A stretch of 64,000 nucleotides of DNA from positions 76,686,767 to 76,750,766 of the forward strand of contig OY720346.1 in NCBI GenBank assembly GCA_963082975.1. The letters are read 5' to 3'. A program made the translations under genes and the position numbers. This document shows, in pieces, positions 1 to 64,000 of the stretch. Under the pieces are notes generated by a model. It was not told where the DNA came from, ran no database searches, and saw only the letters and a program-made list of their open reading frames with translations. Source of the stretch: Labia minor (lineage: Eukaryota > Arthropoda > Insecta > Dermaptera > Spongiphoridae). Position 1 is the first letter of the stretch. Every line of letters begins with the position of its first letter.

Positions 1-390
1 GTTCTCTATCAACTTTTGAGAAATGTAGCTCAATCGGAAGAGGGTCATTACCTACCACGTTTTCATTTTTTATCCTCTAAATACACAGTTAAAATAAAGA
101 TATATGTTTGATAGTTTTTCACATTATTAAAAATTGTATAAAACTGCTATATATAGAATTTCAGCTTGATTGAATCGCTGAAAGTACCGGAATTAATTTT
201 TTAACACTGCAAATCATGCGCCAACACGTGACGTGGTGCCATCAACAAAGAGCCAAACACGCGCTGATTTAATAAATATTATTTATTATTTATTAATTTT
301 AATTTATAATTAATTAAATTTAATTTAAAAATTATATATGTTAATTAATCCAATTCAAATTTCCGAGATAGTCGAGTGGAGACACTCCAG
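1..390 (+). mobile_element. Helitron-like repeat family A, copy 1 (cut by window edge)
   Basis: This copy shares its sequence with four others in the window (12448, 25727, 30409, 36885). It runs from the GAGAAATGTAGCTCAATCGG block through the CACGTGACGTGG box at 225-236 to the terminal GTGGAGACACTCCAG at 376-390. Full copies carry a short hairpin at the other end, which here lies left of the window. It is non-coding. Confidence 0.7.
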
Positions 391-1808
391 CTTATTTTTT
401 TAGAACTAATTTGAAAGAAATTGAAAAAAGCGGAAAAGCCCGTTCTCAAAATCATCTTACTATTTTTTTAGAGTTGAAAATAATTTCGCCCCCCCCCCAA
501 AAAAAAAAAAAAATAAAAATAAATCGCATAGTCAAACAATCGCCCATGTTGAGAATCACTGCTTTAAATTATTCGATTCATTATATAAATAAAAATATTA
601 CTTTTTTTTAAGAAATAGTTTAATTCTGTCGATTTAATCATTATTTAGATATATAAAAATCAAGGACAAAGGGTTTAAGAGATGAAGGGGGGGGGGTTGT
701 GAATACTAAATATAAATATTACATCATTTGTAAAACTAGATATGACTCATATTTATTTTTATCTCTGACTATAACGTTTTTTTTAACGTTTCGATTAATT
801 TATATATTTAATTAATCTTAGATAAATATAATAAATAATTCACGATGTTGTTTAATAGAGAGGGATAAACAATTTTTTTTTTTTTTTATTATCATTTATA
901 TATATTAGAAAATAAGTTATATTAAAATAGAAAATTATCTAATTCAAAAATTTAAATATTGTAATTTAATATGTTTTAATAATATAGGATAAAGTTAATT
1001 TAAGGTTAATTGAAACGGATTGAATCGCTAAATGAAACGAACTAGCCGGTATGTGTCTTTTCCCCCTGCGTCTGGTAAATGACCTGATCTAATCGCTCTT
1101 TCAGGAATGGATCGATTCCTCATGCCATTCTCTTCCCTTTTTAACTCCTTCCATCTGATTTGCAGCCAGGAATGCTATTCATTCTTTGAATTTATCGCAT
1201 TTTAGTTATAAATAGTCATGACTAAAGGTAGATTACTTTCGTATTTAAAATTAATAATTTTTTTTTATAAAAAGAATGAACATCTATCTATCCTTGTGTA
1301 ACATTTAAAAGTTTAGGCTTTGTCACTTTCTCACCAAGTCGATGACATCATCTTTCCTTTCCTTTTTCTGAACTGAAAGATATATATCTTCTCTTTTGAG
1401 AAACCACAATTGTAATAATATAATATAATTTTCAATTTTATTTTTTTTTATTTATTTTTTATTTACCTTCTTTGAAACAGTATACTTATTCATAATCTAT
1501 ATTAAGATTTATTCTTCATATACTTATAAGTATATGATGAATAATCTCTTTAAAAAATAATTTTTAATTATTTCATTTTTTAAATTATATTAATATTTGT
1601 TATTTAAGCAAACAAAATGAATCGAGCCAAATGAGAAAAATTAATTATTTTTTAAGGTCTTTCAAATTTAAAAACTTTTGAAAAATTTTAATGATTCATA
1701 TTAAAAATAGTTCATTTAGTATTTTATAAGTTTCTCCCATCTTGATTTAAGATTTATATTTTTTGTTTATTTCTTTTTCTAAATTTTTTTTTCAAACTAG
1801 ATATATTT
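391..1808. other. AT-rich non-coding DNA
   Basis: I see no gene here. There is a poly-C/poly-A run near 488-512, a poly-G run near 688-697, and a less AT-rich patch at about 1040-1180 without a supportable reading frame. If the lamin gene extends left of the window, this is part of its 5' intron. Confidence 0.5.
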
Positions 1809-2279
1809 TTGGTAATTGTTTACAAAACGGGAAGCTTCAGGGATTTGGATAAAACTTTGCCAAAGGATTCCTTTTTTTAATTCCAAAGAAACTTTCCTTA
1901 TGCAATATTTCTCGGTCTCTTCTAGTTTACGAGATAAAAATTATTAAAGTTTGACTGATAAACTAGTTATGAATGAGCAGCCATTTAATAATGATTTATT
2001 GACTAATTCACTAATTTTCGGTTTGGATATATGAAAATTAAAAAATAATTAATTAATTAATTTTTCTTTATCCAAACCGAACTGGCCAAATTAACAAAAC
2101 ATGGTAGCTAAATAGAATGTAAATGGATTTATATGCAAACTTTAATAATTTTTATCTCGTAAACTAGAAGAGACCGAGAAACATTGCACAATGAAAGTGT
2201 CTTTGGAATTAATAAAGGAATCCACTGGCAAAGTTTCATCCAAATCCCTGAATCTTCCCGTTTTGTAAATAATTACCAT
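1809..2279. mobile_element. MITE family C, copy 1
   Basis: An inverted-repeat element. The left end GGTAATTGTTTACAAAACGG is mirrored at the right end as CCGTTTTGTAAATAATTACC. The match continues inward for over 100 bp through the GGATTTGGATAAAACTTT and GGATTCCTTT blocks to GTTTACGAGATAAAAATTAT. Two small open frames overlapping the right half (2142-2390) are repeat sequence, not genes. Other family members are at 14482, 25591, 26911 and 52945. Confidence 0.8.
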
Positions 2280-3078
2280 TTTTTTATTATCAGCAATAGT
2301 ATAATTGTAATTATAGTTAATCTGAAACATGCAAACATCTTTAAATTAAAATTTTTAAATATGTATGATTTAAATCATTTTTTAACTTAAAATTTTTTTA
2401 ATCCTTTATTTATATTTTATGAATTACACACACACATTATATATTTTTCTATTAATTGTTATAATCTATTTGATTCCAAAGATAGTTAAATTTATTATTA
2501 AAACATACTTTTTAATTTAAAATAATATAAAGAAATAAAAGAAGTATTTACAAAAAGATTAAAAATGCAAATCTTAACCCGAATTCTTTTTATATCATTG
2601 ACATTGACCCAAAAACAATCCTAACAACCATCTAATGGAATGGAAAGTGTCTGCCGCACTAGACATTTCATTATATTAATATATTCTGGTTTTTAAGATT
2701 ATTTGTTATATTTTTATCATATTGGGGGGATTTCTCCTTTCCTTGACTTGAATGACGAGTGAAAAAACTTGACATTTAGATTTTAATATTTACTGAACAT
2801 ATTAGGACATTAGAAGAAACCAAACTCTGAATATTATCTGCTATTGATTTGCTAAAAATATTATCCTTATCCTCTTCCTTCCAACTGACTTTATTGCTTT
2901 TTAAAGATTCTTGTTGATTTTAGTAGTCTTATGTAATTTTATATTTATTTTCTAAATTTTTTAAGATAAAAAAACAATGTTTTTGTTTTCAGTTAATTAA
3001 ATATTAAATAGTATGAGTCAATACTCCCTTTTGAATCCATATACATATATAAATTTAATTTTTAATTTTTTCTTTTAG
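2280..3078. other. Lamin 5' intron, AT-rich
   Basis: The stretch ends in the pyrimidine-rich acceptor just before 3079. I searched it for the lamin head and coil 1A exons and saw none. Nothing else is recognisable. Confidence 0.5.
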
Positions 3079-6000
3079 TTTGGATAAAAAAACGAAGGAA
3101 TGGGCAATTGCAGATCGGAACGCCACTCATTGGGAGCAGCGGTATGGGGATATTAACAATAAATATTCCCAAGCAATTGGAGAACGAAAGAAACTCCAAG
3201 ATGAATTGAAGGTAAATATTTTAATTTTCTCAATTATAAATATATTATATATCATTCTAATAAATAATTATTTTTTCTAGTCGCTACAAGAGGAATTAGA
3301 TAAATATCGTAAACTATATGAAGATGCTAAAAAAGCTCTTGAACAAGAAACTTTATCAAGAATTGATTACGAAAATAATTTGCTATCTCTTCGCGAAGAA
3401 TTGACTTTCAAAGAACAAGTAAATTCATTTTTTTGTTTATCTTTTAAATTTGATTATTTTTTTTTTAGGGAATTTATAATTTATTTATTTTATTTTATTT
3501 AATTAGATTCATTCTCAAGAATTAAACGAAACTCGAGTCCGCCGTCAAGTAGAACTTTCGGAAATCGATGGACGTTTATCCGAACAATATGAAGCACGTC
3601 TTCAGGAAAGTCTTCAGGAATTGAGAGACCAGTATGAAGGTCAAATGCGTGCTAACCGAGATGAGATCGAAGGCCTCTATCAATCTAAGGTTCATTTTTT
3701 AAATTCAATTTTTCCTAATTAATTTCTTTTGAAGTTTTCTTTTTAATTATAAAATTCTTTCATATTAATTGATTTATTTTAATAGTTTCCATTCCACAAT
3801 TTGAAATTGTTATCTTTCAGATTTCAAATTCTTTACAATTAATTACCTTTAAAATTTCATTAAACCACCAATTTTCTAATTTGTTTTTCTTATTTCTTCA
3901 TGAACAATTTTATATGCCAAATGATACAAATCAATTCTTTTCATATTCATTTAAATCATTCTTACATCCATTTTGTTCAATTTAACTATATCCATGGTTC
4001 TCAAACTGTGCGCCCCATAGCATGTAAATGTAGAACAAGTTACGCTAAAAGAGAATAAAGTGCAATTTTAAAATAAACTCAAACTCGAAATAAAACACCA
4101 TAGTGCTAAAATATTTGCTTAATATTTTATAAATTAAATAATTGTATTAAATTACTTAACCTAATGAAATTATAAACAAATAACCTTATTATTTTAAAAA
4201 AATTACACATTTTATAGTGTTTATGGTCTTAAAATCTGTTTATTTATTTCTAAAAATGAAATAAGTTTTAACTGTAGCTTAGCAATAGAATCTCTGATGT
4301 ATTTTTAGAGACATTCATGGTTAAAGTTTTACACCCTCAATCTTTACTTTGTAGAAGAATGAACATATGAAGTTTGTTTTTATTATTTTTTTACTATATA
4401 GTTAACTTATAATATTATCCAAATTAGTCATATTTTGTGATATCAAATATCTATAGTATCGGAAGTGCACCCAGTCTGCATAAAGTTTGAAAACCCGAAA
4501 AAAATCACTAAAATGTTAATTTTATTTTAGACAAATGCTTTGGAAAATCAACTAAAACGTAACACTGAAGCAAACAAACAGTCCGAAATTCAACTACATG
4601 AGGCTATTCTTCGTGCAGATTCTTGTACAAGTAGAATCACTGAACTTGAAAATGCAAACGCATCACTCCAGGCTCGTTTACGTGATTTAGAAAAACAACT
4701 TGAAAATGAAAGAGCACGATCTAGTGCTGAACGTAATTTGCACTTGAACGAAATCAAACAACTTCGCGAAGAAATGGATAATATGCTAAGAGAATATCAG
4801 GACCTAATGGATATTCGAGTTGCGCTCGATCTTGAAATAGCAGCTTATAGAAAATTGCTTGAATCAGAAGAGGCTCGGCTAAACATTAGTCCTGGTCATC
4901 AAGCTGCTCAAGAAGCTAGCAGTTCTTCAAGTAGTACTCAACGTATAACAAGAGGTACATTTATTACTATTTATTTAATTATTAGTATTTTCCACTATCT
5001 TATATCTGATTTAAATTAAGGTTCCACAAAATTTTCTCTCATGGAATAATTTCTCCTCAATCCATCGATTACAATGAAATTTTAACATTTTAAGATTCTT
5101 AGATCATAAGGTGATCATCCACATCAACACCCCACTAATAATTTATTTAAAGAAACAATTTACATTTAATTTTACAAACATGATGGGTTTAAATACAAAA
5201 AAAAAAAAAATTAAATCAATTTGAAATTAAATCTACTTGATTTTTGTATTTATAAAATGAAATTTGAACCTTACACTTTTGAATTTTTAAAGAACATTTA
5301 TCGGAAAAGTTTCTATAAATAAGTAGATATTATTTATTAAAAACTGAGTATATATTATTACATGATCTAATAGAGAATGTAACATCAGTTCGCAAATGCA
5401 TAGATAAAGAAGTTGTTAAACTCTAAAAAAAATCAGATTATTAGAAAAAGTTTCGTGTTGATTTGAAGATACGATAATTTATTAAGATTATAAATAGAAA
5501 TGAATTTTTATTAATAAATATATCAAAATATTATTGTGTGGTGTGTCATACATGTTGCAAAAATTCTCAAATTAATAATTATTTGTTCAGCCATCCAATA
5601 CGTTACAGAAACCTATCAGTTTAATGTAATAATTACAAAAATTAGGAACAAAATAAATATTTTTTCCCATTTTTTTTTTTCTTTTTTTTACTTTCTATAA
5701 ACTATAAAAAGATTTTAAATTATAAGTATTCAAATTATTCCAAATTAATTCTCATTAATTAATTATTTTTTTAACTTTCGAATTAATTTTAAAAATAAAA
5801 AAAAAATGATTTTTAGTTTAATTTATTTGGTTCGAATGAGTCAAATATAATATATATCTTATTAAATATCTTATTTATATATTCGAATATGTGGTTGATT
5901 TTAGGAACTCCACTAAGAGGAACACCTCTAAGAGGAGGAAAACGAAAACGTGTTTTGGAAGAAAGTAGCGATTCCTCAAACTTTGCTGTTTCCTCTCGTG

Positions 6001-8011
6001 CCTCGGGTGATATTACCGTTTCTGAAGCCTGTCCTGATGGAAAATATGTTAAAATTCATAACAAAGGATCTAAGGTATTTAATTTGATCTTATATAAATT
6101 TATAGAGATTTATTTGATTTATATGTATATTTATTTTTATTTTTGAATTTAAAATCTTCTCTTTATAGGAACAAGCTTTAGGAGCTTGGCAATTAATTCG
6201 TAAAGCTGGAGATCAGGAAACTATTTATAAATTTCACCGGTCTATAAAATTAGAACCTGGTTCTACAATTACCATATGGTCTTCGGATGCGGGTCAAACA
6301 CATGAACCCCCATCCAATTTAGTTATGAAGGGTCAAAAATGGTTTGTAGCTGACTCAATGACTACACAACTTCTTAATAATGATGGTGATGTAAGTTTAT
6401 ATTGATATTAATACTGTTTATTTTATTTTATTTTTTTTATTATATTTTATTAAATATTTTATTATTATTAACAGGAAATGGCCATAAGTGAACGCACTCG
6501 GCAAATTAGTTCTTCTCTCCGTCACCGTGAAGTACATGGATATATGTCCGGCCACCACTCCCTAGGTCTTCGTGAAGATTTCTTTCATCAGCAGGTAAAC
6601 AGAATTTATAATTATAGATAAATGATATAGCTATTTCATATTTGAAAAATAGTTTTAATATCATTTTTAATAATCATTTTTAATTTCATTTATTTAATAG
6701 AGATTCTAAAATAAGAAGCGGACAGTTAAATTTTAAAATGGTATCTATAATTTGATTTTATCATGCTTATTGTAAATTTTTCTAATTCTCATCTAATGCT
6801 TATTACATATTTAGTTCATTTCATCAGAAATTAAATTATTGATCCCATTTTATTAATTGAAATCATTTTCATTCCATTTATTTTGTTTAAAAATAAACTT
6901 TTGGGGTCTAATTCTAGAAATTATACGTCATTAATAAAAATATTAAATTTGTGTTTACTAACTAATATTTAAGAAATAGATACCTTATTTTGGATTTATA
7001 TCTGGTCGAAGTGATTTAGGATGTTTTATATTGAATATACTTTTTTTTTAAGATATATGTATATTCAATATAATTTTTAAAAAGAGAGAGATTAAGTTAT
7101 AATATTTTAGATATCAATCATTTCTAATAATTTATTATATATATAAAATAAAATATTTTAACTTTAAATTTAAATTTTAACATTAATTGAAGTTTGTTTT
7201 TTTTTAATTTCCAATATTTTACAAAATTATTTTATTATTCAATTTAATTTTAAAGAACAATTTTGTCATAATATTTTTTAATTTAATATTAAATATTATT
7301 TAAATAATCTTATGATAAAGACTTTCAGGGATCAATAATCATTTTTTAAACGTTTTTTTCTTAACTTAAATATTTTTTTTTTACAAATATATAAATTATT
7401 TTATTATAAATATTATAACTATCTCTTTTCTTTAGTTTTTATTCTCAAATTTTTATATTCATTTTTAAATTAAATAATATTTTTATTTTGATATCCTAAT
7501 TTTCTCGAGTCCGTGCTCTTATTTTGCTCAAGTTAAATTATTATTTCAATAATTCTTTATTAAAAAAAATTATAAATTATTATTTTGTCATTTATATATT
7601 TGTAAAAAAAAAGCTTACAAAAATAACTGAAATATATTAAATATATTTTCTCTTGTTATTATCAAAATTCTTTTATCATTTTATTATAAGAAATTTTTTT
7701 TAATCTATAATGGAGTATACTTTCATTTAAGAGAAGATATATTTTAATAAAAATGCAATTTATCATGGGAAACACTTGGCAATTTTAATATAAATAATAT
7801 TTATTTCATTGCAATTTAATTTCTTACTAATAATTTTTCTAACTTGTGTGTTATTTTTAAGTATTAATAGCAATTGGCTCTGCATTTTTTAAAAAATCTA
7901 TATATTTTCATCCCACTTTCTAAATCATTTTAAATATTGTTTATTAATTGATTTTATTATTTATTTCAGGGAGATCCTGTGCCTCAAGACGAACGATGTA
8001 TACTTATGTAA
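3079..8011 (+). CDS. Lam: Lamin, B-type (3' part; eight exons)
   Basis: This is the nuclear intermediate filament protein of the lamina. The exons are 3079-3211, 3281-3418, 3507-3689, 4531-4954, 5905-6074, 6169-6390, 6475-6594 and 7970-8011. All have GT/AG borders and join in one frame to about 476 residues. The first exon opens in coil 1B (LDKKTKEW). Coil 2 ends in the intermediate-filament motif [20 protein letters not shown] (exon 4). A basic nuclear localisation signal, GGKRKR, starts exon 5. The lamin-tail Ig fold follows ([40 protein letters not shown]). The end is the CaaX box CILM, predicted to be farnesylated as in B-type lamins. The head, coil 1A and linker (roughly 100-130 residues in full-length lamins) are missing and must lie upstream of the window. 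The sequence is closest, from memory, to insect Dm0-type lamin. Confidence 0.95.
3993..4495. mobile_element. hAT-like MITE relic in a lamin intron
   Basis: The left end CATGGTTCTCAAACTGTGCG is mirrored by GTTTGAAAACCC on the right, the pattern of hAT-type MITEs that begin CAGTGGTTCTCAAAC. Terminal bases and target duplication are degraded. It lies 35 bp upstream of the exon at 4531. Confidence 0.5.
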
Positions 8012-9287
8012 AAATCATTTCCATATTCATGTCCTAGATTCAAGGTCATATAAAATAATTTAAACAAATCAAATATCTAGGTATATACATTTTTTTTTTA
8101 TAAATATCCATTATAACAATACTTTATATTTGCTTTTTTTCAACATTTTTTTTTATCCATTGACCCTTTAAGAAAACATTCATATTCTATATTATTTTTA
8201 TTTTAATTTTTATACTTTTCCATTTGTCCCATTCATTGCATTTTCATTCAATCAATACATTCTTAAAAATAATATATTTTCTATAAATACATTTATCTTT
8301 TGTTAAAAACTTGAATTTTTATATAACATTCAAATATTAATTTCATCAATATTTTTGTCTTTTAAGAGCTTTTTTTTAATAAATAAAATATATAGCTCTA
8401 CATTTCTAGTTATGTTCATTTGTTGAACTAGTCTATAAGCCATGATTACTATTTAGTTAATTTATTTAGATAGATTTTGGCGCACAAAAATATTTTTAAA
8501 AAATATTGAATTTGAATAAATGCTACCTTCAAATGTTTTTAAAAGAGGTTCCAATAGGCAGAAATATTTTTTTTTATTGTACACTGCCATGTATGAGTAC
8601 ATATATATATTTATGTCAAAGGAAGTAAGAATAAGGGAAGACTTTGTATTTTTTAAGCATAAGTATATAATAAATATTCAATATATATTAGATTTTCTTT
8701 TGAAACAGTAATCTAATATTTATTTAATATATGAAATAATATATATATATATCTATTTAATAAATGTATTTCATTTTTGCCCAAAGATAAAAAAATAATA
8801 CTAAGAATTTAATTTTTAAAATGGTATTATTTTGGTTATTTTTTATTGTGATTTTTTTTCTACTTACAAATAATTTACATTAGTTGTCTCATTATTTATT
8901 TTAATAATTTGAGAAAATAATATATAAATATTTATAATTAAAAAGGCCAATAGTAAACGATTAAATAGATCATTTTGTTTTATTATTTACATTATATATT
9001 TTTTTATCAGTGCATAAATTTCTTTTAAAAATTTACTCACTTAATCTTCATTTAATATGATATTTAAATGAAGATTAAGTAAATAAATTTAATCTAATAA
9101 TCTAACAATCTGAAAACGAATTTTTTATATTTTCAAAAATGAAATACATCACATCACTAATTATAAATAAATCTTTTAAATAAGCAAATATTTTTTAAAT
9201 ATTTGTAAACAATATTTGAGAGAATTACTATAAAATTAGAATATATTAAGATAAACTTGTCATTTTATAATAAATAACAGAAAAATA

Positions 9288-9324
<37 letters not shown>

Positions 9325-10110
9325 CATAAATAAAAGAATAGATTTTTTTGAGAAAAATCATTTCTCACTAATATTCATTGCATATTAACAAGTCCAGCTA
9401 TTACAAAGTAATATTTATGTTTGGTTTTGGTTGAGAACAATAGAGTTAAGTACTTTTAGAAATTGTGGAAGTTAAGTTGAGTTTGAATTAATTTTTAAGA
9501 TTGTTAATTTACTATCATTTAATCCTACCAAAAAAAAGTATTTTTTTATTATAGTCCATTCAAAAGTACAAAGAAAAGGTAATTTGAAAAATAATGATGC
9601 TTCCACAATTTATTATATAAGTATTTCAAAATGAAATAAAAACTATCTAATATTTACTTTTAAGAGACTTTTGCTTTACATTTGCTATGTATGTAATAAA
9701 GAATATTAAACTAATTTTTAATAAAAAAAAATATGAAATAAATCAAAGTTATTTTTAATTATAAATAATTTTTATTTATATAATTAATTTTTTAAATTTT
9801 TAATTAAATATATATGTATAATTTTTAATTTAAAAGTGACAACTTTATAAAAAAAAATTATGTGAAAGGAATTAAAAGGTTCCTTGTTTAAATAAATTGT
9901 AAAATAATTAAATGTTGAATGAAAGACAATTTAGGCGATATTTCAAGATTTTAAAATTTCTTATTTACTAAATATTTTATAACAAAAAAAAAAGCAAAGA
10001 AAATGTTTTGACATTATTTTTTCTATAAGAAATAATTTTTAATATAAATAAATTGTTAACATGAATTATATTCAATTAGTCTTTAACTATTCATTTTCCA
10101 TACCTGTTTA

Positions 10111-10144
<34 letters not shown>

Positions 10145-10345
10145 TTATAGAATTTGTTTAATAATCTATAAACCTTATAATTCCTTTTAATTTTCAAATT
10201 TATTATAAAAACTTTCAATATTTCCATCCACTAATTAAAGTATAAAATTTGTATATTTTCCAAAAAATTTTCTATATCTTTATTTATTTATGATTTTAAT
10301 TATACAAATTTATTTTTAAATACTTATATAATTAATAAATAATAT
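8012..10345. other. Lamin 3' flank, AT-rich non-coding
   Basis: This contains the lamin 3' UTR and spacer. Several AATAAA-like hexamers occur but none can be chosen. A TA microsatellite lies at about 9303-9325 and another at 10116-10143. Open frames here, including 8520-8711, have low-complexity translations and are not credible genes. Confidence 0.5.
9039..9082. repeat. Short perfect inverted repeat
   Basis: ACTTAATCTTCATTTAA is followed after a few bases by TTTAAATGAAGATTAAGT, giving a hairpin of about 17 bp. It is AT-rich and may be a small transposon remnant. Confidence 0.6.
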
Positions 10346-10661
10346 CAGTGGTCGCTAATTCTGACAAAAATTATATTTTTAATAATAATAATGAATAAAT
10401 AATTCTTATATTTTTATCTTTGAGCTAAATATTATTAAAGAATAGAAAAATCTTTTTTTGATTTCTAAAGAAAGAAGATTTATAAAAATTTCAAAAATAA
10501 TTTGGTTTTAATTTTCAATTTATAAATTGTATATCTTATAGTATTAAAATTGAAATTTACTTATTTTTATTTAAAAACAAATAAAATTCATATTAGCTGT
10601 TCTTATTTTTCATAATTAGAAATTTTATGGCAAACTTGAGGTCAATTGTTAGCGACCGCTA
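10346..10661. mobile_element. hAT-like MITE
   Basis: The left end CAGTGGTCGCTAATTCTGAC is mirrored on the right as GTTAGCGACCGCTA. The interior is AT-rich and non-coding. I could not find a matching 8-bp target duplication, so it is probably old. Confidence 0.6.
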
Positions 10662-10989
10662 CTTTATAGGGCTGTGTTATTTTATTTCATATTCTAGGTA
10701 ATGCTTTTATACCATATTTTGAAGATTCAACCACACATTTTCGAATTGATAAATTATTTCCCTACATATCGTTTCAGAAGATAGAGAATTGTTTTCTTTT
10801 ATTTTTATCTTTATTGGTATCAACTTACCAAATGCATAATTATTTAAATTAAATATTGATAAAAATAATTATAAAAATAATTATTAAAATTTAATTTGAA
10901 GAATTTATAAAATCAATCTAAAAATGTTTATAATAAAATAAGTATTCAATTAAAGTTTCAAAAGGTATTTGTGTGTAATATATCTTAAT

Positions 10990-11200
10990 TTTTTTATGAT
11001 TATATGAAAAAACTAATTTAAGTACAATCTTTTAGCAATAATTTTTTCATATATATAATTCAGATCTACCTCTTAAATTTCTCAGAATTTTTTTCTGATT
11101 ATGAAAAAACTAATTACAATATTTTATCAATGATTTTTTCATATATATAAATATACAAATATATATAATCCAGATCTACCTCTTAAATTTGTCAGATAAG
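10990..11200. repeat. Two-copy tandem repeat, period about 110 bp
   Basis: The block CAGATCTACCTCTTAAATTT occurs at 11061 and 11171. Each copy is preceded by ATTTTTTCATATATATA, and the ATGAAAAAACTAATT block is also repeated. Confidence 0.7.
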
Positions 11201-11227
11201 TATATGATTTTTTAATATAAATATTTA

Positions 11228-11456
11228 GTGATGTATTGATAAAATAAGAAGTAAGGGAACGGCATAGTCAGCAAACTATTTTTTTTCATATAAGTTTTTA
11301 TTTTTCCTTATTCTTACTATACGAAATATTTACGAACACAAGAAATTCTAACAGTAGATTTAAGTGGGAGTTGTCGGGACATGAAAAAGTACTGGAACGC
11401 GTTCCAGTTCTGAAAAAAAGGTAAGAGAACGTCGTTCCCCTCCCAATACACCACTG
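11228..11456. mobile_element. hAT MITE inserted at the PTPS stop codon
   Basis: It is a close relative of the element at 35441-35711. The ends are GTGATGTATT (the leading CA appears lost) and AATACACCACTG. It is flanked by a perfect 8-bp duplication AATATTTA at 11220-11227 and 11457-11464. The right duplication contains the stop codon of the PTPS gene, read on the minus strand. On that strand the element supplies an AATAAA hexamer at 11297-11302. Confidence 0.8.
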
Positions 11457-11461
11457 AATAT

Positions 11462-11953
11462 TTATTCGCCTCTATATATAACAATATTTTTATTTGTTTC
11501 ATGAATTTTTACTTCATATAATAAGGAAGGATTTTTTAAATATTTTAATAAATTATTCCAAACATAAACTGCGACATTCTCCGTTGTACTAATGACATTT
11601 TGAAAATAATCTACATCTTTATCTAAATTTTTGTGATCCAATGGATCCATAATTGCTTTTTGCATTGCAACTTTTAGTTCGCTTATATTTAAAACCATAC
11701 CAGTTTTTTTTTCAATTGGACCTTTTACTGTTACTTCCACTGAAATAGAATTAAACATGATTTAGTAAATAGTTAGGATAAGGTTATATTCAACAAAACA
11801 ACCACCTGTATAGTTATGTCCATGTCCATTGGGGTTATTACATTTGTCATATATTTTTATATTTTCCTCTTCACTCAATTCATGATTATGTAGTCTATGA
11901 CAAGCACTAAAAGTTTCAATTCTTGTCAAATAAGCTACTGGAGTTGAAGACAT
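11462..11953 (-). CDS. PTS: 6-pyruvoyl-tetrahydropterin synthase
   Basis: This enzyme converts 7,8-dihydroneopterin triphosphate to 6-pyruvoyl-tetrahydropterin, the second step of tetrahydrobiopterin synthesis; in insects the pathway also feeds eye pigments. Exon 1 is 11806-11953 and exon 2 is 11462-11739 (minus strand), joined in phase 1 to 141 residues, the usual family length. The donor is GTGGTT and the acceptor TTTCAG. Zinc ligands are His19 (in FSACHRLHN), His44 and His46 (NGHGHNY). Catalytic Cys38 and the Asp84/His85 pair (DPLDHKNL) are all present, as are the [11 protein letters not shown] motif and the glutamate in the C-terminal KIHET segment, so the enzyme looks intact. The stop codon lies in the target duplication of a hAT MITE. 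The start faces away from PIGO, 1.5 kb distant. Confidence 0.95.
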
Positions 11954-12400
11954 TATTAAAAATTAGTTTTATAATATATATATTTTAATAAATCATTAAG
12001 TGAAAGTAAATTTAAATTGACATAGAATTGCCAACTGGGATTACCCGAATGAAATTAAATCTTTCATCTTCAATTTATAATTTTAATTTTATAAATATAT
12101 ATTATAACCATAATCGAAATGAAATCAATAAAATAAATATAAATTAAAACAGCAGATAATTATATATATTTTGTAAATAATCTAAAAAAAAAATAATAAT
12201 TTGAATTAATTTATAAATATTTTTTGTTGATTTTTTTTTTAGAAAATATATTCATTTTTCTGATTTAAATTCAAAATTAAAAAATCAAACAAACGATATC
12301 TCAATATTTGATATTGATAGCACAGAGCATCTAATCATGATAGATTAGATACCGAGATTACATTGCTTATTTCAATTCTTTAATGTTTGTATTAAAAATG

Positions 12401-12429
12401 TCACGATAATTTGCCTTAATGTCATTAAT
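12401..12429. repeat. 29-bp sequence shared with 24719-24747
   Basis: The string starting TCACGATAATTTGCCTTAAT is identical at 24719-24747. One copy lies 5' of PIGO and the other 5' of the first EFCAB14-like exon. It may be part of another dispersed repeat. Confidence 0.6.
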
Positions 12430-12447
12430 AAATTTTAAAGAATAATT

Positions 12448-12730
12448 GTAAAAATAAAGATATATGTTTGATACTTTTTCACATGATTAAAAATTGTATA
12501 AAACTGCAATATATATAGAATTTCAGCTTGATTGAATCGCTGAAAGTACTGGAATTAATTTTTTAACACGTTGACTGACAATCACGCGCCAGCACGTGAC
12601 GTGGTGCCATCAACAAAGAGCGTTGGTTTAATAAATATTATTTATTAATTTTAATTTATAATTTAATTATAATATATGTGTTAATTAATCCAATTCGTAT
12701 TTGCGAGATAGCCGAGTGGAGACACTCCAG
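12448..12730 (+). mobile_element. Helitron-like repeat family A, copy 2 (5' truncated)
   Basis: It matches copy 1 from the AAAATAAAGATATATGTTTG block to the terminal GTGGAGACACTCCAG, including the CACGTGACGTGG box at 12593-12604. It sits between the divergent PTPS and PIGO starts. Confidence 0.75.
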
Positions 12731-13467
12731 ATTTTTTTTTATTTAATCCATTATTTTCATTTGTTTTATTTTATGTTTGATAAACTTAGATGATTAAAAA
12801 TGCGTTTGAATAATTATTCTTGGTTAATCAATGATTAATGGATTTCTTGTGATCTTTATAAATAGTATCTTAATGCAAATAGAAATAATTATTTATTTAT
12901 TTATTTATATTTATAAATTTTCTTCTCGCTAAGAACAATTCGTATGTGTTTTTCTCGTTTCAAATATTTACATTGAAGGAAATTTTTAATCCATAAATAT
13001 TAAATATTAACAAGAACATTATTTGTTTCTTTTATTTAGGTAAATTACATAAAAGATGGTGGAGTTTTCTGTTAAGTTAAAAATTATTTATTTGGATATA
13101 AAACTAACATTTTTAAAAAAAGCATATTTGATTGCTGTAATGTTTTAGTTTTATATCTCAATAAATATTTTTTTAATTCCCAATATTCCTACAAAACAAA
13201 AAAAAACAAAACAAAAATAAACAATACCGCCCTTACCAGCCCTTACTATCGTCGGTCGGTAAACACACACACACACACCCAAGCCCGATTTTTTTTTCAA
13301 TTAGTTCACTGCGCATGCCGCAAGGTGGCAATGTTTCACGAAATAACATTGAGTGTCCACGTCTGATACGGATGGTCTGTGTGTACCTGTTTAGGTTAGG
13401 AAATTAGTTTAAATTGTAGTCAATTGTAGTTCAATCTAAACATGATAACTTGACATAAGAACAAACG
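12731..13467 (+). promoter_or_regulatory. PIGO upstream region
   Basis: No gene is seen here. A fragment of dispersed repeat B (the TATCGTCGGTCGGTAAA end) lies at about 13226-13280 with a CA microsatellite. The last 160 bp are clearly less AT-rich and contain CpG dinucleotides and a TTTAGGTTAGG string just before the PIGO ATG. This probably holds the promoter and 5' UTR, but no TATA box or initiator can be assigned. Confidence 0.35.
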
Positions 13468-16400
13468 ATGGCAAAATATTGGCAATATTTTATATTATTA
13501 TCTTGGTTTTCTTATTTATTAATATCAGGGATGGTATTATTTTTTCGAGGTTTTCTTTTAAATCGTGAGGTGCAGTCCGATCGCTCCTTTTGTGATATAA
13601 ATACCGACCGTGTTCAATGTGATTCGGAACAAAAAAATGAATGTTTTTTTGATGAATTCGATTTGAATCACACCTCCAAATCCTCTTCTTGTTTTCCATC
13701 CAATAATAAAGTTGTACTTATTGTTATTGACGCTCTTAAATATGATTTTGTTGAATTTAATGAAACACTTGGAAAAGACCAATTATTTCCATATCAGAAT
13801 CAATTTACTGTGATCCATGAATTGCTTCATCAAAGACCCAATCATTCAAGACTTTTCCGTTTTATCGCCGACCCACCAACAACCACAATGCAAAGATTAA
13901 AAGGTTTAACTACGGGAAGTTTACCAACATTTATTGACATTGGATCTAATTTTGCATCCACTGAAATAAATGAAGATAATGTTTTAGATCAATTAGCGAA
14001 TCAAAACAAATCCATCCTCTTTCTCGGTGATGACACTTGGACAGGACTTTATCCGGGTCGGTTTCTTCGTGAATATTCGTTTCCCTCCTTTAACGTTTGG
14101 GATTTAGATTCCGTGGATAATGGAATCTTAACTCATCTTTATAAAGAAATTAAACAAGATGACTGGAAATTGTTAATTGCTCATTTTTTGGGTGTTGATC
14201 ATTGTGGGCATCGCTACGGTCCTTATCATGATGAAATGAAACGTAAATTAAGTGAAATGAATTTAATGTTAAGGTAATCAATTCATTCTTTTATTTATAT
14301 AATTTAAATTGAAAAATATTATATTATTATTACTACCATATAACAATTTCTATTCTTTTTAGTAATCTTATTAATAATTTAGACAATAATACTATTTTAT
14401 TTGTCATTGGTGATCATGGAATGACATCGTCAGGTAAATACTTCTAGTATATCTAAATAAAAACAGGATTGTTTTTTTTTGTAATTATATTGAATGGTCA
14501 TCCAGTCATGGATTTGGATAAAACTTTACCAGTGGATTCCTTTTTTAATTCCAAATAAACTTTTCTTATTGAAATTTTGCGGGTCGCTTCTAGATTACGA
14601 GTTAAAAAGGATTAATGTTTGCAGTTTAGCTTATTATATTATGAACCTCGAAATATGATGTCATTAAGTCATGTTTTATTGACTAATTCACTAATTATTC
14701 ACTAATTTTCGAGTTTTATTGGTTCGGTTTGGATATAGGGAAATTATTTAATTAATTAATTTTTTAATTTTTCTATATCTAATCCGAACTAAAATAAGTT
14801 GACCTGTGGCCAGGTCCGAACCGACCGACGGTTTGAAGTAAATTAATTTCCAGCTACAGAAACAATTTCAAATAATTTTAATATATCTAAAAATCAGATA
14901 TGGATACATAAATAATAAATATAAACATTTTTAATTTTATTTTATTTATAATATATATGCAAGACCAGGCTGTGATGTCATGAATGGCTGGATGACGTCA
15001 TATAATTTTAAATCAAGAAAAAACTAATAAATATGATTTTTCTCGAGGATAAAACCAATACAAAGTGCATGATTCGTGGTGATATATAAAAAAATCTCCT
15101 CATGTGAAATTTGGTGTGAAAATAACCCTTCCCTTCCTATCGTCGATCGCTAATACTACCACTTCCGGTTTCCGGATTTGCACCAAAAGTTGATCAATTC
15201 ATCCCACTGATGCATTAAGTAAATATACCAAATTTCATCAAAATCCGTTCAGCCGTTCAGGATGTACACATCTATACGGACGGACAGACGGACAGACATC
15301 ATGCTAAAAATACTTTTTTCTGTTAAGAAAATGCATGATTCGTGGAGATATGTAAAAATCTCCACATGTGAAATTTGGTGTGAAAACAATACCTCCCTTA
15401 CTATCGTCGGTCGGTAAAAAACACACACATGAAAATTGGTGGAGCCCTCTGATGGTCAAATTAATACAACATTGTAGCTAAATAGAATATCATTGGATTT
15501 ATATGCAAATTTTAAATTAGAAGCGACCCGCAAAAATTGCATAAGAAAAGTTTATATGGAATTAAAAAAGGAATCCACTGGTAAAGTTTTATCAAAATTC
15601 ATGACTAGATGACCATTTAATATAATTAATATACCTTTTTTTTTATTTACAAATACATACTTAGAATTGCAAAAATTGTTTTAGGTGATCATGGAGGAGC
15701 TAGTGATGCCGAAGTGACAGCTGCCTGGTTTGTTTATTCACCTCATCAACCACTTTTCACAGTAGATAAATCACTTGAAACTAAAACGGTGAAACAAGTG
15801 GATTTAGTGCCTACACTTTCCCATATACTTGGATTGCCTGTGCCTTATTCAAATCTTGGAATGCTTGTTTTTGAAGCACTTCCAGTACTTAGCTGGCGTG
15901 TTGCTCTCACCTCCTTGTTGCAAAATGCTCGTCAAATGTCCAATTATATTGAAAAGTATCCATCTGCTAATCAATTCCCCGAAAAACGACTCAAACATTT
16001 ACAAGAGACTTTTAATGACATTGACACCGAGTCTAAAAATGAATCATTTCATTTCAAACAATTTATCAAGAGTGCTCATAAATTGCGAAAATATATGGCG
16101 GAATTAAGAACGTTATGTGAAGAAATTTGGGTGCAATTTGATCTTCAAGCAATGATCAAAGGATTAATCCTCACATGGGTTGTTCTATTTGTATTATTCT
16201 TTTTTGTTATTCGATCTCAGCTCAATTGGCCTTTCACTCCCAAATGGTTCGTTGCTTCCGCTGGAGTTTTCCTTCTTACCATTTTCTCCTCTTATATCAC
16301 TTATCTTGCTGGTCTGGTTGCCAACATCGAACAGACCATTTATTTCACCACAGGTGTCATTTCAACTTTAGCGTTTGTTTTGGGATTTGGACCAATATGG

Positions 16401-19241
16401 GGACAGATTACCGATCGATGGCAGCACATTCAATGGGAATTGAATTGGCCACTGATTGCCTCCCGTTTACTTATCTTATTTTCATTATTAGCTTTATTTT
16501 CTAATAGTTTTGTAATCTACGAAGCTAGTGTCTCTCTATTTATGCTGCTTTCTCTTCTTTGGTTGATGGTCTATTATCATCGTCCTCGTCAAACGGAGAC
16601 ACATATTAATCGTGGAAAATCGATTCAAACCACTTGGTCAGGATGGAAACTTGCTGCTTTTGCTCTTCTAGTCAGCATTCTCAGCAGGTAATTAAAATAA
16701 ACCAAAGATAAGTTTTAATCATTGTTTTTTCTAATTTTTATATTTATTGTCCTACTTAATTACTTAAAGCACAAAGTATATTTAAATAATGTTAAACAAA
16801 AATTGGAAATTTTAGCAAATTTTTAGTTTTTAAGTCAGGAAAATACCCTCAAAATTTCAATTTCTCACAGAAATGTTGATAAAATTAATTAATTCATTAA
16901 TTAGTAATTTATTTTTTTTAAATGAATTGAAAATATTCTTAAAGGAATATTTTATATATATAGTATTGGGCGTCATTATTGGCGATGCCGTGAGGAACAA
17001 CCAGGATGTGATTGGCGAAAGAGTCCTCCACGATTTCGTAGTATTGAATGCCTTCTTGCTTTGGTGAGTTTGGCTCTCTTGGTTTCTGCAACTCGAATCT
17101 GGTTAAGAAGTTGTGGTAACCTTGTCGGCTTCTCCGCTGCTGTTTCTCTTGCACGATATGGTCCTACCGTTGCTGTCGTATGCAGTGGTGGTTTCTGGCT
17201 TGTTCAAGTAATAAATCTTAGTCATAGATTCAAATTGAACTTTAAATGATTATTATTCTTATTTATTTTCTAGGGTTTACCAACGGATTCAAGAGCAAAA
17301 CTTCTCCAACCTTGGCAATTACATTTGCTCCCATGGATTGTTTATTTTATAACTGCTTCAGCATTTATGGTCTCTGTCTATCGTCCACTTTGTGTTTATA
17401 TTGTTCCTCGGAGACCAGATAGCATCTTTGGCGTCTATGGCCAGGCCAATATTATTCCACGATTATTTAATCATATGCGAGATATGATGCACGAGGTATT
17501 TCTAATTATTCGTATATTAATTCATTATGCTTTTTTTTTATAGCAAAATTAGATAATATTTTGTGAAAATATCCTAATATGTTGTTTTGAAGTCATTGAT
17601 TTATTAATTTTATTAATCATTATATACTTTTCAAAATATATTCTAAAATAATTAAATTATTACATTTTTAATAAATAGAATATAATAAATAAAAAATAAT
17701 TTGCGATCCAGGAATTTAAATGAACAAGAGAGTCAGGATCGATAGACGTAACAAATCCGGTTTAAAGAAAATAAAAATAAAAATAATTTGCTTTTTAAAA
17801 AGCTATTATAAAGTTTAATTAATAATTAAACATTCAACAATTATATAAAATCATTTCATCAATTATAATATCTTGATTGTAATTTTGGATTTTGATTATT
17901 TATTATTGAATATTTGTTATTTCAGGAGTCGAACGAGGAACAGCCAATTGTTTTTGGTTTAGCTACTGCATATAGTTCTGCAATTTTGAGTCTCTGCGTT
18001 TTTGCTTCTCTTCTAGTCGCACTTTTACTCGGGGTAGTCCTTGCGCCAAGTATTTTCGTGCTTGCATGTCAGACAGCTTGTATTTTAACAATAACCGCTA
18101 TTACTCGAACTCAAGTTGCTACCAATACAGGTAATCTTTATTTTCTTATATATCGATATTTTAATTATTTATAATTATTAAATATATCAACGGATCTGAT
18201 GTTTTTTTATTTTTTAGTTGAACTTTTACGTGTTCCTTGGCCAGCTGTGGTCTGTTGGGGTTTTCTTGCTACTCACTCGTTCTATTTAACTGGTCATCAA
18301 CCTGCACTTGCGGCTATACAATGGGAGGCTGCTTTTGTGGGTACCTGGGGCCAATACGCTAACGGAGGAGATCATTTAGTCCCCACATTACTTGTATTAT
18401 TAAATACATATGCTGGGCATATTATTCTTGCACTTGCTTTACCACTTCTTCTAATTGCTCCATTTACAATACATGTAAAAGAAAAAAATAAGATTTATAT
18501 TAATCATTTGTAATTTATATGTTTAATTTATTTATAATTTATAATAATTTTAGGTAATGTTTCCTCGTTTACTTGGAGTTAAAGATTCACGATTGCCAGA
18601 ATTACGTCGTGGTGAAATGTTTCTCTTTGAAAAAGAAGAATTATTTCACCAGGGAATGTTTGATCTCGTTGTTAAATATCTTTTATACCATGGACTTAGG
18701 GTAAGAATGTTTATTATTTATCAAATCAAATAATTATTTGATAATGGTGGTGGTAAAAATTGTTTGTTTTAATAGCAATTAATAAATATTATATTTTTAT
18801 TTAAATTGTTTATTGCCGACTGAACTATAATATAATTATTATGAAATTTCTGTGTTTATAGCTTTAATTTATCTAGTTGAAATAAATTTAAAGTATAATT
18901 GAAAAGATCATATTATTTTTAATTATAAACAATCCATATTATAAGATCAACTATCTCCAAATGAATAATTATATTATTATTATTATAGATTATAATATAG
19001 ATGTATTCTTTTATTAAAGGGATTTATTCTATTTTAATAGGTGTTCGCCACTATGCTATCATCGTTAATTCACTGCCGACATTTAATGGTTTGGAAAATC
19101 TTTGCACCAAAATTAATATTTGAAGCATTGGCCCTAATAGTGACGATTCCATGTACACTGGCCAGTTTTCTTTTAATAGCTAGAATAAACGTACAAATTA
19201 CACGTTTATTTGAACGTCTTGAACGAGAGCATTTGTCTTAA
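13468..19241 (+). CDS. PIGO: GPI ethanolamine phosphate transferase 3 (PIG-O)
   Basis: This ER enzyme adds the bridging ethanolamine phosphate to the third mannose of the GPI anchor. The exons are 13468-14273, 14363-14433, 15685-16687, 16964-17207, 17274-17495, 17926-18130, 18218-18474, 18554-18700 and 19041-19241. All are in phase and give 1051 residues, near the usual family length. An N-terminal membrane anchor (residues about 8-27) is followed by an alkaline-phosphatase-superfamily lumenal domain. Visible metal and catalytic positions are Asp88 (LIVIDALKYD), the threonines of PPTTTMQR (about 138-140), Asp188/Asp189 (FLGDDTW), Asp244/His245/His248 (GVDHCGH) and the paired GDHG motifs at the exon 2-3 junction (GDHGMTSS, then GDHGGASD). 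Multiple hydrophobic helices fill exons 3-9. Start context is ACAAACGATGG. Intron 2 carries a nested transposon pair. The N-terminal exon alone could pass as a phosphodiesterase, but the joined protein is typical PIG-O. Confidence 0.95.
14482..15631. mobile_element. MITE family C, copy 2, split by repeat B (PIGO intron 2)
   Basis: The left half is about 14482-14782 and the right half about 15430-15631. The outer ends are inverted copies (AATGGTCATCCAGTCATGGA and its mirror ending GACCATTTAATATAATTA). The inner blocks ACTTTACCAGTGGATTCC and GCGGGTCGCTTCTAG are mirrored as GGAATCCACTGGTAAAGT and AGAAGCGACCCGC. Repeat B is inserted in the middle. Confidence 0.8.
14783..15425 (+). mobile_element. 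Dispersed repeat B, full copy nested in MITE C
   Basis: The unit is about 640 bp. It runs from GTTGACCTGTGGCCAGG through a GGACGGACAGACGGACAGAC block to ACTATCGTCGGTCGGTAAA. It is repeated in reverse at 37905-38515 and as a split copy at 39180-39396 plus 42692-42898. The segment GATTCGTGGAGATAT with CACATGTGAAATTTGGTG occurs twice within the unit. It is non-coding. Confidence 0.75.
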
Positions 19242-19675
19242 TCTTTCAAGAATATTTTGACATCTACATAGAAGTGGACCAGAATAATATAAAGTATTAA
19301 AATATTTGATTTTTTTCACTCTTTCTATATCTCTTTAATCAATTAACAGATGCTCAAATTTTAAAACTATTTAATCTATTTAAAAAAAAAATTAAAAATG
19401 ATAGATATTATTTTTAAAACTTAAATATATATTCTCTTACAATTTCTTTGTTTTTCATAAAAAATTTACTTATTTATTTTTATTTTGTTAATTATAAAAA
19501 TATTCTTAATACATTTTTCATATATATATATATAAATTTATGACTAAATAAATTGATATATGCAATAAAAAAAGTCTATAATTCAATATATTTTATCTGT
19601 TAATAATTCTGATTTTTGAAATAATCTCATTAAATATTTAATGCTCATTACTTTTATTGTATATGTCATTTAATA

Positions 19676-19790
19676 TATATCTATCTATCTATCATTTCTT
19701 TCTCTCTCTATATATATAGATATATCTATATCTATCTATCTATCTATCTAACTATATATATATATATAGAAAGAGAAAGAAATGATAACA
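19676..19790. repeat. TATC/TA microsatellite with long inverted arms
   Basis: ATCATTTCTTTCTCTCTCTA at the left is mirrored by TAGAAAGAGAAAGAAATGAT at the right, enclosing TATC and TA tandem repeats. It can fold into a long hairpin. Confidence 0.7.
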
Positions 19791-20734
19791 CTTTTCAAAA
19801 ATAAAGTTTTCTTATTTTATATTTTTATCGTTGGAGATTAATATATAATTGAATTATAGAAATTTTAAGTATTATATTTAACAAAATACGATTGATGATG
19901 AAGTTTTAGATAAAAATTTTTGTAATTTTTAATTTAATAATATTATATTTATTTATACATTGTTATATTTTTTGATAATTATTTATTTTTATCATAGAAG
20001 CCATTTTTTTATTTTTAATTTTTTTACTAAACATAAACAATAATCAATACATTTTTTTCATACAATATTTATATCATGTTCAATTTTATTTTTGTTATGT
20101 ACATTATTAATGATTTATTGTTCTATTTAAAAGACTCATCTCAATAGTCATATAAATAATTCTATACTAATATAATAAAAAAAAACAAACAAAATTTACT
20201 TTTTTTACATTTTTTTATAACTGAGTTTTTTCGGACTAAGAAATTTATTTATTTATCAAAGAATCTGCCAAAGAATTCATTATAAAACTGATTATTTCCA
20301 TTTATATATGTATAATTGTATTGTATGTTTGTTATATAATTTCATCTTAATTATAAATTTAAATTATATTCATAAGAGGACCTTTCATAATAGTTCCTGA
20401 TTAATGTTTAATTTATATTTTCTTATTATAAATGTTTAACGTTTGAATTTAATTTATTTTTACAACATTAATTTTGAAAGATATTTATATACTAATTTGA
20501 ATATGTAAACAATTTAAAATTTAAAACTTTTTATAAATAATATTTTAAAATTATTTTAAAATATTATTTAATTGAAATTTTCCTTACTTTAGTTCTAACA
20601 AAATTGATTATCTTAAACAATGTTAAAAACCTCTCAAGATTATTATATAGTACTAAGCATTTTAAGCAATTTTAGTGTGAATTGAAGCTTATGTGCAATA
20701 AAAATCTTCTAAGGTTCTCAGAATTGATGTATTT

Positions 20735-20818
20735 GTGTCAGAATGGTAATCCTGCAAGCAAAGTTTTGCCCTTTTAAAATTTTGGCAAAACTATAGTGCA
20801 GGATTATCATTCAGTCAC
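20735..20818. ncRNA. Isolated hairpin resembling a microRNA precursor (candidate)
   Basis: GAATGGTAATCCTGCA on the 5' arm pairs with TGCAGGATTATCATTC on the 3' arm, with one G-A/T change. After a small internal loop, AGTTTTGCC pairs with GGCAAAACT, and the apex is an AT-rich loop at about 20771-20782. The fold is about 75-80 nt long with a bulged stem. I found no other copy in the window, which argues mildly against a MITE. The sequence matches no microRNA I know. Expression is unproven. Confidence 0.35.
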
Positions 20819-21016
20819 ATTTTTTTCTTCTTTTTCGTTTGCACTTCCTCGTTTCCTGTAATAATTTAAATTTTTTTTTACTTTATTATTATTTTTATTT
20901 TATTTTGACTTTTTATTGGCTTAAAGAAAAAAAAACATGATCAATTTAAAAGCATTTTATTTTTCAATATAATTATAAAATGTATAATATAAAATTCTCA
21001 ATTTCAAATAACATTT

Positions 21017-22813
21017 TTAATGATGATGATGATGTCTTCGATTTAGCTGATTTTGAATATATTCCTGAAATCATTATCGTTATTTCCAGCGGAGAGAACC
21101 AAATAAAATAATTAAATCTAACATATAAATAATTATTTTTCTTATTTTATTTTAATTAAAGCATTAATTAAAAAATTACTACTATTCTCTTACCAAAATA
21201 TTGTAATTAAATTCCTCCGATTCTTTATTTTTTCTTTCTTTTCCTTGATTTTGTACATTTGATTGGTATTGTTGATATTGTTGTTGTAATTTTTGGGGAT
21301 ATACTTGGCCTGGATAATCCCTAGCGTAATATCCTTCAGAACTTCTACGTTTCCGCATGGATGGTACATAAAGTCCTGAATACCCAGTCGGTGGATAGGC
21401 AGGGCCAAGTACCATGGGGCTACCACCAATTGGACTCGATTGTGCTTTTCTTAAAGCAGCTACCAGTTCAGTGATATTAACTTGAGGTTCAGGTGTTGTT
21501 GGTGGAACTTGGGTTGTTGTAGTTGTGGGTACTTGAAGAGCTGTTGTCAAATCCTATATATAATTATAAAACATTTACATTTATTAAATAATTAGATTAT
21601 TTATATTTTCAGATCTAATATTACCTTCTCAAGTTGAGTAAGCATATCAAATACTTGACCAAGAGTCTCTAATCTTTTTTGGTATGGTGCAAGAGGATCT
21701 GCTGCAGCGGATGCAGCTGCACTTTTCGCAGCCCAATATGCACCAATGCTTCCTGGTGGGGGAGGAGGCTTTTTAGGTGCTTTGGAAGCAGTTGAAGCGA
21801 CCGTCTGTTGCTGTTTTATGATCTCAGCAGCAGTTGCAAGCATTGAATTCTATAGAACAATGATTAAAATATATGTAAGTTTAAACATTATCCAAATAAT
21901 TAACAATCAACTTACTTTGATATTGCTAAGTTCATCCAAAATAGATGATAGTACTTTATCTTTCGGATCTGTGGAATCACTAGAATTTTCAGTAGTTGAA
22001 ACTTCTCTCTTAATTGCCTTAGGAGGTAATGTGATATTTAGTGCATCACTCAGTTTAGCCAAAAATTCATCTACTTTAGCAGAATAGATATCTGTTGGAT
22101 CAAGTGTTGGTGGTGCAGGAGTAGAAACAGCTTTGGCAGCAAAGAGATCGCTTAGAAATTTGGTTTTTTTGCTAATGAACACACTTGGATCAACTGGTCC
22201 TGGACTTGGAGATGGTCCTGCTCCAAATGGAGACCAATAACCAGGTGGAACAATGGTCGGCTTCGGTGGAGGGGTTGGGTACATCCAAAAATCAGAGCTC
22301 ATTATCATTTGTTGGGGCGGTACATCTCCCGTAGTTCCAAGAAGTTGTGGAGAGTTTGCTGGTCCAGGGGCTTGTCTTTTTTGAATGGGCGCAAAGTCAT
22401 CAATCGTTGTTGTTTGAGGGGGAAATATTCCACCAAGTAATTTTGCTTTCTGGGCAATAAAATAATTAGGATCTACAAAAGGTGAGGCAAAGGGCTTAGG
22501 AGGTAAAAATGGTTTCATTGCTAGATATGGAGACATAGGACCACCAGCATATGAAACTGGTGCAGAATAAACAGGACTATCAGGATCGGAAGGACCTCCA
22601 TAGAGTCCAGCACCAGGTACCCCCATTAAACCACGTTTTTCTCCTGAAAAAATAAATATTGATATTCAATTTTAATGAATTAAGTAAAATCGACCTATTC
22701 TTAATTCTATTTGTATTGTACTACTTACGAATTTCATCACTCTCTTCAACTGGTACACAAAATACATGCAAGACATAAAAGCTTGCAATAAATGTAACAA
22801 CGCTCCACTTCAT
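21017..22813 (-). CDS. Secreted proline-rich protein with DP-box repeats (unknown function)
   Basis: Minus-strand exons are 22729-22813, 21916-22643, 21625-21849, 21194-21553 and 21017-21064. All are in phase and give 481 residues. Residues 1-19 form a signal peptide (MKWSVVTFIASFYVLHVFC). A dibasic EKR site follows at 30-32, and further candidate processing sites are QKRQAPG, AIKRE and MRKRRSS. The body is rich in Pro, Ala, Gly and Thr. A loose repeat occurs four times: VDPNYFIAQKAKLLGGIF (85-102), VDPSVFISKKTKFLSDLF (179-196), LDPTDIYSAKVDEFLAKL (209-226) and DPLAPYQKRLETLGQVF (322-338). Exon 4 has a Thr/Pro stretch and a Gln/Tyr-rich tail. The short last exon is inferred from the donor GTAAGA and acceptor TTTCAG, and ends RRHHHHH; without it, exon 4 reads on to a stop at 21182. 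The family is not recognised; cuticular, matrix or propeptide roles are possible. Confidence 0.75.
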
Positions 22814-22864
22814 GTTGATCTACGAGATTCAATGTGGAATGTTTAGTCTAGATTCAACCCCAAC

Positions 22865-22877
22865 GCATTATATACTA
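22865..22877 (-). promoter_or_regulatory. TATA-like box of the secreted-protein gene
   Basis: On the minus strand AGTATATAATGC lies about 55 bp upstream of the ATG at 22813. This leaves room for a start site about 30 bp downstream of the box and a short 5' UTR. A TATA promoter would fit a tissue-restricted gene. The assignment rests on position and sequence only. Confidence 0.4.
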
Positions 22878-23125
22878 TCCCAGGTTATCGCTCTTTAAAT
22901 ATACAGATGGTATTTATAATAGAAAGATTAACTAGATTCATTATAAAAACAAATGTCAAGGATAATATCTACTACACCTTAAAGGAAATATTAATTAAAC
23001 ATACAGCGCATTTAAAAATTAATTAGATTGAAGATTATATTAAAAGAATATTCTAATATAAATATTGGAAATAATCAGCTTAGAAATGTTAAGTAAAATT
23101 TTTAATTTTAATTTCATTGGCTTAT

Positions 23126-23410
23126 TTAAAGAAGGAACATGTGAGCAATCGATTCTCTCATTTAGAAAATAAATTTGAATAATACACATTTTCAGTGGCT
23201 CAACCAGGATTTGATTCTGGGGGGGGGGGGGGGTTTGACTAGACCTTCCTATGGCTCTTAGCCTAGAAACAAGAAGAAGAAGATTTAAAGAAGGAACATG
23301 TGAGCAATCGATTCTCTCATTTAGAAAATAAATTTGAATAATACACATTTTCAGTGGCTCAACCAGGATTTGATTCTGGGGGGGGGGGGTTTGACTAGAC
23401 CTTCCTATGG
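23126..23410. repeat. Tandem duplication (period 159 bp) covering a hAT left end and its flank
   Basis: The block from TTTAAAGAAGGAACATGTGA through AATACACATTTT, CAGTGGCTCAACCAGG and the poly-G run to TTTGACTAGACCTTCCTATGG occurs at about 23126 and again 159 bp further on. The copies differ mainly in poly-G length. Confidence 0.8.
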
Positions 23411-24510
23411 CGGGGTCCCCCCCCCCCTCAAAGACAAATTTTAATTAAGATTTTTTTTTTAATTAAATATTTAAAAAAGTTTTGTAAATGAAACACTGAT
23501 TTTACAAAATCTGGCAAAAAAATTTAATTTTGTATTTTATTTACTCGTATTCACAGTTTGAGAAAGAAAATATTTTTTCTAGCTATAAATCATCATTGAA
23601 TGAGGATAGCTTATGCGATGGTCGGAAAATTTTTGCTCCGAGATTTTTTGAGATCTCCACTTTTCAGACGGTGTTCTGAATCCAAAACTGCAAAAAAAAT
23701 TTTTTGAACCGGCCAGCCGGCCGTTCGTTACCGAGATTACGTCTAAACAAAATGCGATATTTCCTTGTAATTTGATATTTAGATGTTTTTTTTTGGGATT
23801 GATGAGCGGGGATTGGATTGTTTTTGGACAAGATCGGACCATAAGTAAGGGTAGTTTAAAGAGGTGTCAAAGAACATTTTATTGATTTTCTCAATAAATA
23901 CCGATTTTTATGAGAATTATCATACTATCGTATTAAATTTATAGGGAATCGAATTTACTAAAATTTTCATTATATTCATTTTTACCTAAACTTAATAATA
24001 AAGGAGGTATTTATAAAAAAACTACTTTAAGATTTCGAAAGCCATCGTCCGCACGTAGTGGCAGGATATTTTGAAAAAATAGTCTTCGCTTCATAATTTT
24101 TATGAAATTAGCAATTAATATATTAATAATAAAAAATATTTAGAATTTGAGTAATATTTTTATTTAATTTATATTTAAATAATAGCCAAATTTCACAATT
24201 ATCTAGTAATTTTATATTAAGTCTTTTGTTTTTTATTAATTAGGAGAAATAATAAAATAATTTCTTATATTAAATTCTGTACGAAAAAATAAGCAATATT
24301 TATTTTTGTTAAAATTTTTTAAAATAAAATAAACTTATTTTTTATACATTAAGTTATACTTTAAGAATTTTTTTTTTTTAAATAAAAAGGATTATATTTT
24401 TTCTTTTCTATTTGTAATATAGTACATAATATATAGCAATTTGAATTTTGTTTTCTCTTCTGGGGAGGGGGAGGGGTTAAAACCCTAAACCCACCCTGGT
24501 TGCGCCTCTG
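23352..24510. mobile_element. Non-autonomous hAT element, 1159 bp
   Basis: The left end CAGTGGCTCAACCAGG is mirrored on the right as CCTGGTTGCGCCTCTG. It is flanked by a perfect 8-bp duplication CACATTTT at 23344-23351 and 24511-24518. The interior has no credible transposase; an 87-codon minus-strand frame at 23579-23842 resembles nothing known to me. A second, partial left end lies upstream because of the tandem duplication. Confidence 0.8.
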
Positions 24511-24518
24511 CACATTTT

Positions 24519-24870
24519 GAATAGATTAATTCTTTTTCTTTTTTATAAAGCCAAATAGATTTTGAATATTCCCGGATATTCAAGTGGCGATATCGCGTCC
24601 ATTGAATGAATTAAATATTTGACAAGTGCGGGACTTTTGCAATCTTTTTCTATTTTTCATTTATTTCTTTTTCTTTACTTCATAGATAAGCATATTATAA
24701 TTTTCTATTATGTATATCTCACGATAATTTGCCTTAATGTCATTAATCAATTTTAGTAATTTAATTTAATCATTATACACAGGAACATAGGACCAAATGT
24801 TAGGTTAGAAGTAATTCTTTTCATTTTTATATAAAAAAGTTATGCTAATTTTGAATATAATTATTTCGGG
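24519..24870 (+). promoter_or_regulatory. Upstream region of EFCAB14-like exon A1
   Basis: No gene is seen. It contains the 29-bp sequence shared with 12401-12429 (at 24719-24747) and an ATGTTAGGTTAGAA string about 70 bp before the ATG. It is the likely location of the first promoter of the downstream gene, without an identifiable core element. Confidence 0.3.
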
Positions 24871-27800
24871 ATGGGGAATAGTAATAGGGAATCATTCAAA
24901 TTGTTGGATGTATCAGAAAGTGATTCAGATCTTGAAACAGGATTTATTGTCACTCAACAAAGGAAAAAGAAACTCACAAGGTGATTGATTCTTCATTTCT
25001 CCTTTAATTTTCTATTATTTTTATCATTTTCTTATTATTTTATATACTTTTTACTATATTTTTATACCCCCATCTTAGACCTTTAATACTTTTACATCAT
25101 TATCATTTTATATTTTCATAAATCAGATATTTATTTCACTTTTAGACATTATCTTGTTAATTTATTGACATCTATCACTGTTTGAAATACGATTGTATTT
25201 ATAATCATAAAATGTTATTTTATATTATTTTTAAATAATATTTCTTCTTATAAAAAAACAAATGGAATATAATAAAGCATAAGATATATATTTTTAAAAT
25301 AATATTCTAACAATAACCAATGTTAAATATGAAATAATTAATTGTTTTATATTGAAAAGAGCAATGCCTTATAGCTTATTAACATCTAATAAACTAAGAG
25401 GGTAATATTATTTCATATTTCTATTGCTATCATCTTCTATCGTTTATGCATTTAAAAAACTTGATATTTATTTTCATAATTTATATAACATGGCATTTAT
25501 TTAACAATGCATTCAATTTATTTAAATAAAAAATCGAAATTATATATGATCTAAATTTTATATTTTGTATTTCGATTGTCAATACAGCATATGGTAATTA
25601 TAAAAACTGGTCATCCTGTCATGAACTTGAATAAAACTTTACCAGTGGATTCCTTTTTTAAATATAAATCAACTTTTCTTATGCAATTTTTGCGGGTCCG
25701 CTTCTAGTTTTTACAAGATAAATAAGCTGGAGTGTCTCCCTTCGACTATCTCGCAAATTTGAATTGGATTAATTAACATATATTATATTTAAATTAAATT
25801 TAATTAATTAAATTATAAATTAAAATTAATTATTAATATTTATTATACCAGCGCATGTTTGGCTCTTTGTTGATGGCACCATGTCACGTGCTGGCGCGTG
25901 ATTGTCAGTCAACGTGTTAAAAAAATTAATTCCGGTACTTTCAGCGATTCAATCAAGCTGAAATTTTATATATAGCAGTTTTATACAATTTTTAATCATG
26001 TGAAAAATTATCAAACATATATCTTTATTTTAACGAGCACTTTAGAAGAATAAAAATCAAAACGTGGTAGGTAATGACCATCTTCCGGTTGAGCTACATT
26101 TCTCAAAAGTTGATAGAAAACTACCAATTTTGAATAATTCCCATATACCAAATTTAATTATTCTAGCTCAAACTGTTATTGCGTTTTCTCTGAGGAGATA
26201 GTAAAAAGGATTAAAATTTGCATATATTCATTGATATTCTATTTAGCTACCATGTATTATTTATTTGACCATCAGAGGACTCCTCTAATTTTCTATGCTT
26301 TTTTTTTATTCAGATTAGATATAGAAAAATTAAAAAATTAACTAATTAAATAGTTTCCCTATATCCAAACCGAACCGAAAAATATTGATAATTAGGAATA
26401 AGTGAATAATTAGTGAATTAGTCAATAAAACATTACTTAATGACATCATATTTCGAGGTTCATAATAAGCTAATCTGTCAAACTTTAATCCCTTTTAACT
26501 CGCAAACTAGAAGTGACGCGCAAAAAGTTTAATTGGAATTAAAAAAGGAATCCACTGGTAAAGTTGTATCCAAATCCATGACATGATGAGCAGTTTGTAT
26601 AATTACCCAGCATATTTCAGATTTTAAAATGTCAAATTTATTTTCTCATATATCTCTTTAGAAATAAATATATTGTATATAATTTCTTTAAATGTGTAGA
26701 CGTCGTGGTGGCACCACACCACGTTTTCGTGGGGAACGCCATCAACATGCTGGCCGTTGCAAATGCACCCCCGTCATTGCATTCATCCTCGGCATTGCCT
26801 TTCTTATCTGTTGGCTTGTGACATTATCTTGGCTTGCCGCTGTCCTTCGCGGCGAGCTTCTACGCCTCGATCAAAATGTTCGCAAAGGTAAATCACTACA
26901 TGAGTTTAATTAATTTGGATGAAACTTTACCAGTGGATTCTTTGTCAATTACAAAGAAACTTTCTTTATACAATTTTTCCGGGTCGCTTCTAGTTTAGGA
27001 TAAAAATTATGAAAATTTGCATATAAATCTACGTTTTATTCATTGGACCAGCAGAGGGCTCCACTATTTTTCTGTTGTTTTTTTTCTTTCAGTTCGGATT
27101 AATTAAATAAATTCCCTATATCCAAACCGAATCGAAAAAACCGAAAATTAGAGAATAAGTGAATAATTAGTGAATTAATCAATAAAACATTACTTATATA
27201 TAATGGCGACGTTCATAACCAGCTAATCTGTCAAACTTAAAAAATCTTTCTTTATCCCGTAAAGTAGAAGAGACCGAGAAATATTGTATAAGGAAAGTTT
27301 CTTTGAAATTAAAAAAGGAATCCACTGGCAAAGTTTTATAGAATCCATGACATGACAACTCTAATCTGAACAATTAAATTATTCCAATCTTATTTTTTTC
27401 ATTAAAAAAAAAAAAAAAAAATTACATTATCATTTTTTTAAAAAGCATAAGCATAAGCATCTCCAAAAAAACCCTGATCAATTCTTATATAATTTTAATT
27501 TTTATTATCATTGTGACTGTAGATGTAGACGATAAGATAATTCTTACATCTGTTTTGTCATCTGACAAGAATGTGTTTGTATATATATTTTCTATAACTT
27601 TTAATTAAGAATTAAAATAAAAGAGGAAATGATGAATGGATTAGAGAAAATTATCATAAATTAATTTTATATATAGGTTCATAATTTACTGTTCATTTTG
27701 TTCAAAAAAAAAATTAATTAATGGTAATCTTATATAAGATAGAATATATTTTTTTATCGTTTGTTCTTTGTCAAATACTCTACTTTAATGTAAATAAAAT

Positions 27801-30800
27801 AGTTCAAATAGAAATATCTTTAAATAACAGGTTAGTTTTTGATAAGATATTTTTTTAAAATAATTTTCTCTCAAATTATTCGTTATAATATATAAAATTT
27901 TAATTTCAAATCATAATCTTATTATGTTAATTATTCCCTTAGAGGAATATTTATATAATATCGATACCATATAATTACTTATTCGTTAATACGTTATTTC
28001 TTTTTTTTTTTTTTTTCATAGAAAATATTCTTTAATTAACAGAGATAGCACGAAAGTTTATTGTAAATATTATATAAACACTCTCTACTTTATCTTAAAG
28101 GAACAATTAACAAGTTTTGAATAAATTTATTTTATTTGAATTATTTAATACGTTGTAGAGAGAGAATCATATCCAATATTATTATATATTTTACATTTGT
28201 CCTTCAAATTATATAAATACATATTGTATTTACAACTCTACATAATTGCTAGTTCCTATACTCAAATTAAACTAATAAATAATTATTTAATAGGTTACCA
28301 ATGTATTTAAATAATTTTTATAAATCTCTTTTAAATTCAGAAACAATTTTTATTTGTTTTTTAATGTTTTTTTATATTTTACTTTGCTTTATCAAAAGTA
28401 TTTATATATATTCTATATGGTATATACGAGGTTTGTTCTAAAGAAAAGGTGTATTTTGAATTATTTTGAAAAATATTTATTTATTCATCGATATCCATTT
28501 TGTCCCCTTCAAAGTAATTCTCCTCAGATATAATGCACTTAAGCCATCGCTTCTTTCATTCGTCGAAACACTTCTGAAATGCGCTTTTCGGTATGGCCAT
28601 CAGCCTGTTCTTCGATTCCGACTTTATCTCATACATTGTGGCAAAATGCTTTCCTTTCATTGGTCTGTCTTCAGTTTTGGGAATAGGAAAAAGTTGCAGG
28701 GAGCCAAATCTGGTGAATACGGTGTTTGTGGCATGATTACGGTGTTGTTTTTGGCCATAAAATCATGAACAAGCAATGATTTGTGAGCTGGTGCGCAGAA
28801 TCCATGATTTGTTTTTCCACATTTCCGATCGTTTGAGCCGTATTGCTTCACACAAACGTTGCATAAGTTCCTTGTAGTATTCCTTATTAACAGTACGACC
28901 TGTTGGCAAGAACTCATGATGCACCACGCCATTTTAATCGAAGAAAACAGTGAGCAAAACGCTCATCGTTATCAACATTTTCTCGGCCTTCTGTAACCAC
29001 TTATAAACATTTTTTTGAGAAAAGTATATCACAGTCAACATTTTAATTGCATTGGAACACTTTATTCCAAAAATGGCTGATAATGTCAACATATGAGAAA
29101 CAAAAAAAAAAAAAAATAAAAAATTCGATAATCGAATGTCCACAGCCCAAGAAAATTCAAAATTCACCTTTTCTTTTGAACAGACCTCGTGTAAATATCC
29201 AAAATATTTATATATTTAAGTGTAAAGAGAAAGGTGTTAATTTAAACGTAAGACATGTTGAAAACATCAAAGATCATTAGATTTTCGTAGTTAAATAGTA
29301 CGCAACTCAGGACAAGACTTCAATGAGCATCACTTTGAAAAATTTAATTTATTTTATAAATTATATTTATTATTAAAATATTTTGATTTTCAACATATGG
29401 AAATGTTTATAATATTTCAATTGTAACTATAAGTTTTAGAATGATTTACTAGTCCTTATTAATCTATTTAGTTTTTAAATTTGAAAAAAAAAATTTAACA
29501 CAAAGTATTTAAAAATCTAATGACATTTTGATGGATAGATATTATCGTATTTATCATGATCATTATGAGAAATGATTTCAATGATAAATACAATTGTTCT
29601 TTTTAAATTATATTTTAATATAATTTAATAAATAAAAATGAAAAATTATTGAGAAAAATAGTCTAAAGAATCAAATGATTTTCTTTATTAATATTTGTTT
29701 ATTTTCAATAGAATAAGCTAAATTGAATAGAATAGATATAGAACAGTGATTCCCAAGTGGGCGCTACCGCCCCCTCGTGGGCGCTGGAGCGGTCCAGGGG
29801 TGAAGGTCACAGGTGCATTTAGGAAAAATTACTTGTATATTACTTCTATTCTAAGATCAATAAATAGATACATAAATTCAATGTTTCTAATTTACACCTT
29901 TATTTATAATTTGGTGTATTTATCTATCTGTTTAATTGTTATAAAAAGTAAAAAATAATTAATTTCCAAGGGGGCGTTGAGTAAATTTTTTCTGGAAAGG
30001 GGGCGCTTGGCCAAATAAGTTTGGGAACCACTGCATTAGATGAAAAAGCAAACACTCTTTGAAAAAAAACAAATACTTAATATTATTTATTATTTATTAT
30101 TCATTGATTTCTATTTTATTAATAAGAAAAAATTGAAGAGATTATTTCTTTCATAGAATTTACTTCAATCAATTATGTTGAATTAAATAAAATAGTTTAA
30201 AATATTTATTAAGAGTAACACATGAAAGTTGAACTTATTGAGAATTATTTTGGAATTTATCAAGATACAATATAATCTAGCCTAGTCTAGAAGTCTATTT
30301 AATGATATTTCAATGGGAGAAATATATTTTTGGAATATAATTTTATTTCAAAATTACATATTGAGAGAAAACTAATAATAATAATAATAATAATAATAAT
30401 TGAAAAAATCTGGAGTGTCTCCACTCGACTATCTCGCAAATTTGAATTGGATTAAATAACATATATTAATTTAAATTAAATTAAATTAATTAAATTATAA
30501 ATTAAAATTAATAAATAATATTTATTAAACCAGCGCTTGTTGATGGCACCACGTCACGTGTTGGCGCGTGAGATTTGCAGTGTTTAAAAAATTAATTCTG
30601 GTACTTTCAGCGATTCAATCAAGCTGAAATTCTATATATAGCAGTTTTATACAATTATTAATCATTGTGAAAAATTATCAAACATATATCTTTATTTTTA
30701 CGGTCACTTTAGAATAAAAAAAATCAAACGTTTTAGGTAATGACCCTCACCGGTTGAGCTACATTTCTCAAAAGTTGATAGAAAACTACGAATTTTGAAT

Positions 30801-33800
30801 AATTCCCGTATACCAAACTTAATTATTCTAGCTCAAACCGTTTTTGCGTAATCTTGGTTACATACATACACACATACCCACACACACAGACAGACATTTT
30901 TCTCTACCTTAGTGAAAATGATTCAGGAACCTTCAAAACGTATAAAAACATCGAAATCTAAACATCGAAAATTTTTGTAATCGCAATACTATCTCTGGCG
31001 AGATAGTAATAATGGGAATCGAAAAGGAAATATAACATTATAATAAAAAATTATACTAAAGAAAATAAAAATTATTCATTTAATTTTATTTAATAGTTAA
31101 AATCAATTTTATATAATGAAAAAAAATTTATTTAATTTGTGTTTTGAGATCAAGATAGATACAATGGATAGTTTATAAATGATAAATAAGTATTGATTTA
31201 TTTTTGTAAAATAACTATGGTAATTGTTTACAAAACGGGAAAATTCACGGATTTGGATGAAAAAGTTAATTTCCAAGGGGGCGCTGAGTAAAATTTTTTA
31301 TGGAAAGAGGGCGCTTAGCCAAATAAGTTTGCGAACCACTGATATAGAGTATATTATAAAAAAAAATAATTCAAACTCAATTAAAATGATTAATTCATAT
31401 CTAATTTGGAGTTGTCTTAATTATTTATCTTATCAATGATAATGTGTATCTATCCTATTTGGATAGGATTGAATAGGAAATTCCATTAGGGTTCCTTTTC
31501 CAATCTTCCTATGTTGTGTGTTTGCTGGTTCGTTGATCGAATGGTAACGCCTGTTATCGTTTTGAGGGGGCGCGCAAGCGCGAATGGGAACCGTGAACGC
31601 GTGAGATCGATCGAGCCGACAGTTGATTCACGATGATTGCATGAAAGGCGTCGAGGTGTTCCCTGGTGAGTGCGAGGTGGAGGATGGACTCAGTGCACGT
31701 GAGCGTGCCGCTGCGCGGCGGTAAACGAATGAAAAAACGCCGCGAATTGGACGCGAAACGCAATTCGGCACAACAGCAGAGTAACGGGTGTATGCAGTCC
31801 TCCCGCGATCAGCTGTTGTCGGCGTCAAGTGACGAGGGTGGCCCCTGGCCGCCCAGTGCCAAGAGCAGGGCGCATGCAGCTGCAGCGGCTCGTGCTCGAG
31901 CCAGAACCCGCTGCTGTCGAGGACTGCTACGCGGATGTTCAGCACTTCTTGTGTTCGCCTGCGCTGTCGCCACGACCACTGTCATGTGGTTATTCATCGA
32001 TATCCGCGAGCAGCTCACCTCCCTTCGCACTGAACTTGACCAAGGTCCTTATCCTCGATTCACGTTTGCACCCCACTTCCTCCTTTCAGAAGAAACCAAC
32101 ATCATTTTACTTTAAACCAACTTCAAGGTCACCAGATACGATTTCTATCTCACCGCGGTCATCCCCACATAACCTCATAACAAACCCCATTGACATTTTT
32201 TCATTAGCAAATCAACTACTAAATGATCCTAGGATGCAAAGCATAGATAGAAGATTATTTTATTTATTTTATTTTTGTAAAAAAACTTGTCTTATTCACA
32301 AATATAATTATTATTGCTATTATTATTCAACTTTTTGATCTTCTCGTGTCAAACACGGTGTTATTATTATTATTATTATTATTACTTTTACTTTTAGTTG
32401 TATAACAAAATGAAAACAAAATTTTCCCCTTAATTCAGTGGTTTCCAACCATTCTGTACCGGCGCCCCCCTTTTTTTAAAAAAAATTCTCTTAATCTTAA
32501 TAATCTAATTTCATAAATACTCACATAATATAGTAATTTATTTAATTGGTTACAAAATAACACATACACATTACACACTCACACACACTCAATTAAGCAA
32601 AAGCATATCATATATTATTATGGATTTGAGGGGGAAAAAATGGTTCTAATACATTCGCGCCCCCCACAGGTTGGAAAACGCTGCCTTAATTGATTATTTA
32701 TTTATAAAATAAAATGAATAATATTATCTAAAGAAAGGCATATAGTGCAATTTATCCCTTTATCTTTATGTTCAAAACAAATGTCTCATTGATTTAAAAT
32801 ATTAACATATAACTAAATTATAAAGGAAAATTATGATCATAAAAAAATATTATAGGTAAACAACAACAAAACATTATTTAACCTTCTTTAAACGTTATTT
32901 TTCCTCTTTTAACAAATGTGCACGTACTTCAAAAAATACAATAACAAAATGATCTTTTTATAACTTCTAAATAAATGTATAGGAAGTGGTGTCATCCTAA
33001 ATATTTTATAAAAGGTTTGGTAATAATTTGGTACAAAATTTAGAAAACAATAAACTTTTATTTTATTCACAACAAACTTCCGAATTCTTTTTTGATATTC
33101 TGAATGCTCCTTTTCTTGATTATGGTCTCATCGGCTGTATATTTTTCTTCACGAAGTCAGGATTTTACAAAAGATATTGGATCCCAATCCGAAATTGACT
33201 TTCCAATCATAAATATTGTCATAAAATGGCCAATATTTACAACGAAAAGTTGAATTTCTTTTATCTGTTGCTATATTATTCATTAAGCTAAAACCCCTTT
33301 CAGCTTAGGCTGAACTGACAAATTAACAACGGGTTTGTAGTTATAAAAATATTTTAACAACAGGTTTATAATAATTTAACCCGTAGGATGACACCACTGT
33401 GCAGGGCACGTGGGAATGAGAGAGGAAAGATTAGCACACAAAAAATATATTGGTGGGGAGACCTATTGGGAAATGTCCGGTTGGAAGACCAAGGATGCGG
33501 TGGGTAGACAATGTAGGAAGGGATCGTGAGAGAGATTGGAGAGGGTCAGACCAGTGTGGTTGCTGCAACCAACTTTCAAGTTCCGTAGAGCCACAGAGAT
33601 AAATAGACATATTTATCTTTAAAATTGATTTTAAAAATTTTTAATTTTAATTTCTATCTTTGCCTACTCTACCCTTCTTTTCCATTTTTCTTTTAAATCC
33701 AACTTTCAATTGTTATTTTAACATATTTTCATAATATAATACTATTATATAGAATAATTTTTTAATTTTTATAAAATAATTATTAAATATTACAATAAAA

Positions 33801-36800
33801 TAGCATACAAGAATGCATAATGAATATTTTGAATTCTGTTTTTATATTAAATCAAATCAAATCAAATAAATCATAATTATTTTTTATTTAAAAAATAAAA
33901 TTTATATATTTGTATAGTAGGTTACAGGTATTTGTAATTAGGATAATATGTAAAATTTGCTTAATATATTATATAAATTATATTAAATTATTATAAAATT
34001 AACCGAAATAAATATTGAAAGAACAAATTATCCTAAATTACAAGATTTTTTTATGCATTAACGTGGTATATTAAAGTGAAAATAAATTCGATTCATTCCT
34101 GTTCACTTAAAGTGAAAGTGAACAAACTTGATTCTCATATAAAATTAAAAAATATAATAAAAACTATAAAATAAATAAATAAATATAATTTAGAAATAAA
34201 ATAACAATATTAATATATAATAATTATTAGTATAAGCAATTAACATAAAAAATAAAAAATGTAGTATTATTATACATATATAGTATATCAAAATTAAATC
34301 TACAAGATTAAATAATAAACTCCTAATATTTTAAAATAATTAAATAAACTAAAAAATAATTATGAACCTACTTGTACTACAGGTATGCCTCGTTTAACTA
34401 AAAATGCAAATGCATTATTATTTATTTTTAAAATTTTAAATCTTAGCATGTAAATAAAATTATTTCGAGTGGGAAACGCTCGCTTGGAAGACCAAAGACG
34501 CGGTGGGTGGATAATGTAGGAAAGGACGTAAAAGAGATGGGAGAGGAGAAGGATTGGATGGTTGTGGCTCAGGATAGGGATACTTGGGGGAATGTGGTTG
34601 CTGCGCACAAGAACTTTCGAGTTCCGTAGAGCCACAGAGATAGATAGATACGTGTAGATAAATAGATAATTTCGAAATCTAGATTTATCTATAAAGGTAA
34701 ATAATTTTAAATAAAATGTAAAAATTACTATTTCACCATATTGTTTATTACTGATATTATTCAGATAAATGATTATTTTTATTTGCCACCTCAATTAATG
34801 ATTATATCTTATAATCAATTACCATAAACCATTCATTTGAACTTTGTTTTCATTCAAGCATCATAAAAGCTCGTCCTATAGATGAATAATTTTTCTCTTT
34901 TTACTTCATATTTTAGATTATTTGTTTTATTATAATATTTATTTAGTATACATTTTATTATATATTGACCGACCATTTATATTGATATATTAATTTATTC
35001 AAAGGGTTATGATTTTGCATATAAATGACTTTATTACTTTCATTTACATATATACGTAGATATATGGATAGAATAAGTGAATATATTGAAATTAAAGTTT
35101 AGTATAAGTTTAGTATAAGAATAATACATTCTAATACTAATCCTAATTCTAATTCTAATAATGATTCTCTAATTTTTACCTTATTTATTAAATTTAATTT
35201 CATGCAGATAAAATTCTTACTTTTTCATTTACTATAAAATTTAGTAAATCTAAAAATGTAAAATAGTAAAATCTAAATAGTAATATTTACAGGGAAAAGT
35301 TGTGTAAGGTATGAATATAATTAATCCTAATGAATTTATTTATGAAGAAACCAATTGAAAAAAAATTAGACGAAGGTTGCTTTTAAAATTATAATCATTT
35401 TGAAGGAGGGATTTGAAAGAGGCTTGAAATAGGATGAGGCCAGTGATGTATTAGTAAAATAAGAAGTAAGGGAATGCATAGTGGGAGCAAAAAATCAAAT
35501 CAAAATTTTCAGCAAACTATTTATTTCCATATAAGTTTTTATTTTTTCTTATTCTTACTATACAAAATATTTACGAACTCAAAAAAAGAAATTCTAACAG
35601 TAGATTTAAGTGGGTGTTGTCGGGACATTAAAAAGTACTGGAACGCGTTCCGGTTCTGAAAAAAGGTAAGGGAACGTCGTTCCCCCGCGTTCCCATACCA
35701 ATACACCACTGGATGAGACGTCTCTAGATAGGAACCATTGGAAATTGGTTAATAAAACTAACAAATTTTCTATTCAAGTATTTTATTATAAATTAATCTC
35801 TTTAATTATCTCTTATATTAAAAAAAAATATATATTTTTTCAAACTATTTATAAATTCATGATATATAATTTTTTTTTATATATTAGTGCAGTGATTCTC
35901 AACCTTTTTTTTACCGTGGCACACTTTTAACGGTTTAAAAATTTGGCGGCACACAAAGAAAAAGATAAGAGTAAAAGTTTACCATATTGAAGAAAAGTGG
36001 TCCTAAAAACGGTTTACCTTTGTTTTTAAAAAAACCAAATTGAAAAATTTAGAAAAAATAGTCGGAAATGTTTAAGAACCTAGTTCCAAAAACGTTTTAC
36101 CTTTTTTTAGAAATTAAAGTTTAAGAGTCTCGTAATCTTGCTGCACACTAAAGTACCGCGGCACAGTGGTTGAGAATTACTGTATTAGAGAATAATTACA
36201 AAAAAACATTTTACCATAAAAAGACAACAAAAATAATAAAATATGTAAATTAAAAACATGTCTGGTAGAGGAAACATTAAATTAAAATTTTAAACACCTT
36301 CTAGTCATTCATTCAGAATTCAATTTGAAAATTGTAAATAAAATTGTTTTTATTCGCAATACTCACCTATGATAAAGTTAGATGATTATTTTTTTTGTTT
36401 CAAATTCGATTTCTATCACTTACCCATTTGTTCACTTCTCTTGATGAATATGTCAAGGGCAAGTTAATTTTAACAAGCTCTCAATTTCCCCAACATAACC
36501 AGCTGTTGACAAAAGGAGGACAAATACAAACAAACAAAAATCTATAAAATAATAAAAAAAAAATTATAGATAATCAATCATTTCGTTCAAAAATTTTATT
36601 TCTATTATTATTATCAAAGATTTTTCGATTTTTATAAACCTTTTATTTTTTAAAATGAAAAAACCTATTATTTTAATTATCATTCAAATGGAGAAGGAGG
36701 AGTGTTTAAAAACCCTAAGACCTCTAAGAATCCAACCCTTGCACTCCAGACTATTAATATTTAATTTTTATTATTAAAAATAAATTATAATTTCTGTTTT

Positions 36801-39800
36801 TTTTATTTAAAAATAAATAAAGAAAAATTAAAATGAGTGCATTTAGATAAATTAATTCATATTTTTCTACAATTATTTTCATAATTATCTCGCCAGAGAT
36901 AGTAAATTTCACGAAAAATTTTGATGTTTTTATACGTTATGAAGGTCCCTGAGTCATTTCCACTAAGGTTGAGAAAAATGTCTGTGTGTGTGTTATGTAG
37001 ACAAGATTACATAAAAAACGGGCTACGTTTGAGCTAGAATAATGAAATTTGGTACACGGGCATTATTCAAAATTTGTAGTTTTTTTGAAAAATGTAGCTC
37101 AATCGGAAGATGGTCATTACCTACAATGTTTTGATTTTTTTTCCTCTAAATTGACTGTAAAAATAAAGGTATATGTTTGATAGTTTTTCACATGATTAAA
37201 AATTGTATAAAACTGCTATATATAGAATTTCAGCTTGATTGAATCGCTGAAAGTACCACAATTAATTTTTTAACACGACTACAAATCACGCGCCAGCACG
37301 TGACGTGGTGCCATCAACAAAGAGCCAAACACGCCCTGGTTTAATATATATTTATTGATATTTATTTATAATCACATTATTTAATTAATTTATCTTAATT
37401 TTTTAACAAGTTGACTGCCGTTCACGTTCCAGCACGTGACGTGGTGTCATCAGAGTCAAACACGCGCTCATTTAATAAATATTATTTATTAATTTTAATT
37501 TAAATATAATATATGTGTTAATTAATTCAATTCAAATTTGCGAAATAGGCGACTGGAGACACTCCAGATTTTTTTTAATGTGTACTTCAACAATTTTCAC
37601 ATTATCTATACAAGAAAAAAAAACAATGATGCAATTATCATTTCTTAGTTTACTTTTTCATTAGAAAATAAACTGCAAAGTTTGCTGACAAATAGAGGTC
37701 ACCTTATTGATTGCTACTCCCCCAAAAGGAAGATTATATCAGCTTATCATAAAGGGGAAACCACTTGGAAAATTAATTTTATTTTATGAATGAAAACTAT
37801 TATATCACTTTGATTAATTAATATAATAATTTTCTATAACTTTGTAAATAACAATCTCAACATCCTTAAAAAAAAATTAAATTAACAAAAAATGTATTTA
37901 TATATTTTTTACCGACCGACAATAGGAAGGGAGGTATTGTTTTCTTACCAAATTTCACATGTGGAGATTTTTACATATCTCCACGAATCAGGCATTTTGT
38001 TAACAGAAAAAAGTATTTTTAGTATGATGTCTGTCCGTCTGTCCGTTATGTGTCCGTATAGACGTGTACAGCTTGAACGGCTCAACGGATTTTGATAAAA
38101 TTTGATAGACTTACTTTATGCATCAGTATGATGAATTGATCAACTTCTGGTGCAAATCCGGAAACCGGAAGTGGGAGTATTACTGATCGACGATAGGAAG
38201 GGAAGTGTTATTTTCACACCAAATTATATATGTGGAGATTTTTTGCATATCTCCACGAATCATGCACTTTGTATTGGTTTTATTCTCGGGAATAATCATA
38301 TTCACTAGTTTTTTCTTAATTTAAAATTGTATGACGTCACCCAGCCCTTCTTATATATTATAAATAAAATAAAATTAAAAATATTTATGTTATATCCATA
38401 TCTATTTTTTATTGCATTAATAGATACATTTAAATAATTTGAAATTGTTTATGTAGCTGGAAATTAATTTATTTCAAACCGTTGGTCGGTTCTGTGCCTG
38501 GCCACAGGTCAACTTACTAGAAACTAAGAATATATATTGAAAATGTGAATTATAATGTGATGAAATATCGTAAATCACTTAAAGACATTATATCTTTAGT
38601 CTATAAACAAATTTACTTTGACCTATTTAAGCTGACATCATATGTATGTTTAGTACATATTTGTTTACTAAGCGTTTATTGATATAATTCTTATCCACCA
38701 TATCATTATTAAATTTTGTATAAATAATTAAAAGGAAATATTAATTCAATTTTTCTTTTCAAATTAGTCTTCAATTCCTTTTATACATTTCATTCATGGT
38801 CCAAATTTAAAATAATTTTATATCTTGTTCAAAGTGATTATGTTGGTGTGAATAATTAAAATTTTAATAGGATTTCAAGGTTATATATATATAGGCAGGA
38901 GATATATATATAGGTATATTAATTTTTTACATTTTTTTCAAAGATAAAAAATTAACTAAAAAAAAATAATTCTGTTAAATGATATATTTTAAGAGTATTT
39001 AATCTTTTATTTAAAATTTTTAATTAAAATATCTGTATTGTGACTTAATCTGATTATTTTAGGAGAAGTTATTATATATACCTATAGAGAACTATATTTT
39101 TTATATGATTTTTATTACATTGGTAATGGCATTTTTACCTTAAAAGAGAAAGCGATCTTTGTGATAAGTCAATTGCTTTTAATGAATAAGAAATGAGCTG
39201 TGGCCAGGCACAGAACCGACTGACGATTTAATAATAATTAAAAACAACATTATATATTATTATTTCGCCAGTTAGTTTAATGTAATAACAAATTTCCGAC
39301 AATGAATATAAAATTAATTCTTTGTAAACTACCACTTCTGGTTTTCGGATATACACTAAAAGTTGATGAATTCATGTTATTGATGCATTAAGTAAAGTAC
39401 CGGGACCCCGAGCCTCGGCTCGGTACTTAAGTTAAAAAAAAATGATTCATTATTATTGGGTTTGGCTGGTAATATTAATACCTGGGACACCGAGCTGTCG
39501 CTCGACCCTTTAAAAAATATTAATCTACAATTAATTATTTATTACAATTATTAAATGTTGCATCATTGCATCAATCTGATTAAAATGAATTGAACTGGGG
39601 TCCTCAATAATACAAACAAACAATTTTAGCTAGCATAATAAGATTAATCCAAGTAATATCGTCTATTTCTATTCGACACTATTTTCAGTTATGAAATGAA
39701 CAGTCAGTAGAGAGTAAAAAAATTGTAATTGAAGACCGTTGTTTTTAAAAATAATTAAATTATTTTATAGATTATAAAATAAAAATTATTGTATTAACAT

Positions 39801-42800
39801 TAAAAATATTGAAATAAAAAAATAATAGTTTGATTTAATAAACTAAAATATTATAAACATTTTTAATGTGAATTTCTCAGGGAGGTAGGGAGCCCAATTC
39901 ATTTAACCATCCATGTTGTATAAGGAATCTTAATTTCTTAACACTCCGTTTTTTCAAATTTAAAATAGAGGGAGAGAAAGAGTTTCAATTATATTCGAAT
40001 AGTCTATATATTCTATATATGAGTATTTTTTTTTTCTGAATTTAATACCAAGTTGATTTTCAAAATTTTCTATTCTTTATGCATATGATTGATTACATGT
40101 GTTAAAATTTAAACAAATTCAAATATTCTAATTTATAAATTTATATAAAATTTAATATTATTTTTTCGAGACTAATGGCAAATACCGGTGGCCCTAGTCA
40201 GAGCAAGAGAAGACTCCTTTTGGTAGCGGCCCAGTCGATGATGTTATATGGATCGGAGATTTGGGCTTTACAACTATATTTTAAGTGAAAAAATGATTTC
40301 TTGGTTATATAAAAATTAAAATATGATTCTTTATATCTTTATTATACAGAAAAGTAGGCGTGTTAATATAAAATATATACCTGGGACACCGAACTATCAC
40401 TCGACCCTTTAACCAATTTATACAATTTATTTTTATATACTTTAAAAATTTTACAATTTTTTAATTATTTATTATAATTGTTAAATGGGATTTCTAAAAA
40501 TGACCCATTAAAAATTTGTTTCCTAAAATGTTTCAAATTAATTAAAATAAATTGTATAAATGTTCATTTATAAAATCTATATATCTGTGAGTTTGTTTTT
40601 CGATTTTTTAAATTTTGATTTTGGATTCGATTAGAGCTTAAAATGTGTAAATGTAAAGTGGTCTTGGTTTTTTTAAAATTCGTTTGGGAACATGGTCAAA
40701 TCGGCAGTCAAAGTTGAAAATTCCCCATATATTATAACTACTGTAATTAGTATTATATATAATGTAAAATTATAAAGAAAAAATGTTTAGACATTATTAT
40801 AGACATTTTCATTCTGTAAATTAAATAATTTTATTTCATTTAAATAAATATCTATTTTTAAATATTTTTTTCTCTCTACATTATTTATCTAATTCTCACA
40901 ATATATTAAGATCATACCGGGACCCCGAGCCTCGGCTCTGTAATTAAGTTAAAAAAAAAAAATTCATTATTATTGATAAATATATATCGTAATTTATAAT
41001 TATAAAATATTATTAAAATATATATTTTTAATTTTATTTCGAAATTAAATAAAAAATTTTAAAATATTTTAAATATAAAAAAAATATTAATAAAATATTC
41101 TTTAAAAAAAGGCGGGAGTCAAATTTCAATATAAATGTCATTTGTGATGTCATCAATATATAAATTAATAATAAATAATATTAATAAATATTAAATTTAA
41201 TAAAAGAACAATGAATAAATAAATATAAAATAGTAATTTATTAAAATGTAAACAATAGATAAAAAGAAAAAAAATAACAAATTCATTATTTTCATTTTCA
41301 TTTTTAAATAACGATTCACCCGGAGAGTTTCGAACCGACGAAATCCACTCGTTAAAACATCACTTTACCATCTGGACTAATATATTTAGATAAAAAATTC
41401 TCATTTTTTTACTGTCTTAGCAGGCAGATTTGATGTTTTTTATTTTATTTTTTTTTTTTGAGAGAGATTAATAAATATCTATATATATTTTATTAAAAAT
41501 AAATATTTTTAATTTTATTTCGAAATTAAATAATAAATTTTAAAATATTTTAAATAAAAAAAAATATTAATACAAATAAAAATGGAGGCCAATTTTGACG
41601 TTTTCCATATATAATTTTCAATTTAGAAATTAATAATGAAGCTGAATGTTTCAAGAGATGTGATCAATAAAACTCAATTTTTCTTTATAAATACTATATC
41701 TAGTGTGAATTTGAAAAAAATCGTTAGAGCGGTTTTTGAGAACCAATATATATAGATAGATAGATATATACAATTTTAGCTAGCATAATAAGATAAGATA
41801 AGATATAAAAATGCTTGTTTTTTATGCTTATATATATTGGATATATTGGATGTATTATGATACTGAGCACATGGCAAAGACTTTCTAAAAATAATTGTTT
41901 TAAAAAAAAAACGCAGGGAAAACCCAGAGATATGCCTCTTCGTTACCCCAATAGAGAGAGAGGGGTGGACAATTTTGCCAAGTGGCAGAGGAGGGGATGA
42001 TTGGCTTCGACATATTTTGAAAATTCTCAACAACTACACAATATACCAACTGTGGTCGACAATTGGTAATTAATAATTAATTATAAATTGCAATTGCTAA
42101 AATATAAATTAAAGTTCTTTTAATTTATATTTCTATTTTTACGGTACCTTTCAATTATTCTATTTCATCTTAATTTAATAAAATAATATTAATAAATATA
42201 TTAAATAATATTTTATTGAAAAAATATTAAAAATTATAAAACTATCTAAAACTTAATTAATAAAAGAACAATGAATAAATAAATTAAAAAGTAAACAATA
42301 GATAAAAAGAAAAAAAAATAACAAAATCATTATTTTCATTTTTAAATAACGATTCACCCGGCGAGTTTCGAACCGACGAAATCCACTCGTTAAAACATCA
42401 GTCCAACCGCTGGACTATATGTATTTAGATAAAAAATTGTCATTTTTTTACTGTCTTAGCAGGCAGTATTAAAAATTTTGACGTTTTCCATATAATATAT
42501 AATTTTCAATTAAGAAATTAATAATGAAGCTGTATGTTTCAAGAGATATCATCAATAAAACTTAATTTTTCTTTATAAATACTATATCTAGTGTGAATTT
42601 GAAAAAAATCGTTAGAGCGGTTTTTGAGAACCATGATATATAGATAAATACATATATACAATTTTAGCTAGCATAATAAGATAAGATAAGATATAACAAA
42701 TTTTATCAAAATCCATTGAGCCGTTCAAGCTATACACGTCTATAGAGACACACAATGAACAGACGGACGGACAGACATGATGCTAAAAATTCTTTTTTCT

Positions 42801-45800
42801 GTTAAAAATATGCATGATTCGTGGAGATATGAGGAAAACTCCACATGTGAAATTTGGTGTGAAAACAATACCTTCCCTTCCTATCATCGGTCGGTAAAAA
42901 AAAACAAGTTTCTTCTGTGTTTGAACTCATTTGCATGACGAACAAGAAGAGAAGCTTAAGCACCCTTTCCTCTATTTGTATTTTGATTAAAAAACACCCT
43001 TTCCCTTTTCTTTTCTCTAATATTCCAATAACACTAAATTTAGTTTTATTTGACCTTATTATTTTATTGATATTTATTGCCATGTACTCAACCTCTATTC
43101 ATTCCGATTGAAATACAATTATGCAAAGTTACAGTTGAATATCAAGGGAAAAACAATTGCATAGTTTTATTTTTAAAGTTTCCAAGGTAACCCCAAAAAA
43201 TTAGTTCCAAAGTTTTCCTCATATCGAATTCTATATATATATATGATTTTATTATACTAGTACAAATTGTATATCTTTTTATATATAATACATGTTAAAA
43301 TATAATCTTATCTTATTATGCTAGCTAAAATTGTATATATCTATCTATCTATATATATTGGTTCTCAAAAACCGCTCTAACGATTTTTTTCAAATTTACA
43401 CTAGATATAGTATTTATAAAGAAAAATTAAGTTTTATTGATGATATCTCTTGAAACATTCAGCTTCATTATTAATTTCTTAATTGAAAATTATATATGGA
43501 AAACGTCAAAATTGGCCTCCATTTTTATTTGTATTAATATTTTTTTTTATTTAAAATATTTTAAAATTTATTATTTAATTTCGAAATAAAATTAAAAATA
43601 TTTATTTTTAATAAAATATATATAGATATTTATTAATCTCTCTCAAAAAAAAAAAAAAATAAATAAAAAACATCAAATCTGCCTGCTAAGACAGTAAAAA
43701 AATGACAATTTTTTATCTAAACATATATAGTACAGTGGCTAGAGAGATGTTTTAACGAGTGGATTTCGTCGGTTCGAAACTCGCCGGGTGAATCGTTATT
43801 TAAAAATGAAAATGAAAATAATGAATTTGTTATTTTTTTTCTTTTTATCTATTGTTTACATTTTAATAAATTACTATTTTATATTTATTTATTCATTGTT
43901 CTTTTATTAAATTTAATATTTATTAATATTATTTATTATTAATTTATATATTGATGACATCACAAATGACATTTATATTGAAATTTGACTCCCGCCTTTT
44001 TTTAAAGAATATTGTATTAATATTTTTTTTATATTTAAAATATTTTAAAATTTTTTATTTAATTTCGAAATAAAATTAAAAATATATATTTTTTTTATAT
44101 TTAAAATATTTTAAAATTTTTTATTTAATTTCGAAATAAAATTAAAAATATATATTTTAATAATATTTTATAATTATAAATTACGATATATATTTATCAA
44201 TAATAATGAATTTTTTTTTTTTAACTTAATTACAGAGCCGAGGCTCGGGGTCCCGGTATGATCTTAATATATTGTGAGAATTAGATAAATAATGTAGAGA
44301 GAAAAAAATATTTAAAAATAGATATTTATTTAAATGAAATAAAATTATTTAATTTACAGAATGAAAATGTCTATAATAATGTCTAAACATTTTTTCTTTA
44401 TAATTTTACATTATAATAATACTAATTACAGTAGTTATAATATATGGGGAATTTTCAACTTTGACTGCCGATTTGACCATGTTCCCAAACGAATTTTAAA
44501 AAAACCAAGACCACTTTACATTTACACATTTTAAGCTCTAATCGAATCCAAAATCAAAATTTAAAAAATCGAAAAACAAACTCACAGATATATAGATTTT
44601 ATAAATGAACATTTATACAATTTATTTTAATTAATTTGAAACATTTTAGGAAACAAATTTTTAATGGGTCATTTTTAGAAATCCCATTTAACAATTATAA
44701 TAAATAATTAAAAAATTGTAAAATTTTTAAAGTATATAAAAATAAATTGTATAAATTGGTTAAAGGGTCGAGTGATAGTTCGGTGTCCCAGGTATATATT
44801 TTATATTAACACGCCTACTTTTCTGTATAATAAAGATATAAAGAATCATATTTTAATTTTTATATAACCAAGAAATCATTTTTTCACTTAAAATATAGTT
44901 GTAAAGCCCAAATCTCCGATCCATATAACATCATCGACTGGGCCGCTACCAAAAGGAGTCTTCTCTTGCTCTGACTAGGGCCACCGGTATTTGCCATTAG
45001 TCTCGAAAAAATAATATTAAATTTTATATAAATTTATAAATTAGAATATTTGAATTTGTTTAAATTTTAACACATGTAATCAATCATATGCATAAAGAAT
45101 AGAAAATTTTGAAAATCAACTTGGTATTAAATTCAGAAAAAAAAAATACTCATATATAGAATATATAGACTATTCGAATATAATTGAAACTCTTTCTCTC
45201 CCTCTATTTTAAATTTGAAAAAACGGAGTGTTAAGAAATTAAGATTCCTTATACAACATGGATGGTTAAATGAATTGGGCTCCCTACCTCCCTGAGAAAT
45301 TCACATTAAAAATGTTTATAATATTTTAGTTTATTAAATCAAACTATTATTTTTTTATTTCAATATTTTTAATGTTAATACAATAATTTTTATTTTATAA
45401 TCTATAAAATAATTTAATTATTTTTAAAAACAACGGTCTTCAATTACAATTTTTTTACTCTCTACTGACTGTTCATTTCATAACTGAAAATAGTGTCGAA
45501 TAGAAATAGACGATATTACTTGGATTAATCTTATTATGCTAGCTAAAATTGTTTGTTTGTATTATTGAGGACCCCAGTTCAATTCATTTTAATCAGATTG
45601 ATGCAATGATGCAACATTTAATAATTGTAATAAATAATTAATTGTAGATTAATATTTTTTAAAGGGTCGAGCGACAGCTCGGTGTCCCAGGTATTAATAT
45701 TACCAGCCAAACCCAATAATAATGAATCATTTTTTTTAACTTAAGTACCGAGCCGAGGCTCGGGGTCCCGGTACTATACATTAAAATTAAATAATTAATT

Positions 45801-48800
45801 TTTAGTAACTGTGAATGATGGATGAATTTTCATGTTTTTCTAATATTAGGAATATTAGGAATAGGAATTTTATAAAGTACATATATTTAAAAAAAAAAGT
45901 ATTGAAATATTTTTATTTATAATTATTTTTTTTTAAATATGAAAATTATTAAACTTCATATAAACAATACTATTATTTAAAAAAAAAAATATTTAAATTA
46001 AAAAAATATTATATTTTTGGCTGATTTGATTCATGATTTTTGTGGATAAAATAGCAGGGTATTTAAAACAAAAAATTATAAATCAAAGATTTGGAAATTT
46101 TAAGTCAATCTCCAATATTTTTCATTTATCTTTAAAAAAAAATAACTTGATTTTTAAATGTAAAAAAAAAATAAGAAATTAAAACAAAATTGGAAGTGAA
46201 AATCCAAAAGAAAGAAATGTCATTGTCCTCTTCTAATTAAGTCGAGATTATAATACAGTAGAACCTCGATAAGTTAAAGTCCAAGGGAAACACAAAATAT
46301 TTTAAGTTATATTTTCTTTTATAAATCTAGAATCAAGCCTATTAACTAACTATTAAATAACTAAAAACTTTAAAATAAATTAATAAAAAAAAAAAACCTT
46401 TTTAATATACACGCTTTTTAATCAAAAATGCTCTAAAAAATAGAAAATATTATATTAATTAAACCTTGAATATTATCCTTTACATATGCCCAATAAAAAT
46501 TATTAAATTCTTTACTTACTACAGTAGAACCTCGATAAGTTAAAGTCCAAGGGAAACACAAAATATTTTAAGTTATAGAGGTTTTAAGTTATCAAGGGTC
46601 AATGTTAGGGATTTTATAATAACATTGTTTTAAAGGATAAATCATGTCATTTCTTAAAATTCTCTAACCAGTCATTGCTGGCTTTAAAATTTTTGATTTT
46701 CAGCGAATTAGCGAATTCTTCAGCTTTTTCTTTCAGTATGGGTCCACTAACACTGATGTTTTTGTTTCGACACTGTTTGAAGCACGTAAACAAACATTAT
46801 TCTAAATTCGGCAATTTTTCGACTTTTACATTTACATTCTTGTTTCTTCAAGATTTCAGCTTCTGGTGGTGAATACAGAGATGACTTATTTAAGTTATAG
46901 AGGTTGCTTATTTTACGTTATTGAGGTTTTGGGCTCTGATCGGAAAGGAACATTTTAATTTTTGAAGTTATAGAGGTTTTTAAGTTACCGAGGTTTGAGT
47001 TATCGAGGTTCTACTGTATAATATAACTATTGGGTAAAAAAATACAAATGACAGTTGGAGGGGGGATGGAGAGGCAGAGACGGCCTTTGCTCACCAGCTA
47101 GTATCTAATAAAAAAAATGAATTAATTCATTTCAATATTGTAATTAATTAATTTATTTATTTTTGCAGCCGTTGCAGGAAGCCAAGGTGTTCCTGATGCG
47201 TTACAAAAATGTCATAGTATGACAAGAGAGCTCGAGGGCAATCAAACAGAGCTCTATAAAAGAATTGATAATCTTACTTTACAACTAAAACAACATTCAG
47301 ATCAGTTAAGTATTGCCCAAAGAGGACTTGAAGCAGTACAATCTCGATTAAAAGCAGCACCAGAATTAGAATCCATTCCTCAAGCTACCAAAGAACTCTC
47401 CGTTAGCGTAGCTGATTTTGGATCTCAACTTAAAGACTTGACGAATACCGTACAAGGATTAAAAACTCAAACATCTGAACAACAACAAGTCGTACAAACA
47501 ATATCATCAAATATTACATCGCTTCAGGTAAAAATAAATATATAAAACTTATTCAATATTTCCAATAAAATGATTACTAACTACATAATTAAATATTTCT
47601 GAAAATAATAAGAATTTCTTGCTCAACCTGAAATTTTTTTTCTTTTATAACAACTTTCATATTAAAAATATTAATTAAATGTCAATATTTCGTGTTTATA
47701 AATAATATAAACTTCTTAATATATCTACATTTTAGTTTATTAGAAAGATATGCAATTGTTTCATTGTATTTTATTAAAGAATTACATTTTTGTAATTTAC
47801 AATTTGTAAGAAATACGTAAGCATATAAGGATAAAGAAATAAAATGAATTAAAAAAAAAATTAATCAGGAAAGTTAAATGTTTAAAAAATTATATATTAT
47901 AAATTTATATATAAATAGGTATATATGTATATTAAAAAAAACATTATACAAAAAAAAAAATTTCTTTAAAAAGGATATTTTATTTTAGTTTTAATTTTTT
48001 AAAATTTTTCTTTTCTTTCATATCAAATCATTTCATTAAAATCGTGTATTCTTTCTAATAAATTCAAGTTTCATTCTAAATTCCAAATAATATATAATAT
48101 AATCAAATACATTAAAATAATTTTTTATATTTATTTTTTCAAAGGATATTGCAAAAAAACTTGAAAATATGACCAACATATCGCATCCAGGACTCGATGC
48201 AGATACACAAAATAAACAAGGGGAATTGCAAACTCAGCTTTCTCAATTAATCGCAAATGTCACTCATATCAACGACACTCTCACAGCGCAGCTCAAATTT
48301 ATCAATGATGATCAAAAAGCAGATCATGTAAGCTTATCGTTCTAGATTGAAATTGGATTTCAAATTAATTATTAAATAATGTTTATTATTTATTATTCAA
48401 TTAAAATATCATAATTGCCATACATTATATTAATTATAAACTTATTTCTTTTTAATATTATTCTAGAAAAAGCTCGGAGCATTAGAGGAAGCAGATCAAA
48501 ATGTTCTTTCCCGTTTATCTACTTTAGAAGAAAAAAATAAAGCATCAATCAATTCTTCGGATATTGTTGATCATCTGAAAGAAATCACAGAACAAGTAAA
48601 TATTAATTTAATTTTATATAAACTTCAAAATAACAAAAAGAAGATTAATTGAATAAATTGAAACTAATTTTTTTCTCTAATTCAGTTTAATCTAACTAGT
48701 ACTTAAAGATTTTGAATTATTTTTGCAAATAAATAATAAAACTAAATTTTAAAACTTTTATTTATTAATTTAATTATCATTATTTTTAAATAAATTTCTT

Positions 48801-49553
48801 CTTATAGAAGTCTAAAACAATACAACAAGAAATGAATACACGACTCAAACATTTAGAAGATGGATATGAGGAATTAGTCAAGCAAATGAATTTATCTTTG
48901 GATCATGCTCCTGATGTACAAGTTCCAACAATGTCACAAGTATCGTCTCCTATACCGACACAAGCTGCTCGAGGTGAAATTTACATCAGTTTTAAAATAA
49001 TTATTTCTTTAAATCATTAAATCATTTGATTTATTTTTCCAATTTTCCATTGATTATTTTCTTTATTTTTTTTTTCTTTTATAAATCTTGAATCAAGCCT
49101 ATTAACTAACTATTCATGATTGTTGTTTAATGTGATCCATTTCAAGTTTGATATTTACATATATCTATATACACTAGCCCTATATTTATTTGTAATTATT
49201 AACGGAGTCAATCCAGCCTCTGGGATCAAAATTGGGAAGCTACTTGATAAAAAATAGCGCCTCCGATCAAGAAAATCAAGATAAAGGTTGATAGGACCCG
49301 TTCTACTTATCATAGTTCACCTAATTAATATAACTGACTTGGTAGACGTAGGATGTACAAAAGTCAGAGGTTTTTTTATATTTTAATTCACATAAATATA
49401 AATTATATACTAGTTTTTATTTCTCCGATTTAACATACTATGAATAAAAATTGTTTATTTTAATTTATATTGCTTTTTTTTTCTTTTTTAGATTCAAGTC
49501 TCACTGCAGATTCAATGGAGCCGCCCAAGAATTCTGCAATAAATTCGAAATAA
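24871..49553 (+). CDS. EFCAB14: EFCAB14-like type II membrane coiled-coil protein, form A
   Basis: Form A exons are 24871-24980, 26700-26887, 47169-47527, 48145-48327, 48467-48595, 48808-48973 and 49492-49553. They are in phase and give 398 residues. The cytoplasmic tail has an acidic patch (SESDSDLETG) followed by RKKK and RFRGER. The cysteine pair CKC precedes one membrane helix (about 62-85), and a lumenal or extracellular coiled coil follows with several N-glycosylation sequons. The segment beginning SIPQATKELSVSVADFGSQL resembles the conserved mid-region of vertebrate EFCAB14. The layout (acidic patch, basic patch, Cys pair, helix, coil) also fits. The C-terminal EF-hands of vertebrate EFCAB14 are absent; the protein ends PPKNSAINSK. 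The 20 kb intron before the shared exons holds the alternative first exon and most of the transposons. Gene structure is firm; the family name is from memory. Confidence 0.75.
25360..25401 (+). other. Possible 42-nt cassette exon
   Basis: Between exons A1 and A2 there is an AG acceptor before 25360 and a GG/GTAATA donor after 25401, enclosing exactly 42 nt. Spliced in, it stays open and keeps phase, adding 14 residues around AMPYSLLTSNKLRG. The polypyrimidine tract is weak. No transcript evidence is available. Confidence 0.25.
25591..26610. mobile_element. MITE family C, copy 3, interrupted by Helitron-like A
   Basis: The ends GGTAATTATAAAAACTGGTC and GCAGTTTGTATAATTACC are mirror images. 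Inner blocks match family C (ACTTTACCAGTGGATTCC left, GGAATCCACTGGTAAAGT right). The left half is cut at about 25726 by a copy of repeat A, and sequence resumes at about 26204. Confidence 0.8.
25727..26203 (-). mobile_element. Helitron-like repeat family A, copy 3
   Basis: It starts CTGGAGTGTCTCC and carries the box in mutated form (CCATGTCACGTG). It runs to a degenerate terminal hairpin TTCTCTGAGGAGATAG. The segment with the CA repeats found in copy 4 is deleted. Confidence 0.75.
26911..27370. mobile_element. MITE family C, copy 4
   Basis: It begins 24 bp after the splice donor of exon A2, with TTTGGATGAAACTTTACCAG. It ends GGAATCCACTGGCAAAGTTT followed by CATGACATGAC. The central part shares GTGAATAATTAGTGAATTA with the other copies. 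Confidence 0.75.
27371..28425. other. AT-rich intron sequence
   Basis: There is a poly-A run at 27404-27421 and a poly-T run near 28002-28016. No gene or recognisable element is seen. Confidence 0.5.
28426..29190 (-). mobile_element. Degenerate mariner-family transposon, internally deleted
   Basis: The left inverted repeat ACGAGGTTTGTTCTAAAGAA is mirrored at the right by TTCTTTTGAACAGACCTCGT. At about 765 bp it is well short of a full mariner (about 1.3 kb); the transposase N-terminal half is gone. The TA target duplication is not clean on both sides. It lies in the large EFCAB14-like intron. Confidence 0.85.
28470..29030 (-). pseudogene. Mariner transposase C-terminal remnant
   Basis: On the minus strand the recognisable parts are ...MLITMSVLLTVFFD (around the first catalytic Asp), NGVVHHEFLPTG-like sequence, SLLVHDFMAKNNTVIMPQ, YSPDLAPCNFFLFPKLK and a C-terminal tail. 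Stop codons and frame breaks interrupt it. The usual DNAPAH motif reads FCAPAH, so the second catalytic aspartate is lost, while the aspartate of YSPDLAP remains. It is non-functional. Confidence 0.8.
29191..29743. other. AT-rich intron sequence
   Basis: No gene, repeat family member or regulatory site is recognised. Confidence 0.5.
29744..30033. mobile_element. hAT MITE (family E)
   Basis: The left end CAGTGATTCCCAAGTGGGCG is mirrored by GTTTGGGAACCACTG on the right, with GGGGGCGCTTGGCCAAATAA inside it. These are classic hAT MITE termini. The 8-bp flanks do not match (ATATAGAA left, CATTAGAT right). Confidence 0.75.
30409..31009 (-). mobile_element. Helitron-like repeat family A, copy 4 (complete)
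   Basis: It begins TCTGGAGTGTCTCCACTCG after an A. It ends in the hairpin CTATCTCTGGCGAGATAG (7-bp stem, 4-nt loop). The box CCACGTCACGTG is at 30549-30560. A CA-rich microsatellite with CAGACAGACA lies at about 30860-30895. A 5' TC, a 3' hairpin and no long inverted repeats are Helitron-type features. Confidence 0.7.
31218..31341. mobile_element. Fragments of MITE C and hAT MITE E
   Basis: 31218-31260 repeats the MITE C end (ATGGTAATTGTTTACAAAAC to GGATTTGGATGAAA). 31266-31341 is the right end of hAT MITE E (TTCCAAGGGGGCGC to GCGAACCACTG). Confidence 0.7.
31540..31683 (+). promoter_or_regulatory. CpG-rich promoter-like region of alternative exon B
   Basis: It is sharply GC- and CpG-rich compared with its surroundings (GGGGGCGCGCAAGCGCG, GAACGCG, GATCGATCGAGCCG). 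It leads directly into the equally GC-rich exon B. In such an AT-rich genome this marks a probable CpG-type promoter and 5' UTR. No TATA box is seen. Confidence 0.5.
31684..32044 (+). CDS. EFCAB14: Alternative first coding exon of the EFCAB14-like gene (form B)
   Basis: It is open for 120 codons plus one base and ends at CAAG before GTCCTT. The phase is the same as exon A2, so it joins the exon at 47169 in frame; form B is 419 residues from MDSVHV, or 404 from the in-frame MKKRREL at 31729. MKKRREL resembles the N-terminus of vertebrate EFCAB14 (MKKRKEL, from memory), so the second ATG may be the true start. A serine/acidic patch, an Ala/Arg run (about 65-75), the pair CC at 77-78 and a membrane helix (about 83-104, ALLVFACAVATTTVMWLF) precede a coiled coil. 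The exon is far richer in GC than any other here. Forms A and B each supply one membrane segment, so they look mutually exclusive. Confidence 0.65.
32436..32683. mobile_element. hAT MITE with perfect 8-bp target duplication
   Basis: The left end CAGTGGTTTCCAACC is mirrored by GGTTGGAAAACGCTG. CCTTAATT is duplicated at 32428-32435 and 32684-32691. It is 248 bp long and non-coding. Confidence 0.9.
32984..33399. mobile_element. hAT-like MITE
   Basis: AAGTGGTGTCATCCTAAATA on the left is mirrored by GTAGGATGACACCACTG on the right. The interior has no coding potential. The target duplication is not visible. Confidence 0.7.
33400..33606 (+). mobile_element. LINE 3' tail fragment
   Basis: The plus-strand frame reads GRPRMRWVDNVGRDRE, the basic segment common near the end of LINE ORF2 proteins. 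It is followed by the TTCCGTAGAGCCACAGAGAT 3' tail. The rest of the element is missing, as usual for 5'-truncated LINE insertions. A relative lies at 34465. Confidence 0.7.
33607..34464. other. AT-rich intron sequence
   Basis: There is one imperfect repeated patch (AAGTGAACA-type strings at 34070-34130). No gene is seen. Confidence 0.5.
34465..34668 (+). mobile_element. LINE 3' tail fragment, second copy
   Basis: GRPKTRWVDNVGKDVKEMGE and WGNVVAAHKNFRVP are readable. The tail TTCCGTAGAGCCACAGAGAT is followed by GATA-type tandem repeats. It is better preserved than the copy at 33400. A minus-strand frame across it (34360-34794) is a shadow. Confidence 0.75.
34669..35440. other. AT-rich intron sequence
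   Basis: Only short TAATTCTAAT-type tandem strings near 35130-35165 are seen. Confidence 0.5.
35441..35711. mobile_element. hAT MITE, sister of the PTPS 3' element
   Basis: CAGTGATGTATTAGTAAAAT on the left is mirrored by ACCAATACACCACTG. The flanks are GATGAGGC and GATGAGAC (7 of 8 match). Its interior matches 11228-11456 almost throughout, including GTACTGGAACGCGTTCC. Confidence 0.85.
35890..36182. mobile_element. hAT MITE
   Basis: CAGTGATTCTCAACC is mirrored by GGTTGAGAATTACTG. The flanks TATTAGTG and TATTAGAG match at 7 of 8 positions. Inside, CGTGGCACAC is mirrored by GCGGCACAGTGG. Confidence 0.8.
36191..36884. other. AT-rich intron sequence
   Basis: No gene or repeat end is recognised. 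Confidence 0.5.
36885..37568 (+). mobile_element. Helitron-like repeat family A, copy 5 (complete, internal duplication)
   Basis: It opens with the hairpin TATCTCGCCAGAGATAG and closes GGAGACACTCCAGA before a T. The segment with the CACGTGACGTGG box is duplicated (37297-37308 and 37433-37444), each copy followed by an AAACACGC string. Confidence 0.75.
37905..38515 (-). mobile_element. Dispersed repeat B, full copy
   Basis: It is the reverse complement of 14783-15425, from TTTTACCGACCGACAATAGG to GGCCACAGGTCAACTTA. It includes the CTGTCCGTCTGTCCG block at about 38030-38045. Confidence 0.8.
38516..39179. other. AT-rich intron sequence
   Basis: A short ATATATATAGGCAGG / ATATATATAGG repeat lies at about 38885-38920. 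No gene is seen. Confidence 0.5.
39180..39396 (+). mobile_element. Dispersed repeat B, left part of a split copy
   Basis: It runs from GAGCTGTGGCCAGGCAC to the GATGCATTAAGTAAA point. Its continuation (ATTTTATCAAAATCCATTGA onward) is found at 42692-42898. The Helitron-like element lies between. Confidence 0.75.
40175..40278 (+). pseudogene. LINE reverse-transcriptase fragment inside the Helitron-like element
   Basis: The frame reads ANTGGPSQSKRRLLLVAAQS then MMLYGSEIWAL. This is the conserved segment following the RT core in R1/I/Jockey-type LINEs (SxRRLL...xLYGxxxW). It is repeated in inverse at 44894-44998 within copy 2. Confidence 0.65.
41315..41382 (-). repeat. tRNA-like sequence in the Helitron-like element, copy a
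   Basis: The minus strand reads TAGTCCAGATGGTAAAGTGA, then GGTTCGAAACT, a near-perfect B box (GGTTCGANNCC). The anticodon arm does not pair, so this is not a functional tRNA. Sister copies lie at 42353-42418 and 43728-43793. Confidence 0.55.
42353..42418 (-). repeat. tRNA-like sequence, copy b
   Basis: The D-arm-like GTCCAGCGGTTGGAC has a perfect 4-bp stem. It is followed by the same GGTTCGAAACTCGCCGGG B-box region as copies a and c. It lacks a paired anticodon arm. Confidence 0.55.
42692..42898 (+). mobile_element. Dispersed repeat B, right part of the split copy
   Basis: It contains AGACGGACGGACAGACATGA, GATTCGTGGAGATATG and TATCATCGGTCGGTAAA, in the order of an intact repeat B. It continues the piece ending at 39396. 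Confidence 0.75.
42899..43305. other. Spacer between the two Helitron-like copies
   Basis: The short open frames on both strands here have no recognisable relatives and overlap each other. No gene is called. Confidence 0.5.
43306..45774 (+). mobile_element. Helitron-like family D, copy 2
   Basis: It starts TCTTATCTTATTATGC after an A at 43305 and ends GGGGTCCCGGTAC before a T at 45775. It is the inverse of 39397-41803 over its whole length with very few changes. One extra 75-bp tandem unit lies near 44030-44150. The palindromic GTACCGAGCCGAGGCTCGG lies at the 3' end. No transposase is encoded. Confidence 0.7.
43728..43793 (+). repeat. tRNA-like sequence, copy c
   Basis: GTACAGTGGCTAGAGAGATG resembles an A box and GGTTCGAAACTCG is the B box. 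It is the counterpart of copy a in the inverted element. Confidence 0.55.
45775..46255. other. AT-rich intron sequence
   Basis: Several poly-A runs are present. No gene is seen. Confidence 0.5.
46256..47016 (-). mobile_element. Tigger/pogo-type element, rearranged
   Basis: CAGTAGAACCTCGATAAGTT occurs twice on the left (46256 and about 46522) and is mirrored once on the right (TTATCGAGGTTCTACTG, ending 47016). Each end abuts TA, the pogo/Tigger target. It lies about 150 bp before the acceptor of the first shared EFCAB14-like exon. Confidence 0.8.
46625..46770 (-). pseudogene. Tigger transposase DNA-binding (CENP-B HTH) remnant
   Basis: The minus strand reads SGPILKEKAEEFANSLKIKN, then FKASNDWLENFKK, a stop, and HDLSFKTM. 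This is the second helix-turn-helix of Tigger/jerky-type transposases. The DDE domain is absent, so it is dead. Confidence 0.8.
49073..49113. repeat. About 41-bp sequence shared with 46312-46352
   Basis: TTTCTTTTATAAATCT followed by GAATCAAGCCTATTAACTAA and CTATT occurs in both places with one base change. One copy is between the duplicated Tigger ends and one is in the intron before the last EFCAB14-like exon. Confidence 0.7.
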
Positions 49554-52207
49554 TTATTTTTTAACGCAGACATTCCTGCCATAATTGTATAATGTTTTTT
49601 CTATTTTAATATTTTCTCCAAGTTTTATATTTTATTTTATTTTTGTAATTTTTTTTTCTTTTGCTCTTTTTTGCTTTTTTAAGACTGGATTCAAAGATAG
49701 ATATTTTATTTATTTCCTATATAATTCAACCGTATCGTACTTAAAAATAAATAGAGATCTCCTTTCTTCTATAGTTATTTTTTAAACACATTAGAAGATA
49801 ACTTAGTTGACTAATTTATTTAATACGCATTTAGATATTCAATTTAAACATAAATAGATACATAACAATTTTGGAACAAGACACAAATTATTCTTTTTTG
49901 ATATAAATTTAGGACCAAACAAGGTATAAAAAAAATTAAAATAATTTCTAATAAATTAAGTTATATCAGGGCTCATTAATCAAATATATTTTGCAGGATA
50001 TTATTCTCAACTAAATAAAAGAAGTATAAGAATTAAGTTAATTATATATAAATATAATTTGGTAAATAGGTAAATATACGCAATGAGATAGTTTTTTTTA
50101 ATTAAATAATAGTCACTATTCCTAATTATTTTCTTTGCAATTAATTAAAGATCTAAAATTTTAACTTATTAAAAATGATGGTTAAAACTTATAATATTTC
50201 AAATCGTTGAATTATTAAATTTTATAGATGATCGTTCTAAAACATTTTGCATCTATTCATTAGCATAAATTATAATTGCTTCATTTCTACACGTATTTTC
50301 ATTAACCATTCAAACAAAGGATTGGCTAATCAAAATCAAATTGAACTTATTTCATTAGGTTATTTTTTTAAGTAAAATTTTAATTTTTAAATTTAACTAT
50401 TTTGTCCTAGGATATCCAGACCAGTTAGTATTTTTCATATTCATATAATAGCGAGTCATTTTCCCAATGAATGGTATTGATGTTGTGAATTGATAAATTC
50501 TGAAAATATTTCCATTTATAACATAGCGAAAAACATAACATAGCTAATAAAAGAATGATAAAAATAAAGGATGAAAGGATTCAATTTTTATGTTCATTAT
50601 TATATAATTGTATTTAATAGAAAAAAAGAAAAACAATAAGGAATTAAAAAAAATATCTTAATCAAAATCTTTTTTTCCAATTCTAGAAATCCTTTGGAAT
50701 AAATATAATCTTTAAATATGACATTTTGAAATTTTAATCATTATTTTTTTAATTCCTTATTTTCATATTGGATCGCTTAGTGACTCGCTGATCATAGATA
50801 TTTTGGACCAATAGAATATAATATAATCATTATTAATCCTAAATAATCTGTTCTCTCATAGCTTTCACCTTATCAGGTTTCTTCATAATATTAGCAGAGA
50901 TAAACCCTAATTAATTTTATTTCATTTTAAAAAACCTTGCTGGTCAAGGAATTTAGGACTTTTGAAATTTGAAATTTTTCTAATTGGGATTGCTCATGTC
51001 TTGTGCCAAATTTTATAAATGAAATTGAATCCCAAAAATTGGCGCAACTTATTATTTTTTTTTTAAAAATTTAACACTATTCCTTATTTTTTTTAACAGT
51101 ATTTTGTTGATTTTATATATCTTCATATTTATTCTAATAATACACTTATATAAAAGATAAAACCTATTTTTGTAGGTGAAATCTGTAAATAATTATCTTC
51201 TAATAGAATAAATAACTTATTGTTAAAAAAATATTTTTTTATTTCATTTCAATGAATCCTTTAATAAATTTTCAAAATTAAAATAAAATTTAAAAAGCTA
51301 TTTTAAATCAAGCTTTTAAGGATAAATGGTTCAAGGTAAGCTATTTTAAAGTTTAAAGAAATAAATTATATAAACAAAATTCAAAATCTAAACTAAAAAT
51401 TAATATTTACTTTCGATTTTATATTAAATTTTTTTAGTCCTTATATTATTTCTCTTAATTTTATAAATAAATTATCATTTGAATTAGTTTTTTTCATAAT
51501 TTTAAAAATATATTATGCTTAGAATTTTCAGAAGAATTCGATACTAATGTAAATAATAAAGAGGGTAAAGAAGGATGACAAAATAATTAAAAAAACAACC
51601 AATATTGATAATAATAAGAGTTAAAAATATAACAATAGCATAAGATATGTCTCCTCAAATTTAGTAGAAATTGAAATGAGAAAAGATGTTTCATTCAAGA
51701 AATATTAAACTACATATATATATATATATTTCAGCTGTTGATATACGAGTAACTAAAATTTGAGTGCACATTCTTATAAGGTACGTATTTATATATCAAT
51801 TATCTTTATCTTGGGCTATTTTTTTTACATTTTATGAAAAAACTTATACGAGTTAATAGAAAACCAATAATAATCCTATCATCCCTCACCTTTCTCTTAG
51901 AAAAAAAAATAAGTTTGATTAATTAATCTTATATTTTATTTAAGATATTTTCTGAGCTCGGGTTTTTCTCAACCAGGAATATTTCGTGAATAACTTCAAG
52001 GGCACTAAGTATTAAACTTTTTTATTCTCAGGGTGAACTTCATACTGTCTTAAATCAATAAATTTAGTGTGTTAATTTATTACTTGAATTAAATTCAGTG
52101 TTTTATAATATAATATATTTATGTTATTCTTTTAGTTTCCATTTCCTGACCCCAACTAGATTTAGGTTCTCTTAGAAAATATCTAGCACTCGTTCAACCA
52201 TATAATA
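49554..52207. other. EFCAB14-like 3' flank, AT-rich
   Basis: This includes the 3' UTR; AATAAA hexamers occur, for example near 49746. Read through to 52 kb I see no exon, repeat end or RNA gene, apart from a TA run at about 51714-51728. Confidence 0.5.
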
Positions 52208-52446
52208 CAGGGGTTGGGGAATTTTTTTAATCCTTACCCCAAAATATTTTGGTGTAAGTTGATATTACCCCATGGTGAAGAGCAAAAAAAAAGACGAAAT
52301 TTAGCAATGATAATTTTGAAAAGAAAATAATTTGTAAAAATACTAACAGGTTTAAAAAATAGCAAATTAAAAATATATACTTTTTACTCACAAAAGTTTA
52401 ATTTTTACCCCATTTGGGGTAATTTATCCCGGTTTCCTGACCGCTG
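52208..52446. mobile_element. hAT MITE with perfect target duplication
   Basis: CAGGGGTTGGGGAA is mirrored by TTTCCTGACCGCTG. ATATAATA is duplicated at 52200-52207 and 52447-52454. Internal ACCCCAAAATATTTTGG-type blocks are also mirrored. Confidence 0.85.
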
Positions 52447-52944
52447 ATATAATAGTATTTTGTGCAGCCTTCCCCCCCACCATCATGCAAAATTATAATT
52501 TTTTATTAATATAATTTCATGATTATAAATTTGTAATTAATTTAGCCTTTAACCAATAGATACAAATAAATTTATTATTGAAATTCTTTTAATCATTTTA
52601 ATTAAAAAAATAGAATACAATTTAATTATTTTCTTATACGTATATTTTTTTTACTTTAAATTTGAAATATTAATCACAATCTCATTAACGCCATCTATTG
52701 AATTTGATTTTCTCTACATTAAATTTATTGCGTGATATTTATTCGATGACAAAGTTATAATTTATTTTTATAATAATCCTTTTTAAAATAATTTAATAAT
52801 TTAGTTCATTATTTTTTTGAGTTAAGTTTAATTATTATTAAATACAACATACGGCTGACATTCATAATGGTAATTCTTGATGAATTTTAACATTGAATTG
52901 AAATTAATTTACATTTAATAGTATAATAACCTCTCATAATTTTT

Positions 52945-53372
52945 TCCTTAGGCATTTCTTGGGAGAACTTCTAGTTTTCGAGATACAAGTGATTAAAGAT
53001 TGGATATCAATTAGATGGTTATGAATGTCGAAATGTGCAGCCATTAAGAAATTTCCATTGACTAATTCACTAATTATTCACATATTCACTAATTTTAGTT
53101 TTTTTCTGTTCGGTTTGGATATAGGAAAATTATTTTATTAATTAATTTTTTAATTTTTCTATATACAATCCGAACTGAAAAAACCGAAAATTAGTCGCGC
53201 CCTCTGCTGGTCAAACTGCTAAGACATGGTAGCTAAATGGGATATCAATGGATTGATATCCAATCTTTAATCACTTGTATCTCGAAAACTAGAAGTTCTC
53301 CCAAGAAATGCCTAAGGAAAAAGTTTCTTAGAATTAATCAAAGAATCTACTGGCGAAGTTTCATCAAATTCT
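52945..53372. mobile_element. MITE family C, copy 5 (diverged subfamily)
   Basis: TTTTTCCTTAGGCATTTCTT and GGGAGAACTTCTAGTTTTCG are mirrored at the right by CGAAAACTAGAAGTTCTCCC and AAGAAATGCCTAAGG. The central GACTAATTCACTAATTATTC and GGTTTGGATATAGG blocks match family C. The plus-strand frame across it (53237-53443) is repeat sequence. Confidence 0.8.
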
Positions 53373-53670
53373 GCGAGGTGTATGGGTTTGGAAATATATA
53401 CCTAAAAAAATATTTCAATCTTCAATTCAATAAATATTGCTAATAATATATATATTTATTTTTATTTGAGTTATTTATTTCTAGAAAATTAATAAAATGA
53501 TATGAAAATTAAAATGTCAATAAAAATAATATATTTTAGTTTATTTTCAAAAACTGACTTAATCTAAAATTATATTAGCTGAAAATATAAAATTAATAAT
53601 ATATAATATATATATTATAATATATATTATTTAATTATTGATTTTAATTTAATAAATATTTTCTTTTTTA

Positions 53671-53727
53671 GAACAAAATCATCTACTCTGATGAAAGTGA
53701 AATCGTGCCTCCATTCATCATTTCATA
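53671..53727 (+). other. Possible orphan terminal exon
   Basis: After a good acceptor (TTTTCTTTTTTAG) the frame reads NKIIYSDESEIVPPFIIS and a stop. It is less AT-rich than its surroundings and its codons look gene-like. It would need a phase-0 donor upstream. It is not in phase with the EFCAB14-like exon ending at 48973, and no partner exon was found. Confidence 0.25.
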
Positions 53728-55690
53728 AATAAGGTCTGTGATCTTTATTATTATATATTATAATATCTTATATATATTTTCTAAATTTATAGAATCCATC
53801 ATATTTATTATGAATAACTCTTATCGACATCTTTTCAATAGTTTAGGTGAATCAATTTCATTCATTTTTTTAGATAACTATAGATATATTTTAACTTATA
53901 AAATGTCAGTTATTCAGCATATATGATATCAGATCCACTATTATATTTAAAAAAATAAATTAGATTTAGATACTTTTAAATAAATATATAATGTAAAATT
54001 TAGATAGGTCCATAAATATAAATTTAGATAATATAAAAAGAATTTAATAAAATTATGTAGTTATGTTTATTTTTCTATTAGAAATTATTTTTATATTAAT
54101 TATTCTATATATTAGTATATTCACTTTTTCAAATTATTATAAGGGCCCTTCAAGACCAATTCGATGGGTAATTTTTAGACAGGTAATATTTTTCTAAAAA
54201 TTCTCGAATTCTGCCATATCGAAACTTTGATCATTTTTAGCCAACAACAAATTTAAATTAAAATTTTTCTAACAAATTAAGAATCAAACACACAGCATAG
54301 GTTGTGAAGCATTTAAATTGGCCTCCTTTGGTGTCTATTTCAATATTTTCTTTCATGAGATATCACCTTTTTAAAGATTTCAAACTCCTTCACTTTGCCT
54401 CTGATTAATTTAGTAGTTTAAAATTTAAAATTTTTTTATTTAAAAATGCAATTTAAAATAGTTATAGTTAATAAAATAATATATCATGGAAAAACAAGGA
54501 AATATTAATTTAAGTAGGTTCTAATTTTCAAAACATATAAAAATATATTAAAAAATAATAAAAAAACATCATAAAGATTAAAAAAAAAATGATTTATATA
54601 TAAGTTCAGTAGGATGTCAATTGCCACAAGTATATAAACAATAATAATAAGTATTTATATTCAATTATTAAGATTTAATTAACTTGACTTATTTGAAAAA
54701 AAATTTCAAAATAATAGTGATTTTTGTTAATATTGATTCAAATTAAATTTAATCTATAAATTGCATAAGTTCTGTATATGAATCATAGATGTCATTCTCA
54801 ATGCTAATTACGTCTTGATTTCTTACCGGGTTTCCGATATTTTATTAAAATGACATTTATTTTTATGTGTTTTTTTTAATAATAAATCAATTATTAATCC
54901 TGTTATAATTAAATCATTTTTTTAATAATGGTTAGCGCCCATTAATAATTTGAAGTAATTATTTTATCAAACCATATTTTTTAAACGTCTCTGAAATGTT
55001 TATTTTCATAATTCATTTTTTTTTTATTAAGAGAATACTCGAATATCTTTTTCAATGTATTAAACAAATTCTTTTAATAGTTTAATAAAAACTGAATCTT
55101 TTCTCTCATCGTGGATTTTATCAATGGTTTAGATGGGCGTGAGGTGAGTTAAATTTAATTTATTAGTATTTATTTATTATTTTTATATATATACACTGAC
55201 TTTTCTATCATATTGCAAATTTGGTTTGAATATAAAAAAAAATTATTCCACTTTTTTTTTACTATCTCATTTCAATCTTGACCTAGTTCTGGTTAGCTAG
55301 AAAATTTTAAAATTTATTTTATATATATAAACATAACTTTATATTCGATTTTTTAATAAGCAATTTTTATTATTAGTTTAACTTAAAAAAAAATTCATAA
55401 TAATATAATTTGATTTGATTAAAATATTAAAAGATTCTAAAATATTTATTATGTTTTTATAAAGTGAAAGATTGCAATTTAATAGAGGAAGGATGCAGTT
55501 TTTAAAATAATATACCTAGCATTGATTTTATCGTAACGTTATTCATATTTCAAATTTATTTTTATTTTTAGTTCCTAAAATTATGAAAATAAATCAATAT
55601 TCAATTCTTTTGAATCGTTTAATTTATGAATCATATTCCTTTTGATTTGTCTTTAAATTCATTAAATAAGAAAATGTAAATTATCTTACC
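53728..55690. other. AT-rich spacer
   Basis: I considered a GC-richer patch ending GGGCGTGAGGTGAG at about 55100-55145 as an exon, but no open frame with an acceptor fits. Nothing else is seen. Confidence 0.4.
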
Positions 55691-55731
55691 TGTAAAGTTT
55701 TTCATCCAGTAGGCTGGCCACCTTCTACTCT
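55691..55731 (-). other. Possible 41-nt mini-exon
   Basis: On the minus strand an AG is followed by AAGGTGGCCAGCCTACTGGA and on to CTTTACAG before a strong GTAAGATAA donor. It reads KVASLLDEKLY. No neighbouring exon could be linked to it. Confidence 0.2.
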
Positions 55732-56779
55732 AATTTGGTTTAAAATTAAATCATTCCTCTTCTATATTATATATATATATTAAAAAATAATGTTCTTTTT
55801 TTTATTTTTAATGATTAATAATTTCTAAATTGATATAATTTTTCTTTTATTAATTTCAATATTGTAACTTGTGTCAAAAATCCTAACATTTAAATTATTG
55901 TTTAAAATGTATAAATGTCAAATAGATTTTGAAGTGAAAAATTTGTGAATAAAACTTATTCTAAATATCATTATTCATAATTTTAATAACTGAATAATAA
56001 AAATATTTTTGAAATTTAGGAGAATATAAAGTATCAATAAATAAGTTGATTTTTTTAAAATTAATTTAATTTATTAAGTCATTATTTAATGATATTCATA
56101 ATAATCAATATTGAAAAATAACTATAGGTTTAAAAAATAATTTATTATAACAACCTTTAACTTATGAAATATTTTATATTTAGGAATATTTAGGATGGGC
56201 ACTAAATGAAACAGATAGTTTGTTGTTGTTTTTTTCTATTAATATGATTTATTTTAATGTCATAATTTTACTACAAAAATTAAAAATTATATCAAAGAAA
56301 ACAAATGAATTAAAAATAATATGGAGTATAGATTTTTAATTTAATTTCCAATACATATAAACAATTTATAAATATTTGCAAAAATCTTTAATACAAAATA
56401 TTGAAATACATATACAATCTATAGGTTAATATATATATATATATATATATATATCCTAATTAAATAGGTAAAAAAAAATTATATATATAGATTTCATTCA
56501 TATAATTAATTTTATTTAATAATTCCTCTTAATAATAATATATACAAAATAATTCAATAAAATTAATAATTATTTTGTATATTTAAAGATGAGTTTTCAT
56601 TAAGAAAATATAATGAAAATTCATCTTGTATTATATAAATATATAGGTCTTGTATAATAATACAACACAAATAGTGTTGAATGAAAAAAAATAATACAAG
56701 TCCAAATAAATATATATTTATATATATAATAATTCAAAAATCACATTTATAAGTCAATAGGTAAGTCTTGTTTTGAATA
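55732..56779. other. AT-rich spacer
   Basis: It contains TA microsatellites (56430-56452). No gene is seen. Confidence 0.5.
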
Positions 56780-57115
56780 TCCGTCCCCTAACCTCCCTGT
56801 CCCAAACCATCCCCTTCAAAGTGCATCAAACCTTATATAGTCTCATATACCTCTCTTCCCCGCGTGCGGAGGCCCGAAGTCAGGCGGCCTCGGCCGAGCC
56901 TTGACGAAGCAGGCCCAGTGGAAGGGAGGTAAGCCACGCCTCTACACTCACCGCTCTGTGTGCAGTTATGAGAGCGGCGACTAACCTCCCCTCCACCTGG
57001 CCAACACATCAAGGCATGGCCTTCTGTCTTCGGCCTGCCGCACGAGGTTTGACAGGGGTAGAAGGATTGCAAAGGGACAGTATAAGAGAGGATTAAAGAT
57101 GATAAGGAGTGAAAT
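56780..57115. other. GC-rich island of unknown origin
   Basis: About 330 bp with a composition quite unlike the surroundings (for example GGCGGCCTCGGCCGAGCC, AGAGCGGCGACTAACC). A 79-codon minus-strand frame spans it (56833-57072) but resembles no family I recognise and lacks splice signals. It could be a retroelement fragment, a captured gene piece or foreign DNA. Confidence 0.4.
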
Positions 57116-57933
57116 AAAAGGGGGGGTTCATTTTTATAAATTATATTTATTTAACCATCAAATATCAATATTACATTTTATATATATATATATATATATC
57201 AATTTTTAGATTTTTTTTATATATAAGTTTATAAATCTATAAAAATAACTTTTGTTAGGCTCAATTAGAGATTAATAAATAATAATAATAATAATAATAT
57301 TAATTTATAGTAATTAACATGTGTATAATTAGGATTTAACTTGATTTTCATTAAATATTAATTCTATTTTATTTTTTTTACAGATTTTTCATCCAAGGCA
57401 AAAAACATCTAATCACAATTCTTCATTACCATTAAAAAATTTAATATTTTTAAAATTATTTTTATATAAACAAAAAAATATATCATTTCTTATTTACTCA
57501 TTAATTTTTTTATATTAAATTTATATTATAATACTTTTTTAACAAAACTATTCGAAATCAAATTCATGTTAGGGTAAGTACTTATCGGACCCACCCCCTT
57601 ATATATAATTTTTTATTAAATATACAATTTTATAAAAATTAATATTTGTTAATTCATTATTATCATGATCATTTCATTGATTTTATTTTAATGTAATTAA
57701 CCGCAATGTATATAAATTGAATTAATATATATATATATATATATAGATTCAAATAAAATCTATTTATTTATTGACCTTTAAAATCCTTCCTTTTCATAAA
57801 ATTTTAAAAAAATAATGTTTTTTTTAATTTATTTAATTTGATTATAATAAAAGAAACAATAGATATGTATTTTGAAACCTTAATGAAAATTCTATTTAAA
57901 ATAAATATTAACATAACTAGAGAAGTTGGTTAC
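57116..57933. other. AT-rich spacer
   Basis: It contains TA microsatellites (57178-57200, 57725-57745). An acceptor-like TTTTTTTTACAG at 57382 precedes a low-complexity frame that I do not call. Confidence 0.5.
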
Positions 57934-58085
57934 ATTCTTAGGTACAATATGAAGGAGGACCTGAAGGAATTGGGAGAAGATAGCAATTAAATGGATAGTA
58001 TACACTGTACAGTATAGAAACATTTGGAGGATTGTCTTTGCTGAAGCCAAAACTGTCAAGTTCAGTAACGCCACAGACATAGAAA
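57934..58085 (+). mobile_element. LINE 3' tail fragment, third, decayed copy
   Basis: NMKEDLKELGED is readable on the plus strand. The tail AGTAACGCCACAGACATAGA parallels the GTAGAGCCACAGAGATAGA tails at 33585 and 34625. Confidence 0.55.
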
Positions 58086-58812
58086 AGATTATTTAAACTA
58101 TTATTAATATTTCATTAATTCTTCAATAATTTATTAAATTGAGAAAAGCATCCATAGTATATAAGAGAATAAAGAAAAAGATTTAAATATTGGAATTGTT
58201 ATTGTACCCCAGTTCTCTATTATCAGAACGACAGTGCTACTTAGTTTTTTTAGTTTGCTAAATGCATGGTTATTTATTTAATTATCAAAAATTTAATTCC
58301 CTTTCTTTTTTTCAATATCAAAAATTAAGAGGAATAAATAGAACTAAAAAGATTTTATAATTTTATTTTGTTATTCTTAATATATATAGATAAATATATT
58401 TTTGCTTTTTTTTCCTAAAAATTATTATTATTACCACCATTCACCAAAAATGAAAATTTGCTTTTTTTATATTTTTAGTTCTTTTTTTTTTTGTTTAATG
58501 GGAGAAGGTCTTTAGAAAAATTATAGTATATTTAAAAAAAGTAATTTTGGCATGATACAATAATTTAAAATAATATGAGGGATGTAACGACTCAAAATCA
58601 ACAATTCTCAAGGGACACCGGAAATAAGAGGCGAGAGTGCAAGTGTTGATATGGAGGAATGGCAAAAACTTAGCAAGATAAAGAATTTACAAATGATAAT
58701 AAAAAAATTGACTTACATGCATATTTATAATATATTATTATATTTAAATACACCTTAGTAGTAATATTTTAAAATATTAAAAAAAATATTGATTACAAGA
58801 AATATCTTGTTT

Positions 58813-59045
58813 AGCGAAAACGTACCAGTAGTTGGCAATTGTACCAGTAATTGAACATTTGATAGATTTTTTACCAAATTAAGCTTTTTAATTTCAAATT
58901 AAGCACGATATATCGATAAATAACAAGAAGAGTCTTCCGGATTGCTTAATAATGAAAAAGAGAAATTAAAAAGCTTATTTTGATAAAAAATCTATCAAAT
59001 AGTCAATTACTGGTACAGTGGTCAACTACTTGTACGTTTACCCTA
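58813..59045. mobile_element. Foldback MITE
   Basis: AACGTACCAGTAGTTGGCAA and GTACCAGTAATTGAACATTT are mirrored at the right by CAATTACTGGTACAGTGGTC and AACTACTTGTACGTTTACCC. The arms extend inward past GATAGATTTTTTA and AAGCTTTTTAATTTC, leaving little unpaired centre. Confidence 0.85.
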
Positions 59046-59644
59046 TTTATTTTTTATTCATTAATTTAAAAAATACAATATTTTATTCAAATATCATTAT
59101 AAAACATCAATACTATTTACTACTACTACTACTACTACTACTATAAATCTATTTATCTTTGTAATCTAACTATTTACATCGGTTCCCTTTGAAATTTTTT
59201 CTCATTTAATAGACCCATTTTTTGATGCAGTTAAGTATATTAATAAAGTTTAACATAATTTAGAACTATGAAAATTTAATAGAGTATAATTTTAGCAATC
59301 TTAAAACAAAATAAACATATTTTATTATATTAGTAGTAGTAATAGTTGAGCTAATATTATTTAATAAAACTTGTAATACAATATTTTATAAATTAATAAT
59401 CTCATAAATGATTAATAGGCTGAAAAAATTAATGTTATGATTGAGACTGATGTTTTGTGACATCAGGTTCAAATTTTGATTAACAAATAAATTTCATAAC
59501 ATATGATAATATAGTTAATAAATATTATCAACTATTTTACTTATTATATAAAAATTATTGGAATATATTAATTTACAAAAAAAAAAAAAAAAAAAATTGA
59601 TAATCAAAAAAATAATTAAGTTAAATGACATTTTATTTAGATTG
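59046..59644. other. AT-rich spacer with a TAC microsatellite
   Basis: A TAC tandem run lies at about 59118-59142 and a poly-A run at 59578-59597. No gene is seen. Confidence 0.5.
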
Positions 59645-59653
59645 AAAATTTAA

Positions 59654-61051
59654 GGGTGCCATTTTTCAGCACATTTGAATATGGTATTTGAACATTAAAT
59701 TTAAGCTCTCTAACACTAAAAAAATATCATGAACATTTTTTAAAATAATTCACTTGAATATAATATTTTGAACACTAAAAAAAGTGGTTGCACATTAAAA
59801 TAAGCTTAGAAACATTAAAAAAAATCTTTGAGCACTAAAACAATTTTAGGAACAATACAATTCTATTTAGGAACAATAAAATAAAATTAAAACACTAAAA
59901 CTTTGTTACAGCAAAGACCAAACATATACTTTTCATACATACAAATTCTTTTGAAATGGACGGAAGAAAGAAATCCTAGTTGTCCCAATTATACATGTTT
60001 TGCATTAAAACCAGCTATAAAATTAAAACTATGGACAGATGCATTTCACTGAGCATTATCAAATAAAACTGTAATAAAAAAAATCTAATAAATATTTTGT
60101 ATGTTACTCACAATCACATTTTCAAAAAGTAACTTCTGAATTAATCTCGCAATATAATTCATTAAATGAAAAGTGGGAGTCATTTGAGGAATATGAAAAA
60201 TTCAATTTTAGAATCTGGGTTATTACGAATCCCGTAATGGAAAATACAAGTACTTGTACCTGTCCTTCATTTGGCAAAGATTATATCTGCAAACATATTT
60301 TAGGCATGAAAATTCGATTGAAAATAGTAACTGTTCCACAAGAAGCAAAAATTGTTCCCATTGGTTAGAAACGAAAACGTGGTGACCGGCTAAATCAACA
60401 AAAGCACTAATAATTGATTAAAATTAATTTTTTATGTTCCTATATGCACGACACCCTTAAAGGGTATAAGTGTGTGATTATAAAAATGTTCCTATATCTA
60501 TAATAGTCTGTCATATATATATATATATTATATTATATATTATATTTATTATAATAAAATTTGTTAAAAAATATATCAGTATTATTTTTATTTTTATATA
60601 CTTCCATATAAATGAATAAGAACATACAATAACACACACCTTTCTCAACCTCTCCTAAGTGAATAAAATTAAACAAAACATAAGGTGGATCCTACACATT
60701 TTCGATTTTAAAATATTTCCATGTTCATCTATATTGTCCTTCCTCTTAGATATAAATTAATGAACTCTTATTTTAACAACCAGCAAATTTATATAATGTT
60801 TAAAAAATTATTTTAATAGTTAATGGCAATGTTTTAATGTGCGAATGAATATTTTTATTGTTAACATAATTTAATGTGCAAAGAATCTAATTTAATGTTT
60901 ATTTTGACCTAATATGATGTGCAGCTGGTTAGTGTGCAAGTAATCAAATTTAATGTTCAAATCAGATTTTTTAAATGTTTATTTCTCAATGTGCAAATCT
61001 CCTATTTTAGTGTGGAAATAACCTATTTAAGTGTGCCATTATATTTAACCC
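59654..61051 (+). mobile_element. MULE (Mutator-like) DNA transposon, 1398 bp
   Basis: The perfect 9-bp target duplication AAAATTTAA flanks it (59645-59653 and 61052-61060), the Mutator signature. The terminal regions start GGGTGCCATTTTTCAGCACA and (inverted) GGGTTAAATATAATGGCACA. Both are built of irregular repeats of an ACATTAAA or ACACTAAA motif over 200-280 bp. The centre carries the end of a MULE transposase. Confidence 0.85.
60110..60411 (+). pseudogene. MULE transposase C-terminus with SWIM zinc finger
   Basis: The frame reads SELISQYNSLNEKWESFEEY, then a SWIM finger with CxC...CxH spacing (CTCPSFGKDYICKH at about 60259-60300), then VPQEAKIVPIG, a stop and KRKRGDR. The VPIG.KRKRG segment is typical of the ends of Phantom-type MULE transposases. 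The in-frame stop and the missing N-terminal DDE domain make it inactive. Confidence 0.8.
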
Positions 61052-61183
61052 AAAATTTAACATTAAAAACAAAAAATTGCAGAACGGGAATTCTTTAAAA
61101 AATACCTTAAAACATGGGCGATTATATAAATATAAATATAATTTTAATGAATACTACTAATATAATTTATTCATTGACATCCG

Positions 61184-61337
61184 CAGGGTCCGTTCTAGCA
61201 TTTACGGCGCCTCGGCCAAATGAATAAATTGGCGCCCCTATATTCTTAAAATTTATTACTTCATAAACAAAATGCCGCCCTTCAGATTTTCCTCCCCGGA
61301 CAAATGCTCGTTTTGCTGCCTTCTAGATCGGGCCCTG
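61184..61337. mobile_element. Short hAT-like MITE
   Basis: CAGGGTCCGTTCTAGCATTT is mirrored by CTTCTAGATCGGGCCCTG. It is 154 bp long with GC-rich ends (GGCGCCTCGGCC). The target duplication is not clear. Confidence 0.7.
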
Positions 61338-62568
61338 ACATTTTAAATCCTTGGTATTTTCAATAAATCTATTTATTTATGTCATTATGAAATTATTTTA
61401 ATATTTTGATGAATGGAGATAATAATAAATGGTTGAAAGACAAAAGAAAAATTTGTAGATTGAAATAACTAAATTATTATTAATAATTGTTTATCTGTGA
61501 AATTTAAGAGTATATATTTTAAGTAGGGATTTATTGTTAGCAAGGATGAGAAGAACTATCAGATTTGAAAATATATCAAAATGAGATAAAATTAAAATAT
61601 GTCAAAATATAAAAAAATAGTAAAATATATATTATATACTATAGTCAATTTATATAATGAAATAAATTATTAATTTAATTTAAAAATGTAGATATATTTC
61701 TTATATATAGATTGAATTTTAGAATTTGAGATGGTAATTAATCTCAATAGTAATTTATAATTTTAGAAGATATATAAGATAAATGTTAATATATATTTTG
61801 TTAAATCAATAAGAAATGAAAATAAAGCCATGAATGGAAAATAATTAATTAATTAATTATTTAATTAATTTAATTTGAAATTATAGATCTATTATAAGAA
61901 AAATAAACGAAATTATTAATATAAAAAAAGTTTATAATATATGTTACTGCTACTTATCACATTTTATTTGTTACTATAAAATGTATATTAAAATCTCAGT
62001 TTATTATTATTATTATTAGAAATATATATATAAAAGAATAAAAAGTTTTAATTTATTTTCAAACTAAATAATTTTGATTTTAATGAATGGAGATAGTCAC
62101 ATTTAAAAATATTTTGTATTTGAAAAGAAAGAAATATTAATTTAAGTCAATAAATAAATTTAATTAATTAATTGTAGAATATAATAAAAAAACTCACCAA
62201 GCAAGAAGTATCAATGGGATTTATCATTCAAATGAAATCATAAATAATGTAATGATATGTGATTGAAATCAAGTGAATCTAAACACATTAGAATACAAAA
62301 ATAAACAGACATATTTATAATCACTTTCACAAACACACTTAAACTAAATATATTTAAATAAACTATGAATATGGTAATATATTTTATCAATAATTAAATT
62401 AGATATTTAAACCATATATGAAAAGCTAGCTAAATGTTGTTAGCTTGACAGGGAAAACAAGATGGCAGTTTGTCAGTTAAAATTATGCCCACTAGGATTA
62501 AATAAAAAATACAAAAATTAAATAAATATCAAAATATTTTATATTATATTACCATATCTTCCATATTT

Positions 62569-62606
<38 letters not shown>

Positions 62607-62822
62607 TTATAAAAAAAATATAAATTTATATTTTAATTTTTTTTTATTAAAATATATTATAAATAAAAATGAATATATTGTATGCATAAATATACATATA
62701 TAAATATATTATTAGGATATTATTGTTTTTCAGATATATATATATATATATATAAGACTTCATACTCTTCTAATAATAAATATTTAATTATAATTTTGAT
62801 TATAAATTTTTTAAATTAATTT
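61338..62822. other. AT-rich spacer
   Basis: It contains TA microsatellites (62572-62600, 62735-62752). No gene is seen. Confidence 0.5.
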
Positions 62823-63014
62823 TTAAAAATCATGATACTTGGTTTTCCCACTAGATGTCAGGTGCATGTATTTTGTTAGATTTCTTAATTGAATATACTT
62901 GGCGAAATAAAATTCGACATTGAAAGCAAGGATGTCCGGGTGCTTATCAGGGGAATAGTAGAAATGAAGAGTGTCTTTTCGCGAAATCAATATTCTCTCA
63001 AAATGCGTTACCAA
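62823..63014 (-). other. Unrecognised open segment
   Basis: A 63-codon minus-strand frame (starting MVTHFERILISRKDTLHFYY) has more normal composition than its surroundings and lacks low-complexity runs. No splice partners or homologues are recognised. It may be an exon or an old repeat. Confidence 0.2.
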
Positions 63015-63272
63015 ATTGGCGGCATATTATTTCTAAGATAAACTCCTATATAATTATATTCGCCCTATCTGAATGGAGAAAATATTCTCTCCAAAGCGAG
63101 AAATTGAGATTTTATTAAAAAGAAAAATCATTTTATTAATTAAATTTGATTTAATTATTTATACTTAAAATGAAAAAAACAAAAACAAAGAATAGTTAGT
63201 CACTTAGGTTTTAATCAAATCAAGTCAGTCATATTATAACATACATTTAGTAATTTTTTTTACCTATATTTA

Positions 63273-63450
63273 GGGTGACCAAACGTCCCGTTTTTAAGTG
63301 CTCTGTTCCCGCGTCCCGAAAAAATGTCTTCGGGGCAGCTTATTGTCCCGTTTTTGACATTTCGTACTTTTTTCAAAATTATTTCAATTTGGTTCTAAAA
63401 AAAAGGCAAGCCGTTTGTCCCGGTTTGGTGTTTTCGAAATATGGTCACCC
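63273..63450. mobile_element. MITE with GGGTGACCA ends
   Basis: GGGTGACCAAACGTCCCG is mirrored by ATATGGTCACCC, and internal TTGTCCCGTTTTTGACA and TTTGTCCCGGTTTGG blocks recur. The open frame 63275-63496 is part of it. Confidence 0.75.
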
Positions 63451-63496
63451 AACATATATTAGACTAAATAAATTAGATGAGAATGTTTTTCTCTAA

Positions 63497-64000
63497 ATTT
63501 GATTTGATAATTATGAATTAAATCAAGTTGAATAAATTAAAAACAAAAATAGACAAATTACAATATAATAAATAAATTTGTGATTTTTCTTAATTTAATT
63601 ACTAAAAATATCAAAAAATCATACTTAATGCAGTTAATTTTTTATAAAGTGTCGATTTAAATAAAAAAAGAGACCTACTCAAAAATTTCTTGAAATGTTA
63701 GATTTTGGTAATATTTCTGAAATGATGAAATCTTCTCCTCCTGATTGGGTATTTTATCTTATGAAGGAAAAGATAAATTGATTAATTAATATATTTTAAA
63801 GAATTAGATTAGGAAGAAGGAAACAAAATAAAATCAAAAGGTTTGGAATTACATAGGAAGTTTTTAATTAATTAAAATTTCACAAAAAAAGCTTAAAGGT
63901 AAAAAAAAAAGAACAAAACATTTATTAACATAATTATTTTTTTTTTATCAATGTAATGATTTTAATTACTAAAACAATTTTATTAAGAATAAAAATAAAT
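63497..64000. other. AT-rich spacer
   Basis: Nothing recognisable to the end of the window. Confidence 0.5.

Follow-up and report, generated by a model that had tools for sequence, protein, structure and literature searches.

The 64-kb window, which is the whole stretch of DNA analysed here, has a GC content of 24.8% and comes from an assembly of 604 Mb in 71 contigs. It contains a gene, taken by us to encode an EFCAB14-like protein, in which two 5' modules, A (two exons) and B (one exon), lie upstream of a single set of common exons (Table 1). The window also holds the exons of a lamin-like gene (3059–6600) and of a PIGO-like gene (13459–19240), both named by eye, of which the latter gives a phosphodiesterase Pfam match just under the cut-off at 13459–14277 (22.6 versus 23 bits), and an open reading frame at 60078–60368 whose product matches the SWIM zinc-finger family (Pfam PF04434, E 6.1e-7). 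The lamin-like and PIGO-like genes make an arthropod source probable. The coordinates, GT/AG borders and phases of A and B in the original prediction were confirmed: both modules end in phase 1, and each joins the exon at 47169 in frame. The common part begins at 47169 as predicted; the end put at 47527 did not hold, and four more exons follow to a stop codon at 49553, giving a common ectodomain of 299 residues. At the level of sequence, the gene has the layout of alternative-promoter N-terminal variants: either of two first-exon modules reads in frame into a single constant exon. Among the best candidates scored, searches of the 604-Mb assembly with the ectodomain, A and B as queries led to this locus only; within the 64-kb window there was no second copy of the ectodomain and no additional A- or B-like stretch better than E 0.87. 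A recurrence at that value, between the residues preceding MKKRREL in B (PLRGGKR, 31708–31728) and 5925–5987 in the lamin-like gene, is likely due to chance.

Table 1. Exons of the EFCAB14-like gene and the associated GC-rich island (positions in the window)
Feature	Position	Strand	Content	Basis
Exon A1	24871..24980	+	Module A start; cytoplasmic tail MGNSNRESFKLLDVSESDSDLETGFIVTQQRKKKLTR; acidic dileucine ESFKLL; CK2-type acidic/serine sites	Donor AAG/GTGATT, score 7.68; single locus in own-genome search
Exon A2	26700..26887	+	Basic patch, C57/C59, hydrophobic helix (28 uncharged residues), stalk; phase 1 out	Donor AAG/GTAAAT, score 10.79; GC 0.54 in AT-rich surroundings; single locus
Exon B	31684..32044	+	Alternative first exon; MKKRREL Met in frame at 31729; RARARTR patch, CC pair, hydrophobic helix (22 uncharged residues), stalk; phase 1 out	Weak donor AAG/GTCCTT, score 3.19; no other post-helix phase-1 GT upstream of the in-frame stop; single locus
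GC-rich island, candidate promoter	31500..32120	.	Surrounds exon B	
Common exon E1	47169..47527	+	Coiled-coil stalk; phase 1 in, phase 0 out	
Common exon E2	48145..48327	+		
Common exon E3	48467..48595	+		
Common exon E4	48808..48973	+	Phase 1 out	
Common exon E5	49492..49553	+	Contains the stop codon	

The prediction that each module supplies one membrane helix, a basic patch and a cysteine pair was borne out. The highest 19-residue Kyte-Doolittle means are 2.66 in A and 2.25 in B, the uncharged span at the helix is longer in A than in B (28 versus 22 residues), and the juxtamembrane cysteines are residues 57 and 59 in A and 62 and 63 in B (numbered from MKKRREL). The acidic/serine patch that had been ascribed to both modules is evident in A (SESDSDLE) and weak in B (SSDE). 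A second membrane helix was not found in the ectodomain, where the best 19-residue hydropathy mean is 0.65; the ectodomain has nine N-glycosylation sequons and neither A nor B has any. Positive charge is greater on the N-terminal side of the helix in both modules (+4 versus +2 in A; +6 versus -2 in B). Because the sequons are confined to the ectodomain and more positive charge precedes each helix, both forms are predicted to adopt an N-in, C-out (type II) topology. Judged from hydropathy, charge and heptads only, the protein shows the EFCAB14-family arrangement of an N-in single-pass helix followed by a coiled coil. Sequence identity between the modules is low, as had been predicted, at 9 of 46 residues in an alignment anchored at the junction, and their similarity score was equalled by 70 of 2000 whole shuffles and by 190 of 2000 layout-keeping shuffles. 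Because this similarity is not significant, we rejected the idea that A is a copy of B; homology of the two cannot be shown from their own sequences.

Vertebrate EFCAB14 (KIAA0494) has an MKKRKEL start, an acidic serine patch, a CC pair before one helix, a coiled-coil ectodomain and a C-terminal EF-hand. Our only comparison sequence was a provisional version of the N-terminal half of the human protein, and it is on this basis that we call the present protein EFCAB14-like. Against this provisional half, E1 scored 94, B (from MKKRREL) 82 and A 54, and 2000 whole shuffles of each gave no score as high; when the layout was kept in shuffling, the score of B was equalled in 0 of 2000 and that of A in 14 of 2000. 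With a provisional query and a comparison prompted by the original prediction, we treat this resemblance as a lead, not as a test. The present protein differs from EFCAB14 in that its 299-residue ectodomain has no Pfam EF-hand match (B form in full; A form to the end of E1): in the 419-aa B form, no EF-hand was among the Pfam matches up to E 1, and the matches listed for the full B form and for the A form through E1 (11 families; best 25 of 28) lay below curated cut-offs. A search with E1 of phage, viral-contig and genome-contig collections gave no relative. Among the literature matches listed for EFCAB14/KIAA0494, no title concerned insect EFCAB14 or alternative starts, and a table covering uncommon calcium-binding proteins marks Efcab14 as 'Unknown' (PMC8156796).

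The two junctions were further assessed by the heptad register of the coiled coil. The register was picked on E1 only, as the one placing most hydrophobic residues (a set that included Ala and Trp) at a/d positions in E1 residues 10–70, and in the best register 12 of 17 such positions were hydrophobic (0.71). Carried back over the junction, it gave hydrophobic residues at five of five a/d positions in the stalks of both A and B, each of which measures 19 residues from the Trp that ends the hydrophobic span to the junction. Five of five was equalled by 418 of 20000 shuffled A stalks and by 102 of 20000 shuffled B stalks; when the stalk was shifted by 1–3 residues, the hydrophobic fraction at a/d fell to 0.17–0.60. 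This test is a quantification and was not blind, the agreement of A and B having been seen before it was measured. The unbroken register is residue-level support for the two junctions, also for that of B via its poor donor. The claim that two 5' modules feed one coiled-coil ectodomain was supported in part, by the continuity of the register and the single-locus searches, with the weak donor of B counting against it.

Donor scores come from a matrix built on 19 donor sites, read by eye, in the lamin-like, PIGO-like and EFCAB14-like genes of the window, each of the 19 being scored with itself left out. These begin with GTA in 17 cases and with GTT and GTG once each; that of B is GTCCTT. Two of the 19 scored lower than B when left out (2.75 and 3.17), and 12.5% of GT sites on the plus strand outscore it, the A donors reaching 7.68 and 10.79. 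Two other sites near B score higher, GTGAGT at 31665 (5.13) and GTAAAC at 31720 (6.64). A search for alternative B donors yielded none, 32044 being the only phase-1 GT between the B helix and the in-frame stop, and a U12-type donor was dropped for lack of a clear consensus by eye. Separately, the lamin-like gene also has an apparent poor donor at 3689 (AAG/GTTCAT, score 2.75).

Exon B lies in a GC-rich island, in which GC is 0.55–0.59 per 300 bases compared with 0.248 in the window and the CpG observed/expected ratio is 1.18 compared with 0.97. GC by codon position has no bias in B (0.60/0.58/0.60); in E1 it falls from 0.55 to 0.38 to 0.20, and the A exons follow the same trend (A1, 0.38/0.35/0.28; A2, 0.67/0.52/0.43), with the GC of A2 dropping at its splice sites. 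The island is also open in further frames, of which one of 201 aa on the plus strand and one of 117 aa on the minus strand overlap B. The prediction that B carries an MKKRREL start held insofar as this Met is in frame in B; it lies 45 bases downstream of the Met at 31684, and is thus residue 16 of the claimed exon, in a poorer start context. The Met at 31684 is overlapped out of frame by an ATG-initiated reading frame at 31641–31722, and several upstream ATGs lie in 31500–31728. Because MKKRREL begins at residue 16 and the Met with the better context is overlapped by an upstream reading frame, the start of B is uncertain.

At A, no promoter was identified in the sequence, and an acceptor-like site at 24783 leaves room for A1 being internal. 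Copies of a terminal-inverted-repeat family flank exon A2 (25593–26607 and 26905–27370), and related pieces lie at 1–397, 1837–2251, 12448–12737, 14481–14797, 15415–15628, 30403–30849, 37027–37574 and 52967–53272. Elsewhere, at 28423–29193, 46-nt inverted repeats that are 87% complementary enclose a minus-strand open reading frame (28657–28962), which by eye we take to resemble a mariner transposase and which had no Pfam match at E 0.01.

To see how distinctive A and B are, both strands of the window were scanned in three phases for at least 45 open residues with a hydrophobic 19-mer, a stalk of 5–30 residues and a donor scoring at least 3. All eight matches were in phase 1: three in the PIGO-like gene, A, B, and three others (28430 on the plus strand; 56985 and 52237 on the minus strand) that look spurious. 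Because only two of the eight matches are A and B, they are not unique by this filter and layout alone is weak evidence.

Our working hypothesis, to which we assign a moderate probability, is that the locus is one gene for a type II single-pass protein that is EFCAB14-like but lacks EF-hands, and that its transcripts begin with either of two 5' modules. Three other readings were weighed against it. It is possible, though we think it unlikely, that A alone is the coding 5' end. The island at B would then serve as promoter or leader, its transcripts being spliced from 31665 to 47169 or to another site, and the B frame would be no more than an open frame within GC-rich DNA. This would account for the two better-scoring GT sites at 31665 and 31720, for the absent codon periodicity and for the further open frames overlapping B; however, the register is continuous at 32044, helix, CC pair and stalk follow one another in the right order in B, and the match of B to the provisional EFCAB14 sequence (82) was reached by none of the 2000 layout-keeping shuffles; splicing from 31665 into 47169 would also leave the product without its membrane helix.

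We are more doubtful of the converse, in which B alone is the functional 5' end, being more EFCAB14-like, and A, lying amid transposable elements, is a module that is used less, was gained recently or is decaying. That A is fully open with two better donors, that its second exon is GC-rich with GC dropping at the splice sites, and that it enters the coiled coil in the right register at one genomic locus all argue against decay or disuse, even though B matches the provisional EFCAB14 sequence better than A does (82 versus 54), A2 sits between copies of a terminal-inverted-repeat element and no promoter was identified at A. Finally, the 20 kb separating A2 from 47169 could mean that A is part of a different gene or that A and B belong to one longer message, which we regard as very unlikely. 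The phase and register of A and its match to the provisional EFCAB14 sequence point to 47169, and the seven frames scanned of the 23 stop-to-stop frames of at least 70 aa between 26.9 and 47.1 kb, that of B included, had no Pfam match at E 0.01; moreover, a message running from A into B needs an acceptor before B and would give a protein with two helices.

In the favoured reading of one gene with two alternative 5' modules, transcripts starting either at A or in the GC-rich island at B would be spliced to the same exon at 47169, such that the glycosylated coiled-coil ectodomain would stay constant and the change would affect only the cytoplasmic tail and the membrane helix. The sequence itself shows the phases, frames, hydrophobic spans, sidedness of the sequons, continuity of the register and the single locus; the use of both starts, the choice of promoter, the oligomers and any difference in trafficking are inferred. 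The exchange of A and B would most likely alter where the oligomer travels. The acidic dileucine pattern is [DE]xxxL[LI], with which ESFKLL in A agrees; together with the adjoining acidic serine cluster and the 28-residue span, this motif would fit a plasma-membrane or endolysosomal route. B, if read from MKKRREL, has arginines at positions 4–5, RARARTR and a 22-residue uncharged span, which would fit ER or early secretory retrieval. Di-arginine signals, first described for type II proteins, are reported at positions 2–3, 3–4 or 4–5 from the N-terminus (PMC2799409), and the argument from the early RR of B requires the second Met (31729) with its poorer start context. An acidic dileucine arose in 714 of 20000 shuffles of the A tail, and in the B tail RR within residues 2–5 arose in 1125 of 20000 and at least three RxR in 1718 of 20000. 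Because such short sorting motifs arise in shuffles, we offer the trafficking step as a proposal. Since the two stalks share one heptad register on entering the coiled coil, mixed oligomers of A and B chains could also form. In its fullest form, as a two-promoter switch in a type II protein that exchanges the whole tail and helix with the register kept and sends same-ectodomain or mixed A/B oligomers to the ER or to endolysosomes, the hypothesis is speculative and we consider it rather improbable.

The design itself belongs to a known class, exemplified by ECE-1, DPP6/KChIP, CD74 and Dscam isoforms, and the present case is plausible, if unproven. Accounts of ECE-1, DPP6/KChIP and Dscam describe how promoters or exons exchange a tail or a helix; ECE-1 isoforms a–d are of the same design class, and in the present gene the helix is exchanged as well. 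N-terminal variants of DPP6/DPP10 and KChIP are described as arising from different first exons or start sites attached to a shared core, with some KChIPs gaining a membrane helix from the variable part (PMC3973911); unlike the present gene, DPP6/DPP10 share the transmembrane exon, and KChIPs are cytoplasmic proteins whose anchor is optional. Dscam exons 17.1 and 17.2 are described as two alternative transmembrane exons of one gene with different neuronal targeting (PMC2566808), and in Dscam the choice is made by splicing among internal exons rather than between alternative first modules. In CD74 (invariant chain, p33/p35), an N-terminal extension is described as adding an RxR ER-retention motif; the protein also has leucine-based endosomal signals, and its luminal part trimerises (PMC8362237). 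This logic of an RxR extension plus leucine signals resembles our proposal for A and B, but CD74 uses an alternative start codon and its helix is not exchanged. The 5' cassettes of sDscam and clustered protocadherins are described as alternative promoters joined to constant exons (PMC4835542); the sDscam cassettes vary ectodomain Ig domains, whereas in the present gene the tail and helix vary. If both modules are used, first exons that replace an entire helix with the register kept would make this type II protein a clean case of anchor swapping, and the isoform-specific tails and anchors would provide a direct handle on the protein's site of action.
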